A stretch of 64,000 nt of DNA from an uncultured Shimia sp. Its GTDB lineage: Bacteria; Pseudomonadota; Alphaproteobacteria; Rhodobacterales; Rhodobacteraceae. This document shows positions 1 to 64,000 of this stretch, in pieces. Below the pieces are notes generated by a model. It was not told the origin of the DNA, did no database searches, and worked only from the letters and a program-made list of their open reading frames with translations. The stretch is taken from assembly GCF_947493595.1 (NCBI RefSeq), contig NZ_CANLRL010000002.1, positions 496,001 to 560,000 on the forward strand. Direction: 5' to 3'. The translations under genes were made by a program, and so were the position numbers. Positions within the stretch are counted from its first letter, which is position 1. The number at the start of each line of letters is the position of its first letter.

Positions 1-48
1 GAGTGGGTGAGCCAGAGCCGGGCGTTTCGACAGGCTGTTGGGATCTAA
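1..48 (+). CDS. C-terminal end of an unidentified protein (partial)
   Basis: Frame 1 is open from the window edge to a TAA at 46-48 and encodes 15 residues ending in AVGI. It is convergent with msrA and is followed at once by a hairpin, which is what the end of a gene would look like. The fragment is too short to identify, and an open frame of this length could be chance. Confidence 0.3.
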   Translation, partial: EWVSQSRAFRQAVGI

Positions 49-50
49 GG

Positions 51-77
51 GCAGCGCGCAGGGATCCTGCACGCTGC
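51..77. terminator. Hairpin between convergent genes, possible bidirectional terminator
   Basis: The arms GCAGCG and GCAGG pair with CCTGC and CGCTGC around a three-base GAT loop, giving an 11-bp stem with one C-A mismatch. It sits just after the stop of the partial + gene and just beyond the msrA stop. Neither side has a clear T-run, so an intrinsic terminator role is only a guess. Confidence 0.35.
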
Positions 78-90
78 GTGAGACATTTGC

Positions 91-591
91 TTACCCGTTG
101 CGTTTGGGCAGGACCCAATCGGGGCGGGCGAAGTGGCAGGTGTAGCCGCCGACGTTCTTTTCCAGATAGTCCTGGTGATACTCTTCCGCCTGCCAGAAAT
201 CGCAGGCCGGTTCGACCTCGGTCACCACTTTGCCGGGCCAGAGACCGGAGGCGTCGACATCCTTGATGGTGTCCTCGGCCACCGCCTTTTGATCCGCATC
301 GGTGTAGTAAATTGCAGAGCGATAGGAGGTGCCACGGTCGTTGCCCTGACGGTTGGGCGTGGTGGGATCGTGAATCTGGAAGAAGAACTCCAAAAGCTTG
401 CGGTATGAGGTTTTGGCGGGATCAAAAGTGATCTCGATTGCCTCGGCGTGGGTGCCATGGTTTTCATAGGTCGCATTTGACACGTCGCCACCGGTGTAGC
501 CGACGCGGGTGGCCAAAACCCCGTCCATTTTGCGGATCAGATCTTCCATGCCCCAGAAACAGCCACCGGCCAGTACTGCACGTTCGCTCAT
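91..591 (-). CDS. msrA: Peptide-methionine (S)-S-oxide reductase MsrA
   Basis: This 166-residue protein is the usual size for MsrA, which repairs the S epimer of methionine sulfoxide in proteins and as free amino acid. The N-terminus carries the family motif GCFWG with the catalytic cysteine near residue 11. The downstream sequence follows the family, including the Y-x-GG and [11 protein letters not shown] segments, and one further cysteine near residue 129 and another near 151 could serve in resolution. It overlaps msrB by 4 nt (ATGA), so the pair is translationally coupled as an msrB-msrA unit that repairs both sulfoxide epimers. No signal peptide is seen, so it is cytoplasmic. Confidence 0.95.
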
Positions 592-1040
592 TGGTCGATC
601 TCCTCTACTTGGTCAAGATAGGCGCCATATCCTTCGGCTTCCATATCGTTGCGGTGCACAAACCGCAGGGAGGCGGAGTTGATGCAATAGCGCAGCCCGC
701 CACGGTCCTGTGGACCGTCGGGAAAGACGTGGCCAAGATGGCTGTCGCCGTGTTTGGAACGCACTTCGGTGCGGATCATGCCGGCAGTAGCGTCGTGGTG
801 TTCGGTGACGTGGGCGGTCTCGATGGGCTTGGTGAAGCTGGGCCAGCCGCAGCCGCTTTCATATTTGTCGGAGCTGGCAAACAGCGGCTCGCCGGAGACC
901 ACATCGACATAGATGCCGGGCTCTTTGTTGTACAAGAGCTTGCCGGAGCCGGGGCGTTCGGTGCCGTTTTCCTGAGTGACCCAGAATTGCTCGTCCGTGA
1001 GGGTGGCGATCACATCGGTGTCGCGGGTGTATTTGGTCAT
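588..1040 (-). CDS. msrB: Peptide-methionine (R)-S-oxide reductase MsrB
   Basis: MsrB reduces the R epimer of methionine sulfoxide. The product from the chosen ATG (1040) is 150 residues, starting MTKYTRDTD. An in-frame extension to 1130 would add 30 residues without family character, so I reject it. The catalytic region [11 protein letters not shown] and the ESGCGWPSF segment are both intact. The usual zinc-binding CxxC pairs are absent, which places it with the zinc-free MsrB form. It is the first gene of the msrBA pair, whose 4-nt overlap suggests co-translation. Confidence 0.93.
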
Positions 1041-1172
1041 GCGCGTCTCCTTCGCTGATCTCAAAGTGGGGATCAGGGTTCTGATGTCAGGCATATGGGA
1101 GGAGACAGGGGTTTGAAAAGGGGGGATCACGCCAGCGTGTCGCAGTGCAACATTTGGCGTGATCTGGATTGG

Positions 1173-1580
1173 TTAGGCTGTGGCGGCGGTGAGAGCCGTG
1201 TCCAGCAGATCTTTGATCTTGGATTTACTGGTGCCTGCGACGATGCGGCCAAGTTCTCGGTCGCCTTTGAGCACCACCAAAGTGGAGCGGCGTGGGATTT
1301 TTAGGGTGCGGGCCAGCTCGGAGTTGCTGTGTTGGTCCCAGTCGACATTGATGAAGGTGATGGCGTCGCCGTAGGCGGGATTGGACTGTTTGAGCGCATT
1401 GATGGCGCGTTCCTGGGCGGCGCAGGTAGTGCACCAGTCGGTTTTGAAATCCAGAAAGACGGTGTCACCAGCGGCGAGGTGTTTTTTCACGAGACCCGGG
1501 GTGTAGTCGGTGGCGGCGCGGGCAGCCATGGGGAAGGCCAGCGTAGCGGCAGCGGAGGCAAGGAAAGTGCGACGGTGCAT
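1173..1580 (-). CDS. Exported thioredoxin-fold protein
   Basis: The 135-residue product begins MHRRTFLASAAATLAF, an RR-containing hydrophobic signal resembling a Tat or Sec leader cleaved near ARA-A. The mature part is a thioredoxin fold with the redox motif CTTC (WCTTC, about residues 49-53). It lies 14 nt downstream of a CcdA-like membrane protein, and this pairing implies that CcdA carries electrons from cytoplasmic thioredoxin to this periplasmic partner. Its target (cytochrome c maturation, MsrPQ or another oxidised protein) cannot be told from sequence. The ATG at 1580 has an AAAGGAG ribosome site. A longer frame running upstream is a shadow of ccdA. Confidence 0.85.
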   Translation of the reverse strand: MHRRTFLASAAATLAFPMAARAATDYTPGLVKKHLAAGDTVFLDFKTDWCTTCAAQERAINALKQSNPAYGDAITFINVDWDQHSNSELARTLKIPRRSTLVVLKGDRELGRIVAGTSKSKIKDLLDTALTAATA

Positions 1581-1594
1581 GAGGGGAACTCCTT

Positions 1595-2308
1595 TTAAAG
1601 GGCAACAGAGAGATCGAGCAGCCATGGGGGCAGGATACCCAAGAGCCAGATTTCGATCATGTGGTGGACATTGAAAAACAGCGCGAGGCCGGTGAGGAAG
1701 AAGACGCCCCCAAGGATAGGGCGGGATTTGGCGGCGATGGCGCGCAGGGTGGCTTGGTGTTTTCCAAGGGCCGAGCGGGCGCCGTAGCCGAGGCCGAGGA
1801 TCAGCGTGGAGACACCGGCGGCAAAGGCGATCATGATGATAGTGGCGTGGGTGAGGCTTTCGCCTTGGGACGCCAGAGCGATGGCACCGCCCAGCGTTGG
1901 GCCGATGCAGGGGGACCAGACGAGGCCGAGGAGCAGGCCACCGAGGAATTGGCCCTGAAGGCTGGTGTGGTCCACGGTGTTGAGCGTGCTGTCTGCGGAG
2001 GCGGCGACGCCTGCGGTGGCGGTGGTGAAGGCGTTGGAAAATTGCGGGACCAGAAGAACGGCGCCAAAGCCCATCATCAGGACAGCGCCCGCTTTTGAGA
2101 GCGTGTCCGGTGTCAGGCCGATGGCGTGGCCAAAGACGGTCACGGCCATGCCAAACACCACAAAGCTGAGGCTCATGCCGAGGGCCAAGGCGGCAGGGCC
2201 GTGGCGCGAGGCTTGCAGCGCGCTGGTCAGCACGATGGGCAAAACCGGCACCACACAGGGGTTGATCAGGGTCAGAAGACCCGCGCCATATGCAAAGAGG
2301 TATTCCAT
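1595..2308 (-). CDS. ccdA: CcdA/DsbD-type transmembrane electron transporter
   Basis: This 237-residue membrane protein has about six hydrophobic segments and the paired Pro-Cys motifs of the family: NPCVVPVLP near residue 16 and SPCIGPTLG in the fourth segment. CcdA moves reducing equivalents from cytoplasmic thioredoxin across the inner membrane. The next gene encodes an exported thioredoxin-fold protein, its likely acceptor. The start at 2308 is preceded by AGAGGACC. The family call is firm, but the symbol is given by family and not by a demonstrated role in cytochrome c assembly. Confidence 0.88.
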   Translation of the reverse strand: MEYLFAYGAGLLTLINPCVVPVLPIVLTSALQASRHGPAALALGMSLSFVVFGMAVTVFGHAIGLTPDTLSKAGAVLMMGFGAVLLVPQFSNAFTTATAGVAASADSTLNTVDHTSLQGQFLGGLLLGLVWSPCIGPTLGGAIALASQGESLTHATIIMIAFAAGVSTLILGLGYGARSALGKHQATLRAIAAKSRPILGGVFFLTGLALFFNVHHMIEIWLLGILPPWLLDLSVAL

Positions 2309-2365
2309 GGTCCTCTTGTGCCAAGGGCGGTGGGAACTGTCATGTCAAAGAGTGGTGACGCGGGA

Positions 2366-3241
2366 TCACTTGGCCGTGTGTGATTGTTTCGAAAGCTGGA
2401 CGGCGAGGATGCCTGCGCAGATCACTGCGACGCCGACGATGTCCCAGAAGCCGAGCCGTTCTCCGAGGATCATGGCGGCGATTGCGACGCCGAAGAAGGG
2501 GTTGAGGAAGTGGAAGGTGGCGGCTTTCACCGCGCCGATGCGGGCCACCAGTGCGAACCAGATCCAGGTGGCGAAAAGGCCCGGCGCGAGGATGGTGTAA
2601 ATGAAAGCAGTCAGCATTTTGGGGTTCCAGTTGACCGTCCAGGTTTCGAAAATCAGCGATGCGACGAAAAGCGTGATCGCGCCGACGTACATTTGCAGGC
2701 CGACTATCATGATCAGGTTGCCGCCGGAGGAGGCGTTGCGCACGGCGAGGGTGGCGATGGCCAAGGCCAACGCGCCGATGACACAGAGCAGGACGCCGAA
2801 GAGGTCGACGCCGTTGCTCAAACGACCCGCCATGATCAGAAGCACCCCGCCAAAGCCGACGATGAGGCCGATGGTGCCCATGGGGCTGAGCTTCTCGCCT
2901 TTGACGGCCCAGCCGAGCAGGGCGACAATCAAGGGCATTGTGGAGGCGATGATCGACGCGAGCGAGGCTTCAATGGTGGTCATCGCGGTGAAGTTTAGGC
3001 CCAAATAAAGTGCGTTTTGGCAGAGGCCAAAGATGATGGTGGCGCGCCATTGGGCGGGTGTCAGGTGCCAGGATTGCCCCAAGGCGCGGGCGATGATCAC
3101 GCCGATGGTGCCGGCGATGGCAAAGCGCAGCGAGGAGATCATCAGCGGCGAGGCGTCGGCCACAATGATGCGCGCGGAGGTGAAGGCAGAGGACCAGATC
3201 AGGGCAAAGAGCAGCCCCATGCCAAGTGCGCGGATGTCCAT
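2366..3241 (-). CDS. EamA/DMT-family exporter
   Basis: The protein has 291 residues with ten predicted hydrophobic segments in two EamA repeats, typical of the drug/metabolite transporter superfamily (RhtA/YdcZ-like). It starts MDIRALGMGLLFALIWSSAF, the usual N-terminus, so I use the ATG at 3241 instead of the in-frame start 25 codons upstream. Members export amino acids, nucleosides or metabolites, and the substrate cannot be predicted. It is separated from ccdA by 57 nt and may share its transcript. Confidence 0.88.
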   Translation of the reverse strand: MDIRALGMGLLFALIWSSAFTSARIIVADASPLMISSLRFAIAGTIGVIIARALGQSWHLTPAQWRATIIFGLCQNALYLGLNFTAMTTIEASLASIIASTMPLIVALLGWAVKGEKLSPMGTIGLIVGFGGVLLIMAGRLSNGVDLFGVLLCVIGALALAIATLAVRNASSGGNLIMIVGLQMYVGAITLFVASLIFETWTVNWNPKMLTAFIYTILAPGLFATWIWFALVARIGAVKAATFHFLNPFFGVAIAAMILGERLGFWDIVGVAVICAGILAVQLSKQSHTAK

Positions 3242-3331
3242 GGTGCCTGCCTCAAGTGGTTGCTTTGTGAAGATGTTCGCTGGCGCGATGTAAACGCAAC
3301 GGCAAGCGGGCTGCAAGCGGTGGTTTTGAGG

Positions 3332-4396
3332 TCAGGCTTTGGCGCGTTTGAGCAGGCCGCGCAGACTCCGGCGGCGGCGTTGCCGTTTTTCCGGATCAAG
3401 CGGGAAAAAGGCGTCCACCACGATGTAGGCGATTAGCACAAAGATCAGCGCGTTGCCGATTTGCACAAGGCGGTCGATCATTTTTACATCTGCATCATCG
3501 CCAAAAGGCGCTATGGAGCCGCCAAACAAGATCACTGTGGTGGTAAGCGCGGTGCCGCCCATGGAGGCGTCGGGCCGGTCTGAGATGAACCAGTAGGACA
3601 GCAGGAAGGCGGCAACGGTGAAAACCAGTAAGGCGGTGAGCATCAGAGGGGCGATGACGGTCAGCTCGTAGCAGGCGATTGAGACCAAGCCGCCAATGAA
3701 GTTTGCCTTCATCATGTTTTTGGCCACTACAGGGCCTGCGGCAGTTGCGGCAGAGAGCTGCTGTGACAGGATGGCCACGAACAACAGTGTGACCAGCGCG
3801 CCGCTACCAATCAGGTAGAAGTAGATCGCAAAGGGAATGGTGACCAGCGACATGCGCAGGACCAGCCGATTGGGGTCGTAGTGCGGCGCGGCAGGTTTGG
3901 CGGCAGCTGCGGCACCTTGCGGCGTGGGTGGGAAGAAGTGGAACATCGCCACGGTCCAGAGCCACGCGAGCACGAGGTTCAGGGGGATCCAGATCACCAA
4001 GATCAGCGCGAGGTCTTGGGAGGTGAGCACCAGAGTTGGCAGCATCAATGCCGCCATGAGAGCCAGCACCACGCTCAGCATGCCTGCGCCTTTGGTGGAC
4101 CAATAGAAACAGGTGGCCACAGCGAGTGCGAGGGCCATGAGGAAGGCCACGGGGTAAGGCGCAAGTGCGGTGGAGAACACCCAGGACGCCACCAGAAACA
4201 CCACCGCCTGCCGGAACAATGTGCGGATGGCGATGGGCGGCATCGGGCCGGGGGCTTGTAAGAACAGCACCACAAACACGGTGCAGATTGTGGCCAGAGG
4301 CCAGCCGATCAGGATGGCGAGCGCAAAGCTGCCGGACACGCCGGTTGCCAAGCGCAGGCCACGCCGCTCTAGGGCTGGATCGACCTCAATAGGCAT
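3332..4396 (-). CDS. DUF2955/FUSC-like inner-membrane efflux subunit
   Basis: This 354-residue protein has two groups of transmembrane helices, roughly residues 15-145 and 195-310, separated by a cytoplasmic linker. That is the DUF2955 layout related to the FUSC/AaeB family. Such proteins work with a HlyD-type periplasmic adaptor to export aromatic acids or similar compounds. The adaptor gene lies directly upstream and overlaps by 11 nt, with an AI-2E-family gene upstream of that, forming a three-gene operon. No outer-membrane channel gene is adjacent, as is common for AaeAB systems. The substrate is unknown. Confidence 0.75.
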   Translation of the reverse strand: MPIEVDPALERRGLRLATGVSGSFALAILIGWPLATICTVFVVLFLQAPGPMPPIAIRTLFRQAVVFLVASWVFSTALAPYPVAFLMALALAVATCFYWSTKGAGMLSVVLALMAALMLPTLVLTSQDLALILVIWIPLNLVLAWLWTVAMFHFFPPTPQGAAAAAKPAAPHYDPNRLVLRMSLVTIPFAIYFYLIGSGALVTLLFVAILSQQLSAATAAGPVVAKNMMKANFIGGLVSIACYELTVIAPLMLTALLVFTVAAFLLSYWFISDRPDASMGGTALTTTVILFGGSIAPFGDDADVKMIDRLVQIGNALIFVLIAYIVVDAFFPLDPEKRQRRRRSLRGLLKRAKA

Positions 4397-5450
4397 AAGA
4401 CAGCCAGGACACCATTTTGATGTACACACGGCCCACCAGATTCAGGAAGGCGTTGTCGTTAGTGTAGACAATCACATCGGCCTGTCCGTTCACGTTAAAC
4501 CGCACGTCGTCGGTTTCGTCACCTTCGGTGTAGCCGGGCAGGATGATGCGCAGGGCGAAGCGTTGCGGATCGCGCAGCCAGCCATTGGCGCGCGGGATTT
4601 CTGTGGCCTCCCCCGGTTTGCTTTTGGTGCCGTCCGAACTTGCGGCGCTGAGGCTGGCCACCTCACCTTTGAAGATTTTGCCAGGGTGCATGTCGAGCAC
4701 CACATCCACCGGATCGCCTATCTTGACGTTGCCAAGGTTGTTTTCGGTCAGATAGGCCTCGACCCAGACGTTGCTGGCGTCGATGAAGGTCATCAGGCTT
4801 TGGCCGGATTTGGCGTAGTTGCCCTCGGCGATGTCCAGATCCGAGAGCACACCGCGGGCGGGGGCTTCAAGTTCTGTCCAGCTGAGTTTTAGTTCGGCGT
4901 CGGCCAGTTTGGCCAAGGCGGCTTGAATGCGGGGGTTGTCGGCGCCGGTGCTGCCAAGCGCTTTTTTCTCGCTTTCAAGGTTTGCCTCCGCTTGATCCAA
5001 CTCTGCTTCCGCATCCGCCAAGAGGCGTCTGGATTCGTCGGCTTTAGCAATGGCCACCAAACCCTTTTTCTCTAGATCAAACACACGGGCGGATTGCAGG
5101 CGTTCGGTTTCCAGATCCGTTTGCGCGCGGGTGACGCGGGCTTGGGCACTGCTGACGTCCGCGCTGTCAGCCCCCACGTCTTGCGTGGCGCGCTCCAAAT
5201 CGGCTTCGGCGCTTTGCTTCTGGATCTCAAACTGTCGTGGATCGATGCGGGCAATCACTGTGCCCGCTTCGACAATTTCGCCATTGCCGGCGTTGATTTC
5301 AATCACCGTGCCGGACACCTGTGGGGTGACCGGCGTGATGATCGCTTTCACGCGGGCGTTGGAGGTAAACGGCGTGATGCGATCAGCCGCAAGATACCAG
5401 GACACCACTATGAAGAGGAGAGCGAGGATGCTCCAGAACGTGCGCTTCAT
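4386..5450 (-). CDS. HlyD-family periplasmic adaptor (membrane fusion protein)
   Basis: The 354-residue protein has an N-terminal transmembrane anchor (about residues 5-22), a split biotinyl-lipoyl domain beginning VTPQVSGTVIEINAGNGE, a long alpha-hairpin rich in Ala, Glu and Gln (about 75-190), then a beta-barrel region. This is the EmrA/AaeA architecture. It would bridge the DUF2955 membrane protein to an outer-membrane channel. Its start overlaps the AI-2E gene by 4 nt and its 3' end overlaps the DUF2955 gene by 11 nt, so the three are co-translated. Confidence 0.88.
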   Translation of the reverse strand: MKRTFWSILALLFIVVSWYLAADRITPFTSNARVKAIITPVTPQVSGTVIEINAGNGEIVEAGTVIARIDPRQFEIQKQSAEADLERATQDVGADSADVSSAQARVTRAQTDLETERLQSARVFDLEKKGLVAIAKADESRRLLADAEAELDQAEANLESEKKALGSTGADNPRIQAALAKLADAELKLSWTELEAPARGVLSDLDIAEGNYAKSGQSLMTFIDASNVWVEAYLTENNLGNVKIGDPVDVVLDMHPGKIFKGEVASLSAASSDGTKSKPGEATEIPRANGWLRDPQRFALRIILPGYTEGDETDDVRFNVNGQADVIVYTNDNAFLNLVGRVYIKMVSWLSYAY

Positions 5451-6532
5451 TGGCGGGCTTCCTCTAACGCTTCGGCATCCGCTTCGATTTCCTCAGCCAC
5501 GTCGGCCTCCATCCAGGCAACCACAAGTTCGTAGAACACGGACAGGATCACCGGACCAATGAAGATACCGATCAGGCCACCGGACAATACGCCGCCAATC
5601 ACGCCTACCAAGATCACGAGAATGGGCGTGTTGAGGCCTTTGGCGATGAAGATCGGACGCAGGAAATTGTCCATTAACATCAGGGGAATCATGATGGCGG
5701 TGAACAAAAGGGCTGCGCCTGTGCCCATGGAGCCCCAAGCCCAGATCACCAGAGGAATCACAACGATCGTTGGTCCCACTTGAATGATGCCAAGGATAAG
5801 GACGACAACGGCCAATGGCCCCGCAGCCTCGATGCCAAACAGCACCATTACAACACCCATGAGACCTGCTTGGATTGCAGCCACGCCAAGCACGCCGCGA
5901 GACACGTTGCGCACGGTGGCGGCGGCCATTTCGACAAATTCACCCCCTTTGGGGGCAAAGACTCGGTTGCCAAATTTCTGCACCATGTCGCCAAGCTTTG
6001 GCCCCGGCGACAGCATCATGCCCATCACAATCACAGAAAGCGCCATGGCCAGCAATTGGAAGCTGAGCCCCGCGACCGCCCCGCCTATGGTGGAGGCAAA
6101 ACCCAACACCACATCGCCGTAGCGCTCCAAAGCAAGGGCAAGGTTGTTGTTGAACAGGTTCCAGATTTCGGTGGCCTTGGGGCCAACAAGGGCGAGTTCG
6201 TTTAACCCTTCGGGGGCTGGTGGTAGATCAAGCTTGCCAGTTTGAAGTTTGTCGCTGAGCTCATTGAAGTGGGCAAAAAAGCTGCTCACCGAGGCCCAGA
6301 GCGGGCCAATCGTCAGGCCGAGACCCAATAGCGTGATGAGGGTGGATGCCCAGCCACGGCGCCCGCCAAGTTTGTTAGAAAGCCAGTCAAACAGGGGGTA
6401 AATCGCCACTGCGAGTATGATGGCCCAGACCACAATGCCGGAGAGCGGCAAGATGATGGTGAAGGCGGCAAAAGCAAAGACGCCCAGAAACAGAAGGCGA
6501 ATGCCCAAGTCAATCAATCGTCGTTCATCCAT
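5447..6532 (-). CDS. AI-2E-family (PerM/TqsA) transporter
   Basis: The 361-residue membrane protein shows the AI-2E exporter family pattern: two N-terminal helices, a soluble middle region and a C-terminal helical bundle with the conserved PLVIWAWGSM and IPLMLMDNFLRP segments. Some members export autoinducer-2 while others are Na+/H+ or organic-solute carriers, so quorum sensing should not be assumed. It is the first gene of the operon with HlyD and DUF2955 proteins and may supply or assist that efflux system. Start ATG 6532 lies opposite the divergent ion channel gene. Confidence 0.85.
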   Translation of the reverse strand: MDERRLIDLGIRLLFLGVFAFAAFTIILPLSGIVVWAIILAVAIYPLFDWLSNKLGGRRGWASTLITLLGLGLTIGPLWASVSSFFAHFNELSDKLQTGKLDLPPAPEGLNELALVGPKATEIWNLFNNNLALALERYGDVVLGFASTIGGAVAGLSFQLLAMALSVIVMGMMLSPGPKLGDMVQKFGNRVFAPKGGEFVEMAAATVRNVSRGVLGVAAIQAGLMGVVMVLFGIEAAGPLAVVVLILGIIQVGPTIVVIPLVIWAWGSMGTGAALLFTAIMIPLMLMDNFLRPIFIAKGLNTPILVILVGVIGGVLSGGLIGIFIGPVILSVFYELVVAWMEADVAEEIEADAEALEEARQ

Positions 6533-6647
6533 CGCAAAGTCCTTCCCAAATTGTTCAAATTCCGCGTAGGCTGGCCGAGTATTTATGGCTTATGCGGTTG
6601 TTATGACGGCATCTTTGCACAGCCTTAGGTGATTTGAGGACAAAAAA

Positions 6648-7304
6648 ATGAACAGCGGAAGCGAAATGACGGTGTCTGAGAGCTTTTTTCAGAAACACAG
6701 GTGGTCCATCCTGTTGGGTTTGTTGGTTTCATTGATGTTGCTGGATGGATTGGATGATCGCTTCGGTTGGGCCAGTACAGCTGGATTGTGGGGGATGAGC
6801 TTTTTGTTTCTGGGGGTCGTCGGCGCAACCGAGCGGAATACGTTTTTGCGCGTCACCATGGCGGTGCCGGTGATGGCCTGGTTTGTATTGCTGATCATGG
6901 CAGAGTTTTTGGGCATGTCCGTGAACGGCGGGATGTATGCTTTGGCGGCAATCATGCTGTTTGGCTCGATGATCATCAGTTTTCGACAGCTGTTTGCGCC
7001 GGTGCATTCGGAATATGAGCGGTTGTCCAGCGGAGTGTTTGGCTATCTGTTGATCGCGATGTTGTGGGGCTTGGCCTATTGGCGGATTGAAGCGGCCTAT
7101 CCGGGGTCGTTCAACATGCCGGAGGATATTGCGGGGCAGAAGGCCGGGTTTGTGTATTTCTCGATGATCACCATGACCACGGTGGGCTACGGCGAGATCA
7201 CCCCGGCGGCGAGCCTGACGCGCATGTTGACGGGTATGCAGGCTATTGTGGGCACAATGTTTGTCGCAATCTTCATTGGCCGCATCGTGGGGCGTTTGAA
7301 ATGA
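6648..7304 (+). CDS. Two-pore-helix-type potassium channel protein
   Basis: The 218-residue protein has about four hydrophobic segments in the first 120 residues, followed by a classical pore loop with selectivity filter TTVGYGEITP (about residues 180-189) and a final pore-lining helix. It ends right after that helix (GRIVGRLK), so it lacks a cytosolic RCK/TrkA or cyclic-nucleotide domain, and any gating must lie in the membrane part. A GAGGA ribosome site at 6636-6640 supports the ATG at 6648. It overlaps the VOC gene by 4 nt. Confidence 0.88.
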   Translation: MNSGSEMTVSESFFQKHRWSILLGLLVSLMLLDGLDDRFGWASTAGLWGMSFLFLGVVGATERNTFLRVTMAVPVMAWFVLLIMAEFLGMSVNGGMYALAAIMLFGSMIISFRQLFAPVHSEYERLSSGVFGYLLIAMLWGLAYWRIEAAYPGSFNMPEDIAGQKAGFVYFSMITMTTVGYGEITPAASLTRMLTGMQAIVGTMFVAIFIGRIVGRLK

Positions 7305-7684
7305 CGGATGTCACGGCGCAGATCACCTGGGTTTACACCGAGACATTGGATGCAGCGGCGGGGTTCTATCGCGATGTTTTGCGCCTGCCAGTGGTGCGTG
7401 ATGCGGGCAGTGCGTTGATCTTTGAGACCGCGCCGGGGGCACGGTTGGGGTTGTGTGAGGCCTTTGATGGGCGGATTGTGGAGCCCAAAGGCGGTATGAT
7501 CACGCTGTTGGTTGCCGACCGCGGGGCGGTGGATGACTGGTATCGGCGGGTGACGGAGGCGGGTGCGACTGTGCGCGGCGCGCCGGAGGTTTTGGAGCGC
7601 TTCGGGATCTACAGTTTCTTTTGCGAAGACCCGAATGGCTATCAGGTTGAGGTGCAGTGCTTTTTGGATGAGGCGCCGCAGTAA
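7301..7684 (+). CDS. VOC-superfamily (glyoxalase/bleomycin resistance-like) protein
   Basis: This 127-residue protein has the single-domain vicinal oxygen chelate fold: an N-terminal beta-alpha-beta unit beginning ITWVYTETLDAAAGFYRDVL and a C-terminal FFCEDPNGYQVEVQ motif that carries the usual metal-ligand glutamate. VOC proteins range from lyases and dioxygenases to drug-binding proteins, and nothing here fixes the substrate. Translation is coupled to the channel gene by a 4-nt overlap, which suggests shared expression but no obvious shared function. Confidence 0.82.
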   Translation: MTDVTAQITWVYTETLDAAAGFYRDVLRLPVVRDAGSALIFETAPGARLGLCEAFDGRIVEPKGGMITLLVADRGAVDDWYRRVTEAGATVRGAPEVLERFGIYSFFCEDPNGYQVEVQCFLDEAPQ

Positions 7685-7817
7685 TCAGGTCATGCCAAAA
7701 GCGTTTCCCTTGTTAAGAGAGTGTGGCTTTGGCGAGGCTAAGAGCCGCAATTACTCTGTGCAATCTTTCCCCTTGGCGGCAATGACGCTAAAGGTGCGGT
7801 GAAACGGGAGTTGCCGC

Positions 7818-8924
7818 ATGTCGATGAATAGCTTTGGACATCTTTTTCGCGTCACCACTTGGGGTGAGAGCCACGGGCCTGCGCTGGGCGCGACGGTGGA
7901 TGGGTGCCCTCCGGGGGTGCCGGTGGATGAGGCGATGTTGCAGCAGTGGCTGGACAAGCGTCGCCCTGGTCAAAACAAAAACACCACACAGCGCAACGAG
8001 CCGGACGCGGTGAAGATCCTGTCCGGTGTGTTTGAGGGCAAGACCACGGGCACGTCCATCCAGCTGATGATCGAAAACACCGATCAGCGCAGCCGTGATT
8101 ATGGTGAGATCAGTCAGACCTTCCGTCCGGGGCATGCGGACATCACCTATCACATGAAATACGGCAACCGCGACTATCGTGGCGGCGGGCGTAGCTCTGC
8201 CCGCGAAACAGCCGCGCGAGTGGCCGCCGGTGGTATTGCGCGGGAAGCGATCAAGGCGATTGCGCCCAATCTTGAGATCAAAGGTTACATGACCAAGATG
8301 GGCGCGATGGAGATTGATCGCGAGAACTTCCATTGGGACGCGATTGACCGCAATGATTTCTGGATTCCACAGAGTGCCGACGTGGCGCAAAAGTGGGAAG
8401 ACTACCTGCAAAAGCTGCGCAAAGAGCACGACAGTGTTGGTGGCGTGGTCGAGGTTGTGGCGCGCAATGTGCCCGCCGGGATTGGCGCGCCGATCTATAG
8501 CAAGCTTGATACCGATCTGGCGGCGGCGATGATGTCGATCAACGCCGTGAAAGGCGTGGAGATTGGCGAAGGCATGGCGGCGGCGGGGCTGAAAGGCTCT
8601 GAGAATGCCGATGAGATTTTCATGGGTAATGACGGCCAGCCGGTGTTTTCGTCCAACCACGCAGGCGGCATTTTGGGCGGTATTTCCACCGGTCAGGATG
8701 TTGTGGTGCGTTTTGCTGTGAAACCGACAAGTTCGATCCTCACCCCGCGTAAGTCGATCCGGATTGATGGCAGCCCAACCGAGGTGATCACCAAGGGCCG
8801 GCATGACCCCTGTGTCGGTATTCGCGCGGTGCCCGTAGGTGAGGCGATGATGGCCTGTGTTATTCTGGATCATTTGCTGCTGCATCGTGGTCAGGTTGGC
8901 GAAAACCAAGGCAAGATTGGCTGA
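7818..8924 (+). CDS. aroC: Chorismate synthase
   Basis: The 368-residue product matches AroC throughout. Visible signatures are GESHGPALG near the N-terminus, the [10 protein letters not shown] segment near residue 120 and the C-terminal R-KSIRIDG and [13 protein letters not shown] motifs. It converts 5-enolpyruvylshikimate-3-phosphate to chorismate using reduced FMN, the last common step of aromatic amino acid synthesis. A GGGAG site precedes the ATG. Its TGA overlaps the ATG of the next gene, an HD-domain protein, by 1 nt. Confidence 0.97.
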
Positions 8925-9595
8925 TGCTGGACAGCGTTGATCTGAGCGACCTGAGAGCGGCTCTGCGCTCGGAAGCGGCGGAGCGCATGGCGCAGGACAG
9001 CGCGCATGATCTGGCGCATTTGGATCGGGTTTGGACCGCGGCGCAGGCGTTGTCAGAGGCAGAGGGGGGCGCCGATTTGCGGGTGCTGCTCGGGGCGAGT
9101 TATCTGCATGATCTGGTGAACCTGCCCAAGGATTCGCCGCACCGCGCGCGGGCCAGTACCATGGCAGCGGGTGCAGCGGCGCCGATTTTACGCAGTCATG
9201 GCTTTACCAATCACGAGGTGGCCGCGGCGCAGCATGCCATTGCCACGCATAGTTTCTCCGCTGGCTTGAAGCCTAAGTCATTGGAAGCGCGAATTTTGCG
9301 GGATGCGGACCGGCTGGACGCGCTAGGCGCGATTGGCATTGCGCGCACCTTTGCCGTTGGCGGGGCTTTGGGGCGGGCGCTTTATGATGAGGATGACCCG
9401 TTTGCTGAGCATCGGGATTTGGATGACGGCGCCTGGGCATTGGATCATTGGCCGGTGAAGCTGTTCCGGTTGCCGGAGGATATGCAGACCGTGGCCGGGA
9501 AAATGACCGCCGAAGAACGGGTGGCGGAGATGCGGGCCTATGCGCAGGTTTTGGCGGGTGAGTTGGGTCGTGACTTGCCAGAAAGCTGGGCGTAA
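8924..9595 (+). CDS. HD-domain metal-dependent phosphohydrolase
   Basis: This 223-residue protein has the HD superfamily metal site. The first histidine is in DLAHLDRVW, the HD pair in SYLHDLVNLP (about residues 63-64), a further histidine in HAIATHSF, and the final aspartate in ILRDADRLDALGAIG. It resembles the YedJ-like group of small nucleotidase/phosphodiesterase enzymes. It starts inside the stop codon of aroC and so is co-translated with it. The substrate is not predictable from sequence. Confidence 0.85.
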   Translation: MLDSVDLSDLRAALRSEAAERMAQDSAHDLAHLDRVWTAAQALSEAEGGADLRVLLGASYLHDLVNLPKDSPHRARASTMAAGAAAPILRSHGFTNHEVAAAQHAIATHSFSAGLKPKSLEARILRDADRLDALGAIGIARTFAVGGALGRALYDEDDPFAEHRDLDDGAWALDHWPVKLFRLPEDMQTVAGKMTAEERVAEMRAYAQVLAGELGRDLPESWA

Positions 9596-9600
9596 GCGCC

Positions 9601-10524
9601 TTAGCCTTGGGGTGTGATACCAGGGCGGGCTTTGCCGCGTTGCAGACCCAGTTGACGTTCCCGCCAGATAATCAGGATGCCGGCTGAGATGACGATTGCT
9701 GCACCAACAAGCATTTGCGGCGTTGGGATTTCTGAGAACCAGACGTAGCCGATCACAATCGCAAACAACATCGCCACATAGTCAAACGGGGCCACCACAG
9801 ACGCGGGTGCAAACCGGTAACATGATGTCAGCATGATTTGCGCCACACCGCCAATGAGGCCAGCGGTGACCAGAAGCGCGGCCTGTTCCCAGGTTGGGAT
9901 GACCCAGCCAAACGGCAGGGTGAGCAGCGATAGGCAGGAGGCGGTGAGTGAGAAGTAGAACACAATCGCCGAGGTCTGGTCCGTCTGCACCAGCTTGCGG
10001 ATGTGGATTTGCGCCAAGGCTCGAAACAGAGCAGAACCCAGCACCAGCATGACGCCAACTGTGGCCATGGCGGAGGCCTGATCCGCGTCAAAGATGGTCA
10101 GGCGCGGCCAGAGCACCACCGTCACGCCAATCAGACCAATGCCAACAGCCGTCAGGCGGAAGGCGCGGACCTCTTCGCCCAGAAACATGGCGGCAAAGAT
10201 CACGGTCATTAGCGGTGCGGCAAAGCCAATGGCGGTAACTTCGGGCAGGGGCAGCAGGCCGAGCGCGGCGAAGTTCATGGCCATGGATGTGGTACCAATC
10301 ACCCCACGCCAGACATGGCCCATGGCGTTGGTCACGCGCAGGCCTTGCGGCATTTCTCCGCGCTGTAGGAGCCAGATGAAGATCACAAACAAGGCGAAGA
10401 AAGACCGAAAGAAGACAGCTTGGCCAGCGGGCACTTCATCAGCGGTGGCTTTGATCAGCGCGGCCATGACGGAGAAGAGCGCAATAGCTGTGATCTTGAA
10501 GGCAATGCCTTTGAGCGGTTGCAT
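9601..10524 (-). CDS. EamA/RhaT-family DMT transporter
   Basis: The product from the ATG at 10524 has 307 residues with ten hydrophobic helices in two EamA repeats and a typical start MQPLKGIAFKITAIALFSVM. The frame stays open 40 codons further upstream, but that part is proline-rich, lacks helices and is rejected. It belongs to the DMT group found widely in Rhodobacteraceae; the cargo is unknown. It is divergent from the malonyl-CoA synthetase gene with about 118 nt between starts, and its stop lies 5 nt past the HD gene. Confidence 0.88.
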   Translation of the reverse strand: MQPLKGIAFKITAIALFSVMAALIKATADEVPAGQAVFFRSFFALFVIFIWLLQRGEMPQGLRVTNAMGHVWRGVIGTTSMAMNFAALGLLPLPEVTAIGFAAPLMTVIFAAMFLGEEVRAFRLTAVGIGLIGVTVVLWPRLTIFDADQASAMATVGVMLVLGSALFRALAQIHIRKLVQTDQTSAIVFYFSLTASCLSLLTLPFGWVIPTWEQAALLVTAGLIGGVAQIMLTSCYRFAPASVVAPFDYVAMLFAIVIGYVWFSEIPTPQMLVGAAIVISAGILIIWRERQLGLQRGKARPGITPQG

Positions 10525-10642
10525 GGGATGTCCGAAAATTGGGGTTGGCCGGACTGTGGCGCAGGGGCGCAGGAATGACAAGGTGGGCTTGATCTTTGGC
10601 GGGGGAGCGGGAAAGGTCCGTGCCAAATACGGAGGGGCCGCC

Positions 10643-12145
10643 ATGTATCAGGACAACTATTTGATTGCCGCGTTAAGCGCATCCGCCGAAGGGCGTGGGC
10701 GTGAGGTGTTTGCCGAGGTGCCGGGGCAAGATCCGGTGACTTTCGGCGGGCTGTTTGCCGGAGCGGAGCGCATGGCGGCGGCTTTGGTATCACAGGGGGT
10801 GCAACCGGGAGACCGCGTGGCGGTGCAGGTGGAAAAGACGATTGAGGCGATCCAGCTCTATCTCGGCACGGTCATGGCGGGTGGCGTGTTTTTGCCGTTG
10901 AACACGGCCTATACGACCTCTGAGGTGGCCTATTTTCTTGGCGATGCCAAGCCGCGTGTTGTGGTCTGTGATCCGACTAAGGCGGAGGAGATCACCCCGA
11001 TTGCCGAAGACGCAGCGGTGCTGACGCTGGATGGGGCTGGGCAGGGCAGCCTGGCCGATCTGGCGGATGGGCAAACAGGGTTTGAGCCGGTTGCGCGGGG
11101 GGCGGATGATCTGGCGGCGATCCTCTATACCTCGGGCACAACGGGGCGCTCCAAAGGGGCGATGTTGAGCCATGATAACCTGCTGTCCAACTCTGAAACG
11201 CTGCGCGACTACTGGCGCTTCACCAGAGACGACGTGCTGATCCACGCCTTGCCGATCTTCCACACCCACGGGCTGTTTGTGGCGACCAATGTGGCTTTGT
11301 TGTCCGGGGCGTCGGTGGTGTTTCTGGCGAAGTTTGATGCGGATGCGATTTTGGAGGCCATGCCCAAGGCGAGCAGCCTGATGGGTGTGCCAACCTTCTA
11401 CACGCGGCTTTTGAAAGACGCGCGGCTGACCAAAGAGCAAGCGGCCAATATGCGGCTGTTCATTTCCGGCTCTGCCCCGCTTTTGGTGGACACGCATGAG
11501 CAATGGGAAGCGCGCACGGGCCATCGCATTCTGGAGCGCTACGGCATGACCGAAACCAATATGAGCACGTCCAATCCCTATGAGGGAGAGCGGCGGGCTG
11601 GCACGGTGGGCTTCCCGTTGCCGGGTGTTGCGGCGCGTATTTGTGCGGATGGTGTTCAGGTGGCGCAAGGCGAGATTGGCGTGCTCGAAGTGCGCGGGCG
11701 CAATGTCTTCCAAGGCTATTGGCAGATGCCGGAGAAGACAGCGGAGGAGCTATTGCCAGATGGGTGGTTCATCACGGGCGATTTGGCCAAGGTCGATGCG
11801 GATGGTTATGTGACCATCGTAGGGCGCTCCAAGGATCTGGTGATCACTGGCGGGTTCAACGTGTACCCCAAAGAAATCGAGGCGCTGATTGATGATCTTG
11901 ATGGCGTGCTGGAAAGCGCGGTCATAGGCGTGTCACATGCGGATTTTGGCGAAGCGGTGGTGGCCGTGGTGGTGCGTTCTGATCCAACGCTGACAGAGAC
12001 GCAGGTGAGTGAGCCGTTGGCCAAGAGTCTGGCCAAGTTCAAACAGCCGAAACAGGTGATCTTCTTGCCCGAGTTGCCACGCAACACCATGGGAAAGGTC
12101 CAGAAAAAAGCGCTGCGCGAGAGCTACGCGGAGTTGTTTTCCTAA
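10643..12145 (+). CDS. matB: Malonyl-CoA synthetase (MatB-like, AMP-forming)
   Basis: The 500-residue protein is an ANL-superfamily acyl-CoA synthetase. It has the P-loop YTSGTTGRSKGA (about residues 158-169), the adenylate motif YGMTE, the hinge region GRSKDLVITGGFNVYPKEIE, and a C-terminal catalytic lysine in NTMGKVQKKAL. Length and sequence style fit MatB, which joins malonate, CoA and ATP to give malonyl-CoA. A GGAGG site at 10631 supports the ATG at 10643; the in-frame extension upstream reads antisense to the transporter. No malonate carrier or decarboxylase gene is adjacent, so the substrate call rests on family resemblance. Confidence 0.82.
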   Translation: MYQDNYLIAALSASAEGRGREVFAEVPGQDPVTFGGLFAGAERMAAALVSQGVQPGDRVAVQVEKTIEAIQLYLGTVMAGGVFLPLNTAYTTSEVAYFLGDAKPRVVVCDPTKAEEITPIAEDAAVLTLDGAGQGSLADLADGQTGFEPVARGADDLAAILYTSGTTGRSKGAMLSHDNLLSNSETLRDYWRFTRDDVLIHALPIFHTHGLFVATNVALLSGASVVFLAKFDADAILEAMPKASSLMGVPTFYTRLLKDARLTKEQAANMRLFISGSAPLLVDTHEQWEARTGHRILERYGMTETNMSTSNPYEGERRAGTVGFPLPGVAARICADGVQVAQGEIGVLEVRGRNVFQGYWQMPEKTAEELLPDGWFITGDLAKVDADGYVTIVGRSKDLVITGGFNVYPKEIEALIDDLDGVLESAVIGVSHADFGEAVVAVVVRSDPTLTETQVSEPLAKSLAKFKQPKQVIFLPELPRNTMGKVQKKALRESYAELFS

Positions 12146-12153
12146 ACCTGGCC

Positions 12154-12216
12154 CTTCATTTGACCAAAAATATCCCGGGGTGGGCCCATCGAAGATGGGA
12201 CAGGGGCAGCGCCCCT
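12154..12216 (+). repeat. Dispersed intergenic repeat, copy A
   Basis: A segment beginning CTTCATTTGACC, running through AAAAATATCCCGGGG and ending in an AGGGGC-AGC-GCCCCT hairpin recurs in related form at 18575-18622 (opposite strand) and 22556-22601. Each copy lies just beyond a stop codon. It probably acts as a transcript-end or mRNA-stability element, but this is inferred from position only. Confidence 0.6.
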
Positions 12217-12224
12217 CAGAAAGC

Positions 12225-12248
12225 AAAACGGGGGCCAAATGGCCCCCG
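12225..12248 (-). terminator. Rho-independent terminator of ilvE
   Basis: An 8-bp perfect stem (CGGGGGCC at 12229-12236 with GGCCCCCG at 12241-12248) has a four-base loop. Read on the minus strand it is followed by TTTT (12225-12228). It lies 23 nt beyond the ilvE stop, in the right orientation. Confidence 0.75.
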
Positions 12249-12271
12249 CTTCTGTTTGACTGTCAGCCGTC

Positions 12272-13141
12272 TTACGCGCGCACCAGCTTCTCATAAGATT
12301 CCGCGATGTCGCGGGTGATGTCGCCAACCTCAAAAGTGTAGTCGCCAATCTGGCCCACTGGGGTGACTTCGGCAGCAGTGCCGGTCAGCCAGCATTGTTC
12401 AAAATCCGCCATTTCTTCGGGCATGATGTGACGCTCGATCACGGTGATGCCTTTGTCCTTGAGCATGCCAATTACGGTCTGACGGGTGATGCCATTCAGG
12501 AAACTGTCCGGCAGCGGGGTGTGCACTTCGCCATCTTTCACAAAGAAGATGTTGGCGCCGGTCGCTTCAGCCACGTACCCACGGTAGTCCATGAACAGCG
12601 CGTCAGAGCAGCCTTTGGCCTCTGCCTTGTGCTTGGAGATGGTGCAGATCATGTAGAGACCTGCGGCCTTGGCGTGGACCGGGATGGTTTCCGGGCTTGG
12701 GCGTTTCCATTCTGCAATGTCGAGCTTGGCGCCCTGCATTTTGGCGTCGCCGTAATACGCGCCCCAGGCCCAAACGGCGATGGCAACACGGACAGGGTTG
12801 GCCGCAGAGGCAACCCCCATGTCGTCCCCGGAGCCACGCCAGACAACCACGCGTACATAGGCGTCTTTCAGGCCGGACTTCTTCAGGGTTTCCTGCTTGG
12901 CCGCTTCCAACTCGTCCAGCGAGATTGGCATTGGCATGTCCAGCGATTCCGCGGATTTGAACAGGCGCTCGTTGTGCTCGCGGCTTTTGAAAATCTTGCC
13001 GTTGTAGGCGCGTTCACCTTCAAAGACCGAGCTGGCATAGTGCAGAGCATGGCTCAGGACGTGCACCTTGGCCTCGCGCCAATCCACAAATTCGCCATCC
13101 ATCCAGATGACGCCGTCACGATCGTCATATGCACCAGCCAT
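12272..13141 (-). CDS. ilvE: Branched-chain amino acid aminotransferase
   Basis: The 289-residue product from the ATG at 13141 (MAGAYDDRDGVIWMDGEFV) is a fold-type IV PLP enzyme. It shows the SSVFEGERAYNG segment, a lysine-bearing stretch in the middle and the C-terminal GYVAEATGANIFFV motif. It exchanges the amino group between glutamate and leucine, isoleucine or valine. The frame runs another 81 codons upstream with no family content, so the shorter start is chosen. It stands alone with its own terminator and is divergent from petP. Confidence 0.92.
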   Translation of the reverse strand: MAGAYDDRDGVIWMDGEFVDWREAKVHVLSHALHYASSVFEGERAYNGKIFKSREHNERLFKSAESLDMPMPISLDELEAAKQETLKKSGLKDAYVRVVVWRGSGDDMGVASAANPVRVAIAVWAWGAYYGDAKMQGAKLDIAEWKRPSPETIPVHAKAAGLYMICTISKHKAEAKGCSDALFMDYRGYVAEATGANIFFVKDGEVHTPLPDSFLNGITRQTVIGMLKDKGITVIERHIMPEEMADFEQCWLTGTAAEVTPVGQIGDYTFEVGDITRDIAESYEKLVRA

Positions 13142-13270
13142 GGTCGTTCCTTTCGCTTTCCAAAATGCGTTCAGTTTTTCATTTGTTGCGCACCATATGG
13201 CCGAACCGGTCATAAAATTGCGCAAAACCTGCGATTCGCTATCAGTTAGCGCTTGGAGTGTCAACAAAGC

Positions 13271-13305
13271 TGACGTATTGTGACGGTCAAACCCGTCAAT
13301 TGTGA
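13271..13305. promoter_or_regulatory. Candidate operator upstream of petP
   Basis: ATTGTGA occurs twice, at 13277-13283 and 13299-13305, 22 bp apart (two helical turns). Between them lies an inverted repeat GACGG/CCGTC (13282-13286 and 13293-13297). The MarR-family protein encoded just downstream could bind here to regulate its own operon. Binding is inferred. Confidence 0.35.
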
Positions 13306-13319
13306 TGTTGGGAGGCCAA

Positions 13320-13817
13320 ATGAGCGATCCAATTCGGAGTGAGAACCTGCTGTATCTCACCGATGAGCAGCTCCGGCAGGGCATTGAGGCGATGTATTTT
13401 GCCTATAGGGGGTTTACGGCGGACCCGGACCGAATCCTTGAGAGCATGGCCTATGGCCGCGCGCATCACCGGGCAATCCACTTCATCAACCGCGCACCGG
13501 GCACCACGGTGACCAACTTGCTCGACATTTTGGGCGTGACCAAACAGTCACTCAATCGTGTGTTGCGCACATTGATTGAAGACGGGCTTGTGGAAAGTCG
13601 TGTGGGCACGTCGGATCGCCGGGAGCGGAACCTGTTTCTCACTGAAGCGGGCACGGCCCTTGAGCACCGTTTGTCAGATTCACAGCGCGCACGGATGCGC
13701 ACGGCGTTTCGGGAAGCAGGTCCAGAGGATGTGGCCGGGTTTCGGCGGGTGCTTGAGGCGATGATGGAAGGCGAAATGAAGCGACAGTATAGATCCTTGC
13801 GCGAGTCAGGCAAATGA
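13320..13817 (+). CDS. petP: MarR-family regulator, PetP-like
   Basis: This 165-residue winged-helix protein has the MarR layout: an N-terminal dimerisation helix, a recognition region around TNLLDILGVTKQSLNRVLRTL and a wing RVGTSDRRERNLFLTEAG with the family DRR motif. It overlaps an OmpR-type response regulator by 4 nt. In Rhodobacter capsulatus a MarR-like petP gene precedes petR, a response regulator needed for cytochrome bc1 formation, and this pair matches that arrangement. The ATG at 13320 is preceded by GGAGG at 13311. Here no bc1 (fbcFBC/petABC) genes follow. Confidence 0.72.
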   Translation: MSDPIRSENLLYLTDEQLRQGIEAMYFAYRGFTADPDRILESMAYGRAHHRAIHFINRAPGTTVTNLLDILGVTKQSLNRVLRTLIEDGLVESRVGTSDRRERNLFLTEAGTALEHRLSDSQRARMRTAFREAGPEDVAGFRRVLEAMMEGEMKRQYRSLRESGK

Positions 13818-14515
13818 AAGACATCGCGCCTCACCTACTGATTGTGGATGATGACGAACGCATTCGGGAGCTTCTGCGGAAGTTTTTGATGCGCAATGGG
13901 TTTCTGGTGTCAGCGGCCCGCGATGCGGCGCATGCGCGGCGGATTCTGTCTGGTCTGGATTTTGATCTGATTGTGCTGGACGTGATGATGCCGGGCGAAG
14001 ATGGCATGAGCCTGACCCGTGGCATTCGCGAGACCTCGCAGACGCCGGTTTTATTGCTAACCGCCAAAGGGGAAACCGAAGATCGGATTGCCGGACTTGA
14101 GGCGGGGGCAGATGACTATCTTGCCAAACCGTTTGAGCCAAAAGAGCTGCTCCTGCGCATCAACGCGATCCTGCGGCGCATGCCGGAGGTTGATGAGGCG
14201 TCCACGGTGCCCAAGGTGCTGCATCTGGGTGGCATTCGCTACGATATCGATCGGGGCGAGATGTGGCAGGGCGAGGAGCCTGTGCGGCTGACCGCAACCG
14301 AAAGCCAGTTGATGAAGATTTTCTCCAAGACGCCGGGTGAAGCCGTGAGCCGGGGCAAGTTGGTCGAAGAGCTGGGTCGCGACAAAGGCCAAGCGCAGGA
14401 GCGGGCGGTGGATGTGCAGATCACCCGTTTGCGGCGCAAACTCGAAGAAGATCCGAAGCAACCGCGCTACCTGCAGACCGTGCGCGGGGCGGGGTACATG
14501 CTGGCGCCGGATTGA
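13814..14515 (+). CDS. petR: OmpR-family response regulator, PetR-like
   Basis: The 233-residue protein has a receiver domain (VDDDERIRELL, phospho-acceptor aspartate in LIVLDVMMPGEDG near residue 55, TAKGETEDR, KPFEP) and a C-terminal OmpR winged helix ending RRKLEEDPKQPRYLQTVRG. It starts inside the end of the MarR gene. The pair fits petPR, where PetR is linked to respiratory and photosynthetic growth. No cognate histidine kinase gene is next to it. Confidence 0.78.
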   Translation: MKDIAPHLLIVDDDERIRELLRKFLMRNGFLVSAARDAAHARRILSGLDFDLIVLDVMMPGEDGMSLTRGIRETSQTPVLLLTAKGETEDRIAGLEAGADDYLAKPFEPKELLLRINAILRRMPEVDEASTVPKVLHLGGIRYDIDRGEMWQGEEPVRLTATESQLMKIFSKTPGEAVSRGKLVEELGRDKGQAQERAVDVQITRLRRKLEEDPKQPRYLQTVRGAGYMLAPD

Positions 14516-14561
14516 TCCGGCCGCGTAGCAAGCGCGACATATAGAATTGGGGGGGGATGGC

Positions 14562-15497
14562 ATGGCCACAGCGTTGTTCAGTCACGAAAGTTCGTTGAAT
14601 CACCAAACGCCGCCAGGCCACGCGGAGCAGGTTGCGCGGATCGAGCATATTCAGACAGCTTTGAAGGCGGCCAAGTTCGACGGGTTGGATCGGCGCGAGG
14701 CGCCAGAGTGTTCGGACGCGGATATTCTGTTGTGCCATCCGAAAAGCCATCTGGAGGCCATCACAGCGGCAGAGCCGGAGAGTGGCATCATTGCGTTGGA
14801 TGAGGACACACATATGTCGCCCGGCTCAACACTGGCGGCGCGGTACGGGGTTGGCGGGTGTCTGGCGGCTGTGGATGCGGTGTTGGCCGGTGAGGTGGGC
14901 AACGCCTTCGTGGCCTGCCGTCCGCCAGGGCACCATGCGGAGCAAAGTAAGCCGATGGGTTTTTGTCTGTTTGGCACGGCGGCCATTGCGGCCAAACATG
15001 CGCTGGAGCGCCATGGGTTAAGCCGGGTGGCGGTGGTAGATTTTGATGTGCACCACGGCAACGGCACGCAGGCATTGTTGTGGGATGAGCCCCGCAGCTT
15101 GTTCATTGGCAGTCATCAGAACCCTCTTTGGCCGGGCACCGGTATGCCGGAGGAAACTGGCGCACAGAACAATGTGATGAACTTGCCGTTGCCGCCGCAC
15201 AGTGATGGGCGGCTGATGCGAGCGACTTATGAGGCGCAGGTGTTTCCCGCGTTGGAGGCGTTTCAGCCGGAGTTGTTGATCCTGTCTGCGGGCTTTGATG
15301 CCCACAAAAATGATCCCCTGGCGCAGTTGGAATGGAGTGAGGATGATTTTGTCTGGCTGACGCAGAAGCTTTGTGATGTGGCGGACCAACATTGTAACGG
15401 GCGCGTGGTCTCGACTTTGGAAGGTGGATATGATCTGAACGCTTTGGCAGCGTCGGTGGCGGCGCATGTCGGGGTTTTGATGGAGAGAGCCAAATGA
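14562..15497 (+). CDS. Histone-deacetylase-family (arginase/deacetylase fold) hydrolase
   Basis: This 311-residue protein carries the class II histone deacetylase signature: RPPGHHAE (about residues 121-128) with the tandem active-site histidines, VDFDVHHGNGTQ with zinc ligands Asp and His, and LSAGFDAHKNDPLAQ with the third zinc ligand. Bacterial members deacetylate acetylpolyamines or other small amides and possibly proteins. The ATG at 14562 follows a run of seven Gs. It overlaps xseB by 4 nt, so it belongs to the xseB-ispA-dxs operon, though the reason is not obvious. Confidence 0.88.
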   Translation: MATALFSHESSLNHQTPPGHAEQVARIEHIQTALKAAKFDGLDRREAPECSDADILLCHPKSHLEAITAAEPESGIIALDEDTHMSPGSTLAARYGVGGCLAAVDAVLAGEVGNAFVACRPPGHHAEQSKPMGFCLFGTAAIAAKHALERHGLSRVAVVDFDVHHGNGTQALLWDEPRSLFIGSHQNPLWPGTGMPEETGAQNNVMNLPLPPHSDGRLMRATYEAQVFPALEAFQPELLILSAGFDAHKNDPLAQLEWSEDDFVWLTQKLCDVADQHCNGRVVSTLEGGYDLNALAASVAAHVGVLMERAK

Positions 15498-15736
15498 GTG
15501 ACACACCTGTGGAAGAGATGAGCTTTGAAGCGGCGATGCGCGAGCTGGAACAGGTTGTGGGCCAGTTGGAGCGTGGTGACGTGGAGCTGGAGAAATCCAT
15601 TGCGTTGTATGAGCGCGGGGCCGCGTTGAAAGCCCGCTGTGAGGCGAAGCTCAAAGAGGCCGAAGAAAAGGTCGCGGCGATCACATTGGATGGCAATGGC
15701 ACCCCGGCCGGTTTGACACCGGTTGAGGGCATGTAA
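15494..15736 (+). CDS. xseB: Exodeoxyribonuclease VII small subunit
   Basis: The 80-residue protein has the XseB pattern: FEAAMRELEQVVGQLERGDVELEKSIALYERG, a helical hairpin that binds the C-terminus of the large subunit XseA. The enzyme degrades single-stranded DNA to oligonucleotides. xseB-ispA-dxs is a widely conserved order. It overlaps the previous gene by 4 nt; the large subunit is not in the window. Confidence 0.93.
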   Translation: MSDTPVEEMSFEAAMRELEQVVGQLERGDVELEKSIALYERGAALKARCEAKLKEAEEKVAAITLDGNGTPAGLTPVEGM

Positions 15737-15749
15737 GCGTCCCTCAGTG

Positions 15750-16619
15750 ATGTTTGAGACACGTCTGAAAGAAGCCGCCGCACAGGTGGAGGCCCATCTG
15801 CTTGAAGTCATGAAGCCATTTGGCGAGCTGCCGGTGGTGGAGGCCATGCGCTATGCCAGCGCGGGTGGCAAGCGGCTGCGGGCGTTTCTGGTGCTGGAAA
15901 GTGCGCGGTTGCATGGGGTTGATTCCCAACAGGCGATCTGGCCAGCAACGGCGATTGAGGCGATGCACGCTTATTCGCTGGTACATGATGATCTGCCCTG
16001 CATGGATGACGACGACATGCGGCGCGGGCTGCCGACCACGCATATCAAGTGGGATGAATGCACCGCTGTGTTGGCGGGCGATGCCTTGCAGACATTGGCG
16101 TTTGAATGTGTCAGCCGCGATGAGTGCCACGAGGATGCGGCTGTACGGGCCGAGTTGACGGTGTCTTTGGCGCGGGCTGCTGGGGCGCAGGGCATGGTAC
16201 TGGGACAGGCGCTGGATATTGCGGCGGAGACTGCGCCGGTGCCTTTGACGTTGCAAGAGATCACACGCTTGCAGGCGGGCAAGACCGGGGCGTTGATTGC
16301 CTGGTCGGCCACGGCGGGCGCCGTGATGGGCAAGGCGGATATCGAGCCGTTGATGCGTTACTCGCTGGACCTTGGTTTGGCGTTTCAGATTGCCGATGAC
16401 ATTCTGGACGTAGAAGGCGATGCCGCCAAAGTGGGTAAGGCGGTTGGCAAGGATGCGGAGGCGGGCAAAGCCACCTTTGTGTCTCTGCTGGGATTGGAGG
16501 GGGCCAAAACCCGTGCCCGCGACCTTGTGACGGATGCATGTGACGCGCTTTCCATTTACGGTAAGGACGCGGATACCTTGCGGGAGGCGGCACGTTTCGT
16601 TATCTCGCGAGACAGCTAA
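15750..16619 (+). CDS. ispA: (2E,6E)-Farnesyl diphosphate synthase
   Basis: This 289-residue trans-prenyltransferase carries both aspartate-rich motifs: the first as DDLPCMDDDDMRRG (about residues 82-95) and the second as FQIADDILDVEGD (about 216-228). It joins two isopentenyl diphosphates to dimethylallyl diphosphate to give the C15 precursor of quinones, hopanoids and carotenoids. ATG 15750 is chosen because MFETRLKEAAAQVE matches the family start; the ribosome site is weak, so coupling to xseB (13 nt upstream) is likely. It is followed by dxs. Confidence 0.93.
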   Translation: MFETRLKEAAAQVEAHLLEVMKPFGELPVVEAMRYASAGGKRLRAFLVLESARLHGVDSQQAIWPATAIEAMHAYSLVHDDLPCMDDDDMRRGLPTTHIKWDECTAVLAGDALQTLAFECVSRDECHEDAAVRAELTVSLARAAGAQGMVLGQALDIAAETAPVPLTLQEITRLQAGKTGALIAWSATAGAVMGKADIEPLMRYSLDLGLAFQIADDILDVEGDAAKVGKAVGKDAEAGKATFVSLLGLEGAKTRARDLVTDACDALSIYGKDADTLREAARFVISRDS

Positions 16620-16634
16620 CCGGAAGGCGCGCCT

Positions 16635-18563
16635 ATGTCAGCGAGACCCCAGACTCCATTGTTGGATCAAGTGACCCTGCCTGAAGACCTGAAACGGTTC
16701 TCAGATAGCGAGTTGACGCAGATTGCACATGAGTTGCGGTCTGAGACCATTTCCGCCGTGAGTGAGACCGGCGGGCATTTGGGCGCCGGGCTTGGTGTTG
16801 TGGAGCTGACGGTGGCCTTGCATGCGGTGTTTGACATGCCGCGCGACAAGCTGATCTGGGATGTAGGCCACCAGTGTTATCCGCATAAGATTTTGACCGG
16901 TCGCCGTGACCGGATTCGCACCCTGCGCCAAGAAGGCGGGCTGTCTGGTTTCACTAAGCGCAGCGAGAGCGTGTTTGACCCGTTTGGCGCGGCGCATAGC
17001 TCGACCTCGATTTCGGCGGCGCTGGGCTTTGCGGTGGCGCGCGATCTGGGCGGACAGTGTGACGGCGGTCTGGGGGATGCGATTGCGGTGATTGGCGATG
17101 GGTCGATCACGGCCGGCATGGCCTATGAGGCGATGAACAACGCGGGTCACTTGGGCAAGCGTATGTTTGTGGTGCTGAACGACAACGACATGTCGATTGC
17201 GCCGCCTGTGGGGGCGATGAGTGAATATCTGTCGCGCCTTTATGCGGGCGAGCCGTTTCAGGAACTGAAATCTGCCGCAAAAGGCGCGGTGAGCCTGTTG
17301 CCGGAACCGTTCCGAGAGGGCGCGAAACGGGCCAAAGATGTGCTGAAGGGCATGACCGTGGGCGGCACGCTGTTTGAGCAGCTGGGATTCTCCTATGTGG
17401 GGCCGATCGACGGGCATGACATGGACCAGCTGTTGCCACTGTTGCGTACCTTGCGTCAGCGCGCGACGGGGCCGGTGTTGCTGCATGTGATCACCAAAAA
17501 GGGCAAAGGCTACGCGCCCGCTGAAGCGGCGCGCGACAAAGGCCACGCCACCGCGAAGTTTGATGTGCCCACGGGCAAGCAGCACAAAGCACCGTCAAAT
17601 GCCCCGAGCTATACCTCGGTGTTTGGCAATGCGCTGGTTGAGGAAGCCGCTGAGGACAGCCGGATTTGTGCGGTCACAGCGGCGATGCCGGATGGCACCG
17701 GGCTGAACCTGTTTGCCGAGCGCTATCCGAGCCGCTGTTTTGATGTGGCGATTGCCGAACAGCATGGCGTGACATTCTCTGCGGCGTTGGCAGCAGGGGG
17801 CATGAAGCCGTTCTGTGCAATGTATTCGACCTTCCTGCAGCGCGGCTATGACCAGGTGGTGCATGATGTGGCCATTCAGCGCCTGCCGGTGCGGTTTGCA
17901 ATTGACCGCGCAGGGCTTGTTGGCGCGGATGGGGCGACCCATGCGGGCAGTTTTGACATTGCCTTTATGGCGAACCTGCCGGGTATGGTGGTTATGGCGG
18001 CGGCGGATGAAGCCGAGCTAAAACATATGGTGGCCACTGCGGCGGCCTATGACGATGGCCCAATTGCGTTCCGCTATCCCCGTGGCGAAGGCGTGGGTGT
18101 GGAGCTGCCGGAGCGCGGCGAGGTGCTGGAGATCGGCAAGGGCCGTGTGGTGAAGGAAGGCAGCCGCGTGGCGCTCCTGTCCTTTGGTACACGTTTGGAA
18201 GAGACCCGTAAGGCGGCAGAGGCGCTGGCAGCACGGGGCATCACACCTACAATTGCGGATGCGCGGTTTGCCAAGCCTTTGGACCGGGACATGATCCTCG
18301 ATCTGGCAGCGAACCATGAGGCGCTGATCACCATTGAAGAAGGTGCTGTCGGTGGCTTTGGCAGCCATGTGGCGCAGCTTCTGGCCGACGAAGGCGCGTT
18401 TGATGGCGGGCTAAAGTACCGCTCGTTGGTGCTGCCGGACACGTTTATTGATCAGGCAAGTCCAAAGGCGATGTATGATGTGGCGGCCATGAATGCTGAG
18501 CAGATCGAAGCCAAGGTGCTGGACACACTGGACATCACAACGCTGGACAGCAAGCGCGCCTAA
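16635..18563 (+). CDS. dxs: 1-Deoxy-D-xylulose-5-phosphate synthase
   Basis: The 642-residue thiamine diphosphate enzyme has the three transketolase-like parts: the TPP-binding region with [14 protein letters not shown] and [14 protein letters not shown], the pyrimidine domain with [15 protein letters not shown], and a C-terminal domain with [12 protein letters not shown]. It condenses pyruvate and glyceraldehyde-3-phosphate, the first step of the MEP isoprenoid route. A GGAAGG site precedes the ATG. It sits 15 nt after ispA. Confidence 0.97.
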
Positions 18564-18574
18564 AGTGGGTTTGT

Positions 18575-18622
18575 AGCGGGGGCCAGCCCCCGCACCCCCG
18601 GGATATTTTCGGTCAAATGAAG
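18575..18622 (-). repeat. Dispersed intergenic repeat, copy B
   Basis: Read on the minus strand this starts CTTCATTTGACC, continues GAAAATATCCCGGGGG and ends in the hairpin GCGGGGGCTGGCCCCCGC. It matches copies at 12154 and 22556 and fills most of the gap between the convergent ends of dxs and the next gene. The GC stem may stop transcription or protect the transcript end; it has no strong T-run. Confidence 0.6.
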
Positions 18623-18623
18623 T

Positions 18624-19481
18624 CTAAGGGATGGTTTCTTCGTCCAGCATGGCCTTAAGTGCATCACGGTAGTTGGGGTATTTCAGGACGACTCCCAACT
18701 CCACTTTGATGCGGTCATTGCGCACGCGTTTGCTGTCGGAATAAAAGCTGCGCGCCATCGGGGTCATTTCCGCCTCTTCAAAAGGGATTTCCGGCGGTGG
18801 GTCCATACCCAGAAGTCCAGCGGCATAGGCGAGGATGTCTTGCGGCGGGGCCGGGCTGTCATCACAGACGTTGTAGATTTGGCCCGGGTTGGGTGCTTTC
18901 AGAGAGGCCTCCAGCACCAAGGCGATGTCATCGACATGGGCGCGGGAGAACACCTGGTTTTTCTTGATAATGCGGCGTGCGGTGCCGTTGCGTAGCTTGG
19001 CAAAGGGGCCGCGACCGGGGCCGTAGATGCCGGCTAGGCGGAAGATGTGCAGTGGCAGTTTTGGCAGAGCTTGCCATTCGGCTTCGGCGAGCACGCGCAT
19101 TTTGCCGCGGTGGCCGCCGGGATCAAGCGGAGTGTCTTCATCAACCCAGTCGCCATCCATGTCGCCGTAGACGCCGGTGGTCGAGAGATATCCCAGCCAT
19201 TTGAGGTTAGGCGCGGCCTTTTGCAACGCGTCTTGGCCAAGGCGCAGCACCGGATCACCGTCTTTGTCGGGGCGGATGGAGGTCAGTACGTGGGTCACGT
19301 CTTTAAGCGCGGTCTCAAAATCAATGGGCCATTGCAACGGCGTGATGCCTTGGGTGCGTAGCTCGGCCTCTTGGGCTGGGTCGCGATAGGTTCCGAGAAT
19401 GGTCCAGCCTTGCGGTAGAAGACGGGTGGCGAGGGCCTGGGCGGTGTAGCCGTGGCCGAGCGAAAGCAGGGTCTTGGTCAT
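18624..19481 (-). CDS. NAD(P)-dependent epimerase-like SDR protein (YeeZ type)
   Basis: This 285-residue extended SDR-like protein begins MTKTLLSLGHGYTAQALATRL, a variant of the GxGxxG dinucleotide-binding motif. It keeps STTGVYGDMDGDWVDE and HIFRLAGIYGPGRGPF, resembling the YeeZ family, whose substrate is unclear. The start at 19481 fits the motif; the 11-codon upstream extension is not needed. The Tyr-x-x-x-Lys pair is not obvious, so catalysis is uncertain. It is monocistronic and converges with dxs. Confidence 0.78.
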   Translation of the reverse strand: MTKTLLSLGHGYTAQALATRLLPQGWTILGTYRDPAQEAELRTQGITPLQWPIDFETALKDVTHVLTSIRPDKDGDPVLRLGQDALQKAAPNLKWLGYLSTTGVYGDMDGDWVDEDTPLDPGGHRGKMRVLAEAEWQALPKLPLHIFRLAGIYGPGRGPFAKLRNGTARRIIKKNQVFSRAHVDDIALVLEASLKAPNPGQIYNVCDDSPAPPQDILAYAAGLLGMDPPPEIPFEEAEMTPMARSFYSDSKRVRNDRIKVELGVVLKYPNYRDALKAMLDEETIP

Positions 19482-19585
19482 GGGGTCACTTTGCGCCTGC
19501 GAGTTGGCAGGCACAAGAGCTGGCGCGGTGAATAATTGTCACAGCGGTGTGGGGATTGGCTGATGCCTAAAGTTCTGGTGCTGGG

Positions 19586-20371
19586 TTATTTGCCTTTCCA
19601 GACAGGGTCACGTTTTTCAGCAAAAGCCCGTGCGCCTTCGAGCTGATCTTCGCTGTCGTAAAGCACATCGACACTGCGCAACTGGCGTTGGGTGATGTGG
19701 TTCATCGCGTCCTGAAATTTGGCGTCTTCGGCGTCACGTACAATTTCTTTGATGGCGGCGTAGACCAGAGGAGGACCAGAGGCGAGCAGGCGGGCTTGCT
19801 CCCAGGCGCGCTCCATCAGTTTGTCGGCGGGGAGGATTTCATTCACCAACCCCCAGCGGTGGGCTTCTTCGGCGTCAAACCAGCGCCCGGTGAGCAGCAG
19901 CTCCATGGCGATGTGGTACGGAATGCGCTTGGGCAGTTTTACGGAGGCAGCATCGGCAACCGTGCCGGAGCGAATTTCCGGTAGTGCAAAGCTGGCGTGA
20001 TCCGCCGCGAGAATGATGTCAGCGGAAAGCGCCAATTCGAGGCCGCCACCACAGGCAATGCCGTTTACGGCGGCAATCACCGGTTTGTTCATGTCGCGCA
20101 GTTCCTGCAAGCCGCCAAAGCCGCCCACGCCGTAGTCGCCATCCACTGCGTCGCCGTCAGCAGCCGCTTTCAAGTCCCAGCCGGGGCAGAAGAATTTTTC
20201 GCCGCCGCCAGTAAGGATAGCCACGCGCAGGTCAGGATTATCGCGGAAGTCGCGGAAAACTTCGCCCATGATGCGGCTGGTGGTCAGATCAATGGCGTTG
20301 GCTTTGGGGCGGTCGAGTGTGACCTCGAGAATGGCACCTTCGCGGCGGGTTTTGACCGGGCTGTCACTCAT
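19586..20371 (-). CDS. caiD: Enoyl-CoA hydratase/isomerase, carnitinyl-CoA dehydratase-like
   Basis: This 261-residue crotonase-family protein has the oxyanion-hole region NGIACGGGLELALSAD and the second catalytic glutamate in FALPEIRSGTV, so both crotonase glutamates are kept. Overall it resembles CaiD, which hydrates crotonobetainyl-CoA. The neighbours are an NDP-forming acyl-CoA ligase, a CaiA-like acyl-CoA dehydrogenase and a GlxA-type regulator, the parts expected for carnitine or a similar betaine. The start overlaps the ligase gene by 4 nt. The exact substrate is inferred. Confidence 0.7.
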   Translation of the reverse strand: MSDSPVKTRREGAILEVTLDRPKANAIDLTTSRIMGEVFRDFRDNPDLRVAILTGGGEKFFCPGWDLKAAADGDAVDGDYGVGGFGGLQELRDMNKPVIAAVNGIACGGGLELALSADIILAADHASFALPEIRSGTVADAASVKLPKRIPYHIAMELLLTGRWFDAEEAHRWGLVNEILPADKLMERAWEQARLLASGPPLVYAAIKEIVRDAEDAKFQDAMNHITQRQLRSVDVLYDSEDQLEGARAFAEKRDPVWKGK

Positions 20372-22395
20372 GACTTGTCCTTTCGTATCAGCGCGTCTGC
20401 GGCCACCGCGCGGGTTGGGGTGCAGATCAGCGGGTTGATTTCAGCCTCTTGCAAGCTGTCGTGGTTGGCAAGCACGTAGGCTTGCAGCCTGTCGATGGCG
20501 TGCAGAATTGCGTCGATGTTAGCGGGAGGTGCGCCGCGATAGCCTGTGAGCAGCGGCGCGATTTTGAGAGAGGTGAGGGCGGCGCGGATTGTCGCTGGGC
20601 TGGCCGGGACCAAAAGCGATGCGCTGTCAGACAGCACTTCGGTAAGCGTGCCGCCGGCAGCGAGGGTGAGCACAAACCCATGTGCGGGGTCGCGGTTGAC
20701 GCCGATGAGCAGTTCGACCACGGCATCGTCGATCATTTCTTCGATCAGGAAGCTGTCGGTTGGCATGGCGTGTGCCGCGGCGGGCAGATCCGCCGTGGTG
20801 AGGCGGAGCTTTACGGCTCCGGCTTCTGTTTTATGGGCGATACCCTGGCCTTTGAGCACCAGAGGAGGAGATAAGCGTTGGGCAGCTTCGGCGAGATTGT
20901 CCGTGCTGGTCACAGCAACGCTTCTTGGGGTGTCGAGGCCGTGGGCAGCGAGCGCGGTTTTGGCTTCGCGCTCAGTGAGCACTTGAGGCGTTTGGGGGGG
21001 CTCGGCAGACACGAGCGCCAAAGGGGCGGTGTCAGGTGCAGAAATTTGCGTGGTGGCAGCTGCGGCAGAGATTGCCTCGCGCAGGCCATGCATTGGCACA
21101 ACGCCGCCTTCGATCAGGGATTGGGTCACATCGGGAGGGAGCAACTCTGGCAAGGACGCGACCACGGCCAGCGGACGGCCTGTGGATTTGTGGGCCTTAA
21201 TGGCGGCTTCTGTGGCGCAGTCCCAGTCGGCGCGGTTTTCTGGTGGATAGTCTACTACAGAGAATGTCAGGCCAATGTCCGGGGTCATCATGGCGGACCA
21301 GGCTTTGGCCATCGTCGCGACGTCGCGCCATATATAGGTGTGGTAATCCAGCGGGTTGGCAAGTGCGACCATGGGGCCGAGGATGTCACCAAGCCTTGTG
21401 AGTTGGGCGTCTGACAAGGGCGGGAAGGTGAGGCCGCTGTTTAAAGCGGTGTCCGCCATGAGGCTGGCCTCGCCGCCAGAACAGCTGATCGAGGCGATTG
21501 TGGGGGCGGACAACGGGCCATTGAAGTGTAGCAACTTCAAGGTTTCCAGAAACACCGGCAGATCGCGCACACGGGCAAAGCCGAGGCGCGTGATCAGCGC
21601 AGCGGCGCCTGCGTCGCTCCCCGCGAGGGAGGCGGTATGGCTGACGGTGGCGGCTTGCGCCTCGTCGCTTGCGCCGACTTTCAGGACCACAACGGGAACG
21701 CCCTTATCCTGAGCTTTGGCGGCCAACGCTTCCCAGCTGCGCAGGTTGGTGAAGCCTTCGATATGAAGACCAAGCGCTGTGACACGCGCATCGTCGAGGA
21801 GCGCGCTGGCGATATCCGCCTGATTAAGCTGTGCCATGTTCCCGCAGGTGGCGACATAGGCAATGGGCAGGCCCCGTTGCTGATTGGTGAGGTTGATGGC
21901 GATGTTGGAGCTTTGGGTCAGGATGGCAACGCCGCTGTCGACGCGGGTGCAGCCGTGTTGATCTGGCCAGATCGTTGCTCCGTCTAAAGCGTTGATTAGA
22001 CCGTAGCAGTTGGGGCCTAGGATCGGCATGTCACCTGCGGCGGCCACGAGGTCCGCTTGCAGATCAATGCCGGAGATGTCCTCTTCAGCGGCCTCGGAAA
22101 ATCCCGACGCGAAACACACCGCGCCGCCTGCGGCACAAGCTGCGAGCTCTTTCACGACCGGAATGGTCGCGTGGCGGTTGATGCCAATGAAGGTTGCGTC
22201 TGGCGGTGCGGGCAATGCGCCGATGGATGGGTAAGCTTGGCGTCCTGCGACGTCCGATGATTTGGGGTGCACCGGCCAGATGGCGCCGTCAAACCCAGTT
22301 TTTTCGGTTTGCCGGATGACTTCGACACACCACGCGCCGCCACCGACAACGGCAATGGACCGGGGACGGATCAATCGAGAGAGATCACGTGTCAT
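20368..22395 (-). CDS. NDP-forming acyl-CoA synthetase (acetate-CoA ligase family)
   Basis: This 675-residue protein has the fused layout of ADP-forming acyl-CoA synthetases: an N-terminal CoA-binding Rossmann domain, a ligase domain with the phosphohistidine loop VSHTASLAGSD (about residues 248-258) and a C-terminal ATP-grasp domain with KTEAGAVKLRL. It would activate a carboxylic acid with ATP and CoA. Next to a CaiD-like hydratase it may replace the AMP-forming ligase CaiC or CoA-transferase CaiB. The ATG at 22395 follows a GGAGG site. Confidence 0.82.
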   Translation of the reverse strand: MTRDLSRLIRPRSIAVVGGGAWCVEVIRQTEKTGFDGAIWPVHPKSSDVAGRQAYPSIGALPAPPDATFIGINRHATIPVVKELAACAAGGAVCFASGFSEAAEEDISGIDLQADLVAAAGDMPILGPNCYGLINALDGATIWPDQHGCTRVDSGVAILTQSSNIAINLTNQQRGLPIAYVATCGNMAQLNQADIASALLDDARVTALGLHIEGFTNLRSWEALAAKAQDKGVPVVVLKVGASDEAQAATVSHTASLAGSDAGAAALITRLGFARVRDLPVFLETLKLLHFNGPLSAPTIASISCSGGEASLMADTALNSGLTFPPLSDAQLTRLGDILGPMVALANPLDYHTYIWRDVATMAKAWSAMMTPDIGLTFSVVDYPPENRADWDCATEAAIKAHKSTGRPLAVVASLPELLPPDVTQSLIEGGVVPMHGLREAISAAAATTQISAPDTAPLALVSAEPPQTPQVLTEREAKTALAAHGLDTPRSVAVTSTDNLAEAAQRLSPPLVLKGQGIAHKTEAGAVKLRLTTADLPAAAHAMPTDSFLIEEMIDDAVVELLIGVNRDPAHGFVLTLAAGGTLTEVLSDSASLLVPASPATIRAALTSLKIAPLLTGYRGAPPANIDAILHAIDRLQAYVLANHDSLQEAEINPLICTPTRAVAADALIRKDKS

Positions 22396-22512
22396 GGCCG
22401 TGCCTCCAGGCTGTCATGACGGGCCTCAAGGTGCGGTAACCCTTTTTTAACCACGATGCGGAAGGGTGGGTGGGCGGCCTCCGCAGGAGCGCTTTGAGCC
22501 GCATCAGGGAAA

Positions 22513-22544
22513 GCCCCCCGTTCTACGTCTACTCTTCGGGGGGC
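22513..22544. other. Strong intergenic hairpin
   Basis: GCCCCCCG (22513-22520) pairs perfectly with CGGGGGGC (22537-22544) around a 16-nt loop. It lies in the 223-nt gap between the SelT/SelW-like gene and the acyl-CoA ligase gene, both on the minus strand. It could partly terminate the upstream transcript. The rest of this gap holds repeat copy C and no gene. Confidence 0.45.
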
Positions 22545-22555
22545 GGACCTCTGGC

Positions 22556-22601
22556 TTCTTCTTTCCCTAAATATCCCGGGGGAATGGGGGCTGGCCCCCA
22601 C
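22556..22601 (+). repeat. Dispersed intergenic repeat, copy C (diverged)
   Basis: The segment contains TAAATATCCCGGGGG followed by the GGGGGC-T-GGCCCCC hairpin, matching the cores of copies A and B. The CTTCATTTGACC end is degraded. It lies just beyond the stop of the SelT/SelW-like gene, again at a gene end. Confidence 0.5.
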
Positions 22602-22618
22602 GTCATGCAACTTTGCGA

Positions 22619-22900
22619 TTAAGACTTGCGGTCGAGATGCCCCAAATCGCGGTCCGGTTCGATCACGTCGCGCAGGCGTTTTTTCAATTCTTTCGCCTCC
22701 GGAAAGCCGCCGTCGCGTTTGCGGTCCCAGATCACTGTGTCGTTGACCGTCACTTTGTAGGTGCCGGGCACGCCCGCTGGAGCAATGGTCACGCCAGCAA
22801 GGTCGCCTTTGAAGGTGGACAGCAATTCTTGCGCCATCCAGCCCGCGCGCAACAGCCAGTTGCAGCCGACGCAGTAGGTGATCGTGACAGAAGGTTTCAT
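22619..22900 (-). CDS. SelT/SelW/SelH-family (Rdx) thioredoxin-like protein
   Basis: The 93-residue product from the ATG at 22900 begins MKPSVTITYCVGCNWLLRA. The CVGC motif sits exactly where selenoprotein W family members have CxxU, so this is the cysteine form of a small redox protein. The downstream GVPGTYKVTVND-VIWDRK pattern also fits the Rdx family. Its partner is unknown. It lies between the acyl-CoA dehydrogenase and the ligase on the same strand and may be co-transcribed. A larger overlapping frame at 22392-22970 is a shadow. Confidence 0.85.
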   Translation of the reverse strand: MKPSVTITYCVGCNWLLRAGWMAQELLSTFKGDLAGVTIAPAGVPGTYKVTVNDTVIWDRKRDGGFPEAKELKKRLRDVIEPDRDLGHLDRKS

Positions 22901-22966
22901 GTGGCAGGTCCCTCGATGGTGTGTCGAGGTTGTGCCGCAGGCGCGCGCGCAACACAACGGGATCCA

Positions 22967-24127
22967 TCAAGCCCCCAGTGGCCGCAGCAGGTCGCGGCTG
23001 ATGATATGGCGTTGGATTTCGCTGGTGCCGTCCCAGATGCGCTCCACCCGTGCATCTCGCCAGAAGCGTTCCAGCGGATAGTCGTCCATCAGCCCCATGC
23101 CGCCGTGGATTTGAATTGCGGCGTCGGTGACACGGGCGAGCATTTCGGTGGCATAGAGTTTAGCTGAAGCGATTTCGCGGTTCGACGGCAGGCCGCGATC
23201 AAGGCGGGCTGCGGCGGAGAGTGTCAGCAGGTCTGCCGCGTCAATCTCCGTGATCATGTCTGCGATCTGAAACCCAATGCCCTGGAATTTGCCAATTGGC
23301 TGGCCGAACTGTTCGCGCTGGGCCGCATAGTCGAGCGCATAGTCAAAAGCGCGCCGGGCGCGGCCCACACAGAAGGCCGCAACTGTGATACGCGTGGCGT
23401 AGAGCCATTCGTTCATAACCGCAAAGCCGCCATCGACTTCGCCCAAAACCTGTGCATCGGGCAAGCGGCAGTCGTCAAACTCCAGCACCATATTTTTGTA
23501 GCCGCGGTGGCTCACGGATTTGTAGCCGTCACGCACGGTGAAGCCCGGCGTGTCGCGGTCCACAAGGAAAGTGGTGATGCGCTTTTTGGGGCCTTTGGGG
23601 GTTTGGTCTTCGCCGGTGGCGACAAAGACAATGAAAAAATCCGCGTGTTCGGCGCCGCTGATGAAATGCTTGTTGCCGTTGATGACCCAGTCGCCGCCAT
23701 CGCGCACAGCGGCGCATTTCATGCCACGCACATCGGAGCCCGCGCCAGGTTCGGTCATGGCCAAGGCGTCCATACGTTCGCCGCGCACGGCAGGAAGGAG
23801 GTAGCGTTCCTTCTGCTCGCCTTCGCAGGCCATCAAGATGTTTTGCGGCCGACCAAAGAAATGCGTGAGCGCCATGGAGCCACGGCCAAGCTCGCGTTCC
23901 ACCAAGGTGAAGTCGAGATGGTTCAGACCCGCACCGCCAACTTCTTCTGGGAAGTTACAGGCATAAAAGCCAAGGTCGATGACCTTCTGTTTGATCTGTT
24001 CGCCAAGCCCGTCGGGAATTTTGCCGGTACGCTCAACTTCGTCCTCATGAGGATAAATTTCGTTTTCCACAAAACTGCGGACGGTGGAGACGATCATCTC
24101 CTGCTCTTCGGTCAGATCAAACTGCAT
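22967..24127 (-). CDS. Acyl-CoA dehydrogenase, CaiA-like
   Basis: This 386-residue FAD enzyme has the acyl-CoA dehydrogenase layout: an N-terminal helical domain starting MQFDLTEEQEMIVSTVRSF, the middle beta domain with AMTEPGAGSDV and WVINGNKHFISGAEHADF, and a C-terminal domain with YATEMLARVTDAAIQIHGGMG. The catalytic-base region RVERIWDGTSEIQ near the end is present. Neighbours suggest oxidation or reduction of a betaine acyl-CoA such as crotonobetainyl-CoA. The start at 24127 is chosen over an unrelated 24-codon extension. Confidence 0.88.
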   Translation of the reverse strand: MQFDLTEEQEMIVSTVRSFVENEIYPHEDEVERTGKIPDGLGEQIKQKVIDLGFYACNFPEEVGGAGLNHLDFTLVERELGRGSMALTHFFGRPQNILMACEGEQKERYLLPAVRGERMDALAMTEPGAGSDVRGMKCAAVRDGGDWVINGNKHFISGAEHADFFIVFVATGEDQTPKGPKKRITTFLVDRDTPGFTVRDGYKSVSHRGYKNMVLEFDDCRLPDAQVLGEVDGGFAVMNEWLYATRITVAAFCVGRARRAFDYALDYAAQREQFGQPIGKFQGIGFQIADMITEIDAADLLTLSAAARLDRGLPSNREIASAKLYATEMLARVTDAAIQIHGGMGLMDDYPLERFWRDARVERIWDGTSEIQRHIISRDLLRPLGA

Positions 24128-24202
24128 GGGGCGCTTCCTCAACTGGCTGATTCCAGCAGAGCGCGCTTGACCGGTTAGATCATGCGGGAATAGCCTCATT
24201 TC

Positions 24203-25147
24203 ATGCAGAGTTGGTCAAATACATCCGCTGCACCGCAGAAGATTGGGGTTTTGCTGTTTGACGGGTTTTCCAACCATTGTCTCGCAAACACCGTGGAGCC
24301 GATGCGGGCGGCAAATTCGCTGTCGGGAAAGACGCTTTATGACTGGGCGTTTTTGTCTCTAAACGGCGCGGCGGTGCGCAGCTCCAGTCAGCTGCCGGTG
24401 GCGCCGCATGGGCGATTAAGTGATTTCTCTGGCGACATGTTGGTGGTGATGCCGTCGTATGGGTTTAAGGACCACGCGGGATGGCAGACGCAAAGTGCTT
24501 TACGTGCGGCAGCCAAACGGTTTGACACCGTCTGCGGCATGGATACCGGCAGTTGGCTGATGGCTGAAGCAGGTCTGCTGGAAGGGCACCGGGCTACGAT
24601 CCATTGGGAAGAGCTGACCTCTTTTGCAGAGCGCTTTCCCGATGTGCAAACTGAGCGCGAGCGGTTTGTCATTGATGGATCGCGGGTGACCTGTTCGGGT
24701 GCCATGGCGGCGTTTGATTTGGTGATGTTTCTGATTGGTCGCGACTTTGGGCAGGCGCTCGCTTTGGAAGTGGCGCAGTTGTTTATGACACGGGACAGTG
24801 CGCGATCCCACGCAGGCGGGGCGACACCAGCGGGGCGGGTGGTGAACCGCGCTTTGGCGGTGATGCAGGATCACTTAGAAGAGCCTTTGGCCTTGCCGGA
24901 GGTGGCGCGCCGCGCAGGTGCAACGCAGAAAGCGCTGGCGGCGCGGATGCTTGCTGAACTTGGGGCCACGCCAGCGGTGGTGTACCGGCGGTTGCGGCTC
25001 AATCTGGCGCGCAAGCTGGTGGTAGACACCGATTTGAGCGTGCCAGAGGTGGCGCTGCGCAGCGGTTATGGCGATCCAGCGGCGATGACGCGGGCCTTTC
25101 GGGCAGAGTTTGCCACCACTCCGCAGGCCCTGCGCAAGGGGAGCTAG
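24203..25147 (+). CDS. GlxA-family transcriptional regulator (DJ-1/PfpI plus AraC)
   Basis: This 314-residue regulator has an N-terminal DJ-1/PfpI-like domain (about residues 10-185) and a C-terminal AraC-type double helix-turn-helix (about 215-312) with LPEVARRAGATQKAL and VPEVALRSGYGDPAAMTRAFR. The nucleophile-elbow position reads VCGMDTGSW, with no cysteine in the usual catalytic place (the one Cys precedes it), so the domain probably senses a ligand. The group includes the carnitine (CdhR) and choline/glycine-betaine (GbdR) regulators. It is divergent from the acyl-CoA dehydrogenase and is probably its activator. Confidence 0.85.
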   Translation: MQSWSNTSAAPQKIGVLLFDGFSNHCLANTVEPMRAANSLSGKTLYDWAFLSLNGAAVRSSSQLPVAPHGRLSDFSGDMLVVMPSYGFKDHAGWQTQSALRAAAKRFDTVCGMDTGSWLMAEAGLLEGHRATIHWEELTSFAERFPDVQTERERFVIDGSRVTCSGAMAAFDLVMFLIGRDFGQALALEVAQLFMTRDSARSHAGGATPAGRVVNRALAVMQDHLEEPLALPEVARRAGATQKALAARMLAELGATPAVVYRRLRLNLARKLVVDTDLSVPEVALRSGYGDPAAMTRAFRAEFATTPQALRKGS

Positions 25148-25899
25148 GTGGCGTAAGTGCTGCCTTCCTCGTCCAATATCGCTTTCAACTCAGCCAGATG
25201 GCGCACGTCTTGTTCCGGATACTGCTCCAGCTCCTGTGCAGTCTTCTCCGCAATCTCATGCGGTAATACCCGCAATGGCTGGCCGGTTTGCAACGCACGG
25301 ATGTAGGTTTCTGCTGCGCGTTCAAAATAGTAGAGCCTGTTGAATGTGTCCGCGACGCTGTCGCCAATCACCAACACGCCGTGATTACCCATGACCATGA
25401 CCTTCTTTTTTCGATCGGTCAAAAGGGCGGCGCAGCGTTCACCTTCGTCCTCAAATGCCAAGCCGCCATAGCTGTCGTCCACCACAACGCGATCGTAAAA
25501 CGTGGCGCAGTTTTGATCGATCGGAGGCAGCGTGCTGTCCGCCAACGAGGCAAGTACGGTGGCAAAAATCGAGTGCACATGCATCACGCAGCGCGCGTGC
25601 GGGCAGTGGCGATGTACGCCGCCATGCAACCCCCAGGCGGTTGGATCAGGCGCATTCGGACCTTTCAGAGCCTCAAGATCGTTGGCATCGATTTCCAACA
25701 GATCACTGGCTTTGATGCGGGCAAAGTGCTTTTGATTGGGGTTCATCAAAAATCGCGTGCCATCCTCATTCACAGCAAGACTGAAATGATTGGCGACACC
25801 CTCGTGCATGTTCAGACGTGCGGTCCAGCGAAAGGCAGCGGCGAGATCCACGCGTTCTTGCCAGTGGGTGATGTTGGGGTGCAGCTCTGTGACAGTCAT
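25144..25899 (-). CDS. Class II aldolase/adducin-family protein
   Basis: The 251-residue product from the ATG at 25899 (after AAGGAG) has the class II aldolase zinc fold: the HxH pair in CVMHVHSIFATVLA (about residues 108-110) and a third histidine in VMGNHGVLVIGDSV. The N-terminal NHFSLAVNEDG segment also fits. Members cleave phosphorylated sugars or act as decarboxylases; substrate is unknown. It converges on the GlxA gene with a 4-nt overlap and is divergent from adenine deaminase. Confidence 0.85.
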   Translation of the reverse strand: MTVTELHPNITHWQERVDLAAAFRWTARLNMHEGVANHFSLAVNEDGTRFLMNPNQKHFARIKASDLLEIDANDLEALKGPNAPDPTAWGLHGGVHRHCPHARCVMHVHSIFATVLASLADSTLPPIDQNCATFYDRVVVDDSYGGLAFEDEGERCAALLTDRKKKVMVMGNHGVLVIGDSVADTFNRLYYFERAAETYIRALQTGQPLRVLPHEIAEKTAQELEQYPEQDVRHLAELKAILDEEGSTYAT

Positions 25900-26091
25900 A
25901 GACGGCTCCTTGTTTGGGACAACGGACCATTGCCGGTGGTCGCCGGTCAAGCGCGTTTGCGACGTCGGTTTTGACGTGTGGCTGGTCAGGCGGTTTCATT
26001 TTTGGGTTTCAGCTTCCACCTGAAGGATATTTCGTAAAAGCTTCACCTGCGGTGAGGTTGAACATGGCCAAAACCCGTGGCACCGTGGGCC

Positions 26092-27900
26092 ATGGAACAG
26101 AAGCATTTTCAATCTTGGGCCGATGTGGCCCCCCGTCTTGTTGCCGTGGCCGCGGGCCGCGAGCCTGCTGATCTCATCATTCGCAAAGGCCAATGGGTCA
26201 ATGTACACACCCGCGAGGTGCTGGCGGACCACGATATTGCCGTGGCCGAAGGGCGGATCGCCTATGTTGGGCCGGATGCCAGCCATTGCGAAGGGCCGCA
26301 GACTGAGTTCATAGAAGCCAATGGGCGGTTCATGATCCCGGGCCTGTGTGACGGGCATATGCACATCGAAAGTGGCATGTTGACCCCGGCGGAATTTGCG
26401 CGGGCCGTCATTGGTCATGGCACCACCAGCATGTTCACCGATCCGCATGAGATTGCCAATGTCTTGGGGCTGGAAGGGGTGCGGATGATGCATGATGAGG
26501 CGCTGATGCAGCCCATCAACATTTTTACGCAGATGCCAAGCTGTGCACCGTCAGCACCAGGGCTGGAGACCACAGGGTTTGAGATTGGGCCGGACGATGT
26601 GAGCGAGGCCATGGGCTGGCCGGGTATCGTGGGGCTGGGGGAGATGATGAACTTCCCCGGAGTGATCAATGGCAGCCAGCAGATGCTGGCCGAAATTGCT
26701 GCGACCCAAAACGCGGGCAAAACCGTGGGCGGTCACTATGCCAGCCCGGATCTGGGCACCCCTTTCCATGCCTATGCGGCGGGTGGTCCAGCGGATGATC
26801 ATGAAGGCACTTGTGAGGCGGACGCGATTGCGCGAGTGCGTCAAGGTATGCGGATGATGATGCGCTTGGGCTCCGCTTGGTATGACGTAGAAACGCAGAT
26901 CACCGCGATCACCGAGAAAGGTCTTGATCCGCGTAACTTCATCCTCTGCACCGATGACTGCCATTCCGGTACTTTGGTGAACGACGGTCACATGAATCGG
27001 GTGGTGCGCCATGCAATTGACTGCGGCTGTGACCCGCTGGTGGCGTTGCAGATGGCGACGATCAACACGGCGACGCATTTTGGCTTGGAGCGCGATTTGG
27101 GCTCTATTGCACCCGGACGGCGGGCGGATGTGATCCTGACGTCGGACCTCAAAACGCTCCCGATTGAGCAGGTGATTGCGCATGGTAAGACCGTGGCGCA
27201 GGACGGTAAAGTGTTGGTGGATTGTCCGCATTACGACTGGCCCGCACACGCGCGGCAGACGGTGAACATGGGACGGGCGCGGACGGCAGAAGACTTTGAG
27301 GTCAAAGCGCCGCAGGATGCTACCAAGGTCACGGCCAATGTGATTGGGGTGATTGAGAACCAAGCACCAACCAAAGCGTTGACCGCCGACCTTTCAGTCA
27401 CCGATGGCGTTGTTCAGAGCGATATAGAGGCAGATGTGGCGCAGATCGCGCTGGTGGAGCGGCACCGCGCCACTGGCGATGTGGTCAACGGTTTTGTTTC
27501 GGGCTTTGGCTACAAAGGGCGCATGGCGATGGCCTCCACCGTGGCGCATGACAGCCATCATATGATTGTTGTCGGCACCGATCGCGAGATGATGGCGATG
27601 GCGGCCAACCGGCTTGGCGAAGTTGGCGGTGGCGTCACCGTGATCAAGGATGGCGAGGAGCTGGCGTTGGTCGAGTTGCCGATCGCAGGCTTGATGTCAG
27701 ACGCACCTGCCACAGAAGTCGCGGCCAAGGCGCAGAAGATGGTCGAGGCGATGGAGGCTTGCGGTTGCACGCTGAACAACGCTTATATGCAACATTCGCT
27801 TTTGGCCCTCGTGGTGATCCCGGAACTGCGGATTTCTGATCTGGGGCTGGTGGATGTGACCAAATTTGAAATGACAGAGGTGATCAAGGCTGCGCAATGA
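26092..27900 (+). CDS. ade: Adenine deaminase
   Basis: This 602-residue amidohydrolase has the metal-binding DGHMHIESGM motif (about residues 87-96), the EMMNFPGVING segment and a C-terminal domain with GGVTVIKDGEELALVELPIAGLMSD typical of Ade. It converts adenine to hypoxanthine and ammonia with Mn/Fe. The stop overlaps the start of amn by 4 nt, so adenine released from AMP by Amn can be deaminated by a co-translated enzyme. The ATG at 26092 is preferred over one 15 nt upstream. Confidence 0.93.
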   Translation: MEQKHFQSWADVAPRLVAVAAGREPADLIIRKGQWVNVHTREVLADHDIAVAEGRIAYVGPDASHCEGPQTEFIEANGRFMIPGLCDGHMHIESGMLTPAEFARAVIGHGTTSMFTDPHEIANVLGLEGVRMMHDEALMQPINIFTQMPSCAPSAPGLETTGFEIGPDDVSEAMGWPGIVGLGEMMNFPGVINGSQQMLAEIAATQNAGKTVGGHYASPDLGTPFHAYAAGGPADDHEGTCEADAIARVRQGMRMMMRLGSAWYDVETQITAITEKGLDPRNFILCTDDCHSGTLVNDGHMNRVVRHAIDCGCDPLVALQMATINTATHFGLERDLGSIAPGRRADVILTSDLKTLPIEQVIAHGKTVAQDGKVLVDCPHYDWPAHARQTVNMGRARTAEDFEVKAPQDATKVTANVIGVIENQAPTKALTADLSVTDGVVQSDIEADVAQIALVERHRATGDVVNGFVSGFGYKGRMAMASTVAHDSHHMIVVGTDREMMAMAANRLGEVGGGVTVIKDGEELALVELPIAGLMSDAPATEVAAKAQKMVEAMEACGCTLNNAYMQHSLLALVVIPELRISDLGLVDVTKFEMTEVIKAAQ

Positions 27901-29369
27901 CTCCACAGAATATTCCCGTGCATTCCCCCGCCGTCCCCGCCCCTGAAGCCTTTACAGATGCCAAAGCCGCTGTGGCGCGTTTGGAAGAGCTGTATCATCT
28001 CTCAACAACTTACCTGAGTGACCAGTTCCGGCGCGCCCTGCGCAAAGGTCCGGACGGGCATCGCATTCGCGCATTTTATCCGGAGATCCGAATCACCACG
28101 ACCAGCTTTGCGCAGATCGACAGCCGGTTGAGTTTTGGCCATGTGGCGGAGCCCGGTGTGCATGCCACCACGGTCACGCGGCCAGATTTGTTTCGCCATT
28201 ACCTCGAACAGCAGATTGCGCTCTTGCTGGAAAACCACGGCGTGCCGGTGGTTGTAGGGCCGTCCACAACGCCAATTCCGGTGCATTTTGCGGTGGCCGC
28301 GCAAACCGATATGACCGTGCCACAAGAAGGGGCGGCGGATTTCACTCTGCGGGACATCTTTGATGTGCCGGACCTGTCGACCACCAATGATGACATTGTG
28401 AATGGCACCGCAGAGATCAACGGGGTGGCGCCGCTCGCGCCGTTCTCAGCGCAGCGGGTGGATTACTCTCTGGCGCGGTTGAGCCATTATACCGCCACTG
28501 ATCCGGAGCATTTCCAGAACCACGTGTTGTTCACCAACTACCAGTTCTATGTGACTGAGTTCGAAGCTTATGCGCGGCAGATGCTGGATGATCCTAAGTC
28601 GGGCTACACCAGCTTTGTCAGCACCGGAAACGTCGAGATATCCGACGCTGAAACGCCTATTGCACCGGTAGACAAGCAGCCGCAGATGCCGACCTATCAC
28701 CTGAAACGCGAAGATGGCTCTGGCATCACGCTGGTGAATATCGGGGTTGGGCCGTCCAATGCCAAAACCGCCACCGACCATATTGCGGTGTTGCGGCCCC
28801 ATGCCTGGATCATGGTGGGGCATTGCGCAGGTCTGCGGAACTCGCAAAGCCTTGGGGATTTTGTGCTGGCGCATGCCTATCTGCGAGAAGATCACGTGCT
28901 GGATGATGACCTGCCGGTATGGGTGCCGATTCCGGCGCTCGCGGAGGTGCAGACCTCGATGGAGAGTGCGGTGGCGGAGGTGACCAAGCTGTCAGGCTTT
29001 GAGCTGAAGCGTGTGATGCGGACCGGCACGGTGGCGACGATTGATAACCGGAACTGGGAATTGCGCGAGCACACCGGCCCGGTGCAGCGACTGAGCCAGT
29101 CGCGGGCCATCGCATTGGATATGGAGAGCGCGACGATTGCGGCTAATGGATATCGATTCCGGGTGCCTTACGGCACGTTGCTTTGTGTCAGCGATAAGCC
29201 ACTTCATGGGGAATTAAAGCTTCCCGGCATGGCGTCAGACTTCTATAAGACACAGGTCGCGCGGCATTTGCTGATTGGCATTCGCGCTATGGAAAGCTTG
29301 CGCGAAATGCCTCTTGAAAGGCTTCATTCGCGGAAATTGCGCTCATTTGATGAGACTGCCTTCCTCTGA
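27897..29369 (+). CDS. amn: AMP nucleosidase
   Basis: This 490-residue protein matches Amn, which hydrolyses AMP to adenine and ribose-5-phosphate. The N-terminal part (RIRAFYPEIRITTTS, VGPSTTPIPVHFA) is the Amn-specific regulatory domain, and the C-terminal half has the nucleoside-phosphorylase fold with MVGHCAGLRNSQSLGDFV and the ribose-binding IALDMESATIAANGYRFRVPYGTLLCVSDKPLHGE. The ade-amn overlap defines an AMP salvage or catabolic operon that bypasses AMP deaminase. Confidence 0.95.
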   Translation: MTPQNIPVHSPAVPAPEAFTDAKAAVARLEELYHLSTTYLSDQFRRALRKGPDGHRIRAFYPEIRITTTSFAQIDSRLSFGHVAEPGVHATTVTRPDLFRHYLEQQIALLLENHGVPVVVGPSTTPIPVHFAVAAQTDMTVPQEGAADFTLRDIFDVPDLSTTNDDIVNGTAEINGVAPLAPFSAQRVDYSLARLSHYTATDPEHFQNHVLFTNYQFYVTEFEAYARQMLDDPKSGYTSFVSTGNVEISDAETPIAPVDKQPQMPTYHLKREDGSGITLVNIGVGPSNAKTATDHIAVLRPHAWIMVGHCAGLRNSQSLGDFVLAHAYLREDHVLDDDLPVWVPIPALAEVQTSMESAVAEVTKLSGFELKRVMRTGTVATIDNRNWELREHTGPVQRLSQSRAIALDMESATIAANGYRFRVPYGTLLCVSDKPLHGELKLPGMASDFYKTQVARHLLIGIRAMESLREMPLERLHSRKLRSFDETAFL

Positions 29370-29415
29370 CCCTACGGAAATCTGTGGAAAACCCTTAAAA
29401 ACACCGTTTTTTGGC

Positions 29416-29431
29416 ACACAATTTATTGTGT
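29416..29431. promoter_or_regulatory. Palindrome upstream of the HU-like gene
   Basis: ACACAA-TTTA-TTGTGT is a perfect 6-4-6 inverted repeat, 71 bp before the HU-like start, in an AT-rich patch unlike the surrounding DNA. It may be an operator or part of a promoter. No regulator can be assigned. Confidence 0.35.
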
Positions 29432-29501
29432 TCACCCACAACATCCCGTTAAATGCCGGGCGTGAGGCCCTACTAATCGGGCAGACTAATGGAGACCTGA
29501 A

Positions 29502-29789
29502 ATGGCAAAACCGATGACCAAGACCCAACTCGTTGCCGCTCTGGCCGAAGAAATGGGCTCTGACAAGAAATCCGCAGGCGCAGCTCTGGAAGCCGTTTGC
29601 GCGTTGATCACCCGCGAAGTATCCGCTGGTGGTGCAGTGACCCTGCCAGGTGTTGGCAAAATTTACTGCCGCGAGCGCCCTGAGCGCATGGTGCGCAACC
29701 CAGCAACTGGCGAGCAGATCAAGAAAGACGCGGACAAGGTTGTGAAAATGACCATCGCCAAAGCGCTGAAAGACAGCGTGAACGGCTGA
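29502..29789 (+). CDS. HU-family histone-like DNA-binding protein
   Basis: The 95-residue protein has the HU/IHF fold: an N-terminal helix pair (MTKTQLVAALAEEMGSDKKSA), the FG/LPGVGK turn (VTLPGVGKIYCRERPERM) and the DNA-clamping arm with RNPATGEQI. It condenses and bends DNA as a dimer. The arm is as expected, but the usual F-G-F turn is replaced by LPGVGKIYC with a rare cysteine, so it is not the main hupB-type sequence. It is monocistronic with its own strong terminator. An AGACCTG site precedes the ATG. Confidence 0.88.
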   Translation: MAKPMTKTQLVAALAEEMGSDKKSAGAALEAVCALITREVSAGGAVTLPGVGKIYCRERPERMVRNPATGEQIKKDADKVVKMTIAKALKDSVNG

Positions 29790-29811
29790 TCACGTTGATC
29801 ATTGTTTACGG

Positions 29812-29845
29812 AAAGGGTCGCTCGGTTGAGCGACCCTTTTTTTTT
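29812..29845 (+). terminator. Rho-independent terminator of the HU-like gene
   Basis: GGGTCGCTC (29815-29823) pairs perfectly with GAGCGACCC (29828-29836) around GGTT, extended by AAA/TTT pairs and followed by nine Ts. The T-run overlaps the stop codon of cysK on the other strand, and the AAA on the left makes it potentially bidirectional. Confidence 0.92.
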
Positions 29846-30908
29846 AAAGCTGCGCGCTGGGCGTGGAATGGGAAATGGTGATCTCTTCATCCGACATGCC
29901 CTCAGCAATACCGTCAAACAGGGGCGTAGAAAGATAGCGTTCACCGGTGTCTGGCAACATCACAAGGATGTTGGACCCTTCAGGGGCCGTCTGTGCAACC
30001 TCAATGGCTGCGGCCAAAGTGGCGCCAGCCGAGATGCCTACCAGAATGCCTTCCTCGGACGCGAGGCGCTGCGACCATTGGATGCCATCCGGTCCCGGTG
30101 TTTTGATCAGCTGATCGTAGCCGTTTTTGTCCAGCGCTTCTTGTAGCACCCAAGGGATGAAGTCCGGGGTCCAGCCTTGGATCGGATGGGGTTCAAACGC
30201 CGGGTGGCTTTCGGTGGCCTGATTGGCGGCGTCGCGGGTGTTGATGTAGCCAGAGTCCACGAGCGCCGCGTTGGCCGGTTCCGACAGGATGATCTTGGTA
30301 TCCGGGCTTTCGCGGCGCAAGACACGTGACACGCCAGAGACCGTACCGCCGGTGCCGTAGCCGGTGACCCAGTAATCCAGCGAGGTGCCTGCAAAATCGC
30401 TCAGGATTTCGCGGGCTGTGGTGTTTTCGTGCATGTCAGCGTTGTCGGCGGTTTCAAACTGGCTGGCGAGGAACCAATCGTTTTGCTCGGCCAGTTCCTG
30501 TGCCTTCTTATACATGCCAAAGCCTTTTTGGGCTTTGGGTGTGAGCACAACCTTGGCCCCCAGAAAACGCATCAGGCGGCGACGCTCCACGGAGAAAGCC
30601 TCCGACATGGTGATGACCAGTGGATAGCCTTTGGCGGCGCAGACCATGGCAAGGCCAATGCCGGTGTTACCGGAGGTGGCCTCAACCACGGTTTGGCCGG
30701 GTTTTAGACGGCCGTCTTTCTCCGCGGCCTCAATGATGTTGAGTGCCAGACGGTCTTTGACGGAGCCAGCCGGATTGGCAGCCTCGAATTTCACAAACAT
30801 GTTCACATGTTTGGGCGCAATCCGATTGAGGCGGACAACCGGGGTATCCCCAACCGTATCCAGAATGCTGTCGTAGCGGCGGCCACGACCTTGAGTTTGG
30901 CGGGGCAT
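29844..30908 (-). CDS. cysK: Cysteine synthase A (O-acetylserine sulfhydrylase)
   Basis: This 354-residue PLP fold-type II enzyme has the lysine motif PAGSVKDRLAL (about residues 46-56), the substrate loop EATSGNTGIGLAM and the phosphate-binding GTGGTVSG. It makes cysteine from O-acetylserine and sulfide. It is about 30-40 residues longer than E. coli CysK, with an N-terminal extension (MPRQTQGRGRRYDSILDTVG) and a C-terminal tail. AAGGAGG precedes the ATG at 30908. Its 3' end abuts the HU terminator. Confidence 0.93.
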   Translation of the reverse strand: MPRQTQGRGRRYDSILDTVGDTPVVRLNRIAPKHVNMFVKFEAANPAGSVKDRLALNIIEAAEKDGRLKPGQTVVEATSGNTGIGLAMVCAAKGYPLVITMSEAFSVERRRLMRFLGAKVVLTPKAQKGFGMYKKAQELAEQNDWFLASQFETADNADMHENTTAREILSDFAGTSLDYWVTGYGTGGTVSGVSRVLRRESPDTKIILSEPANAALVDSGYINTRDAANQATESHPAFEPHPIQGWTPDFIPWVLQEALDKNGYDQLIKTPGPDGIQWSQRLASEEGILVGISAGATLAAAIEVAQTAPEGSNILVMLPDTGERYLSTPLFDGIAEGMSDEEITISHSTPSAQL

Positions 30909-31064
30909 AAGCGCCTCCTTTTGTGCGTAGTTTCAGACTCCAAGCTAAGAGGCGAATTTGGAAATTAGTAGGTCTGTGATTGCCGCAGATGGAAATAAGG
31001 ACGGCACGCATTGGGCCCCGCTGAAGGCGTGATTTCGTTTTGATTTGTGTGCAACGTGGCAAAC

Positions 31065-31092
31065 AAAAAGGCCGCAGCACGGGGCTGCGGCC
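31065..31092 (-). terminator. Rho-independent terminator of the TRAP binding-protein gene
   Basis: GGCCGCAGC (31070-31078) pairs perfectly with GCTGCGGCC (31084-31092) over a five-base loop. On the minus strand the stem is followed by TTTTT (31065-31069). It is 24 nt past the stop of the TRAP gene. Confidence 0.88.
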
Positions 31093-31115
31093 AATCTTGT
31101 TCGCGTTGGTCAGAG

Positions 31116-32159
31116 TTACATGTTGTTCTTTTTGTACTCTTCCATCAGGGCCTTGGCTTCGTCGATCATTGCCTGACCGTCGAGGCCGCGCTTGTCCATG
31201 TCGGCAATCCAAGTGGTGTAGATTGGCTGCACAACTTCGGCCCACTTGGCGGCGTCTTCAGCGGAAACAGTCACGATGTTGTTGCCGCGTGCCACTGCTT
31301 TGTCACGCGCTGGTGCGTCCATGTCTTGCATCACACCGCCGGCAAAGATCGAGAATTCCACGCCGGAGTTCTTGTCCATCACCGCTTTCAGATCGTCTGG
31401 CATCGACTCATAACGGTCTTTGTTCATCGCCAGAACAAAAGTCAGCGTGTACAGCGCGTTGCCTTCAAATTCGGTATGGTTGCCCACAAGCTCAGGGACT
31501 TTCAGTGCGGCGGTCACTTCCCATGGGATGGTGGTGCCATCGATCACACCTTTGGACAGGGCTTCTGGCACAGCTGGCACCGGCATGCCGATGGGCGAGG
31601 CACCGGTCAGTTTCAGCAGCTCGTTCACCAAGCGAGAGCCGCCGCGAATTTTCATGCCCTTAAGGTCGTCAGGTGAAGAGACCGCTGCGTTGGTGTGGAA
31701 CATGCCAGGACCGTGCACCCAGGTGCCAAAGATCTTCAGGTTCTTAAACTCAGTGTCCTTCATGTGCGCGTCAAACATCTTGGCATAGGCATAAGAGCCC
31801 GCGCGTGCATCTTCGACCATGAAGGGCAATTCAAACACTTCGGTGGACGGGTAGCGGCCTGGGGTGTAGCCGACCACGGTCCAGACGATGTCGGCAACAC
31901 CGTCGATGGCCTGGTCCATCAGCTCTGGTGGCTTACCGCCCAAGGACATGGCAGCATAGCGCTCGATCTTGATGCGGCCTTCGCTGTCTTTCTCAATCGC
32001 ATCCGCCCAGACGTCCAAAATCAGCTTTGGCACATTGGCCTGCGGCGGCAGGAACTGGTGCATCCGCAGGGTCACGTCTTGTGCAAACGCAGTTGTGGCT
32101 GTGATCGCCATGGTGGCCCCGGCGGCCAGTAATTTGGTAATAGGGTTGCGCAGGGTCAT
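31116..32159 (-). CDS. TRAP transporter solute-binding protein (DctP family)
   Basis: This 347-residue periplasmic protein has a Sec signal peptide (about residues 1-27, cleaved after AFA) and the DctP fold, including the conserved arginine region MKIRGGSRLVNELLKLTG with the substrate carboxylate-binding Arg. TRAP systems import dicarboxylates, 2-oxo acids, ectoine and similar acids. No DctQ or DctM membrane subunit lies on either side; it has its own ribosome site and terminator. It must work with membrane genes elsewhere or act as a sensor. Confidence 0.9.
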   Translation of the reverse strand: MTLRNPITKLLAAGATMAITATTAFAQDVTLRMHQFLPPQANVPKLILDVWADAIEKDSEGRIKIERYAAMSLGGKPPELMDQAIDGVADIVWTVVGYTPGRYPSTEVFELPFMVEDARAGSYAYAKMFDAHMKDTEFKNLKIFGTWVHGPGMFHTNAAVSSPDDLKGMKIRGGSRLVNELLKLTGASPIGMPVPAVPEALSKGVIDGTTIPWEVTAALKVPELVGNHTEFEGNALYTLTFVLAMNKDRYESMPDDLKAVMDKNSGVEFSIFAGGVMQDMDAPARDKAVARGNNIVTVSAEDAAKWAEVVQPIYTTWIADMDKRGLDGQAMIDEAKALMEEYKKNNM

Positions 32160-32493
32160 GTTGGTCCTCCCAATTGGTCTTTTCTCCCGATTGGGGAGAG
32201 TGTTGTTGAAGCAAGACGTTCTGCCAAGGGAAATTTGACCAGTTGGACATGTTTCTTTGTTGTGGGCGAATTACCTGCCTAAAACGCTTGGGACAAAATG
32301 ACATTTGGGGGCGTGGTTGAGTGGACAATTTGCGCCAATTCGGGCGGCTACGTTAAGGTGATTTGGGAAAGTGTCGTCGGCCACTTGCTTCAGCGGCGAA
32401 ATGGCACAATGACAACAGATGAGCCTGCCACGGGGATGGCATGCTCCGGCCGCCGGGAGGGCAGGCCGCAAGGAGGGGCACCAGAGCGGTTGC
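32160..32493. promoter_or_regulatory. Divergent control region with structured tupBCA leader
   Basis: This 334-bp gap separates the TRAP gene from tupB. Close to the TRAP start is an ATTGGGGAG/CCAATTGG-rich stretch. TGGACAATTTG at 32322-32332 resembles the half-site of the palindrome upstream of the main formate dehydrogenase operon (40156). The last 70 nt can fold: TGCCA/TGGCA hairpin (32426-32441), then an 8-bp helix CGGCCGCC/GGC-A-GGCCG with a GGGAG loop (32447-32468). CTCC at 32444-32447 can pair with GGAG at 32472-32475, which could mask a ribosome site. A metal- or cofactor-sensing leader is possible but unproven. Confidence 0.4.
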
Positions 32494-33198
32494 ATGAATG
32501 AATTACTGGCAGGTCTGCTAGAAGCGGGCCGATTAATCGTCACTTTTGACGCGGACCTGATTGAGATTTCGCTGCGCTCGTTGCAGGTTACACTGACCGC
32601 TGTGGCGATCGCCTCGGCGATTGGATTGCCTCTGGGTTGTTGGTTGGCGGTGCGTCGGTTCCGTTTCCGCCGGTTTGTGATTGCAACCTTGAACGCGTTG
32701 ATGGGGCTGCCGCCGGTTGTGGTGGGTTTGATTGTCTATCTGCTGCTGTCGCGGGCTGGGCCGTTTGGGGTGTTTGGACTGTTGTTCACCCCCACAGCGA
32801 TGATCATTGCGCAGGTGATCATTTTGACCCCGTTGATCGCCTCGATTGCCCATCAGGCCATTCGAGAGTTGTGGGCGCAGTACCACGATCTTTTGATTTC
32901 CATGAACACCACGCGCTGGCAGCGCATTGCCACGCTCTTATGGGATGGACGTCGGGCGCTTTTGACGGCGTCGCTGGCCGGGTTTGGCCGCGGCATTGGC
33001 GAAGTTGGCGCGATCATGATTGTGGGCGGTAATATCGACAATGCGACGCGCGTTTTGACAACGGCGATTTCGCTGGAGACCGGCAAGGGCAACTTCTCAC
33101 TCGCACTTGCCTTGGGCTTTGTGCTGATTGGCTTGGCGGTGGTGGTGAACCTGTTGATCCACACCTTGTCGCGCACGGAGGTGAGTGGCCGATGGTGA
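32494..33198 (+). CDS. tupB: Tungstate ABC transporter permease TupB
   Basis: The 234-residue inner-membrane protein has five to six helices and the ABC-permease EAA-like loop VGAIMIVGGNIDNATRVLTTAIS (in two parts around residues 160-182). The sequence type GLPPVVVGLIVYLLLSRAGPFG is the TupB/WtpB style. It forms the channel for tungstate import with TupC and TupA, encoded directly downstream. The ATG at 32494 is the first start that fits; the nearest AGGAGG is 17 nt upstream, so initiation may use a weaker site or be regulated. Confidence 0.88.
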   Translation: MNELLAGLLEAGRLIVTFDADLIEISLRSLQVTLTAVAIASAIGLPLGCWLAVRRFRFRRFVIATLNALMGLPPVVVGLIVYLLLSRAGPFGVFGLLFTPTAMIIAQVIILTPLIASIAHQAIRELWAQYHDLLISMNTTRWQRIATLLWDGRRALLTASLAGFGRGIGEVGAIMIVGGNIDNATRVLTTAISLETGKGNFSLALALGFVLIGLAVVVNLLIHTLSRTEVSGRW

Positions 33199-33911
33199 CC
33201 TCTATTCTGCCTCTGACGGTAACTGATGCGGTTGTGCGCCGACGCGGCAAGACTTTGTTGGGGCCGATAAGCACCACGGTGAGTGACAGCGGCCTGTCGA
33301 TTGTGATGGGGCCCAATGGGGCCGGGAAAACCACGTTGTTGCGCCTGTTGCATGGCATGGAACGGGTGTCCGGTGGGGGATCGCTTCAGTGGCAAATCCC
33401 CGAAGAAGATGCCCGCGCGCTTCAAGCCTTTGTGTTTCAGGCTCCGATCATGATGCGGCGCACGGCGCTGGACAATGTGGCTTACCCGCTGATGACTCAT
33501 GGGGTGTCCAAGAAGGATGCTCGGGCCCGTGCGGTGGAGTGGCTGGAGCGTGTTGGCTTGGCGGACAGCGCTCAAAAGCAGGCCACGGTGCTGTCTGGCG
33601 GAGAGCGTCAGAAGCTGGCACTGGCGCGGGCCTTGATCCGCAAACCTGAAATTCTGTTCCTTGATGAGCCCTGCGCCAATTTGGATGGCCGGGCGACGCG
33701 GGAATTTGAGGCGCTGCTGATGCAGGCGTTCAAAGAGGGAACACGCGTGGTGATGTCCACGCACGACATTGGTCAGGCACGGCGGCTGGCGGAGGATGTT
33801 TGGTTCATCCACCACGGTCACATTCTGGAGCAGACACCTGCGGAAGAATTCTTTGCCTCACCCAAAACAAGTGAAGCGCGCGCATTTATAAATGGAGACA
33901 TAGTCGAATGA
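33192..33911 (+). CDS. tupC: Tungstate ABC transporter ATPase TupC
   Basis: This 239-residue ABC ATPase has Walker A MGPNGAGKTTLL (about residues 39-50), a Q-loop in AFVFQAPIMMRR, the signature LSGGERQKLALARAL and Walker B EILFLDEPCANLDG, plus the switch histidine in MSTHDIGQA. It powers tungstate uptake. It overlaps tupB by 7 nt and tupA by 4 nt. No molybdate-responsive TOBE domain is present, which differs from ModC. Confidence 0.9.
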   Translation: MVTSILPLTVTDAVVRRRGKTLLGPISTTVSDSGLSIVMGPNGAGKTTLLRLLHGMERVSGGGSLQWQIPEEDARALQAFVFQAPIMMRRTALDNVAYPLMTHGVSKKDARARAVEWLERVGLADSAQKQATVLSGGERQKLALARALIRKPEILFLDEPCANLDGRATREFEALLMQAFKEGTRVVMSTHDIGQARRLAEDVWFIHHGHILEQTPAEEFFASPKTSEARAFINGDIVE

Positions 33912-34717
33912 AGTTTGGTACAACGCTTGCCGCAGTGGCCTTGGTATTCAGTGGCGTTATGGCAACCGCAGACACCATGAAAATGGCGGTCACAACCTCT
34001 TTCCACAACTCGGGACTGTCTGACGTCCTGTTGCCGGAAATCCAGAAAGATCTGGGTCTGGAAGTGCAGCTTTTGGTCGTGGGCACCGGTCAGGCCCTGC
34101 GTTTGGGTGAGGCTGGTGATGTGGATGCGATCCTGGTGCATTCCAAAAAAGCGGAAGAAGCGTTTGTTGCGGGTGGGTATGGCACGCACCGTCGTGAGAT
34201 CATGTACAACGATTTTGTGTTGATTGGCCCCAATGCCGATCCTGCAAAAATCGCTGAGTCCGAAACCGTGGTGCAGGCGCTGTCCGCGATTTCCGAAACC
34301 AAGGCTGCGTTTGTGAGCCGCGGTGACGACAGCGGCACCCACAAGAAAGAGCTCTCTCTCTGGGCAGAGGCCGGTGTGGATGCGGCTGCCCGCTCTGTGG
34401 ATTGGTACAAGGAAGCCGGTGCCGGCATGGGCGCGTCCCTGAACACCGCGTCCGGCATGAACGGTTACATCATGAGCGACCGTGCAAGCTGGCTCAAGTT
34501 TGGCAACAAAGGGGAACTGGAATTGCTCTATTCCGGCGATCCGGAGCTGTTCAACCAGTACGCCTATATTCCGGTGAACCCGGAGAAGCACGGCCACGTG
34601 CAGGCGGAACTGGCGCAGAAGCTGGAAGCCTGGCTGGTGAGCGACCGCGCCAAAGAGTTGATTGACGGCTACACTTTGAAAGGTGGCCGCCTGTTTATCT
34701 TCAACGCGGAACAATAA
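33908..34717 (+). CDS. tupA: Tungstate-binding periplasmic protein TupA
   Basis: The 269-residue protein has a signal peptide (about residues 1-21) and a mature start MKMAVTTSFHNSGL, carrying the T-T-S oxyanion motif of TupA. The middle has VGTGQALRLGEAGDVDAILVHSK and RGDDSGTHKKEL, also family hallmarks. TupA binds tungstate with very high selectivity over molybdate. The location beside a formate dehydrogenase locus implies that this enzyme prefers tungsten. Gene order tupB-C-A is unusual, since A more often comes first. A truncated relative of this protein is fused to cytochrome c at 37279. Confidence 0.92.
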   Translation: MKFGTTLAAVALVFSGVMATADTMKMAVTTSFHNSGLSDVLLPEIQKDLGLEVQLLVVGTGQALRLGEAGDVDAILVHSKKAEEAFVAGGYGTHRREIMYNDFVLIGPNADPAKIAESETVVQALSAISETKAAFVSRGDDSGTHKKELSLWAEAGVDAAARSVDWYKEAGAGMGASLNTASGMNGYIMSDRASWLKFGNKGELELLYSGDPELFNQYAYIPVNPEKHGHVQAELAQKLEAWLVSDRAKELIDGYTLKGGRLFIFNAEQ

Positions 34718-34725
34718 ACGCGTTG

Positions 34726-34756
34726 GTGCACGTCACTCGTCTGGGGTGACGTGCAC
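34726..34756. terminator. Hairpin between the convergent tupA and DUF6505 genes
   Basis: GTGCACGTCAC (34726-34736) is perfectly complementary to GTGACGTGCAC (34746-34756) with a 9-nt loop. It begins 8 nt after the tupA stop and includes the last codons of the opposing gene. It may act on both transcripts; there is no T-run. Confidence 0.6.
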
Positions 34757-35212
34757 TGCAAATTGCTCCAACTCGGCTTCTGCTGGCGCAATGCTGCGGA
34801 ATTGCTCTTTCACACCGGCGTCGGTGAGTTCCCGAGCCACAGTCAGAAGCGTGTTGGCCTCATGTTCGGCGCAGAGATCCGTCATATGGGCAATCTCCTC
34901 GGCCGCCACCGGACGCGCAGCCTCCAACGAAGGCGCGCCGTAGACTTCCACAAAATGCTGAGCGAGCGCGTCGGTGAGGGCTTCGACCTCTGCCGCCTCG
35001 ATGGTGGTCACGGCCACAAAGGTCACGCGACCAAAGGTCTCCACACCCAGCCAGCCATTGGCAAACGCCTGCCGTGCTTTGCCGGTCAGGTCGGCCTCGG
35101 ACCAGTTGGAAAATTCAAACCCGCCGCTGATCGCCCACTCGCCGGTGCGGGCAGGGTTGAAGTAGACCCGCTGGTCGCTTTCATCAAAATGGATCGCACG
35201 TGCCAAAAGCAT
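34733..35212 (-). CDS. DUF6505-type formate dehydrogenase accessory protein
   Basis: The 159-residue product from the ATG at 35212 starts MLLARAIHFDESDQRVYFNPA. I recognise it only as the small DUF6505-type protein that goes with formate dehydrogenase genes in Rhodobacteraceae. It has no signal peptide or membrane segment and is acidic; the Cys in MTDLCAEHEAN is the only one. Its start overlaps the stop of the ligase-fold gene by 1 nt. Function unknown; an assembly or cofactor-handling role is a guess from context. Confidence 0.6.
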   Translation of the reverse strand: MLLARAIHFDESDQRVYFNPARTGEWAISGGFEFSNWSEADLTGKARQAFANGWLGVETFGRVTFVAVTTIEAAEVEALTDALAQHFVEVYGAPSLEAARPVAAEEIAHMTDLCAEHEANTLLTVARELTDAGVKEQFRSIAPAEAELEQFAVHVTPDE

Positions 35213-35937
35213 CAGCTGTCTCCTTCCAATAGGCGGCTGAGCGGCAGCAGGCGGGTGTCTTCGCCGCTGCGCAGGAGCGCGCCAAAGTGTTCGTCTGTGC
35301 CGACAAAAGTGCCAGCTTCTTGCGTCTCGCCAAGGGACCATTCGACCTCTTCGCCGAGGTTGTGCGCGAGGCCCCGCCATTCAGTGTTGAGTGGCTTGAG
35401 ACCTTCCTCTTCCATCCGGTTGACCCAAACCAACGTGTGTCGCACCCATGCGCCGAGTAGCTCATCGGGGCGCACATCCACACAGCCTTCTTCATAGAGC
35501 GCCGTTTGATTTGGCGTGTCGCCGGGAGTGTCCGCGTTGGCTGGGATCAACGGCAGTTCCAAACCGACCACCAGCCAATCTGGCACAGCGTTGGCGTCTT
35601 GCGTGGCGGCGGCGACACGCATCCGGCCGCAGCGGGCGCCATTGACCAGGATACCGCCGGGCCAATCCAGATGCACGGCCACCTCTGGCGGAGCCAAGGC
35701 GCCAAGCGCGTTCTGAAACCCAATGGCGCAGCTGATCAGCACCGGTAAAGCCTCGGTCAAGGGGACCTCGGGTGCAAAGACAATGGCGGCGCGCAGCTGA
35801 TCTGCGGCAAGGTTGTGAACCACAAGCCCCGCATCGCAGCCCATGATCGCTTGAGTCTTGGCCTTGGCAAAAGGGTCCGCGCTGCCGGTCAGCGCGAGCC
35901 CTTCAAAAAGCGGTGGGAATTGCGGGGCCTCACTCAT
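35212..35937 (-). CDS. Biotin/lipoate-ligase-fold protein (DUF4444) lacking catalytic motifs
   Basis: This 241-residue protein keeps the BirA/LplA fold order: where BirA has the GRGRxG loop this reads AIMGCDAGLVVHN, and where BirA has KWPND this reads HLDWPGGILVNGARCGRM. Both the arginine-rich ATP loop and the catalytic lysine are missing, while the strand pattern is kept. The C-terminal 60 residues form the DUF4444 part. It sits in an operon with Mrp, DUF6494 and DUF6505 between tungstate uptake and formate dehydrogenase genes, so a binding role in cofactor or enzyme maturation is likelier than protein biotinylation. Confidence 0.72.
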   Translation of the reverse strand: MSEAPQFPPLFEGLALTGSADPFAKAKTQAIMGCDAGLVVHNLAADQLRAAIVFAPEVPLTEALPVLISCAIGFQNALGALAPPEVAVHLDWPGGILVNGARCGRMRVAAATQDANAVPDWLVVGLELPLIPANADTPGDTPNQTALYEEGCVDVRPDELLGAWVRHTLVWVNRMEEEGLKPLNTEWRGLAHNLGEEVEWSLGETQEAGTFVGTDEHFGALLRSGEDTRLLPLSRLLEGDS

Positions 35938-36998
35938 GCGTTGCCGTCCTCGATCAGACGGCGAGCCAACGTACGGAAGGACTGCGCCTGTGAGCTGTCC
36001 GGTTTGGAAACCACAATTGGCGCCCCGCCGTCAGCGGCAACACGGATGTCCAGCGCCAGCGGAATTTCTGCCAAGAGCGGCACACCCAGTTTTTCCGCTT
36101 CCGCAGCCACACCGCCGTGGCCAAAGATGTGCTCTTCATTGCCGCATTTGGAGCAGATATGGGTGCTCATGTTCTCAACCATGCCCACGATCGGCGTGCC
36201 AAGTTTCTCAAACATGTTGATGCCTTTGCGGGCATCCAAAAGCGCAATGTCCTGCGGCGTGGAGACCACCAATGCGCCCGTCAATTCAGCCTTCTGCGCC
36301 AGAGTCATCTGCACGTCGCCGGTGCCAGGAGGCAGGTCAACGATCAGCACATCCAGCGCGCCCCACTGGACCTGGTTCATCATCTGTTGCAACGCGCCCA
36401 TCAACATGGGGCCACGCCAGACAACCGCTTCTTCTTCGCGGGTCATCAGGCCAATCGACATCATGGTCACGCCGTGGTTGCGCATTGGCAGGATGGTTTT
36501 GCCATCGGGGCTCGACGGACGACCAGAAACACCCAGCATGCGGGGTTGGGACGGGCCATAAACATCCGCGTCGAGCAAGCCAACGCGGCGGCCTTCGGCG
36601 GCCAGCGCAGCAGCAAGGTTGGCCGAAACAGTCGATTTGCCCACGCCCCCTTTGCCGGAGGCCACAGCAAGAATGCGGTCGATGCCGGGGATCTTTTGTG
36701 GGCCTTGGGGCTCCGCTGGGCGGGAGCCTTTGAGGTCGGGCGGCGGCTTGGAAGCGGCATGCGCGGTCATCACGATGGACACGCTGTCCACGCCATCCAG
36801 CGCGCTTAATTTGTCCTCGATTTCAACCTTCATCGGCTGCATCGCCTGAGCGCGGGCCGGGTCAATTTCCAACACGAAACGGACTTCGCCACCGTCGACG
36901 TTCAGGGCGCGGACCATGCCGGACGCCACCAGATCGGATCCGGACGCGGGATCGGTGAAGACTTTGAGGACGTTTAAAATATCGTCGCGGTTAGCCAT
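35934..36998 (-). CDS. Mrp/ApbC-family Fe-S carrier ATPase
   Basis: The 354-residue protein has an N-terminal DUF59-like domain (about residues 1-85), then a deviant Walker A P-loop GKGGVGKSTVSANLA (about 114-128) and a C-terminal CSKCGNEEHIFG motif whose CxxC holds the bridging Fe-S cluster. Mrp/Nbp35/ApbC proteins carry 4Fe-4S clusters to target enzymes. It overlaps the ligase-like gene by 4 nt and follows DUF6494 with no gap. Formate dehydrogenase here needs at least five clusters, a plausible target. A general housekeeping role is equally possible. Confidence 0.9.
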   Translation of the reverse strand: MANRDDILNVLKVFTDPASGSDLVASGMVRALNVDGGEVRFVLEIDPARAQAMQPMKVEIEDKLSALDGVDSVSIVMTAHAASKPPPDLKGSRPAEPQGPQKIPGIDRILAVASGKGGVGKSTVSANLAAALAAEGRRVGLLDADVYGPSQPRMLGVSGRPSSPDGKTILPMRNHGVTMMSIGLMTREEEAVVWRGPMLMGALQQMMNQVQWGALDVLIVDLPPGTGDVQMTLAQKAELTGALVVSTPQDIALLDARKGINMFEKLGTPIVGMVENMSTHICSKCGNEEHIFGHGGVAAEAEKLGVPLLAEIPLALDIRVAADGGAPIVVSKPDSSQAQSFRTLARRLIEDGNA

Positions 36999-37199
36999 TT
37001 ATGTGCGCCCTTTGATTTGACCGGTGACAACATGCTCCATGTCCAGACCGTCAACGGTCAACACGACTTTGGCGGTGAACTCTTTGCCGTCGGTTGCCTC
37101 GGCTCCGGCAGAGCGCATGGCGTCCTCAATGGCTTGCTGGCTGGTGACGCCAACCTGCTTGAGAAATTTGCGCATGCTCATGTTAAAATCGTCGCTCAT
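36999..37199 (-). CDS. DUF6494-type small protein
   Basis: The 66-residue protein MSDDFNMSMRKFLKQVGVTSQQ... has the DUF6494 pattern: an N-terminal helix with a K-Q-VGVTSQQ turn followed by a short beta hairpin (AKVVLTVDGLDMEHVVTG). It has no cysteines or signal peptide. It is the first gene of the DUF6494-mrp-ligase-DUF6505 operon and abuts mrp with no gap. Function unknown. Confidence 0.72.
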   Translation of the reverse strand: MSDDFNMSMRKFLKQVGVTSQQAIEDAMRSAGAEATDGKEFTAKVVLTVDGLDMEHVVTGQIKGRT

Positions 37200-37278
37200 A
37201 GGTGGATATCCTTCTGCCTAGGGCATTCTACTTGGGTCCATGTTGACGCAAGCCGCGGCGGAGGCCTAGGTTTGTGTC

Positions 37279-38037
37279 ATGGATTTTTTTCGGTTTTTGA
37301 TAGGTGTTGTTGTCGCGTCGGTAACTTGCGTGGCCGACGGGTCCGCGCGTGCGCAGGGCAAAACCACAAGCTTGTTGGTTGCGCCGGAGGTGCAAGAGAC
37401 CGGCGTCGTGAAATTTATGCTGCCCCGGTTCACTTTGAAACATGGAGTGCGTGTCACGGTGGTCACCGAGGGAGACGCGGCAGGCAGCCTGATCAAAGAT
37501 GGTGAGGCGGCGGTGTTTTCGCGTGCCGGAGACAACTATGGCCTGACGGTGCATAGGGTGGACGATCCGCATATGGCCACTTTGGCGGCTTGGCTGACCG
37601 GCGATGTGGGGCAACGTACAGTGTTGAGTTTCAAGCGTGACGGGCAAGCGGTGTTTGAGGTGCCGATTGTCGTGGTTGAGGCTGCGGTTGAGGCGGAATT
37701 GGACGGCGATGCCGCACGTGGTGCGGAACTGGCGCTGAGTGCCTGTGGTCGCTGCCATGTTGTGGGCGACGTCAATCGGATGAACGGCATTGGCTCCACG
37801 CCAAGCTTTGCGGTGCTGCGCAGTTTGGATGGTTGGATGGAACGGTTCTGGGCGTTTTACGCGCTGAACCCACATCCGTCGTTCACCATCATTCCCGATG
37901 TTACCGAACCGTTTGACGAGACCCGCCCGTCCCCGATCAGCCCCGTCACGGTGACGCTGGAGGAGCTCGAGAACATCGTGGCCTATACCGCGACCATGGC
38001 CCCGGCCAATTTGGGAGCGCCGGTTGTGCATCAGTGA
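37279..38037 (+). CDS. Periplasmic TupA-remnant/cytochrome c fusion protein
   Basis: The 252-residue protein has a signal peptide (about residues 1-26), then a region that follows TupA: LLVAPEVQETGVVKFMLP (32-49) lines up without gaps with AVTTSFHNSGLSDVLLP of the adjacent TupA, and LAAWLTGDVGQRTVLSFKRD (102-121) lines up with the TupA tail EAWLVSDRAKELIDGY. The oxyanion motif TTS is replaced by APE and about 120 central residues are missing. The C-terminal half is a class I cytochrome c with CGRCH at 146-150. It probably accepts or passes electrons in the periplasm near formate dehydrogenase. Its 3' end overlaps the ferredoxin gene by 7 nt. Confidence 0.8.
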   Translation: MDFFRFLIGVVVASVTCVADGSARAQGKTTSLLVAPEVQETGVVKFMLPRFTLKHGVRVTVVTEGDAAGSLIKDGEAAVFSRAGDNYGLTVHRVDDPHMATLAAWLTGDVGQRTVLSFKRDGQAVFEVPIVVVEAAVEAELDGDAARGAELALSACGRCHVVGDVNRMNGIGSTPSFAVLRSLDGWMERFWAFYALNPHPSFTIIPDVTEPFDETRPSPISPVTVTLEELENIVAYTATMAPANLGAPVVHQ

Positions 38038-40004
38038 TCCCGGCGCTTGCTGAAGTAGTCCTCAGAGGTACGCACCTGTGGGCGCTCATTGCCGGAAAAC
38101 GGATTGTTCTCCTGATGGAACTGCGCGTTTACGCGGCAATCGTCACACATACGGATCATGCGGGCGGCGTCTGAGGTGGCAAACATTGCGTGTTTGCCTT
38201 CGAGCTTCTCAACAATACGCTCGATGGTGGATTTCACCCCAAACGGCGTGCCACATTCGATGCAGTCAAACGGCTCTTCTTCGTGCACCACTTGCTGAGA
38301 CAGCGCGGTGTCGGCGGTGTTCATCTGTGGCACCAAAGAAATGGCGTTTTCCGGGCAGACATGGGCGCAGAGGCCACACTGTAAACAGGCGTCTTCCTGA
38401 AAGCGCAGTTGCGGCTTGTCTGGATTGTCCCCCAAGGCGCCCGCCGGACAAAGCGAGGCACAGGATAGGCAGAGCGTGCAGGCGTCTTTGTCGACCAGCA
38501 CGGCACCGTAGGGAGCGTTTTCCGGCAAAGGCAGAGGTGTGTCGAGGTCCCCATGCAACGCTTTGACGGCAAGCCGGGTGACTTGCCGGCGGTTGCCAAG
38601 TGGCAGGATCGGTGCGGTGGGTTCAAGCCCGCTAGAGGCTCCGTAGAGTGCATCACACAGGGCACTTGGCTCCTCGGGGTCAAGGATGCGCAGCGCGTTG
38701 GTGTCGCCACAGAGTGCCTGTGCCAACAGGAGTTCGCTGTCCAGAGCACCCCGGTCTGTGGTTGGGGCAGCAAGCACGTCGACACCGATAAAACCGCTGG
38801 AGAGGGCCGCGAGCATTTCCGCATGGCCAAAGCCGCTGATGTGTTCCAGATCAAGCGGGATTACCTTGGCAGGCAAGCCGCGATCGTGGCGGGCCGCCAG
38901 CGCAATCAACTCCGCGCCAAAGTTGCGGTCATGCACCAGCAGGCGGGGCGCCGCACCGCCAGCGTTGCGATAAGCTTCGGATAAGCCATTGATGCGGGCA
39001 AAAAGTGCGCTGACCGGCGGATCATCATAGGTGATGGCGCCAGATGGGCAGAGCGCGGCACAGGAGCCGCAGCCGGCGCAGATGTTGGGGTCAATGTCGA
39101 TGTGGTCGCCATCAGGACGGATGGCTGAGGTTGGGCAGACATCCAGACATTTGGTGCATCCGGTCTGTGAAGCGCGGGAATGGGCACAGATGCTGGTTTC
39201 CAACGCCAAATAAAGCGGCTTTTCAAAGGTGCCAACCAGATGGGAGGCCTCCAAGATGGCGGCATGAGTGGCGGGCAGGCTCTTGGGGTCTGCCAGAAGG
39301 TAGCCTTCGCGTTTCTCAGGGGCTGGGAACAGTGGGGTTTCGCCGCGCAGGTCGAGCAGGATGTCGCAAGTGGTTTTCGCACCGTTGCGCGGCTCGCCAA
39401 AGGTTGCTGCGCCGCGCCCGGTGGAGTCCACTTGTTGCAGCGCGTCAATCTCAATCAAGAAGTTGCCAAGGGCTCCGGAGGCTTTTTTCAGCTGTCCGGC
39501 AACCACGTCAAAGTCGCGGTCTTCTGGCGCGTCGCTTCCAGGGGCCAAAAGCACGGTGACGCTCAGAAAGTCTTTCAACTGGCGTGCGGCGGCGAGAGCA
39601 ACCTCTTCCGGCCCAACAATCAGGCAGAGGCCGTCGGAGGTGATGTCGAAAGTTTTGGTGGCCGGAGTGGTCCGCAAACCGTCTGCCAAAAGAGCGGTAG
39701 ATTTGGGTCCTGCTTCAGCACCTTCATCTGACCAAGCCGCGCGATCACGCAGATCGACAAAGGTCGGTTCGGGCAGGGACAATTCGTCCGCCAGCTCGGC
39801 GAAAAAACTCTGTTCCTGGGTGCAGGCAACACAGGTTGTCGCGGGGTCTTCGGCGGACTGCAAAAGCTGTGCAGCGGTTTGCATCTCTGCCGCGCCAAGG
39901 GGGGTGTTCACTTTGGAGCATTGCACCGTGCCAACAGAGTCGAAGCCTTCTGTATTCAATGGCATACTTTTCGAACAGTTACACAAAATCAATGTCTTAG
40001 ACAT
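38031..40004 (-). CDS. Multi-cluster 4Fe-4S protein of the formate dehydrogenase locus
   Basis: This 657-residue cytoplasmic protein has two pairs of ferredoxin motifs: CTKCLDVCPTSAI and CAGCGSCAALCPSGAI (about residues 283-325), then CTLCLSCASLCPAGAL and CLQCGLCAHVCPENAI (about 510-560). Further cysteine pairs occur at CIECGTPFG and CDDC near the C-terminus and at LCNCS near the N-terminus. The middle region (about 100-270) is Rossmann-like, recalling HdrA-type electron adaptors, but no FAD motif is clear. It is divergent from the main operon. It may carry electrons between the dehydrogenase, quinone and cytoplasm; this is inference. Confidence 0.78.
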   Translation of the reverse strand: MSKTLILCNCSKSMPLNTEGFDSVGTVQCSKVNTPLGAAEMQTAAQLLQSAEDPATTCVACTQEQSFFAELADELSLPEPTFVDLRDRAAWSDEGAEAGPKSTALLADGLRTTPATKTFDITSDGLCLIVGPEEVALAAARQLKDFLSVTVLLAPGSDAPEDRDFDVVAGQLKKASGALGNFLIEIDALQQVDSTGRGAATFGEPRNGAKTTCDILLDLRGETPLFPAPEKREGYLLADPKSLPATHAAILEASHLVGTFEKPLYLALETSICAHSRASQTGCTKCLDVCPTSAIRPDGDHIDIDPNICAGCGSCAALCPSGAITYDDPPVSALFARINGLSEAYRNAGGAAPRLLVHDRNFGAELIALAARHDRGLPAKVIPLDLEHISGFGHAEMLAALSSGFIGVDVLAAPTTDRGALDSELLLAQALCGDTNALRILDPEEPSALCDALYGASSGLEPTAPILPLGNRRQVTRLAVKALHGDLDTPLPLPENAPYGAVLVDKDACTLCLSCASLCPAGALGDNPDKPQLRFQEDACLQCGLCAHVCPENAISLVPQMNTADTALSQQVVHEEEPFDCIECGTPFGVKSTIERIVEKLEGKHAMFATSDAARMIRMCDDCRVNAQFHQENNPFSGNERPQVRTSEDYFSKRRDH

Positions 40005-40336
40005 GATTTCCTCCCAGAAAATACCCCCAAGAGGAGGCGTAGATTTGCGTCAGAAATGCATGTTTCTGCTTCTGCGTAAAGCCCTCGGTCTCTGCCGAAT
40101 CACTGGAATTTGACCCAGCGTAAAACCAAGTGATTCTATTGGTTTTTGGGGGATGTGGACAATCTGTCCATGTGTGACGCCGGGGCAAGTTTGGGTGGTC
40201 CAAAATGTCTAGTTTTTCGCGCAAAATACCGTGGTTTTGCGTTTTCCTTTGGCAAGGCCCAGGAAAGTGCCGAAGTTAAGGATGCCTGCGAAAAAAATTT
40301 CTGACGAATGCGTGGGCACGGGAGGAATACGAATTC
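40005..40336. promoter_or_regulatory. Divergent promoter region of the formate dehydrogenase operon
   Basis: This 332-bp gap has no gene. It holds two clean palindromes: TGGACA-ATC-TGTCCA at 40156-40170 and CGCAAAA-TACCGTGG-TTTTGCG at 40220-40241. The second is a good size for a response-regulator or LysR-type operator. I find no -24/-12 GG-GC pair of a sigma-54 promoter, which fits with the locus regulator lacking the sigma-54 contact loop. An AT-rich GAAAAAAATTT stretch lies near 40291. Confidence 0.5.
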
Positions 40337-40894
40337 ATGCGCCAAGCGCCGGTATCATTGCCGTTGGGCATCGTGATCCGCAGAACGCCCTCGGCCAACC
40401 GATGGGCGAAATTTGCGTGGCAGGCTGTTGGCGTGCTCCCTGGAGCCGCCCAGGCTGATTGGCGTGTTATGCGCGAAGAAGAGGGGGCGGTAGAATTCCA
40501 TGCTGCCACCGTGCCGCTTGAATTGTGGCACACCGACACCGAAGCCTATTTGACCACCCTGACGGCCCGTGTGCCGTCGATTGGCGTGGTGATGCGCGAA
40601 GCGGAAGATGGTGATGCGGAGCGGCCTTATGAGGTGCTGCTGGCAACGGCCTCTGCCTATGAATTCCAGGATTATGCTGACAGCGGTGAAGAGCTGCTGG
40701 AGTTGGTGCCGATGCCGGAGGGGCTTGTTGCCTTCCTGCGCGACTTTGTCGAAGAGCATCATGAAGAAGAGACTTTTGTAAAACGTCGCCGCGATAAGAA
40801 GCGGATTGATCTGGTCGAAGATGGACGTGGTGATGCGCGTATTTCCCAGATCTCTGATGTGTACCGCGCGCCGCGCACCGGGAGGCCAAATTGA
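40337..40894 (+). CDS. DUF3305 protein, formate dehydrogenase operon
   Basis: The 185-residue cytoplasmic protein begins MRQAPVSLPLGIVIRRTPS and has the DUF3305 pattern W-RVMREEEG and ATVPLELWHTDTEAYLTTL. DUF3305 and DUF3306 proteins accompany Tat-exported formate dehydrogenases in alpha- and betaproteobacteria, probably in maturation, but have no known activity. The C-terminal tail is basic, EETFVKRRRDKKR. GGAGG at 40321 sits 11 nt before the ATG. Its stop overlaps the TTG start of DUF3306. Confidence 0.85.
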   Translation: MRQAPVSLPLGIVIRRTPSANRWAKFAWQAVGVLPGAAQADWRVMREEEGAVEFHAATVPLELWHTDTEAYLTTLTARVPSIGVVMREAEDGDAERPYEVLLATASAYEFQDYADSGEELLELVPMPEGLVAFLRDFVEEHHEEETFVKRRRDKKRIDLVEDGRGDARISQISDVYRAPRTGRPN

Positions 40895-41550
40895 GCCGCG
40901 GTGGGGATTTCTGGGCGCGCCGAAAGGCGGGCGTTGCGGCGGAAGCAGAAGCCGAAGTTGTGGCTGTTGAGAAGGCAGAGCTGGCGCAGGCCCATGCTGA
41001 GCTTGAGGAGAAGTCGGACGCAGAGATTTTGGCGGAGCTGGATTTGCCTGATCCGGATGCGCTTGAAAAGGGCGATGACTTTTCGGTGTTTTTGGAGAAA
41101 GCCGTACCAGAGCGCATTCGTCGGCGGGCGTTGCGGAAACTTTGGTTGAGCAATCCGGTGTTGGCCAACATCGACGAGCTTGTGGATTATGGTGAAGATT
41201 TCACCGACAGCGCCATGGCCGTTGAGGCGATACAGACCACCTACCAGGTGGGCAAAGGCATGCTGGAACACGTGAAAGAGATGGCGCGGCAGGAAGAAGA
41301 GGCGCAAGCCTTGGCCGAAGGTCGCGTCTCGCTGGAAGAGTTTGAGGTGCAAACTGAGGCGGCATTGGTTGAGAGCTCTGACAAGGGCGAAGAGACCGAA
41401 GCGGTAGTGGTTGCGCCAATCGACGTGGTGGCCGAAGCTGAGGCTCCTACTGAACCATTCCCTGACGCGGAGGCGCTCCCTGTGGCCCCTTTGCGTCGCC
41501 GTATGCGGTTTGAGTTTGCCGCATCAGAAACGACTGAAGAGAGGGCATAG
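40891..41550 (+). CDS. DUF3306 protein, formate dehydrogenase operon
   Basis: This 219-residue protein starts at a TTG (40891) with GGAGG 6 nt before it, overlapping the previous stop by 4 nt. The conserved part is the first 115 residues: GDFWARRKAGV, then LDLPDPDALEKGDDFSVFL and PERIRRRALRKLWLSNPVLANIDELVDYGEDFTD. The rest is acidic, low-complexity and probably unstructured. It pairs with DUF3305 in formate dehydrogenase operons. Confidence 0.83.
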   Translation: MSRGGDFWARRKAGVAAEAEAEVVAVEKAELAQAHAELEEKSDAEILAELDLPDPDALEKGDDFSVFLEKAVPERIRRRALRKLWLSNPVLANIDELVDYGEDFTDSAMAVEAIQTTYQVGKGMLEHVKEMARQEEEAQALAEGRVSLEEFEVQTEAALVESSDKGEETEAVVVAPIDVVAEAEAPTEPFPDAEALPVAPLRRRMRFEFAASETTEERA

Positions 41551-41552
41551 CG

Positions 41553-42161
41553 ATGAGCCAAGCCGTCACCGACACCCACGTTGCCGAAGAGGATCTGCTG
41601 CGCGCGGATCTTTACGATTTTCTGGCCGCCCTTTTGGCCAACCCGCCGAGCAAAGACCTGTTGCAGCATGCGGCTGCATTGGGTGGCGATGACAGCGACC
41701 TTGGGCAGGCGATCAGCACATTGGCCCGTGTGGCCAAAGCCACAAATGCCGCCGCAGTGGAAACCGAGTTCAACGCGCTGTTCATTGGCCTTGGCCGGGG
41801 TGAGCTGATGCCGTTTGCCTCCTACTATCTGACCGGTTTTTTGAACGAAAAACCGCTGGCCAGCCTGCGGGCGGATATGGCGGCGTTGCGCATCACCCGC
41901 GCGCCCAATGTGTATGAGCCGGAAGACAACATCGCCAGCTTGCTGGAGATGATGGCGGGCATGATCCGCGGTCGTTTTGGCGAGCCGGTGCCGCTGCAAA
42001 AGCAAAAAGATTTCTTCTTCACCCATATTGCCGCTTGGGCGGAGCACTTCTTCTCCGATTTGGAAGCGGCGCAAAATTCGGTGCTCTATGCGCCGGTGGG
42101 CACGGTGGGCAAAGCCTTCCTCGAAATTGAAACACAGGCGTTCCGCATGGGGGCGGAGTAA
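41553..42161 (+). CDS. TorD-family Tat/cofactor chaperone
   Basis: This 202-residue all-helical protein has the TorD/DmsD pattern, including FIGLGRGELMPFASYYLTGFLNEKPL with the conserved E-L-P-ASYYLTG segment and YEPEDNIASLLEMMAGM. Such chaperones hold the molybdo- or tungsto-subunit, bind its twin-arginine leader and delay export until the cofactor is inserted. It lies two genes before the catalytic subunit. A second function cannot be seen. Confidence 0.9.
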   Translation: MSQAVTDTHVAEEDLLRADLYDFLAALLANPPSKDLLQHAAALGGDDSDLGQAISTLARVAKATNAAAVETEFNALFIGLGRGELMPFASYYLTGFLNEKPLASLRADMAALRITRAPNVYEPEDNIASLLEMMAGMIRGRFGEPVPLQKQKDFFFTHIAAWAEHFFSDLEAAQNSVLYAPVGTVGKAFLEIETQAFRMGAE

Positions 42162-42212
42162 ACGTCACTTGAAACCGTCGGACCCCGACCGACCCAAAAT
42201 AAGGAGCTCGCC

Positions 42213-42404
42213 ATGAGCAAGCCAGAGGAAAAAGGTGCCAGCCGGCGCGATTTTCTGAAGCTCGCAACAGCAGCAGCCCCAGCAGCCGCTGCAGTTGTAG
42301 CCATGTCGCCACAAGCGGCGGAGGCACAGCCAGCTGATCTGTCTCGCACCGAGATGCAGGACACCGCGCACACCCGCGCTTACCTCGATAGCACCCGGTT
42401 CTAA
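42213..42404 (+). CDS. Formate dehydrogenase region TAT-signal peptide protein
   Basis: The 63-residue protein has a twin-arginine motif (SRRDFLKLA, about residues 10-18), a hydrophobic Ala-rich stretch and a short tail ending LDSTRF. It matches the small TAT-target protein common just before fdhA. An AAGGAG site precedes the ATG. It is too short to be an enzyme and may be a non-catalytic subunit of the complex. Confidence 0.88.
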   Translation: MSKPEEKGASRRDFLKLATAAAPAAAAVVAMSPQAAEAQPADLSRTEMQDTAHTRAYLDSTRF

Positions 42405-42514
42405 TCGGACGTTATCACACCCGCCCCCGACCACTGGTTGCGTGACGCCCACCGGTCGGGATTTTGAGACTAACCGAGCCAGCCTCGACGAACGGGGCAG
42501 CAAGGGAGGAAAGA

Positions 42515-45409
42515 ATGCTAAGGAAAAAGACCAACGGGGTTGCGCGACGCCCCCAGCGGACAAGTATCCTGTCTGTCGCAGCTGAAAAAGCTGTGGATCG
42601 CCGCACATTTTTGCGTGGATCCGGTCTCGCCATTGGTGGACTGGCAGCGATTGGTGCCACCGGTGGCACCGTTACACAGGCGCAGGCGCAAGACGCCGCC
42701 AATACTGCCGTTCAAACCATCAAATCCGTATGTACCCACTGTTCTGTGGGCTGTACCGTTGTGGCCGAAGTGCAAAGCGGTGTTTGGATCGGGCAAGAGC
42801 CTGGTTGGGACAGCCCGTTCAACCTCGGATCCCATTGTGCCAAAGGCGCATCGGTGCGGGAACACGCGCATGGTGAACGCCGCCTGAAGTACCCTATGAA
42901 AAAAGAGGGTGGTGAGTGGAAGCGCATCAGCTGGGAACAGGCGATCGACGAGATCGGCGACGGCATGAACCAGATCCGCGAAGAAAGCGGCCCTGACAGC
43001 GTTTATTGGCTGGGATCAGCCAAGCACAACAACGAACAGGCGTATCTGTTCCGCAAGTTTGCTGCCTATTGGGGCACAAACAACGTGGATCACCAGGCGC
43101 GTATCTGTCACTCCACCACAGTTGCGGGTGTTGCGAACACATGGGGCTACGGCGCCATGACCAACTCCTACAACGACATCCACAACTCCAAAGCCATCTT
43201 CATCATTGGCGGCAACCCAGCCGAAGCCCACCCGGTTTCCCTGTTGCACGTGCTGCGCGCGAAAGAGCGCAACAACGCACCGCTGATCGTGTGTGACCCA
43301 CGCTTCACGCGGACGGCGGCCCACGCAGATGAATATGTACGCTTCCGTCCTGGCACCGATGTGGCGCTGGTTTGGGGCATTCTGTGGCACATCTTCGAAA
43401 ACGGTTGGGAAGACAAAGAGTTCATCCGCACCCGTGTTTGGGGCATGGACCAAATCCGTGACGAAGTACGTCAGTGGAACCCAGAAGAAGTGGAACGCGT
43501 GACCGGTGCTCCTGGTGAGCAACTGCGTCGTGTGGCACGTCAACTGGTGAACAACCGTCCAGGCACCGTGATCTGGTGTATGGGTGGTACGCAGCACACC
43601 AACGGTAACAACAACACCCGCGCGTACTGCATTCTGCAGCTGGCCCTTGGTAACATGGGCACAGAGGGTGGTGGCACCAACATCTTCCGTGGTCACGACA
43701 ACGTACAAGGCGCAACCGACCTTGGCGTGTTGAGCCACACCCTGCCAGGCTACTACGGCCTATCCAAAGGCGCCTGGGCGCACTGGGGACGTGTGTGGGA
43801 AGAAGATGGTGAATGGCTGAATGGTCAGTTTGCCAAAACCACTGGTGCGGACGGCAAAGAGAAGTCGCTGCAAAACCTCACCGGTATTCCGGTGTCGCGC
43901 TGGATCGATGGTGTTCTGGAAGATCCAGAGAACATGGACAACCCGGACAAAGTCCGTGCCATGGTGCTTTGGGGCCACGCGCCTAACTCTCAGACCCGTG
44001 GTCGCGAGATGAAAACCGCGATGGAAAAGCTGGACATGCTGGTTGTTGTCGACCCGTATCCAACTGTTTCTGCCGTGCTTCATGACCGCACCGACGGCGT
44101 GTACCTGTTGCCAGCTTGTACGCAGTTTGAGACCCGCGGGTCTGTGACGGCGTCCAACCGCTCGCTGCAGTGGCGTGATCAGGTTGTGGCTCCGCTGTTT
44201 GAAAGCAAGCCGGACCATGAGATCATGGGCATGTTTGCTAACAAGTTTGGCTGGGCTGATCGTTTCTTCCGCAACATCGAGATGGAAGACGAAAACACAC
44301 CTAACATTGAAAGCGTCACACGCGAGTTCAACAAAGGTATGTGGACGATTGGTTACACCGGTCAATCTCCTGAGCGCATCAAGCTGCACATGGAAAACCA
44401 GCACACCTTCGACCGGACTACGCTGAAGGCTAACGGTGGACCTGCAGATGGCGACTACTACGGTATGCCTTGGCCGTGTTGGGGGACCGCTGAGATGAAC
44501 CACCCGGGCACGCCAAACCTCTATGACATGTCCAAACGTGTCTCCGAGGGTGGTTTGACCTTCCGCGCCCGCTTTGGTGTGGAACGTGATGGTCAGAACC
44601 TCTTGGCGGAAGGTGTTGCAAGCCTCGATTCCGAGATTCAGGACGGCTACCCAGAGTTCACCATGCAGATGCTGATGGACCTTGGTTGGGATGGCGACCT
44701 GACGGATGACGAGCGTGCGGCAATCGACGCTGTGGCTGGTGCCAAGACCAACTGGAAAACCGACCTTTCCGGCGGTATCCAGCGGGTTGCGATCAAACAC
44801 GAGTGTGCGCCGTTTGGTAACGCCAAGGCCCGCGCCGTTGTGTGGACATTCCCGGATCCGGTGCCGCTGCACCGCGAGCCGCTGTACACACCGCGTCGTG
44901 ACTTGGTTGAGGACTACCCGACCTATGAGGATCGGAAGTTCTACCGTCTTCCAACCATGTATGCCTCCATCCAGAAGAACGACTTCAGCAAGGATTACCC
45001 AATCATCCTGACGTCTGGTCGACTGGTGGAATACGAAGGTGGTGGTGAAGAGACCCGCTCCAACCCATGGCTGGCTGAACTGCAGCAGGACATGTTTGTT
45101 GAGATCAACCCGCGTGATGCGAACAATCTTGGCATCCGTGACCGGTCGCAGGTTTGGGTTGAAGGCCCAGAGGGCGGCAAGGTCAAGGTTATGGCCATGC
45201 TCACCAACCGGGTTGGCGAAGGCGTTGCCTTCATGCCGTTCCACTTTGGTGGTCACTTCGAAGGGAAGGATTTGCGGGACAAATATCCAGCAGGCGCCGA
45301 CCCATATGTGTTGGGTGAAAGCACCAACACGGCACAAACCTACGGCTATGACAGCGTGACTCAGATGCAAGAGACCAAGACCACTCTTTGCAAAATCTGG
45401 GCAGCTTAA
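42515..45409 (+). CDS. fdhA: Formate dehydrogenase catalytic (molybdo/tungstopterin) subunit
   Basis: This 964-residue protein has a Tat leader (DRRTFLRGSG, residues 28-37), a 4Fe-4S site (C73, C76, C80, C108) and the bis-MGD enzyme fold. The metal-ligand position is Cys198 in ARICHSTTVAG, encoded by TGT at 43106, so it is the cysteine and not the selenocysteine type. GGNPAEAHPVSLLH and DPRFTRTAAHADEYVRFRPGTD are pterin-binding segments. It oxidises formate to CO2 in the periplasm. An AGGGAGGA site fixes the ATG at 42515. An 804-residue antisense frame across it is a shadow. Confidence 0.96.
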   Translation: MLRKKTNGVARRPQRTSILSVAAEKAVDRRTFLRGSGLAIGGLAAIGATGGTVTQAQAQDAANTAVQTIKSVCTHCSVGCTVVAEVQSGVWIGQEPGWDSPFNLGSHCAKGASVREHAHGERRLKYPMKKEGGEWKRISWEQAIDEIGDGMNQIREESGPDSVYWLGSAKHNNEQAYLFRKFAAYWGTNNVDHQARICHSTTVAGVANTWGYGAMTNSYNDIHNSKAIFIIGGNPAEAHPVSLLHVLRAKERNNAPLIVCDPRFTRTAAHADEYVRFRPGTDVALVWGILWHIFENGWEDKEFIRTRVWGMDQIRDEVRQWNPEEVERVTGAPGEQLRRVARQLVNNRPGTVIWCMGGTQHTNGNNNTRAYCILQLALGNMGTEGGGTNIFRGHDNVQGATDLGVLSHTLPGYYGLSKGAWAHWGRVWEEDGEWLNGQFAKTTGADGKEKSLQNLTGIPVSRWIDGVLEDPENMDNPDKVRAMVLWGHAPNSQTRGREMKTAMEKLDMLVVVDPYPTVSAVLHDRTDGVYLLPACTQFETRGSVTASNRSLQWRDQVVAPLFESKPDHEIMGMFANKFGWADRFFRNIEMEDENTPNIESVTREFNKGMWTIGYTGQSPERIKLHMENQHTFDRTTLKANGGPADGDYYGMPWPCWGTAEMNHPGTPNLYDMSKRVSEGGLTFRARFGVERDGQNLLAEGVASLDSEIQDGYPEFTMQMLMDLGWDGDLTDDERAAIDAVAGAKTNWKTDLSGGIQRVAIKHECAPFGNAKARAVVWTFPDPVPLHREPLYTPRRDLVEDYPTYEDRKFYRLPTMYASIQKNDFSKDYPIILTSGRLVEYEGGGEETRSNPWLAELQQDMFVEINPRDANNLGIRDRSQVWVEGPEGGKVKVMAMLTNRVGEGVAFMPFHFGGHFEGKDLRDKYPAGADPYVLGESTNTAQTYGYDSVTQMQETKTTLCKIWAA

Positions 45410-45421
45410 GGAGAGAGAGAA

Positions 45422-46015
45422 ATGGCACGAAGTAAGTTTCTCTGCGACGCGGAACGCTGCATTGAATGTAACGCCTGCGTCACGGCCTGTAAGAACGAGC
45501 ACGAGGTGCCTTGGGGCATCAACCGGCGTCGTGTTGTAACCATCAACGACGGCAACCCGGGTGAGCGTTCGATCTCGGTGGCTTGTATGCACTGTTCTGA
45601 CGCGCCTTGTATGGCCGTCTGCCCGGTGGATTGCTTCTACCAGACCGACGAAGGTGTGGTCCTGCACTCCAAAGACCTCTGCATTGGCTGTGGTTATTGC
45701 TTCTACGCGTGTCCGTTTGGCGCGCCGCAGTACCCACAGGCCGGCAACTTTGGCAGCCGTGGCAAAATGGACAAATGTACCTTCTGTGCAGGTGGCCCTG
45801 AAGAGAACCACTCCAACGCGGAGTTCTCCAAATACGGCCGTAACCGGATTGCAGAAGGCAAACTGCCGCTCTGCGCCGAGATGTGTTCCACCAAAGCGCT
45901 GCTGGCGGGTGACGGGGACGTTGTGTCCGCGATCTACCGTGAGCGTGTTGTGGCTCGCGGCTTTGGTTCCGGTGCATGGGGTTGGGGTACAGCCTACGAA
46001 CAGAAAGGCGGCTAA
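45422..46015 (+). CDS. fdhB: Formate dehydrogenase iron-sulfur subunit (FDH3 type)
   Basis: The 197-residue protein carries four 4Fe-4S clusters: CIECNACVTAC, CMHCSDAPCMAVCP, CIGCGYCFYACP and the CTFC/C-AEMC set. It has no transmembrane anchor, unlike FdnH. It passes electrons from the catalytic subunit to cytochrome b. It lacks its own leader and so is probably exported bound to FdhA. The ATG follows GGAGAGAGAG, 12 nt after the FdhA stop. Confidence 0.95.
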   Translation: MARSKFLCDAERCIECNACVTACKNEHEVPWGINRRRVVTINDGNPGERSISVACMHCSDAPCMAVCPVDCFYQTDEGVVLHSKDLCIGCGYCFYACPFGAPQYPQAGNFGSRGKMDKCTFCAGGPEENHSNAEFSKYGRNRIAEGKLPLCAEMCSTKALLAGDGDVVSAIYRERVVARGFGSGAWGWGTAYEQKGG

Positions 46016-46032
46016 CGCCAACCTTTCAATTG

Positions 46033-46060
46033 TTGGCGGCGCGACATCCCGCGCCGCCAA
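46033..46060 (+). other. Perfect hairpin between fdhB and fdhC
   Basis: TTGGCGGCGCG (46033-46043) pairs fully with CGCGCCGCCAA (46050-46060) around ACATCC, an 11-bp GC-rich stem 17 nt past the fdhB stop. The downstream sequence has no T-run, so it is not a standard terminator. The 134-nt gap it occupies is the longest within the core operon. Confidence 0.65.
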
Positions 46061-46149
46061 TACACTAGACACAACTGTCTCAAACGAGATGCGGTGGCTT
46101 TCCGTGCGGGAAAGGGCCGCTATTTGACTATTCAAACATCGAGGATGTG

Positions 46150-47340
46150 ATGCGCGCGCTTCTCTGGATTGCACTAAGTTTTATGTTGGCTTTGCCTGGT
46201 TTCGCTGAAGAGGTGCCCGATCGCGCTGCGACAGGTGGTGCCCAGACGCTGGAAGACATTATGGCTCGTCAACGGGGCGAGAAGTTGGATGACAGCTTCC
46301 GTCGGGACGCGACCGGCCAAGGCAATGTCGAAGCGTTGATTGGCCAGCTTGGCACACGTGGAACAGCCTCAGATGCGGAAGTGTTCCGCGCGTTGCGATA
46401 CGGCAGCGCCGATACAACCACCGCTGCAAGGGGACCAACCTCCGGCCTGCTTATTCAAGATTCCGGCATGGCATGGCTGTCTTTCCGCGAAGGACCAATG
46501 CTGACCTACGGTCTGTGGTTCCTGGGCGGCATGATGGCTGTCATCCTTGCTTTCTACCTCTATCGCGGCAAAATCCTGATCGACGGGCCCAAAACCGGCC
46601 GCATGATCATCCGTTTTGCGGCTTTTGAGCGGTTCTGCCACTGGGTTATGGGCGTAAGCTTCATCCTGCTTGGCCTGACGGGTCTCTACCTCATTGCCGG
46701 CCGCAAATTCCTAATCCCGTGGATGGGCCATGGCATCTATGCCGACATCGCTGAGGCTGGAAAATGGGTGCACAACAACATCTCCTGGGCCTTTATGATC
46801 AGCCTGGTGTTTGTGTTCCTCATTTGGGTCAAACACAACATTCCGGATCGCGGCGACATCAAATGGATGGCCAAGGCTGGTGGCCTGTTCTCCAAAGGCG
46901 TGCACCCGCCCGCCAAGAAGTTTAACGCAGGGCAAAAGATTGTGTTCTGGTCCGTGATCATTCTGGGCTTCTCGATTTCCCTGTCCGGTGTGGCATTGCT
47001 GTTCCCGTTTGAAGTCTCGGTGTTTGCCAAGACCTTCCAGATCATCAACATGACTGGCCTGCCAAATCTGATCACGGGCGCGCCTCTGCCGGAGGTACTG
47101 AGCCCCTATGAGGAAATGCAGCTGTCGCAGCTCTGGCATGGCATCGTCGCATTTATCTTCATCGGTATCATCATTGCGCATATCTATCTGGGCAGCGTTG
47201 GTATGGAAGGTGCTCTGGAAACCATGGCCACCGGCGAAGTGGATGAGCAGTGGGCGAAAGAGCACCACTCGATCTGGTATGACGAAGAGATGGCGAAGGC
47301 CAAAGACGCCGCGCCAGATCAAGCCACACCTGCGGAATGA
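46150..47340 (+). CDS. fdhC: Formate dehydrogenase cytochrome b subunit
   Basis: This 396-residue protein has a signal peptide (about 1-20), a periplasmic stretch (about 21-110), then five hydrophobic segments. Four form the FdnI-like di-heme b core: FERFCHWVMGVSFILLGLTGL and the LSQLWHGIVAFIFIGIIIAHIYL helix hold the heme-ligand histidines. It takes electrons from FdhB to quinone or a cytochrome c. The start could be GTG 46147 or ATG 46150; GAGGA sits just before both and I prefer ATG. Confidence 0.92.
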   Translation: MRALLWIALSFMLALPGFAEEVPDRAATGGAQTLEDIMARQRGEKLDDSFRRDATGQGNVEALIGQLGTRGTASDAEVFRALRYGSADTTTAARGPTSGLLIQDSGMAWLSFREGPMLTYGLWFLGGMMAVILAFYLYRGKILIDGPKTGRMIIRFAAFERFCHWVMGVSFILLGLTGLYLIAGRKFLIPWMGHGIYADIAEAGKWVHNNISWAFMISLVFVFLIWVKHNIPDRGDIKWMAKAGGLFSKGVHPPAKKFNAGQKIVFWSVIILGFSISLSGVALLFPFEVSVFAKTFQIINMTGLPNLITGAPLPEVLSPYEEMQLSQLWHGIVAFIFIGIIIAHIYLGSVGMEGALETMATGEVDEQWAKEHHSIWYDEEMAKAKDAAPDQATPAE

Positions 47341-47343
47341 CCC

Positions 47344-48642
47344 ATGCGGGTGTGGGCGCCACTTCTGGCACTCTTGCTGTGGCCGATTGCCACGCTGGCG
47401 GGTGAGTTTTTCACTCTGGAAGGCCACGGCGGTCCCATCAAAGGGATTGCCGTGTCGCCGGACGGTCAACGTGTTCTGACCGCCAGTTTTGACAATGCGC
47501 TTGGGCTCTGGTCCGGGCGCATTCCAACGTGGCTGGACGGCCATGAGGCGGCAGTGAACACTGTGGCTTTTGTGGACGACATGCGCGCTGTCTCCGGCGG
47601 TGATGATTTTGCTGTCCGCCTGTGGGATCTGGAGACGGGCACGTCGCAAGAGCTTGGACGACATAAAGGCAAGGTTATGTCGGTGCGGGTGTCGCCAGAT
47701 CAGCAACTGGTGGCGTCTGCGAGTTGGGACGGCACGATTGGGCTTTGGTCGCTTGATGGCAATGCGCCGCGATTCATTGACGTCGGGTCCAACGTCAATG
47801 ACGTGGCGTTCTCCGCTGCTGGGAACCTGCTGTTCGCAGGGGCATCTGACGGCAAGATTCGCATCTATGAAGTTGCGACTGGCAATTTGCATCAGTTGTT
47901 TCTGTCCAATGGATTTGGCGTCAACACATTGGTGCTCAATGAAACAGCGGGATGGCTGGCGTTTGGCGCGGTTGATGGCGCAACCAAAGTTGTGGATGCT
48001 AAAACTGCCGAACTTATCAAAGACGTGACGCTGGAACGCCGCCCTATTCTGGCTATGGCCCTAGACCGGCAAGGCCAACACCTCGCGGTTGGGGATGGAG
48101 AGGGCTATATCCTGCTGCTCAACACGCAAGACTGGTCGATTGCCAATGACTTTCGTGCCACACACCGCGGTCCAATTTGGGCGCTGGCGTTTTCTGCGGA
48201 TGGCGAAAACATCCACGCAGGCGGGTTGGACGATTCCTTGTTCAGTTGGCCTTTGTCGGATCAGGCTGACGTCCCGCGCATGGTCGAGCAGGACCGCGCC
48301 TTTCTGAATGGCAACGACAGCGCCTCTAACGGCGAGCGCCAGTTTCAGCGCAAATGCTCGATCTGCCATACATTGACCGGAGACAGCGCCCGCCGCGCGG
48401 GGCCCTCACTCAAAGACCTGTTTGGCCGCCGCGCTGGCGCCGTGGCAGACTACAGCTATTCCGACACTTTACAGACTTCAGACATTGTCTGGTCCGCGCA
48501 AACCATTGATGCGCTTTTTGATTTGGGACCAGACGTGTATATTGCGGGTACAAAAATGCCAGTTCAGCGCATCGCCCGCGCAGAGGATCGTGCAGATCTC
48601 ATCGAGTTTCTGCGGACTTACAGCGACATCAAGGACGACTGA
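47344..48642 (+). CDS. WD40 beta-propeller/cytochrome c fusion protein
   Basis: The 432-residue protein has a signal peptide (about 1-19), a WD40-type propeller of roughly seven blades (about 25-310; repeats such as GHGGPIKGIAVSPDG, GHEAAVNTVAF, RHKGKVMSVRVSPD) and a C-terminal class I cytochrome c with CSICH at 338-342 and an axial methionine likely in GTKMPVQ (Met404-405 region). It lies 3 nt after fdhC. It may be the periplasmic electron acceptor of the dehydrogenase, with the propeller acting as a docking platform. Confidence 0.85.
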   Translation: MRVWAPLLALLLWPIATLAGEFFTLEGHGGPIKGIAVSPDGQRVLTASFDNALGLWSGRIPTWLDGHEAAVNTVAFVDDMRAVSGGDDFAVRLWDLETGTSQELGRHKGKVMSVRVSPDQQLVASASWDGTIGLWSLDGNAPRFIDVGSNVNDVAFSAAGNLLFAGASDGKIRIYEVATGNLHQLFLSNGFGVNTLVLNETAGWLAFGAVDGATKVVDAKTAELIKDVTLERRPILAMALDRQGQHLAVGDGEGYILLLNTQDWSIANDFRATHRGPIWALAFSADGENIHAGGLDDSLFSWPLSDQADVPRMVEQDRAFLNGNDSASNGERQFQRKCSICHTLTGDSARRAGPSLKDLFGRRAGAVADYSYSDTLQTSDIVWSAQTIDALFDLGPDVYIAGTKMPVQRIARAEDRADLIEFLRTYSDIKDD

Positions 48643-48643
48643 G

Positions 48644-48769
48644 ATGAAAACTTTTTTGCTAGCCTGTGTAACCGTCGCAGGGATTTCTGTTGTGGCCTAT
48701 TACGGGCTGCACTCCCTGGGCTTTTCGACTACTGAAGCGGGCAGTGGACCTTCCGTGCGACTGGACTAA
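48644..48769 (+). CDS. 41-residue single-span membrane peptide
   Basis: ATG 48644 begins 1 nt after the WD40/cytochrome stop and the frame ends at TAA 48769, 4 nt before the next start. The product begins MKTFLLACVTVAGISVVAYYG and has one hydrophobic span (about residues 3-22) and a short polar tail ending SVRLD. Packing between two genes of the operon argues that it is real. It may stabilise the cytochrome b subunit. No relative is recognised. Confidence 0.65.
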   Translation: MKTFLLACVTVAGISVVAYYGLHSLGFSTTEAGSGPSVRLD

Positions 48770-48773
48770 GTAA

Positions 48774-50162
48774 ATGAACCAACTTGAGCGACCACACTCC
48801 CGGGGCAAAGACCGCGCGCCTTCGGAATTTGGCATGGGACTGTCCGCGGCCTCTGTGCTGGTGGTCGACGACGAGCCGGGTATTCGCAATTTTATTGTGA
48901 AAATCCTGGAACCTGTGGTCGCCCGCGTGGAGCAGGCGGCCAATACCGAGGTTGCCAGCCGGCTTTTGGATGCGAACCATTTTGACATTGTGATCCTGGA
49001 CAATGTGATGCCAGGCACAACCGGGTTGGAGTGGCTCAGCGAACAACGCAAGTTGGGGTTCTTTGCCGACACCATCCTGATCACCGCTTTTGCCGATATG
49101 GACACCGCGATTGAGGCGATGCGGGCGGGGGCCGTGGATTTTGTTCTGAAACCCTTCCGCTCCAACCAGATTCTCAACGCGGTTGCACGTTGTGTGGATC
49201 GGGTGAACCTGCGGCGGGAAAACTACCTGCTCAAGTATGAGTTGGCCTCCGGCAACGAACAGGTACGGGCGCGTTTGCTGGGCAGTTCTCCGGAGATTGA
49301 GACAATCCGCGCCACCATGGCAAGGGCAGCGCCTTTGCCAACACCGGTTTTGCTGACAGGTGACACCGGCACTGGCAAGGAAGTGGCGGCACGGGCGATT
49401 CACCTGATGTCGCCGCGTGCAGAAAAGCCTTTTGTGCCCATCAATTGCGCCACCATTGCAGGCGACATGATTGAGCATGAGCTGTTTGGTCATATCCGTC
49501 AGGATGCCGGCGGGCGCACAGTGCGTCATGACGGTGTGTTTATGAATGCCAACGGCGGCACATTGTATCTGGACGAGATTGTGGAGCTGCCGCTTCCGGT
49601 GCAAGCGGCCCTTTTGCGGGTGATTGAACAGCGTAAAATCCGGCCCGTTGGATCGTCGCGTGAGGTGCCGCTGGATCTGCGGTTCCTGTTTGCCACCAAT
49701 GCGGACATGGAAGCAGCCGTGCAGGATGGCCGATTGCGCGAAGATCTGTACCATCGGATCAATGTGCTCAACATTCAGATGCCGTCGCTGCGCACGCGCA
49801 ATGGGGATTTGAAAGAGCTGGCGTTGATGTTCATTCAGCAGATTTCCAAGTCTTTGGGGGTGCCGCCTTTGACCCTGTCTGAAGGCGTTCTGCTCAATAT
49901 GGCGCGCTATGACTGGCCCGGTAACGTGCGGGAATTACGCAATCTTATTGAGCGGTCCCTGATTGTGGGCGAGTGGGCCTCTGAATTTGCCGTGGGCGGA
50001 TCTGACGAAGAAGTCGAGGCCGTGGACAGCCTGGCGGCGGTGGAACGTCGGCATATCCTGACCGTGTTGGATGCCTGTGATGGCAACCGTGCAGAGGCGG
50101 CACGACGCTTGGGCATTTCGCGCAAAACCATCGACCGCAAATGTGCGATGTGGAATGACTGA
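48774..50162 (+). CDS. NtrC-like response regulator lacking the GAFTGA loop
   Basis: This 462-residue protein has a receiver domain (phospho-acceptor Asp76 in VILDNVMPG, Lys126), an AAA+ domain (Walker A GDTGTGKE at 196-203, Walker B GGTLYLDE at 261-268, arginine-finger region) and a Fis-type helix-turn-helix (NRAEAARRLGISRKTIDRK). Where the sigma-54 contact loop GAFTGA should follow ELFGH, it reads IRQDAGGRTVRHDGVF. It therefore probably activates sigma-70-type promoters, as R. capsulatus NtrC does. It overlaps the kinase gene by 8 nt. Confidence 0.9.
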   Translation: MNQLERPHSRGKDRAPSEFGMGLSAASVLVVDDEPGIRNFIVKILEPVVARVEQAANTEVASRLLDANHFDIVILDNVMPGTTGLEWLSEQRKLGFFADTILITAFADMDTAIEAMRAGAVDFVLKPFRSNQILNAVARCVDRVNLRRENYLLKYELASGNEQVRARLLGSSPEIETIRATMARAAPLPTPVLLTGDTGTGKEVAARAIHLMSPRAEKPFVPINCATIAGDMIEHELFGHIRQDAGGRTVRHDGVFMNANGGTLYLDEIVELPLPVQAALLRVIEQRKIRPVGSSREVPLDLRFLFATNADMEAAVQDGRLREDLYHRINVLNIQMPSLRTRNGDLKELALMFIQQISKSLGVPPLTLSEGVLLNMARYDWPGNVRELRNLIERSLIVGEWASEFAVGGSDEEVEAVDSLAAVERRHILTVLDACDGNRAEAARRLGISRKTIDRKCAMWND

Positions 50163-52170
50163 GACCTCAGAGTCTCAAGACCCTCTCCCTCAGGCGCCGA
50201 AAAAGCGCCGGGGTGCCTCCGTGCGGATGCGCCTCTTGGCCATCGCACTGTTGCCGACCCTTGTGGTTCTGCCGCTGTTCTTCCTTGTGACGGCGGTGAA
50301 CTGGTCTTCCCGTTTCGACAACCTATTGATTGCAAAGGTGAATGGCGAGCTGACCATCGCGCAGCAATACCTCAGCCAACTGCTTGAAAACAGTGATCTG
50401 CGGATGCAAGCGCTGGCGGAGAGTTCAGCGTTTGTGGATCGGGTGGTGTCCCAAGATCGCAATGCGGTTCTGACGCTTCTGGACAACAAGAAGTCCGAGA
50501 TGGGACTCGATTTTCTCTACTACATCAACGCTGACGGGGCGGTGTGGTCCTCGCCACGGTTTGTCGATGACATGGGGCTCACCAAATGGCCGGTGGTGTC
50601 GCAGGCATTGGCCGGCACAGGCTCGGCGCAGATTGATATTTTTAGTGAGTTCGATCTGGGGCAAGTGTCTGACAATCTTGCGGAAAAAGCGCGCATCAAT
50701 CTGGTGCCTACCCAGGCTGCTGTGCCAACGGAACGTACCGAGGAAACCCGGGGCATGGTGGTGCATGCCGCCACACCGGTGGAAGGCAGCGGCCGCAGCG
50801 GGGCGCTGGTTGGGGGCGTGTTGCTGAACCGCAATTTGACCTTCATCGATACAATCAACGATCTGGTCTATCCGACCGCGAGTCTCACCGAAGGCAGCCA
50901 GGGCACGGCGACACTTTTCCTAGAAGACGTCAGGGTTTCCACCAATGTGCGCCTGTTTCAGGATGAGCGCGCCCTGGGCACGCGGGTGTCGGCGGCGGTC
51001 TATGAGGCTGTGCTGGAACGTGGCGAGGTGTGGCTGGACCGGGCCTTTGTGGTGAACGACTGGTACATCTCTGCCTATGAGCCGATCATTGACAGTTTCG
51101 GTGATCGTGTTGGCATGCTGTACGTGGGGTTTCTGGATCAGCCGTTTCGTGATGCGAAGTTCTCCACCATCCTGACTTTCGCCATTGCCTTTGTGGTTAT
51201 CATATTGATTTCGGTGCCAATTTTCTTGCGTTGGGCGCGGCAGATTTTTGCGCCACTGGAGCGGATGCTGCGCACCATCGGGCGTGTTGAAGAGGGCGAC
51301 CTGAACGCGCGCACGCGGGTTGAGGATGGCGGCGAAATTGGCCGTGTTGCTGCGCAGATGGACAACCTTCTGGAGCAAATTCAGGAGCGAGATCGGGAAC
51401 TTACGCGGCGTGTAGTGGCGCGGACGCGGGACTTGGAAGAGGCCAATCGGCGGCTTGAGGCGACCTCGAAACAGTTGGTGGTGTCTGAGAAATTGGCCGC
51501 CGTGGGAGAGATCGCGGCCGGGATTGCACATGAGATCAACAATCCGGTGCAGGTGATTCAGGGCAATCTGGATGTTTTGCGGGTGCAATTGGGCGACGAT
51601 GCAGACCTGGTGAAGACCGAATTGCGGCTGATTGATGAGCAGACGCATTCGATTTTCCTGATTGTGAACAAGCTTTTGCAGTTCACGCGCCCGGACGAAT
51701 ACGCGGAAGGCAGCGAAGAGCATCGCCCCGCTGACATCATCACCGACACGCTGCCACTGGTGCAACATTTGTTGAGCAAAGGGCATATTGCGCTGTCGTT
51801 GGAGCTTGAAAGCATTAAGGCAATCTCGATCAACCGCACGGAGCTTCAACAAATCCTGATCAACCTGATGGTCAATGCGATCCACGCGATGCCGAATGGC
51901 GGGGCGTTGACCGTGGGCGCGTTGGATGCGGATCGGGACGGAAAAAATGGTGTACTGGTCTTTGTGAAAGACACCGGTGTGGGCATGGCGCCGGAGTTGT
52001 TGACCCGGATTTTTGATCCGTTTTTCACAACAAAACAAGGCGAAGGCACCGGTTTGGGCTTGTCGATTACTCGCAAGCTGGTGGAGCGCTACGACGGGGA
52101 AATTGAGGCGGACAGCGTGGTTGGCCAAGGCACTGAATTCCGGGTGTGGTTCCCGGCAACATCGGCCTGA
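50155..52170 (+). CDS. Cache/HAMP sensor histidine kinase of the formate dehydrogenase locus
   Basis: This 671-residue kinase has TM1 (about 26-48), a periplasmic Cache-like sensor domain (about 50-335), TM2 (about 337-358), HAMP (about 360-412), a coiled coil, the H-box with His459 in GIAHEINNPVQ, then an HATPase domain with N-box MVNAIHAMP, G1 VKDTGVGM, F-box FDPFFTTK and G2 GTGLGLS. It starts inside the end of the regulator gene. The sensor faces the periplasm where formate is oxidised, so formate or a C1 acid is a reasonable but unproven ligand. Confidence 0.9.
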   Translation: MTETSESQDPLPQAPKKRRGASVRMRLLAIALLPTLVVLPLFFLVTAVNWSSRFDNLLIAKVNGELTIAQQYLSQLLENSDLRMQALAESSAFVDRVVSQDRNAVLTLLDNKKSEMGLDFLYYINADGAVWSSPRFVDDMGLTKWPVVSQALAGTGSAQIDIFSEFDLGQVSDNLAEKARINLVPTQAAVPTERTEETRGMVVHAATPVEGSGRSGALVGGVLLNRNLTFIDTINDLVYPTASLTEGSQGTATLFLEDVRVSTNVRLFQDERALGTRVSAAVYEAVLERGEVWLDRAFVVNDWYISAYEPIIDSFGDRVGMLYVGFLDQPFRDAKFSTILTFAIAFVVIILISVPIFLRWARQIFAPLERMLRTIGRVEEGDLNARTRVEDGGEIGRVAAQMDNLLEQIQERDRELTRRVVARTRDLEEANRRLEATSKQLVVSEKLAAVGEIAAGIAHEINNPVQVIQGNLDVLRVQLGDDADLVKTELRLIDEQTHSIFLIVNKLLQFTRPDEYAEGSEEHRPADIITDTLPLVQHLLSKGHIALSLELESIKAISINRTELQQILINLMVNAIHAMPNGGALTVGALDADRDGKNGVLVFVKDTGVGMAPELLTRIFDPFFTTKQGEGTGLGLSITRKLVERYDGEIEADSVVGQGTEFRVWFPATSA

Positions 52171-52308
52171 GACTCAGGGCGAAAGCCTCAAAAACCGGTC
52201 CAAAATTGCAACGTCGGTATTGTGTCGGTATCGCGACTGTATTGCGGAGGTGGCGGTTTTGCGGGCAAAAACCGTTAACGCAGGGGCGTGAAGGCCAGAT
52301 TTTTTAAC

Positions 52309-54015
52309 ATGAACTCAGACGTAGACATATCAGACAGCGCAAGTAAGCCGGGTGTGTTCGCTGCTTTGCGGCAGCGGGCAGAGGTGGCGCGGTTTCTGTT
52401 GGACGCTGGGCTGGGCCTGCGGGATCCAATTGTCTTCCTCACGCTGATCTCTGGTGTGAGCCGCGCGGGTATGATCTTTGCCATCAACGAAACCGCGCGC
52501 AGTCATGCCGAGGGGCTGGGATGGTCGGTCTGGCTTCTGCTGTTTTGTGCGGCGGGCATGGTTGTCTCGGCCTACCTGCAAAAGGTGCGGGCCTTCACAT
52601 TGATCACCCGCATCGAAGCGCAGATGCGCCTTCGCTTGTCCGAGCTTCTACTACGGGCCAACATCGATTTCCTGATCTCCGGACGGCACGGAAAAGTCTA
52701 TGGCGCGATGACGGCGGAAGTGAACCAGTTGGCGCAGGCGGTGATCCATCTGGTGGAGGCGATTGGCGCGGCGATTGTGCTGCTGTTCGCCATTCCCTAC
52801 CTGTTTTTTGTGAGCTGGATTGCCGGTGTCGCTGCGGTGGCGGCCATTGCACTTGGCGGGATTGGCTTTGCGCTGATGGATGGGCCGGCGCGAGTTTGGG
52901 CTTTGAAGGCGTCCGACAGTTTTGCCGCCTATTGTGACCGTGTGAGTGACATGTTGGGCGGCTGGAAAGAGCTGCGGCTTAGAGCCAGCCGGCGTGAGGC
53001 GCTGGAGGCGGAAACCAAAGATGTGATTGCAGCGCAAGTGGCGCACAAGATGCGCTCTGAGCGGTTGTTTGCAGCCAGCACCGGTGGCGGGCAGGTCGCT
53101 GTGGCGCTTTTGATGTGCTTTGTCGTGATTGTGCTGCCGCAGTTGCAGGGCGGCGATGCGATTGTGATGTTTCAGGTGCTGACCATCATCTTCCTCGTGA
53201 ACGGACCCACGGAGTTGGTGTTCAACACGCTGCCAGTATTGAGCCGCGCGGAGAACAGTTTTTATAAGATCAAAAGTGTTGAGGCGGAGTTGAGCGAGGC
53301 GCAAAGTTTGGCGCTGACCGCAGAGCCGAAGTTGCTGGAGAGCTTTGAAGTAGTCGCTCTGCGGGGTGTTGAGGCCAATGTTGGCGAGGCACGCGATGGC
53401 GTGGTGCCGTTTCATCTGGGGCCTATTGATCTGACCTTCCACCCTGGAGAAACGGTGTTCATTTGCGGGGGCAACGGGTCGGGCAAAACCACGCTCTTGT
53501 CGTTGATCACCGGGATGCGGCACCCGGAAGCGGGGGAGATCCGGCTCAATGGCGCGGCGCTGACGGACAGCACAACCGCCAGCTATCGCGAACTGTTTTC
53601 GGCGGTGTTTGCGCAGTATCACCTGTTTGATCATGCCTATGGGCTGACCGAGTCTGAGCTTGTGGAATTAGAAGCGCGGATTGCGCAGCTGGGGCTGGAG
53701 CAGCGGGTGCAGCTTTTGGGCGACAAATTCTCCAACACCGCCCTGTCGGCCGGGCAAAGCCGCCGTTTGGCGCTGGCCGTGGCGTTGGCAGAGCAGCGGC
53801 CGATCATTGTGCTGGATGAGTTTGCCGCCGATCAGGATCCGGCCAATCGGGCGTTTTTTTATGACGTGTTGATGCCGGAATTGTCAGCATCCGGGCGGCT
53901 TGTCTTGGCGGTGACACATGATGATCACCAATTTGGGAAATGTGATCGCTTGATCAAAATGGACGCGGGGCGCATCGTGTCAGATGAGCGTATGCCGCGC
54001 CGCAAAGAGGTTTAA
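52309..54015 (+). CDS. SyrD/PvdE-type (cyclic peptide-like) ABC exporter
   Basis: The 568-residue half transporter has six membrane helices (about 40-320) and a C-terminal ATPase with Walker A GGNGSGKTTLL, a Q-loop FAQYHLFDH, the signature LSAGQSRRLALAVAL and Walker B PIIVLDEFAADQDP. The AGQ signature and EFAADQDP box mark the PvdE/SyrD group, whose members export siderophore precursors, lipopeptides or similar. The substrate here is unknown. The next gene, a Frag1-like membrane protein, is 4 nt away. Start at ATG 52309; an in-frame GTG at 52288 is less likely. Confidence 0.85.
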   Translation: MNSDVDISDSASKPGVFAALRQRAEVARFLLDAGLGLRDPIVFLTLISGVSRAGMIFAINETARSHAEGLGWSVWLLLFCAAGMVVSAYLQKVRAFTLITRIEAQMRLRLSELLLRANIDFLISGRHGKVYGAMTAEVNQLAQAVIHLVEAIGAAIVLLFAIPYLFFVSWIAGVAAVAAIALGGIGFALMDGPARVWALKASDSFAAYCDRVSDMLGGWKELRLRASRREALEAETKDVIAAQVAHKMRSERLFAASTGGGQVAVALLMCFVVIVLPQLQGGDAIVMFQVLTIIFLVNGPTELVFNTLPVLSRAENSFYKIKSVEAELSEAQSLALTAEPKLLESFEVVALRGVEANVGEARDGVVPFHLGPIDLTFHPGETVFICGGNGSGKTTLLSLITGMRHPEAGEIRLNGAALTDSTTASYRELFSAVFAQYHLFDHAYGLTESELVELEARIAQLGLEQRVQLLGDKFSNTALSAGQSRRLALAVALAEQRPIIVLDEFAADQDPANRAFFYDVLMPELSASGRLVLAVTHDDHQFGKCDRLIKMDAGRIVSDERMPRRKEV

Positions 54016-54019
54016 ATTT

Positions 54020-54802
54020 ATGACTTTATCACAATTGGCGCCAAGCCGGTCCACGGGTCTGGCGATGTTGGTGGCGCTGATCACCACAAGCTTTGTGACC
54101 GTGGTGGTGAATATCCAGATGTATTCGGCGCGCTGGAAATTTGCGGGGTTTTACCCGGAGAAGGCGGCGGAGCGCCCATCCACGATCAGTGAGTCGATTG
54201 CCGACCCGCGCATTGGCGAGCCGTTTGCCAACTGGCATTTGCTATGTGCGCCGCTGTTGTTTGTCGGGGTGGCTTGTTTGATTTTGTCGACATGGCGGGA
54301 GGCGCGGGCCAGCGGCCAAGCAACGCTGAAGATCACAACGGTGACTTGGATTTTGGTACTGTTGCAAGCCATGGCCTCGGTTGGCTTGGTGATCCTAAGT
54401 CAGTACCGGTTTCCGGATTTCCGAGATCAGCATATGGCGGGCAGCTATCTGTTTTTCTTCTCGCAAGCCTTTGTGGTGGTTGCGGGGGAAATCCTGTCGC
54501 GGGCCTATGCGGGTTTGGGCGCGGAAGGTCAGGTGGCTGGGCGTATCTGGTCGCCGCGGTTTGCGGGCTGGCGGCGGCGGTTTGTCTGGGTGCCGATTTT
54601 GCTTGGCGTGACGTATCTGTGCCTGTTCCTGGGCAAGGGATACGCACCGGAGGCGCTGCGCTATGAGGTCTATTGGGCCTATGTCAGCACCGAGCTTTTC
54701 CTGCTGAGCTCGTTCCTGTTTTACATGATGAGCTACGCACCGGATATGTGGCGTGTGTGGAAGCTCAGCCGTGTGGGTTACTCGCCGTTGGAGGCGTCCT
54801 GA
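54020..54802 (+). CDS. Multi-span membrane protein resembling Frag1/DRAM/Sfk1 family
   Basis: The 260-residue protein has about six hydrophobic segments. The first loop PSTISESIADPRIGEPF echoes the P-x-ISD-x-x-x-x-PP-F pattern of DRAM/Frag1, and the LSQYRFPDFRDQHMAGSYLFFFSQ segment recalls the FQ...H-G-G...F stretch. This eukaryote-named family includes the GPI-lipid remodeller PGAP2. The match is by eye and moderate. It follows the ABC exporter by 4 nt and overlaps the inositol-lipid operon's last gene by 25 nt at the 3' end. Confidence 0.55.
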   Translation: MTLSQLAPSRSTGLAMLVALITTSFVTVVVNIQMYSARWKFAGFYPEKAAERPSTISESIADPRIGEPFANWHLLCAPLLFVGVACLILSTWREARASGQATLKITTVTWILVLLQAMASVGLVILSQYRFPDFRDQHMAGSYLFFFSQAFVVVAGEILSRAYAGLGAEGQVAGRIWSPRFAGWRRRFVWVPILLGVTYLCLFLGKGYAPEALRYEVYWAYVSTELFLLSSFLFYMMSYAPDMWRVWKLSRVGYSPLEAS

Positions 54803-55389
54803 GCGCGCAGCATCTGTGTGGCGCGGCGGGCGCGTTGTAGCGCGGTGACATGGGCGAGGATGGCAAACCCGGTGAGGCCCCAGAGGATGGCGGTGTCGCC
54901 GAGCACGCCTGCGAGCAGCAGCATGGCGCAGAGGTAGATCACGCGCTCCATCCGCTCAAAGAAGTCGGGCCAATCGGTGTTGGACACGGGCATTTCGATG
55001 GCGGTTCGGGCCTTGGCGTAGGAGGTGATGACCGAGCCGGAGAAACAGGCCAGCGCGAGGGGCCAGGCGTCGTGCATATGCGCCAGCGTGGCGAGCACGG
55101 CGAGTTCCTGGTAGCGGTCCACCATGGCGTCAAAATAGCCGCCGGCTTTGGTGGACATGTTGCGGCGGCGGGCGACCGCCCCGTCCAGCGCGTCAAACAC
55201 AAAGGCCACGATCAGGGTTGCGCCATAAAGCGCGGGAGATTGGTGCCAAAGGTAGGCCAGCGACACGAGGATAATCAGCACCAGACCAATGAAGGTGACC
55301 TGATTGGGTGTCAGGCGGGCTTTGACCAGAGGGGTAGCCATGGCCTCCCACAGCGGGTCGATGGTGGATTTCATCAGGCCATCAATCAT
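54778..55389 (-). CDS. CDP-alcohol phosphatidyltransferase, phosphatidylinositol-phosphate synthase-like
   Basis: The 203-residue membrane protein has the complete signature D66-x2-D69-G70-x2-A73-R74-x8-G83-x3-D87-x3-D91. Two more segments, SYAKAR (123-128) and FFERMERV (143-150), match the S-Y-x-KAR and ERxER elements of mycobacterial and archaeal phosphatidylinositol-phosphate synthases, which join CDP-diacylglycerol to inositol-3-phosphate. The inositol-3-phosphate synthase is in the same operon. AAGGA precedes the ATG. It lies 11 nt after the kinase gene. Confidence 0.82.
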   Translation of the reverse strand: MIDGLMKSTIDPLWEAMATPLVKARLTPNQVTFIGLVLIILVSLAYLWHQSPALYGATLIVAFVFDALDGAVARRRNMSTKAGGYFDAMVDRYQELAVLATLAHMHDAWPLALACFSGSVITSYAKARTAIEMPVSNTDWPDFFERMERVIYLCAMLLLAGVLGDTAILWGLTGFAILAHVTALQRARRATQMLRAQDASNGE

Positions 55390-55400
55390 GGCGGTGTCCT

Positions 55401-56927
55401 TCAGGTGTAGCTGCGGATCGCGAGGCGGCGGATCTTGGCGAGTTGTTCGGCGCGGGCGGCGAGTTGGGCCGTGCGTGTTGGGTTGGGTGTGTAGCTGGCG
55501 GAGGTGCGGGTTTTGAGCTTGGCGGCGGCGTCGCACACGCTGTCGGCCCAGCCCATAAGTGGCGCAGCCAGCGTGGCGGTGCCGAGCATCCCGGCGTGGC
55601 GCGCAGAGCAGACGCGGATGTCGCGGTTGAGCGCATCGGCCAGCGTTTGGGCAAAGACCGGATCAGACGCCACGCCGCCGACAATGGAGAGAGGACCGGA
55701 GGTTTGAGCGCCTTTCTCGCGGGCGACTTTGGACATGGCCCAGCGGAGGTTGAGCGCAACGCCCTCTATGGCGGCACGACGCAGGGCATTTTTGTCGTGG
55801 TGCAGGCTGAGGCCATGGAACGTGCCGCGCAGGGCGGAGTTGTCCACCGGCACCCGTTCGCCCGCGAGCCATGGCAGGAAGAACGGGTCATCGTGCTGCG
55901 GGGTGCCGATGTCGGCAAAGCGGCTGTCTTTGGCGCCGTTGCCGGTCAGTTGGCAGACCCAATCAAGCGCAGAGCCGGCGTTTTCCTGACTGGCGATCAG
56001 CAGCGGGCGGTGGTTCAGGCCGGAGGTGATGGTGGCGTAGGAATGGGCCACCGACAGGCGGCGGTTGGGGAAGAATCCGGCGATCCAGGCGGAGGTGGCG
56101 ACGGAGATGTGCAGCGCGCCGTCGGCAACTTCGCCAGAGCCCAAAGCGGACGCCATGACATCCGAGGTGCCGCCGAGGACTTTGACAGTGGCGTCCAAAC
56201 CCAGCTCTGCGGCGGCTTGGGGCGTGAGGGTGCCTACGATGGTGTCGGCCTGGGTGATGGGCGCTAGTTTGGCGCGCTCGATACCGGTGAGGGCGCAGAG
56301 CGTGTCGGACCAGCCTTCGCGGCCTTCGCGGCTGTCCATCACCCAGCTGAGATTGGCGCTTTCGGGGCTGGTGGTCATCTCGCCGGTGGCGCGGTGTACC
56401 AGCCAGTCTTTCACATCCACCATCCAGCGGGTCTTGGCGTAGATCTCCGGTTCCTGCTGCATCACCCAGAGCATCTTGGCCGTTGGATCCATGCCGTTTT
56501 TGGCGGGCGCGCCATTGGCCAGACGCAGCCATTTCAAAAGGCGCGGGAGGTTGTAGCCATGCACCTCCGGAAAGCCGCCGGTGAGCTTTTGGCCCAGAGG
56601 GGCTGCGCGTTTGTCGAGCCACGTTAGGCAAGGGCGCAAGGGGGTGCCATTGGCGTCAGCGCAGATCACGCCACAGAGCTGAGACGAAAACACCAGCGCG
56701 GCGGTGCGTTTGGACAAGTCTGGCACCTCCTGGCGCAGAGTGGCCAGCGCGTGGGCCAGTGCGCCCCACCAATCCTCGGGGGATTGTTCGGCAATGCCGC
56801 CGGTTTTCAGAACAAGAGGATAGCTTTCGGTCACGCGGGCCAGAACGGTGAGGCTGCTGTCCACCACGCCGACCTTCACGCCGGAGGTGCCAAAATCGGC
56901 TGATATGACCAAATCGCCTTGTGTCAC
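55401..56927 (-). CDS. FGGY-family carbohydrate kinase
   Basis: This 508-residue protein has the xylulokinase-like two-domain layout: phosphate-1 motif ISADFGTSGVKVGVVD, a middle with TWLDKRAAPLG and GGTSDVMASALGSG, and the C-terminal GGVASDPVFAQTLADAL. The GTG at 56927 is used because GAGG sits 8 nt before it; another in-frame GTG is 9 nt upstream. FGGY kinases phosphorylate sugars or polyols. Its place in a lipid operon suggests an inositol or glycosyl-unit precursor, with no direct evidence. It is less tightly packed (107 nt gap upstream) and could have its own promoter. Confidence 0.83.
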   Translation of the reverse strand: MTQGDLVISADFGTSGVKVGVVDSSLTVLARVTESYPLVLKTGGIAEQSPEDWWGALAHALATLRQEVPDLSKRTAALVFSSQLCGVICADANGTPLRPCLTWLDKRAAPLGQKLTGGFPEVHGYNLPRLLKWLRLANGAPAKNGMDPTAKMLWVMQQEPEIYAKTRWMVDVKDWLVHRATGEMTTSPESANLSWVMDSREGREGWSDTLCALTGIERAKLAPITQADTIVGTLTPQAAAELGLDATVKVLGGTSDVMASALGSGEVADGALHISVATSAWIAGFFPNRRLSVAHSYATITSGLNHRPLLIASQENAGSALDWVCQLTGNGAKDSRFADIGTPQHDDPFFLPWLAGERVPVDNSALRGTFHGLSLHHDKNALRRAAIEGVALNLRWAMSKVAREKGAQTSGPLSIVGGVASDPVFAQTLADALNRDIRVCSARHAGMLGTATLAAPLMGWADSVCDAAAKLKTRTSASYTPNPTRTAQLAARAEQLAKIRRLAIRSYT

Positions 56928-57034
56928 GCGGCGCACCTCAAATTACAGTCGTCATAAAATAGCGCCTTTCACAGGCAAAAGTCCTGAAACCGGTGTGACA
57001 TGAGGCTGGCAAGTTTGGCAAGGGTCGGAAGGCT

Positions 57035-58153
57035 TTAGGTGGGAGCGGCCAAGGCCTGTGCGTATAATTTCACGTATTCGGGGCCAACGGTGGCGACGTC
57101 AAAGTCCATGGCGTGTTTGGTGGCCCATTTGGTCAATTGAGCGCGTTTGGCGGGGTCACTGGCCAGATTGATGAGCGTCTGCGCCAATGCGGCGGCGTCT
57201 CCGGGCGGCACCAACAGGTTCGAACCTGCGCCCGTCATCACGGTGGCAAAGCCGTCGTTGGCGGCGGCAACCGGCAGGGTACCCGCCGCCATGGCTTCGA
57301 TCAGCACAAGGCCAAAGCTCTCGCCATGTAGGGCGGGGGCGGCAAAGACATCAGCAGAGGCAATGAGGGCGCGCGCCTCGGCATCACTAGGCGGCGGTTG
57401 GAAAGTCACACGGGACAGATTGGCGGCTTGGGTGCGCAGGGCCGGTTCTTCTTCGCCTGTGCCTGCGATGGTCAATTCGGCGTTGGGGACGGCTGCGGCG
57501 ACAGCGTGCCACGCGTCGAGCAGAACAGACACACCTTTGCGGGCTTCCAAGCGGCCCATGTAGGCCACGCGTAAGGTTTTGGATGGGATTGCAGCCTCAC
57601 CTGCGGCGCGCCACGCGGACAGGTCAATGGTCGGCGGCAAGATCGCCGGAACGGGGTTGGCTCCGGCAGCCTCCCATTGGCGATAGGGTGCCATCGAGGG
57701 CACGACCACGCGGCTGATCCGGCGGTTGAAGTAATGACCCACGCGGCGCAGAGCAGCTGACATTGGGTCAAAGCCCGCGCCTTCCGGCAGGGTGGCGTGG
57801 AAAGTGGCGATGCTAGGCAATTTGAGCGCGCGCCACATCTGCCACGGCAAAAGCGGGGTCCAGGGTGTGTGCATGTGGATGACTTCCGCGCCCCATTCAC
57901 GCAGCTCTGAAACGGCGGCTTTAATCTCTCCTCGCGTGGCGCGGCTGACCTCAAAGCTGGTGCCGTGGATCGACCACGGGCGAGCAGTTCCAATCGTCAT
58001 CAGGCCTTCTTCCCTGTGCGCGGAGTTACCCGGCGGGGCGACGATGCGCACCTCATGGCCTTGGGTGCGGCACCAAGCGGCGAGGTCGCGGATGTTGCTC
58101 TGCACCCCGCCGGGGCGATCCATGGCGTAGGGGGTTAGCTGCACAATCTTCAT
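57035..58153 (-). CDS. GT4 glycosyltransferase, PimA-like
   Basis: The 372-residue GT-B protein begins MKIVQLTPYAMDRPGGVQSN, the same layout as mycobacterial PimA (PY-x2-D-x-PGGVQS-H). It also shares ATFHA, the GRLEARKGVSVLLDAW segment, and ADVFAAPALHGESFGLVLIEAMAAGT with the EX7E donor site. PimA transfers mannose from GDP-mannose to phosphatidylinositol on the cytoplasmic side of the membrane. The acceptor and sugar here are inferred. It overlaps the LptG-like gene by 4 nt. Confidence 0.82.
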   Translation of the reverse strand: MKIVQLTPYAMDRPGGVQSNIRDLAAWCRTQGHEVRIVAPPGNSAHREEGLMTIGTARPWSIHGTSFEVSRATRGEIKAAVSELREWGAEVIHMHTPWTPLLPWQMWRALKLPSIATFHATLPEGAGFDPMSAALRRVGHYFNRRISRVVVPSMAPYRQWEAAGANPVPAILPPTIDLSAWRAAGEAAIPSKTLRVAYMGRLEARKGVSVLLDAWHAVAAAVPNAELTIAGTGEEEPALRTQAANLSRVTFQPPPSDAEARALIASADVFAAPALHGESFGLVLIEAMAAGTLPVAAANDGFATVMTGAGSNLLVPPGDAAALAQTLINLASDPAKRAQLTKWATKHAMDFDVATVGPEYVKLYAQALAAPT

Positions 58154-59298
58154 GGCAGGCTCCGTGTGCTGCGGCGTGGGCGCGGTAGAAAACCAGCTTG
58201 ATACAGTTGCAGGAGAGCGGCGAGGCAAAGCGCAAAGAGTGCGGGCAGTGTTGCGGTCATCATGGGGGACAAGACGCCATGGATGCCAAGCGCCCAGAAG
58301 ACTTTCACAGACACCACGGCGAGGTAGCCCACCGTGGCAAGTGCCAGCAGTTTGAACGGCGACAAACGGCGGCCTTGGGTGCCGAGGCTGGCAAGGCTCA
58401 CGCCCAAGAAGACAAAGATGCCGGGCAGAAAGATCGCAACCCGGCGCACGGCGAGAGCGGTGGCGGCGTCTGTGGCCGTGGGAGTGGCCTCAGACCTGTC
58501 GGTGGCGGCAATGATGCGGGCGACGTCATTGGGCAGGTAGTAGCCATCAATGCCATACCAGCGCAGCTTTTCGGCGGAGATATTCAGCGCGAGGTCGAGT
58601 TTGGGTTCTATCTCGGGTGACTTTTTGGTGGTGTTCCAGATGGTCACTTCTTTGAGGGTCCAGACATTTAACAAGCCGCGCGGGGTGGCGGTGTCTGCGT
58701 GTAGAATGTGGGTGAGCGCTGGCTGATCGATGCCGCCAAACAGCATCAGGTTGCTGAGATGGGCTTCGGGACCGCGGGTGACAGTGGCGCGCAGGGCGCG
58801 GGTGTCGGTGAGCATCCACTGCGTGCCCACATCGGTGTTGTGATAGCGATTGCCATAATCGCCGAGATTGGCCGCGACTTGGGCTTCCACCGCAGCGGGG
58901 CGCAGCCAGTTTTCACCGGCCATTTGCACGGTGCCCAACAGCAGGCCAGAGATCAGCAGGGCGGTCAGGCGCAGGCTGGGGCTGGCACCGGCGGCGGCCA
59001 GCACCACATCATCGAGCCGTTGATGGCGCAACAAGGTCACAACAAAGCCGCCCGCAACGCAGGCCATTGTCAGCAGGCGAGTCACGATGTCGGCGCTGCG
59101 GTATGTGAGGTAGGGAAAGAGCACTTGCCAAAGGGGGGTGTCCGTGGCCTCGGCGCGAGCGCGCACGGTGTCGAGCCATTTGGCCAGATCGATGGTTAGG
59201 GCCACGACCAGCAGGATAAACATCATGAAGCCAATGGCGGCGAGATCACCGCGCACCATGGCGCGCACCGCAATACCTGTGTGCTGCCGCCAGCTCAT
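58150..59298 (-). CDS. LptF/LptG-family permease (second member, LptG-like)
   Basis: The 382-residue protein has three N-terminal helices (about 10-110), a periplasmic beta-jellyroll-like domain (about 130-270) and three C-terminal helices (about 285-375), the LptF/LptG plan. MSWRQHTGIAVRAMVRGDL is the expected N-terminus. LptFG with LptB2 lift lipopolysaccharide from the inner membrane. Canonical lptFG sits beside lptD in most Proteobacteria; this pair sits among lipid-synthesis genes. It overlaps its neighbours by 4 nt each. Order in the operon, not a diagnostic residue, is the basis for calling it LptG-like. Confidence 0.8.
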   Translation of the reverse strand: MSWRQHTGIAVRAMVRGDLAAIGFMMFILLVVALTIDLAKWLDTVRARAEATDTPLWQVLFPYLTYRSADIVTRLLTMACVAGGFVVTLLRHQRLDDVVLAAAGASPSLRLTALLISGLLLGTVQMAGENWLRPAAVEAQVAANLGDYGNRYHNTDVGTQWMLTDTRALRATVTRGPEAHLSNLMLFGGIDQPALTHILHADTATPRGLLNVWTLKEVTIWNTTKKSPEIEPKLDLALNISAEKLRWYGIDGYYLPNDVARIIAATDRSEATPTATDAATALAVRRVAIFLPGIFVFLGVSLASLGTQGRRLSPFKLLALATVGYLAVVSVKVFWALGIHGVLSPMMTATLPALFALCLAALLQLYQAGFLPRPRRSTRSLP

Positions 59299-60443
59299 GT
59301 GCGGCCTCGTTGCGGGGTCATCAGCGCCTCGCCGCGCCAGAGCAGGTAGGCAAGGGGCGGGCCGAGGTAGAAGGTGAGTGCAAGCAGCAGGAGGGCTGGT
59401 GTCGAGACGATGGCGGACCACTCCGCCAGCAGCGCCCGGCTGGCTACGTCAGCGGACATCATCAGAAGCGCGGCCAAGGGCAGGGCGGCATGACGCCAAG
59501 GACCCGCGCCTCCGATCAGCAAGGCGGCCAGTGCCAGCAGCCCCGCCATCGGCACCATCAGCGCGCGGGTCATAAGGCGGGTGAGCTGGGCGGGTTCGTT
59601 GGCGTTCAAATCCAGCAGTTGTTCAGCGGCGGTGCGGGTGGTGTCGGGCGCGGGTAGGGCGTCTGCCATTTGGAAGGCAAAGCTGGCTTGGGCTGTTTTG
59701 AACCGGTTGAGCGGTTTGGGTTGCTCATTTGGATAGGGCGCTTCGAGCACGGAGAGCGAGTGCAGTGTGATCGTGTGGGTGTCGGCCGGGGCCGGGTCGG
59801 TAACCTGCCAGTCCTGCGACTGCGCGACCCGCCAGTTGCCGTTTTGGTTTGGCTGAAACACAAACAGCTGGCCGCGAGATTGGGCCGCGTCCTGTGGTGG
59901 CGTGGCGATGAAAGTGGTGTCGCGGATGGTTTGCAGGGTGGTGTGGTCGCTGTTGGTGTTGATGCGCGACAGCACTTGGTCTTTTTGCAGCTCTGCCAGG
60001 GCAAGACGTTCGCCAAATTTGGCCATCGGCAGCACAAGCCCGGCGTTGAAGAAGCTGAGCAGCCCGCCGAAGGTGCCGAGCAACAGCACAAAGGCAATCA
60101 CGCGGCCCCAATGGATGCCAGCGGTGGCGAGGATCACCAGTTCGCCGCGAGTGCGGGCGTCTTGGGTGGCAAAATAGGTGGCGATCAGCAGGCTGATGGC
60201 GAGGGCGAGGTCGAGGATTTCGGGGGTTTTGAAGCTGAGCAGATGCAGCACGTCGCGGGCGGTGCCGTCGTAGCGCAGGGCGTGCTCCATCAGGGTGGTG
60301 AAGCTTTCGGCGAGGAATATGGCCTCGATCACCAGAAGCAGCAGCAACAGGCGCAAGATCAACGGCTTGCCCAACACGCGCACAATCGGCAGCCGGGGCA
60401 TCGGCAGCGCAAATTTGCGTGTGTGGGGGCGGTGTTGGCTCAT
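59295..60443 (-). CDS. LptF/LptG-family permease (first member, LptF-like)
   Basis: This 382-residue protein has the same plan: helices at about 30-125, a beta-rich periplasmic domain (about 135-275) and helices at about 285-375. The DARTRGELVILATAGIHWGRV segment matches the D-x-E-L-x-x-x-x-x-G-coupling-helix region that docks on LptB in the canonical system. It overlaps the second permease gene by 4 nt. Both likely share one ATPase, LptB, encoded elsewhere. No ribosome site is obvious at 60443, and an internal ATG at 60401 is possible. Confidence 0.82.
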   Translation of the reverse strand: MSQHRPHTRKFALPMPRLPIVRVLGKPLILRLLLLLLVIEAIFLAESFTTLMEHALRYDGTARDVLHLLSFKTPEILDLALAISLLIATYFATQDARTRGELVILATAGIHWGRVIAFVLLLGTFGGLLSFFNAGLVLPMAKFGERLALAELQKDQVLSRINTNSDHTTLQTIRDTTFIATPPQDAAQSRGQLFVFQPNQNGNWRVAQSQDWQVTDPAPADTHTITLHSLSVLEAPYPNEQPKPLNRFKTAQASFAFQMADALPAPDTTRTAAEQLLDLNANEPAQLTRLMTRALMVPMAGLLALAALLIGGAGPWRHAALPLAALLMMSADVASRALLAEWSAIVSTPALLLLALTFYLGPPLAYLLWRGEALMTPQRGRT

Positions 60444-60483
60444 GGGGTGAGTGTCTCTGCCAAGGCGGGGGCTGGCAAGGGGC

Positions 60484-61353
60484 TCACCACAGTTGGGCGA
60501 TTGTGTGTAGCGCGGTGATGCCGGCGCCGGCGGCGATCCAGCTGTCGAGACTGTCCAGCAGGCCGCCCTGACGGGGCAGAACTTGCGGGTAGTCTTTCAC
60601 ACCTGCGATGCGTTTGTGGCGCGAGGCGGCGAGGTCGCCAACCACGGCGAGGACACCGACCAGCAGCGCGGTGAGGGCGGTGGGCAAGAGCGGCAGGCCG
60701 AGAGCTGCGGCGGTGATTAGTGAGAGGGTCAACAGGGCCAAGCCGCCACCGAGCAGGCCTTCGACGGTTTTGTTGGGGCTGAGGGTGGGGAAGGCCTTGG
60801 TGCGGCCCCACATGGCGCCGAAGAACAGCGCAAAGCTGTCGAAGATTTCCACCATCAGGTAGGCGGCGAGCAGGAATGGGCCGAGGGTCGGGTCGACGGT
60901 GCCCGAGGCCAGTAAGCAGGCGGGTAGGATTGGGAAGATCAGCGTGGACGCGATGGCTTTGCGCCGTCCAATGATCAGCCGGGCGAGGGCGATGAAGAAC
61001 AGGCCCAACACAGCCAAGCCGCCCAGTTCGTGCATCATGGCTGCAAAGGCCAATGCGCCAGCTGCGAGGCCGATCAGGAGGGCGGTTTGTTTTGAGGGCA
61101 TGCGGACAAAGACAACTTCGTAGCTGATGCGCGCCACGATTGCGGGCAGGGCGATCAATAGCGCGGTGTCTCCTAGCCAAAACAGCGCCGTCAGCACTGC
61201 AATCAAGGCGACGGCTGTGCCGAGGGTTTTGCCAAACTCCATCGCGTCTTTGCGGCGGGCGGGGATCAGCGCCAGCACGGCGATGATGCCAAAGCCAAAG
61301 GCGTAGATGGCGACAATGGCGGTGGTGACTTGGGCTAACGTGAGGGCGGTCAT
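60484..61353 (-). CDS. CdsA-family phosphatidate cytidylyltransferase, divergent
   Basis: The 289-residue membrane protein has about eight helices, the FGAMWGRTKAFPTLSPNKTVEG segment and the family signature S244-R-H-K247-R248-x4-K253-D254. In the final part, the usual H-G-G...D-R...D reads Q262-G263-G264...D267-S268-L-D270, so two near-invariant positions (His, Arg) are changed. It would activate phosphatidate with CTP to CDP-diacylglycerol, the donor for the CDP-alcohol transferase of this operon. It overlaps the SDR gene by 4 nt. It may use a modified lipid, or be supplementary to a housekeeping CdsA. Confidence 0.82.
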   Translation of the reverse strand: MTALTLAQVTTAIVAIYAFGFGIIAVLALIPARRKDAMEFGKTLGTAVALIAVLTALFWLGDTALLIALPAIVARISYEVVFVRMPSKQTALLIGLAAGALAFAAMMHELGGLAVLGLFFIALARLIIGRRKAIASTLIFPILPACLLASGTVDPTLGPFLLAAYLMVEIFDSFALFFGAMWGRTKAFPTLSPNKTVEGLLGGGLALLTLSLITAAALGLPLLPTALTALLVGVLAVVGDLAASRHKRIAGVKDYPQVLPRQGGLLDSLDSWIAAGAGITALHTIAQLW

Positions 61354-62147
61354 TTGGCCTCGTGTTTGCGGATGATCCGCCGCTGGTGCCAGCGCAGGAT
61401 GGGCGAAATCAAACTGCTGAGGCTATTGAGCGCGCGCATTTGCGGGCCCGGTGTGACCACCGGTTTGCCCATCTCCATGCCTTTGATCAGACGACCGGCC
61501 ACATCCACTGGCTGCCACAAACCGCCACCTTCGGTGATTTCTTGCGTGGCGCTGGGCTTGGTGCGTTTTTCCGCCTCTAGCTGGGGTGTGTCGGTATCTG
61601 GCGGGTAGATCAACGTCACCGAGATGTTGGTGTTTTCCAATTCCAGATGCAGAATTTCCGCCAATCCGCGCAGGGCAAATTTGGAGGGTGCGTAGGCACC
61701 ATAGCCGTAGATGCCAAAGAAGGCCGCGCCGGAGGCGATCAGGCCAAAGCGCCCGCCGCCCGCCGCCGCCATCGGGCCGCGCAGGGTCTCGATGAAGGTG
61801 AGGGTGCCAAAATAGTTCACGTCCATATGACGCTGATGTTGTTCAAAATTTTGCTCGCGGAACAGGCCCGGCTCGGCGATGCCCGCGCTGGCAATGGCCA
61901 TGTCCGGCGGGCCAATTTTGCGCACTGCAGCTTTCAATGCTTCGACAAAGCTCACGCGGTTGGCCACGTCGACGGCATAGACCTCAACCTCGATGTCCGG
62001 GGCCGCCTCCAGCAGCGCGTCGCGGGCGGCCAATAGTTTGGATGCGTCCCGTGCAAACAGCGCAAGGCTGTAGCCTTTGATCGCCAGCTCCCAAGCGGCG
62101 GCAAAGCCAATGCCGCTGGACCCGCCGGTTATGAAGGCGGCGGGCAT
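61350..62147 (-). CDS. Short-chain dehydrogenase resembling 3-ketosphinganine reductase
   Basis: The 265-residue SDR has the coenzyme motif TGGSSGIG (7-14), catalytic Ser139 and Tyr152-x3-Lys156 (YAPSKFALRGLAE) and a long hallmark YPPDTDTP (181-188) followed by EKRTKPSATQEI. That YPPDTDTP-x-RTKP block, spacing included, is characteristic of the 3-ketodihydrosphingosine reductase (KDSR/FVT1) family. The C-terminal part has no clear transmembrane span but ends in a basic helix. It may reduce a ketone in the lipid made by this operon. It overlaps MIPS by 1 nt and CdsA by 4 nt. Confidence 0.78.
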   Translation of the reverse strand: MPAAFITGGSSGIGFAAAWELAIKGYSLALFARDASKLLAARDALLEAAPDIEVEVYAVDVANRVSFVEALKAAVRKIGPPDMAIASAGIAEPGLFREQNFEQHQRHMDVNYFGTLTFIETLRGPMAAAGGGRFGLIASGAAFFGIYGYGAYAPSKFALRGLAEILHLELENTNISVTLIYPPDTDTPQLEAEKRTKPSATQEITEGGGLWQPVDVAGRLIKGMEMGKPVVTPGPQMRALNSLSSLISPILRWHQRRIIRKHEAK

Positions 62148-63259
62148 CAGGCACCTTCGTTGACAAACCGCAGCACAACGTCGTGCGCGTCGGTGTCTTC
62201 AATCTGCTCTGGCGGGTGCTTGAAAAGGAATGCGGAGGCTTCAGAAATTGGCCCAGCCAAACCGCGATCCTTTGCGATGCGCGCCAAGCGGATGGCCACC
62301 AACGCTTCGGCGGCGGCGTTGGGACTATCTTCTACGTCCAGACGCACTTCGATGTTGGTGCGCGCGCCGCCAAACAGGCGGCCCTCTAGACGCACATAAG
62401 CCACTTTGCGGTCCTTCAGCCACGGCACATAATCGGACGGGCCGATGCGAATGTCATTCTCATCGAGACGCTGCTCCATGGCGGATTGCACCGCCTCGGT
62501 CTTGCTTTCGCGCTTGTTGGTCAGGCGCGCATTTTCGCTCATGTTGAGGAAGTCGGTGTTGCCACCCACGTTGAGCTGATAGGTGCGGTCAATCTCCACG
62601 CCGCGCATTTCCGCCAGATTGGCCAGGGTGCGGTGCAGGATGGTCGCGCCCATCTGTGCTTTGAAATCATCGCCCAAAATCGGCACACCTGCCGCGCGGA
62701 ATTTCTCCGCCCAGACCGGATGTGAAGCAATGAACACTGGGATGCCGTTGACCACCGCCACACCTGCTGCGAGTGCGCATTCGACGTAAAATTCCACAGC
62801 TTGCTGTGAGCCAACCGGCAGGAAAATGATCATCACCTCAGCGTTAAGCTCTTTTAGCGTGGCGACAATTTGATCTTTGGTCAGAGCGGGCTCATCAGAC
62901 AGGCGGAAGCTGCGGTCTGCCGGATTGGCCAGCATATGCGCGGCCACCCCATCCAGATCAGGGCCGCGTAACACGGGGGCGGATTGGTCCGCCAAGTCGG
63001 TGTGGAACTGCTCGGTACAGTTGGGCGCGGCAAAGGCCGCTTCGCCCAACGTCTTGCCCACTTTGCGGCTGTCGACGTCAAATCCGGCCACCAATTCGAC
63101 ATCGCCGGGTGTGAAGCCTGCCAACTCCGGAAAGCTGACTCCAACCGCCTCCTCCCCCAAAGCGCGGCAGTAGGAGACGCCCTGAATCAGCGAGCTTGCG
63201 CAATTGCCGACGCCAACGATGACAGTGCGGATGGGGGAAGGAACAGAGGCGTGGGTCAT
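62147..63259 (-). CDS. ino1: myo-Inositol-3-phosphate synthase, actinobacterial type
   Basis: The 370-residue protein closely follows mycobacterial Ino1: VGVGNCASSLIQGV (15-28), FDVDSRKVG, LPVGSQQAVEFYVECALAAGV, PVFIASHPVWAEKF, GDDFKAQMGATILHR, VGGNTDFLNM, RESKTEAVQSAM and IGPSDYVPWLKDRKVAYVRLEGRLFGG. It cyclises glucose-6-phosphate to inositol-3-phosphate using NAD+. This is rare in alphaproteobacteria. Together with the CDP-alcohol transferase it implies a phosphatidylinositol-type lipid. It overlaps DUF4833 by 4 nt. Confidence 0.92.
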   Translation of the reverse strand: MTHASVPSPIRTVIVGVGNCASSLIQGVSYCRALGEEAVGVSFPELAGFTPGDVELVAGFDVDSRKVGKTLGEAAFAAPNCTEQFHTDLADQSAPVLRGPDLDGVAAHMLANPADRSFRLSDEPALTKDQIVATLKELNAEVMIIFLPVGSQQAVEFYVECALAAGVAVVNGIPVFIASHPVWAEKFRAAGVPILGDDFKAQMGATILHRTLANLAEMRGVEIDRTYQLNVGGNTDFLNMSENARLTNKRESKTEAVQSAMEQRLDENDIRIGPSDYVPWLKDRKVAYVRLEGRLFGGARTNIEVRLDVEDSPNAAAEALVAIRLARIAKDRGLAGPISEASAFLFKHPPEQIEDTDAHDVVLRFVNEGA

Positions 63260-63912
63260 TCGGTATAAGCTCCGCCGGAAACGGCAATGGTATGAGTGAC
63301 ATAAAGACCTGTTAGGGGGTCATTTGTATAGAGGCGCAGGCGCGTGACCTTTGGAAAGAGGCCACTCTCGTCCACGTCCAGATAGGCATAGATCAAGCGG
63401 TAGTCGCGGTTGTTGATCCTGGCAAAAAATGCTGCGGTAAAGGGCGCGGTCTGACGCAGTTCCAACGGGTGGGACTTTAATCCGTTGAACGTCAGGCGCA
63501 GGGCATTGGGGGTGTCGGTTGTGCGCAACCTCACACCAAAGCCAAAGGCACGTTCATACCAGCGCAGCGGCATCACCTGCCCTTGGTCCTGAAAGCGGCG
63601 CCAATAGACCGCAACAGGTGTTTCGGTGTCCAGATTGCCAGCGGCGTCAAAATGCGCGGTGTAGACCACGGTGTTGGCATTGATCGTGCGTTGCAAGAAA
63701 AACAGTTGATGCAGATCGGCTGGATGGCGGAACTTCGGGTTCACATGTGGCAGGTGTGGTGTTTCCGTGAGTGACAGCGGCGTGAGGGAGGGTTTTGCCG
63801 ATGTGGCAGCGGTGGTCAGGCAAAAACACACAAGGGTCAAGATGGCGAAGGCCCAGACTCCGTTGAGGCACCGGCAAGGGCGCGGCATGGTCGTGATGGC
63901 GTTCCCGGTCAT
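63256..63912 (-). CDS. DUF4833 secreted protein
   Basis: The 218-residue product has a signal peptide (about residues 15-40, cleavage near TSA-K) and one domain with LHQLFFLQRTINANTVVYTAHFD, PVAVYWRRFQDQGQVMPLRWYERAFGFG and a C-terminal beta-rich part RLIYAYLDVDESGLFPKVTRLRLY, the DUF4833 pattern. The W-R-x-Y-E-R core is family-like. Function unknown; periplasmic. It is next to MIPS (4-nt overlap), so it likely handles or presents the lipid. Start may be at 63912 or an internal ATG at 63888. Confidence 0.78.
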   Translation of the reverse strand: MTGNAITTMPRPCRCLNGVWAFAILTLVCFCLTTAATSAKPSLTPLSLTETPHLPHVNPKFRHPADLHQLFFLQRTINANTVVYTAHFDAAGNLDTETPVAVYWRRFQDQGQVMPLRWYERAFGFGVRLRTTDTPNALRLTFNGLKSHPLELRQTAPFTAAFFARINNRDYRLIYAYLDVDESGLFPKVTRLRLYTNDPLTGLYVTHTIAVSGGAYTE

Positions 63913-63916
63913 GCCG

Positions 63917-64000
63917 CTATTCCGCGCTGAGACGTTGTCGGGTCGCTGTGGCTGTGATCAGTGCCGTCGCCACGGCAGCAATCACCCGATCAATGTCGGC
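63917..64000 (-). CDS. C-terminal end of a minus-strand gene (partial)
   Basis: From the right edge a frame is open and ends at TAG (63917-63919), giving ...ADIDRVIAAVATALI...RQRLSAE (27 residues). The stop is 4 nt before the DUF4833 start, so it is the next gene upstream in the same operon. The fragment is too short to name, and it could encode the lipid phosphatase the pathway lacks. Confidence 0.4.
   Translation of the reverse strand, partial: ADIDRVIAAVATALITATATRQRLSAE

Follow-up and report, generated by a model that had tools for sequence, protein, structure and literature searches.

Inositol lipids bearing a sugar are familiar chiefly from yeast, plants and mycobacteria. Fungi and plants make mannosyl or glycosyl inositol phosphorylceramides, and in mycobacteria MIPS (myo-inositol-3-phosphate synthase), PIPS and PimA work on diacylglycerol lipids. 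Excerpts of PMC9246714 describe how Bacteroides thetaiotaomicron joins inositol to both diacylglycerol and dihydroceramide, and report for Novosphingobium acidiphilum, an alphaproteobacterium, a lipid behaving like PI-dihydroceramide, yet with neither of the two Bacteroidetes clusters. Here we predict a lipid of this general kind for a marine bacterium. The window, i.e. the whole stretch of 64,000 nucleotides analysed, from an uncultured Shimia sp., carries the following genes:

52288..54015, plus strand: ABC exporter, fused permease/ATPase of the cyclic peptide export type (TIGR01194, 310 bits, cut-off 286.2); candidate flippase
53984..54802, plus strand: Frag1/DRAM/Sfk1-type membrane protein (PF10277), kin of PGAP2/CWH43-N; candidate inositol-lipid remodeller or acyl-exchange factor
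54778..55389, minus strand: CDP-alcohol phosphatidyltransferase, phosphatidylinositol-phosphate-synthase-like (PF01066, E 2.2e-15)
55401..56936, minus strand: FGGY-family kinase, xylulokinase-like (PF00370/PF02782); perhaps a role in inositol salvage or with a lipid precursor
57035..58153, minus strand: GT4 glycosyltransferase, PimA-like (closest solved structures PimA)
58150..59298, minus strand: LptG-type permease of a MIPS-linked clade (PF03739, 67.1 bits, cut-off 27.9)
59295..60443, minus strand: LptF-type permease of a MIPS-linked clade (PF03739, 66.2 bits, cut-off 27.9)
60484..61353, minus strand: CdsA-like cytidylyltransferase with the altered signature QGGxxDxxD (PF01148, E 3.9e-34)
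61350..62147, minus strand: SDR, 3-ketodihydrosphingosine-reductase-like (closest solved structure TSC10)
62147..63259, minus strand: MIPS, actinobacterial type (PF01658, TIGR03450, 1gr0)
63256..63912, minus strand: DUF4833 protein (PF16117, E 1.4e-22); candidate periplasmic partner
63917..64000, minus strand: 3′ end of an SPT-like alpha-oxoamine synthase (AOS), first gene of the run (ORF 408 aa)

Nine intact minus-strand reading frames, each with one terminal stop, occupy 54778–63912, and their eight junctions comprise five overlaps (1 or 4 bases) and three gaps (40, 98 and 11 bases). Their Pfam domains (CDP-OH_P_transf, FGGY_N/C, GT4 domains, LptF_LptG twice, CTP_transf_1, adh_short, Inos-1-P_synth and DUF4833) all lie above the Pfam cut-offs, and no listed NCBIfam match reached its curated cut-off on any of the nine (for the SDR the best 25 of 193 matches were listed, for the GT4 the best 25 of 31). 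The earlier note had listed these nine genes under names with which the reading frames and Pfam agree; its run of nine was one gene short, as the AOS, only 4 bases from DUF4833 and mostly beyond the window (full gene G000:C2:559917-561143, L002:11917-13143, window-equivalent 63917-65143), makes ten. It had also overlooked the ABC exporter and the Frag1-type protein, two plus-strand genes convergent with the run that are members of the same conserved set. From the spacing we infer that the ten genes form a single transcript. Our main reading, to which we give a probability of about 0.5, is that this locus makes and exports a glycosylated phosphoinositol lipid, most probably with a sphingoid anchor.

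In a search of 295 genomes of the family, MIPS of this type was detected in 12, DUF4833 in 11 of those 12 and in none of the other 283, and Frag1 in ten, i.e. the DUF4833 set minus the window's own genome, whose copy falls just below the threshold. Such nesting indicates that the association exceeds chance. Several named Shimia strains are among the bearers of the cluster. A TIGR01194-type ABC exporter was found in stretches from ten of the 11 DUF4833-bearing genomes, and in two genomes with a split cluster (G126 and G282) the ABC, Frag1, CDP-alcohol transferase and FGGY genes stay together. In the split clusters L086 and L087, the FGGY kinase gene keeps its place next to that for the CDP-alcohol transferase. 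G437, which belongs to another family, has AOS, SDR, CdsA, MIPS, CDP-alcohol transferase, FGGY, GT4, ABC and Frag1 in a different order; its CdsA (54 bits) lies below the presence threshold of our neighbourhood table, whose thresholds were chosen after a first look at the neighbourhood data, and was found by another search at E 2.5e-9. LptF/G and DUF4833 queries gave no match there within 38.9 kb, and its ‘NTPtr’ match is probably an unrelated nucleotidyltransferase.

MIPS itself was detected in 33 genomes of the class, most of which, among those read, are without this set; the stretches read were 18 from 17 genomes plus those of G000 and G210, with 14 of the 33 genomes outside. Only G437 among the 17 shows the set, and MIPS alone was rejected as a cluster marker. 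At a contig edge, locus L135 (G542) carries part of an AOS-like gene (33%), and several others gave weak single matches. The Hoeflea loci combine MIPS with LptF/G and show no AOS, DUF4833 or PIPS-like gene in the stretch. A PgpA-like gene is present in one of them, L038. The earlier note had proposed looking for the same gene set in other Rhodobacteraceae and had named as contrary evidence a neighbourhood comparison in which the genes never occur together; the neighbourhoods show them kept together in many genomes.

The identity of the head-group enzymes was assessed by domain models and by comparison with solved structures. MIPS matches PF01658 at 120.7 bits (cut-off 27) and, over its full length, the actinobacterial model TIGR03450 at 379.6 bits, below the equivalog cut-off of 638, with the inositol-3-phosphate synthase 1gr0 as closest solved structure (E 1.2e-105). 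The top NCBIfam model for the CDP-alcohol transferase is archaetidylinositol phosphate synthase (124.2 bits, cut-off 180), the score against NF045883 (phosphatidylinositol-phosphate synthase) is also under its cut-off (86.4 versus 170 bits), and the closest solved structure is the PI(P) synthase 6h53 (E 7.6e-11). SYxKAR and ERxER, residues taken from the 6h53 alignment, are present in all 22 extracted orthologues, and the CDP-alcohol motif D..DG..A.........G...D...D was recovered by pattern match in 21, the exception being L081. The GT4 aligns over nearly its full length with PimA (4n9w, E 4.7e-48, residues 1-367; 2gej, E 1e-47), the next family reaching only E 1.2e-15. We take the solved relatives of these three enzymes to be mycobacterial entries. 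The FGGY kinase is closest to a xylulose kinase (E 5.1e-41). The glycosyl-phosphoinositol scheme is in line with the closest solved relatives (SPT, TSC10, inositol-3-phosphate synthase, PI(P) synthase and PimA), and the product is very probably a glycosyl-phosphoinositol lipid. The earlier note had inferred such a lipid together with an Lpt-like machine, and this view is strengthened by the PimA, PI(P) synthase and actinobacterial MIPS structure matches and by a separate LptF/G clade; it was incomplete in that a sphingolipid-type anchor had not been considered.

As to the anchor, the closest solved structures to the AOS are the serine palmitoyltransferases 8guh/3a2b (E 1.5e-66); it scores under the curated SPT cut-offs (NF047600, 281.8 versus 640; NF047599, 272.2 versus 500; NF047603, 200 versus 670 bits), and its top NCBIfam score is with the BioF model (325 versus 282 bits for SPT). 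The SDR carries the Y...K motif and is closest to TSC10 (8jat, E 2.5e-24; next 9.8e-19). The cluster CdsA is a second copy in the genome, the other, at L068, having HGGxxDR, and QGG replaces HGG in 31 of 31 distinct cluster copies extracted. In the genome of the window, PAP2_3 (PF14378), presumably the family of AUR1 and BT_1522, had zero matches at E≤1 by a search that was positive in 11 of 14 controls; thus no AUR1-type step is apparent, and a CDP-activated sphingolipid offers one alternative. No recognised sphingoid-base or ceramide kinase or PIP phosphatase was found within the cluster. The missing PAP2_3 match and the lack of a clear ceramide synthase (below) weigh against a sphingoid anchor; on balance, the anchor of the predicted lipid is probably sphingoid.

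Alternatively, the anchor might be diacylglycerol, giving a PIM-like glycosyl-phosphatidylinositol; the sphingoid product of AOS and SDR would then be another lipid, linked to it only by a common operon and perhaps a common exporter. We consider this rather unlikely, since AOS lies near MIPS in eight and SDR in nine of the 11 DUF4833-bearing family genomes, both occur in the distant G437, and ordinary CDP-diacylglycerol would not call for a further CdsA of altered type. It nevertheless draws support from the diacylglycerol substrates of the mycobacterial enzymes and from the lack of a clear ceramide synthase (CerS/YghO), an E. coli YghO query against the genome yielding no more than a 28% match (106 residues, E 0.001), which is not convincing. 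In addition, G095 and G246 keep the rest of the set with neither AOS nor SDR near MIPS (the G095 contig ends approx. 1.8 kb past DUF4833), and G152 has no AOS there; these gaps suggest that the head-group part may function without AOS and SDR.

The Frag1-type protein bears on a further possibility. In an alignment of 18 orthologues, every member matches PF10277 at E≤1, the lowest value being 2.6e-12; the window member taken alone gives E 0.0014 and 18.6 bits against a gathering cut-off of 30.3, and six of its ten family-search counterparts exceed that cut-off. The predicted model is helical (pLDDT 91). According to excerpts of PMC7125958, the Frag1/DRAM/Sfk1 family is connected in eukaryotes with remodelling of the GPI lipid: CWH43 is needed for the ceramide-bearing GPI of yeast, and PGAP2 for reacylation of GPI. 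Diacylglycerol PI might thus be made and glycosylated first, the Frag1-type protein then replacing the lipid moiety by ceramide or by a fresh acyl chain, in the manner of CWH43 and PGAP2 on GPI. That Frag1 travels with the cluster, and in another class stands beside CDP-alcohol transferase, GT4 and CdsA genes, is in keeping with such a two-step route; we judge it improbable, as whether PGAP2 is an acyltransferase in its own right is unclear in the same excerpts (PMC7125958), Frag1 is retained in G095 and G246 with no AOS or SDR nearby, and certain bacterial Frag1 proteins are encoded away from clusters of this kind. Among six Frag1 matches in 337 genomes of the class, those of G210, G305, G314 and G437 are above the cut-off, all in genomes with MIPS, and the weaker ones (G318 and G470) are in genomes with none; in G305 and G314, Frag1 sits on another contig, where the cluster is absent, and none of the cluster surrounds that of G470. 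Nine matches in 398 genomes of the phylum include three in a cluster (G862, G750 and G210) and three outside (G689, G782 and G925), with G746, G748 and G769 not among the stretches read. Frag1 alone was dropped as a cluster marker. Within our main reading, we tentatively suggest that Frag1 may act on the lipid anchor.

A soluble inositol compound (a di-inositol-phosphate-type solute or a mycothiol-like thiol) in place of a membrane lipid is highly improbable: some other alphaproteobacterial MIPS genes do lie near fused inositol-phosphate cytidylyltransferase/phosphotransferase-like genes, and weaker GT4 structure matches are presumably MshA, but the window locus has no NTPtr-type nucleotidyltransferase match, PimA beats the MshA-type entry by >100 bits, and lipid-type CdsA, LptF, LptG, AOS and the TSC10-like SDR are conserved with MIPS.

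The cluster LptF and LptG are second copies, another pair being encoded elsewhere in the genome, and both score under the LPS equivalog models TIGR04407 and TIGR04408 (75.7 versus 230 and 52.7 versus 240 bits respectively). In a tree of the window and 13 other loci, a subset of those collected, they fall in MIPS-linked clades (support 100/99 for LptF and 99/96 for LptG), as do those of L038, a Hoeflea locus in which no AOS is seen. Kinship with Caulobacter LptF2/G2 was set aside, in that a stand-in pair (E. coli BL21, spt-linked) did not group with the window pair; given the long branches, this serves as a caution only. The DUF4833 model (pLDDT 88) has an N-terminal helix (residues 11-32) followed by strands of a beta-rich domain, and a full-text literature search found no paper on DUF4833. 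The predicted glycosyl-phosphoinositol lipid is likely to be exported by LptF/G.

In the pathway that we propose, the AOS would couple an acyl thioester with an amino acid, probably serine, yielding a ketone that the TSC10-like SDR would reduce to a sphingoid base. MIPS would convert glucose-6-phosphate into inositol-3-phosphate, with the FGGY kinase perhaps salvaging free inositol; the altered CdsA would supply a CDP-activated lipid, which the PIPS-like transferase would link with inositol phosphate, and the PimA-like enzyme would attach a hexose, probably mannose. The Frag1-type protein might then acylate or edit the lipid part, as its PGAP2/CWH43 kin do on GPI, the ABC exporter would flip the lipid, and the dedicated LptF/LptG pair with periplasmic DUF4833, perhaps using the common LptB, would extract it towards the outer membrane. 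More speculatively, and in our view doubtfully, the product could be the bacterial equivalent of mannosyl inositol phosphorylceramide, assembled over a CDP route (QGG-type CdsA plus PIPS-like transferase, not AUR1), with a member of the PGAP2/CWH43-N family editing the anchor and an LptF/LptG pair of a third type taking the lipid outwards; in that case, bacterial Frag1 proteins of this type would point to an ancient function of the family in glycosyl-inositol lipid remodelling, independent of GPI.

Searches of the literature for inositol lipids in Rhodobacteraceae, sphingolipids in Roseobacter and CDP-ceramide, at the level of listings, returned no paper describing the pathway. If our reading is correct, marine bacteria of the Roseobacter group, together with certain other Proteobacteria, produce an inositol lipid that bears a sugar and is probably a sphingolipid, and send it to the surface by a dedicated route. 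Inositol-lipid synthesis in Alphaproteobacteria would thereby gain a genetic basis, DUF4833 a first functional context, and the debated role of PGAP2/CWH43-type proteins a bacterial setting.

Among known systems, the fungal and plant glycosyl inositol phosphorylceramides resemble the predicted product class, and the CWH43/PGAP2 remodelling of GPI (excerpts of PMC7125958) offers a parallel for the Frag1-type protein; here, the predicted joining enzyme is a CDP-alcohol transferase, not AUR1, and GPI-anchored proteins are not implied. B. thetaiotaomicron BT_1522-BT_1526, as excerpted from PMC9246714, shares MIPS and a CDP-alcohol transferase, whereas here there is no PAP2_3 match in the genome and no PgpA-like gene in the operon, and PimA-like, LptF/G, Frag1 and AOS genes are extra. 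The Caulobacter phosphosphingolipid cluster CC_1152-CC_1168 with LptC2/F2/G2 likewise combines an SPT gene (SPT-like here) with an additional LptF/LptG pair and a candidate flippase; according to the excerpted parts of PMC11324152, it has a dedicated ACP, an acyl-ACP synthetase, an epimerase-type CerR, CerS, a ceramide kinase and a phosphoglycerate head, in contrast with the TSC10-like SDR, the predicted inositol head, the lack of a clear CerS and an LptF/G pair apart from the spt-linked E. coli stand-in pair here. The mycobacterial phosphatidylinositol mannoside pathway (Ino1, PIPS and PimA) provides the closest solved relatives of the three head-group enzymes, from which the present locus differs by its Gram-negative host, by an altered extra CdsA and by bringing AOS, a TSC10-like SDR, LptF/G, DUF4833 and Frag1 together in one locus.

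The nine minus-strand genes described in the earlier note are all intact, running from 63912 down to 54778 in the window, with overlaps of 1 or 4 bases at five of the eight junctions between them, and every gene name proposed there was backed by Pfam. A tenth gene, mostly beyond the window end (stretch L002), encodes an alpha-oxoamine synthase (AOS) of 408 residues and lies 4 bases upstream of DUF4833. Past AOS begins a divergent gene, by reading an oligopeptide ABC transporter, and AOS is therefore probably the start of the run, which continues with DUF4833, MIPS (myo-inositol-3-phosphate synthase), SDR, CdsA, LptF, LptG, the PimA-like GT4, FGGY and a CDP-alcohol transferase (PIPS-like). Two plus-strand genes complete a set of twelve:

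52288-54015, plus strand, ABC exporter, TIGR01194 above its cut-off
53984-54802, plus strand, membrane protein (Frag1-type) of 272 residues, PF10277 match via orthologues

The end of the Frag1-type gene overlaps the CDP-alcohol transferase gene by 25 bases. Immediately ahead of the exporter is a two-component pair (48774-52170, plus strand), read from its ORFs as a sigma-54-type response regulator and a membrane histidine kinase, which might regulate the locus.

The search for this gene set in other Rhodobacteraceae that the earlier note proposed did recover it: among 295 genomes of the family, MIPS was present in 12 and DUF4833 in 11 of these 12 and in none of the remainder (Fisher p 4e-19, for genomes that kinship makes non-independent). 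Frag1 was scored in 10 of the 295, i.e. the 11 DUF4833 genomes minus the window's own, which fell just short. Within the sequence read for these 11 genomes, CdsA, LptF, LptG and Frag1 were each present in 11, GT4, FGGY, CDP-alcohol transferase and ABC each in 10, SDR in nine and AOS in eight. The cluster is split in genomes G126 and G282, where ABC, Frag1, CDP-alcohol transferase and FGGY remain grouped elsewhere; in G152, Frag1 turned up by itself, and the stretches read yielded no FGGY, CDP-alcohol transferase or ABC. The genome with MIPS and no DUF4833 (G291, MIPS identity 56%) had no further gene of the set over thresholds within the 19.9 kb read.

A GTDB scan gave 38 loci, 25 alphaproteobacterial and 13 archaeal. 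The former, some of which may share species with the family genomes, held MIPS (25), LptF (24), DUF4833, SDR and LptG (23 each), CdsA (22), AOS (21), GT4 and ABC (20 each), FGGY and CDP-alcohol transferase (19 each) and Frag1 (18), counts in which several loci are cut by a contig edge or the 10 kb flank and three take in extra stretches. The archaeal loci held just MIPS and weak ABC matches; in Asgard-type MAGs (L040-L052) MIPS is 45-48% identical to the window's, and no other cluster genes surround it except weak ABC matches in three. Outside the family, all twelve genes occur in G862, and nine occur, rearranged, in G437 (AOS, SDR, CdsA, MIPS, GT4, FGGY, CDP-alcohol transferase, ABC and Frag1). 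In G750, which belongs to a different class, CDP-alcohol transferase, GT4, Frag1 and CdsA are grouped at a contig end.

The window's 272-residue membrane protein had no Pfam match at 0.001. When it was aligned with 17 orthologues, all 18 members matched PF10277 (Frag1/DRAM/Sfk1) at E ≤ 1, the best at 2.6e-12 and the window's own at 0.0014, under the gathering score. PGAP2 belongs to this family, as does the N-terminal part of CWH43. In eukaryotes, the replacement of diacylglycerol by ceramide in GPI depends on CWH43, and reacylation depends on PGAP2 (PMC7125958, in excerpt). Another kind of bacterial Frag1 protein was seen in G314 (L125) and G305 (L129), away from any MIPS cluster.

Among solved structures, AOS is nearest to serine palmitoyltransferase (8guh/3a2b, E 1.5e-66), SDR to the 3-ketodihydrosphingosine reductase TSC10 (2.5e-24; next 9.8e-19), MIPS to inositol-3-phosphate synthase 1gr0 (1.2e-105), the CDP-alcohol transferase to 6h53, a CDP-diacylglycerol--inositol 3-phosphatidyltransferase (7.6e-11), GT4 to PimA 4n9w over almost its full length (4.7e-48; next family 1.2e-15) and FGGY to xylulose kinase (5.1e-41). 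MIPS, the PIPS-like protein, LptF, LptG and AOS missed curated equivalog cut-offs, and the top curated model for AOS was BioF. These matches indicate relatives and do not prove the same substrates.

Read from sequence, MIPS, CdsA, the PIPS-like and the PimA-like protein spell the head-group part of a pathway, with a hexosyl-phosphoinositol lipid as predicted product. AOS and the TSC10-like reductase, both missing near MIPS in G095 and G246, point to a putative sphingoid anchor. B. theta makes PI-dihydroceramide by the BT_1522 route (PMC9246714, in excerpt). A profile search of the Shimia genome, with PF01569 outside the search, found no PAP2_3 protein, and therefore an AUR1 or BT_1522 route is not evident; the simplest alternative to it is that an altered CdsA would make a CDP-activated sphingolipid. 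The Shimia genome has a CdsA beyond the cluster copy, with HGGxxDRxD; cluster CdsA has QGGxxDxxD in 31/31 distinct extracted proteins (three duplicate rows omitted; copies of G437, G862 and G750 not included). Genome searches gave no clear N-acyltransferase, and the cluster contains no recognized sphingoid kinase and no phosphatase for inositol phosphate. Wherever FGGY was present among the genomes and loci compared, the PIPS-like gene accompanied it, the sole PIPS-like gene without FGGY being that of G750 (12 kb read). A role for FGGY either in inositol phosphate supply by salvage or as the missing lipid kinase would fit this pattern.

Some relatives carry more. Among the 11 family genomes, six have a nucleotidyltransferase (NTPtr), whose best NCBIfam model, inositol-1-phosphate cytidylyltransferase/phosphotransferase, is far under cut-off. 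An additional CDP-alcohol transferase is present in five, and a Stealth protein likewise in five. None of the three was found in the window's locus. These extras hint that the head group may bear another phosphoinositol or a sugar-phosphate. At least one of these extras (NTPtr antiparallel) is placed around GT4 in L054 (14455-18018), and likewise in loci L024, L027, L028, L029, L031, L055, L059, L061-L063, L077 and L145. Near other alphaproteobacterial MIPS genes are fused nucleotidyltransferase/CDP-alcohol transferase-like genes (L121:6916-8262 and L124:12147-13559), by reading similar to di-inositol-phosphate enzymes. In a Siculibacillus MAG (L037 and L074, contig JAOTSD010000016.1) and in a related one (L034 and L075), the cluster region also encodes a pair of acyl carrier proteins and a pair of KAS enzymes, as if a special acyl chain were feeding AOS.

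In two Hoeflea MAGs (L038:507-14308 and L039:7264-21066), MIPS occurs with an ABC ATPase (LptB-like in L038, with a PgpA-like phosphatase close by), LptF/LptG-type genes, ACP, KAS, two ABC-transporter-like ORFs and an enoyl-hydratase-like protein. Neither AOS nor DUF4833 nor a PIPS-like gene turned up in these stretches. This is a second, related MIPS-Lpt arrangement and a possible inositol-lipid export cluster without AOS.

Shimia also has a further LptF/LptG pair. A tree built from 33 LptF/LptG proteins, several branches of which are long, places MIPS-linked LptF (14 rows, support 100/99) and LptG (13 rows, 99/96) each in a clade separate from the housekeeping pairs and from the pair of E. 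coli BL21, where spt adjoins lptG and lptF; the MIPS-linked Hoeflea pair nests within these clades. In the open-licence PMC literature we found no paper on DUF4833 and none describing the gene combination of the Shimia locus. Caulobacter is already known to carry a second LptF/LptG set together with SPT genes (PMC11324152, in excerpt), and inositol sphingolipids are known in Bacteroidetes (PMC9246714, in excerpt). We file the Shimia locus as a variant of known inositol-lipid pathways.
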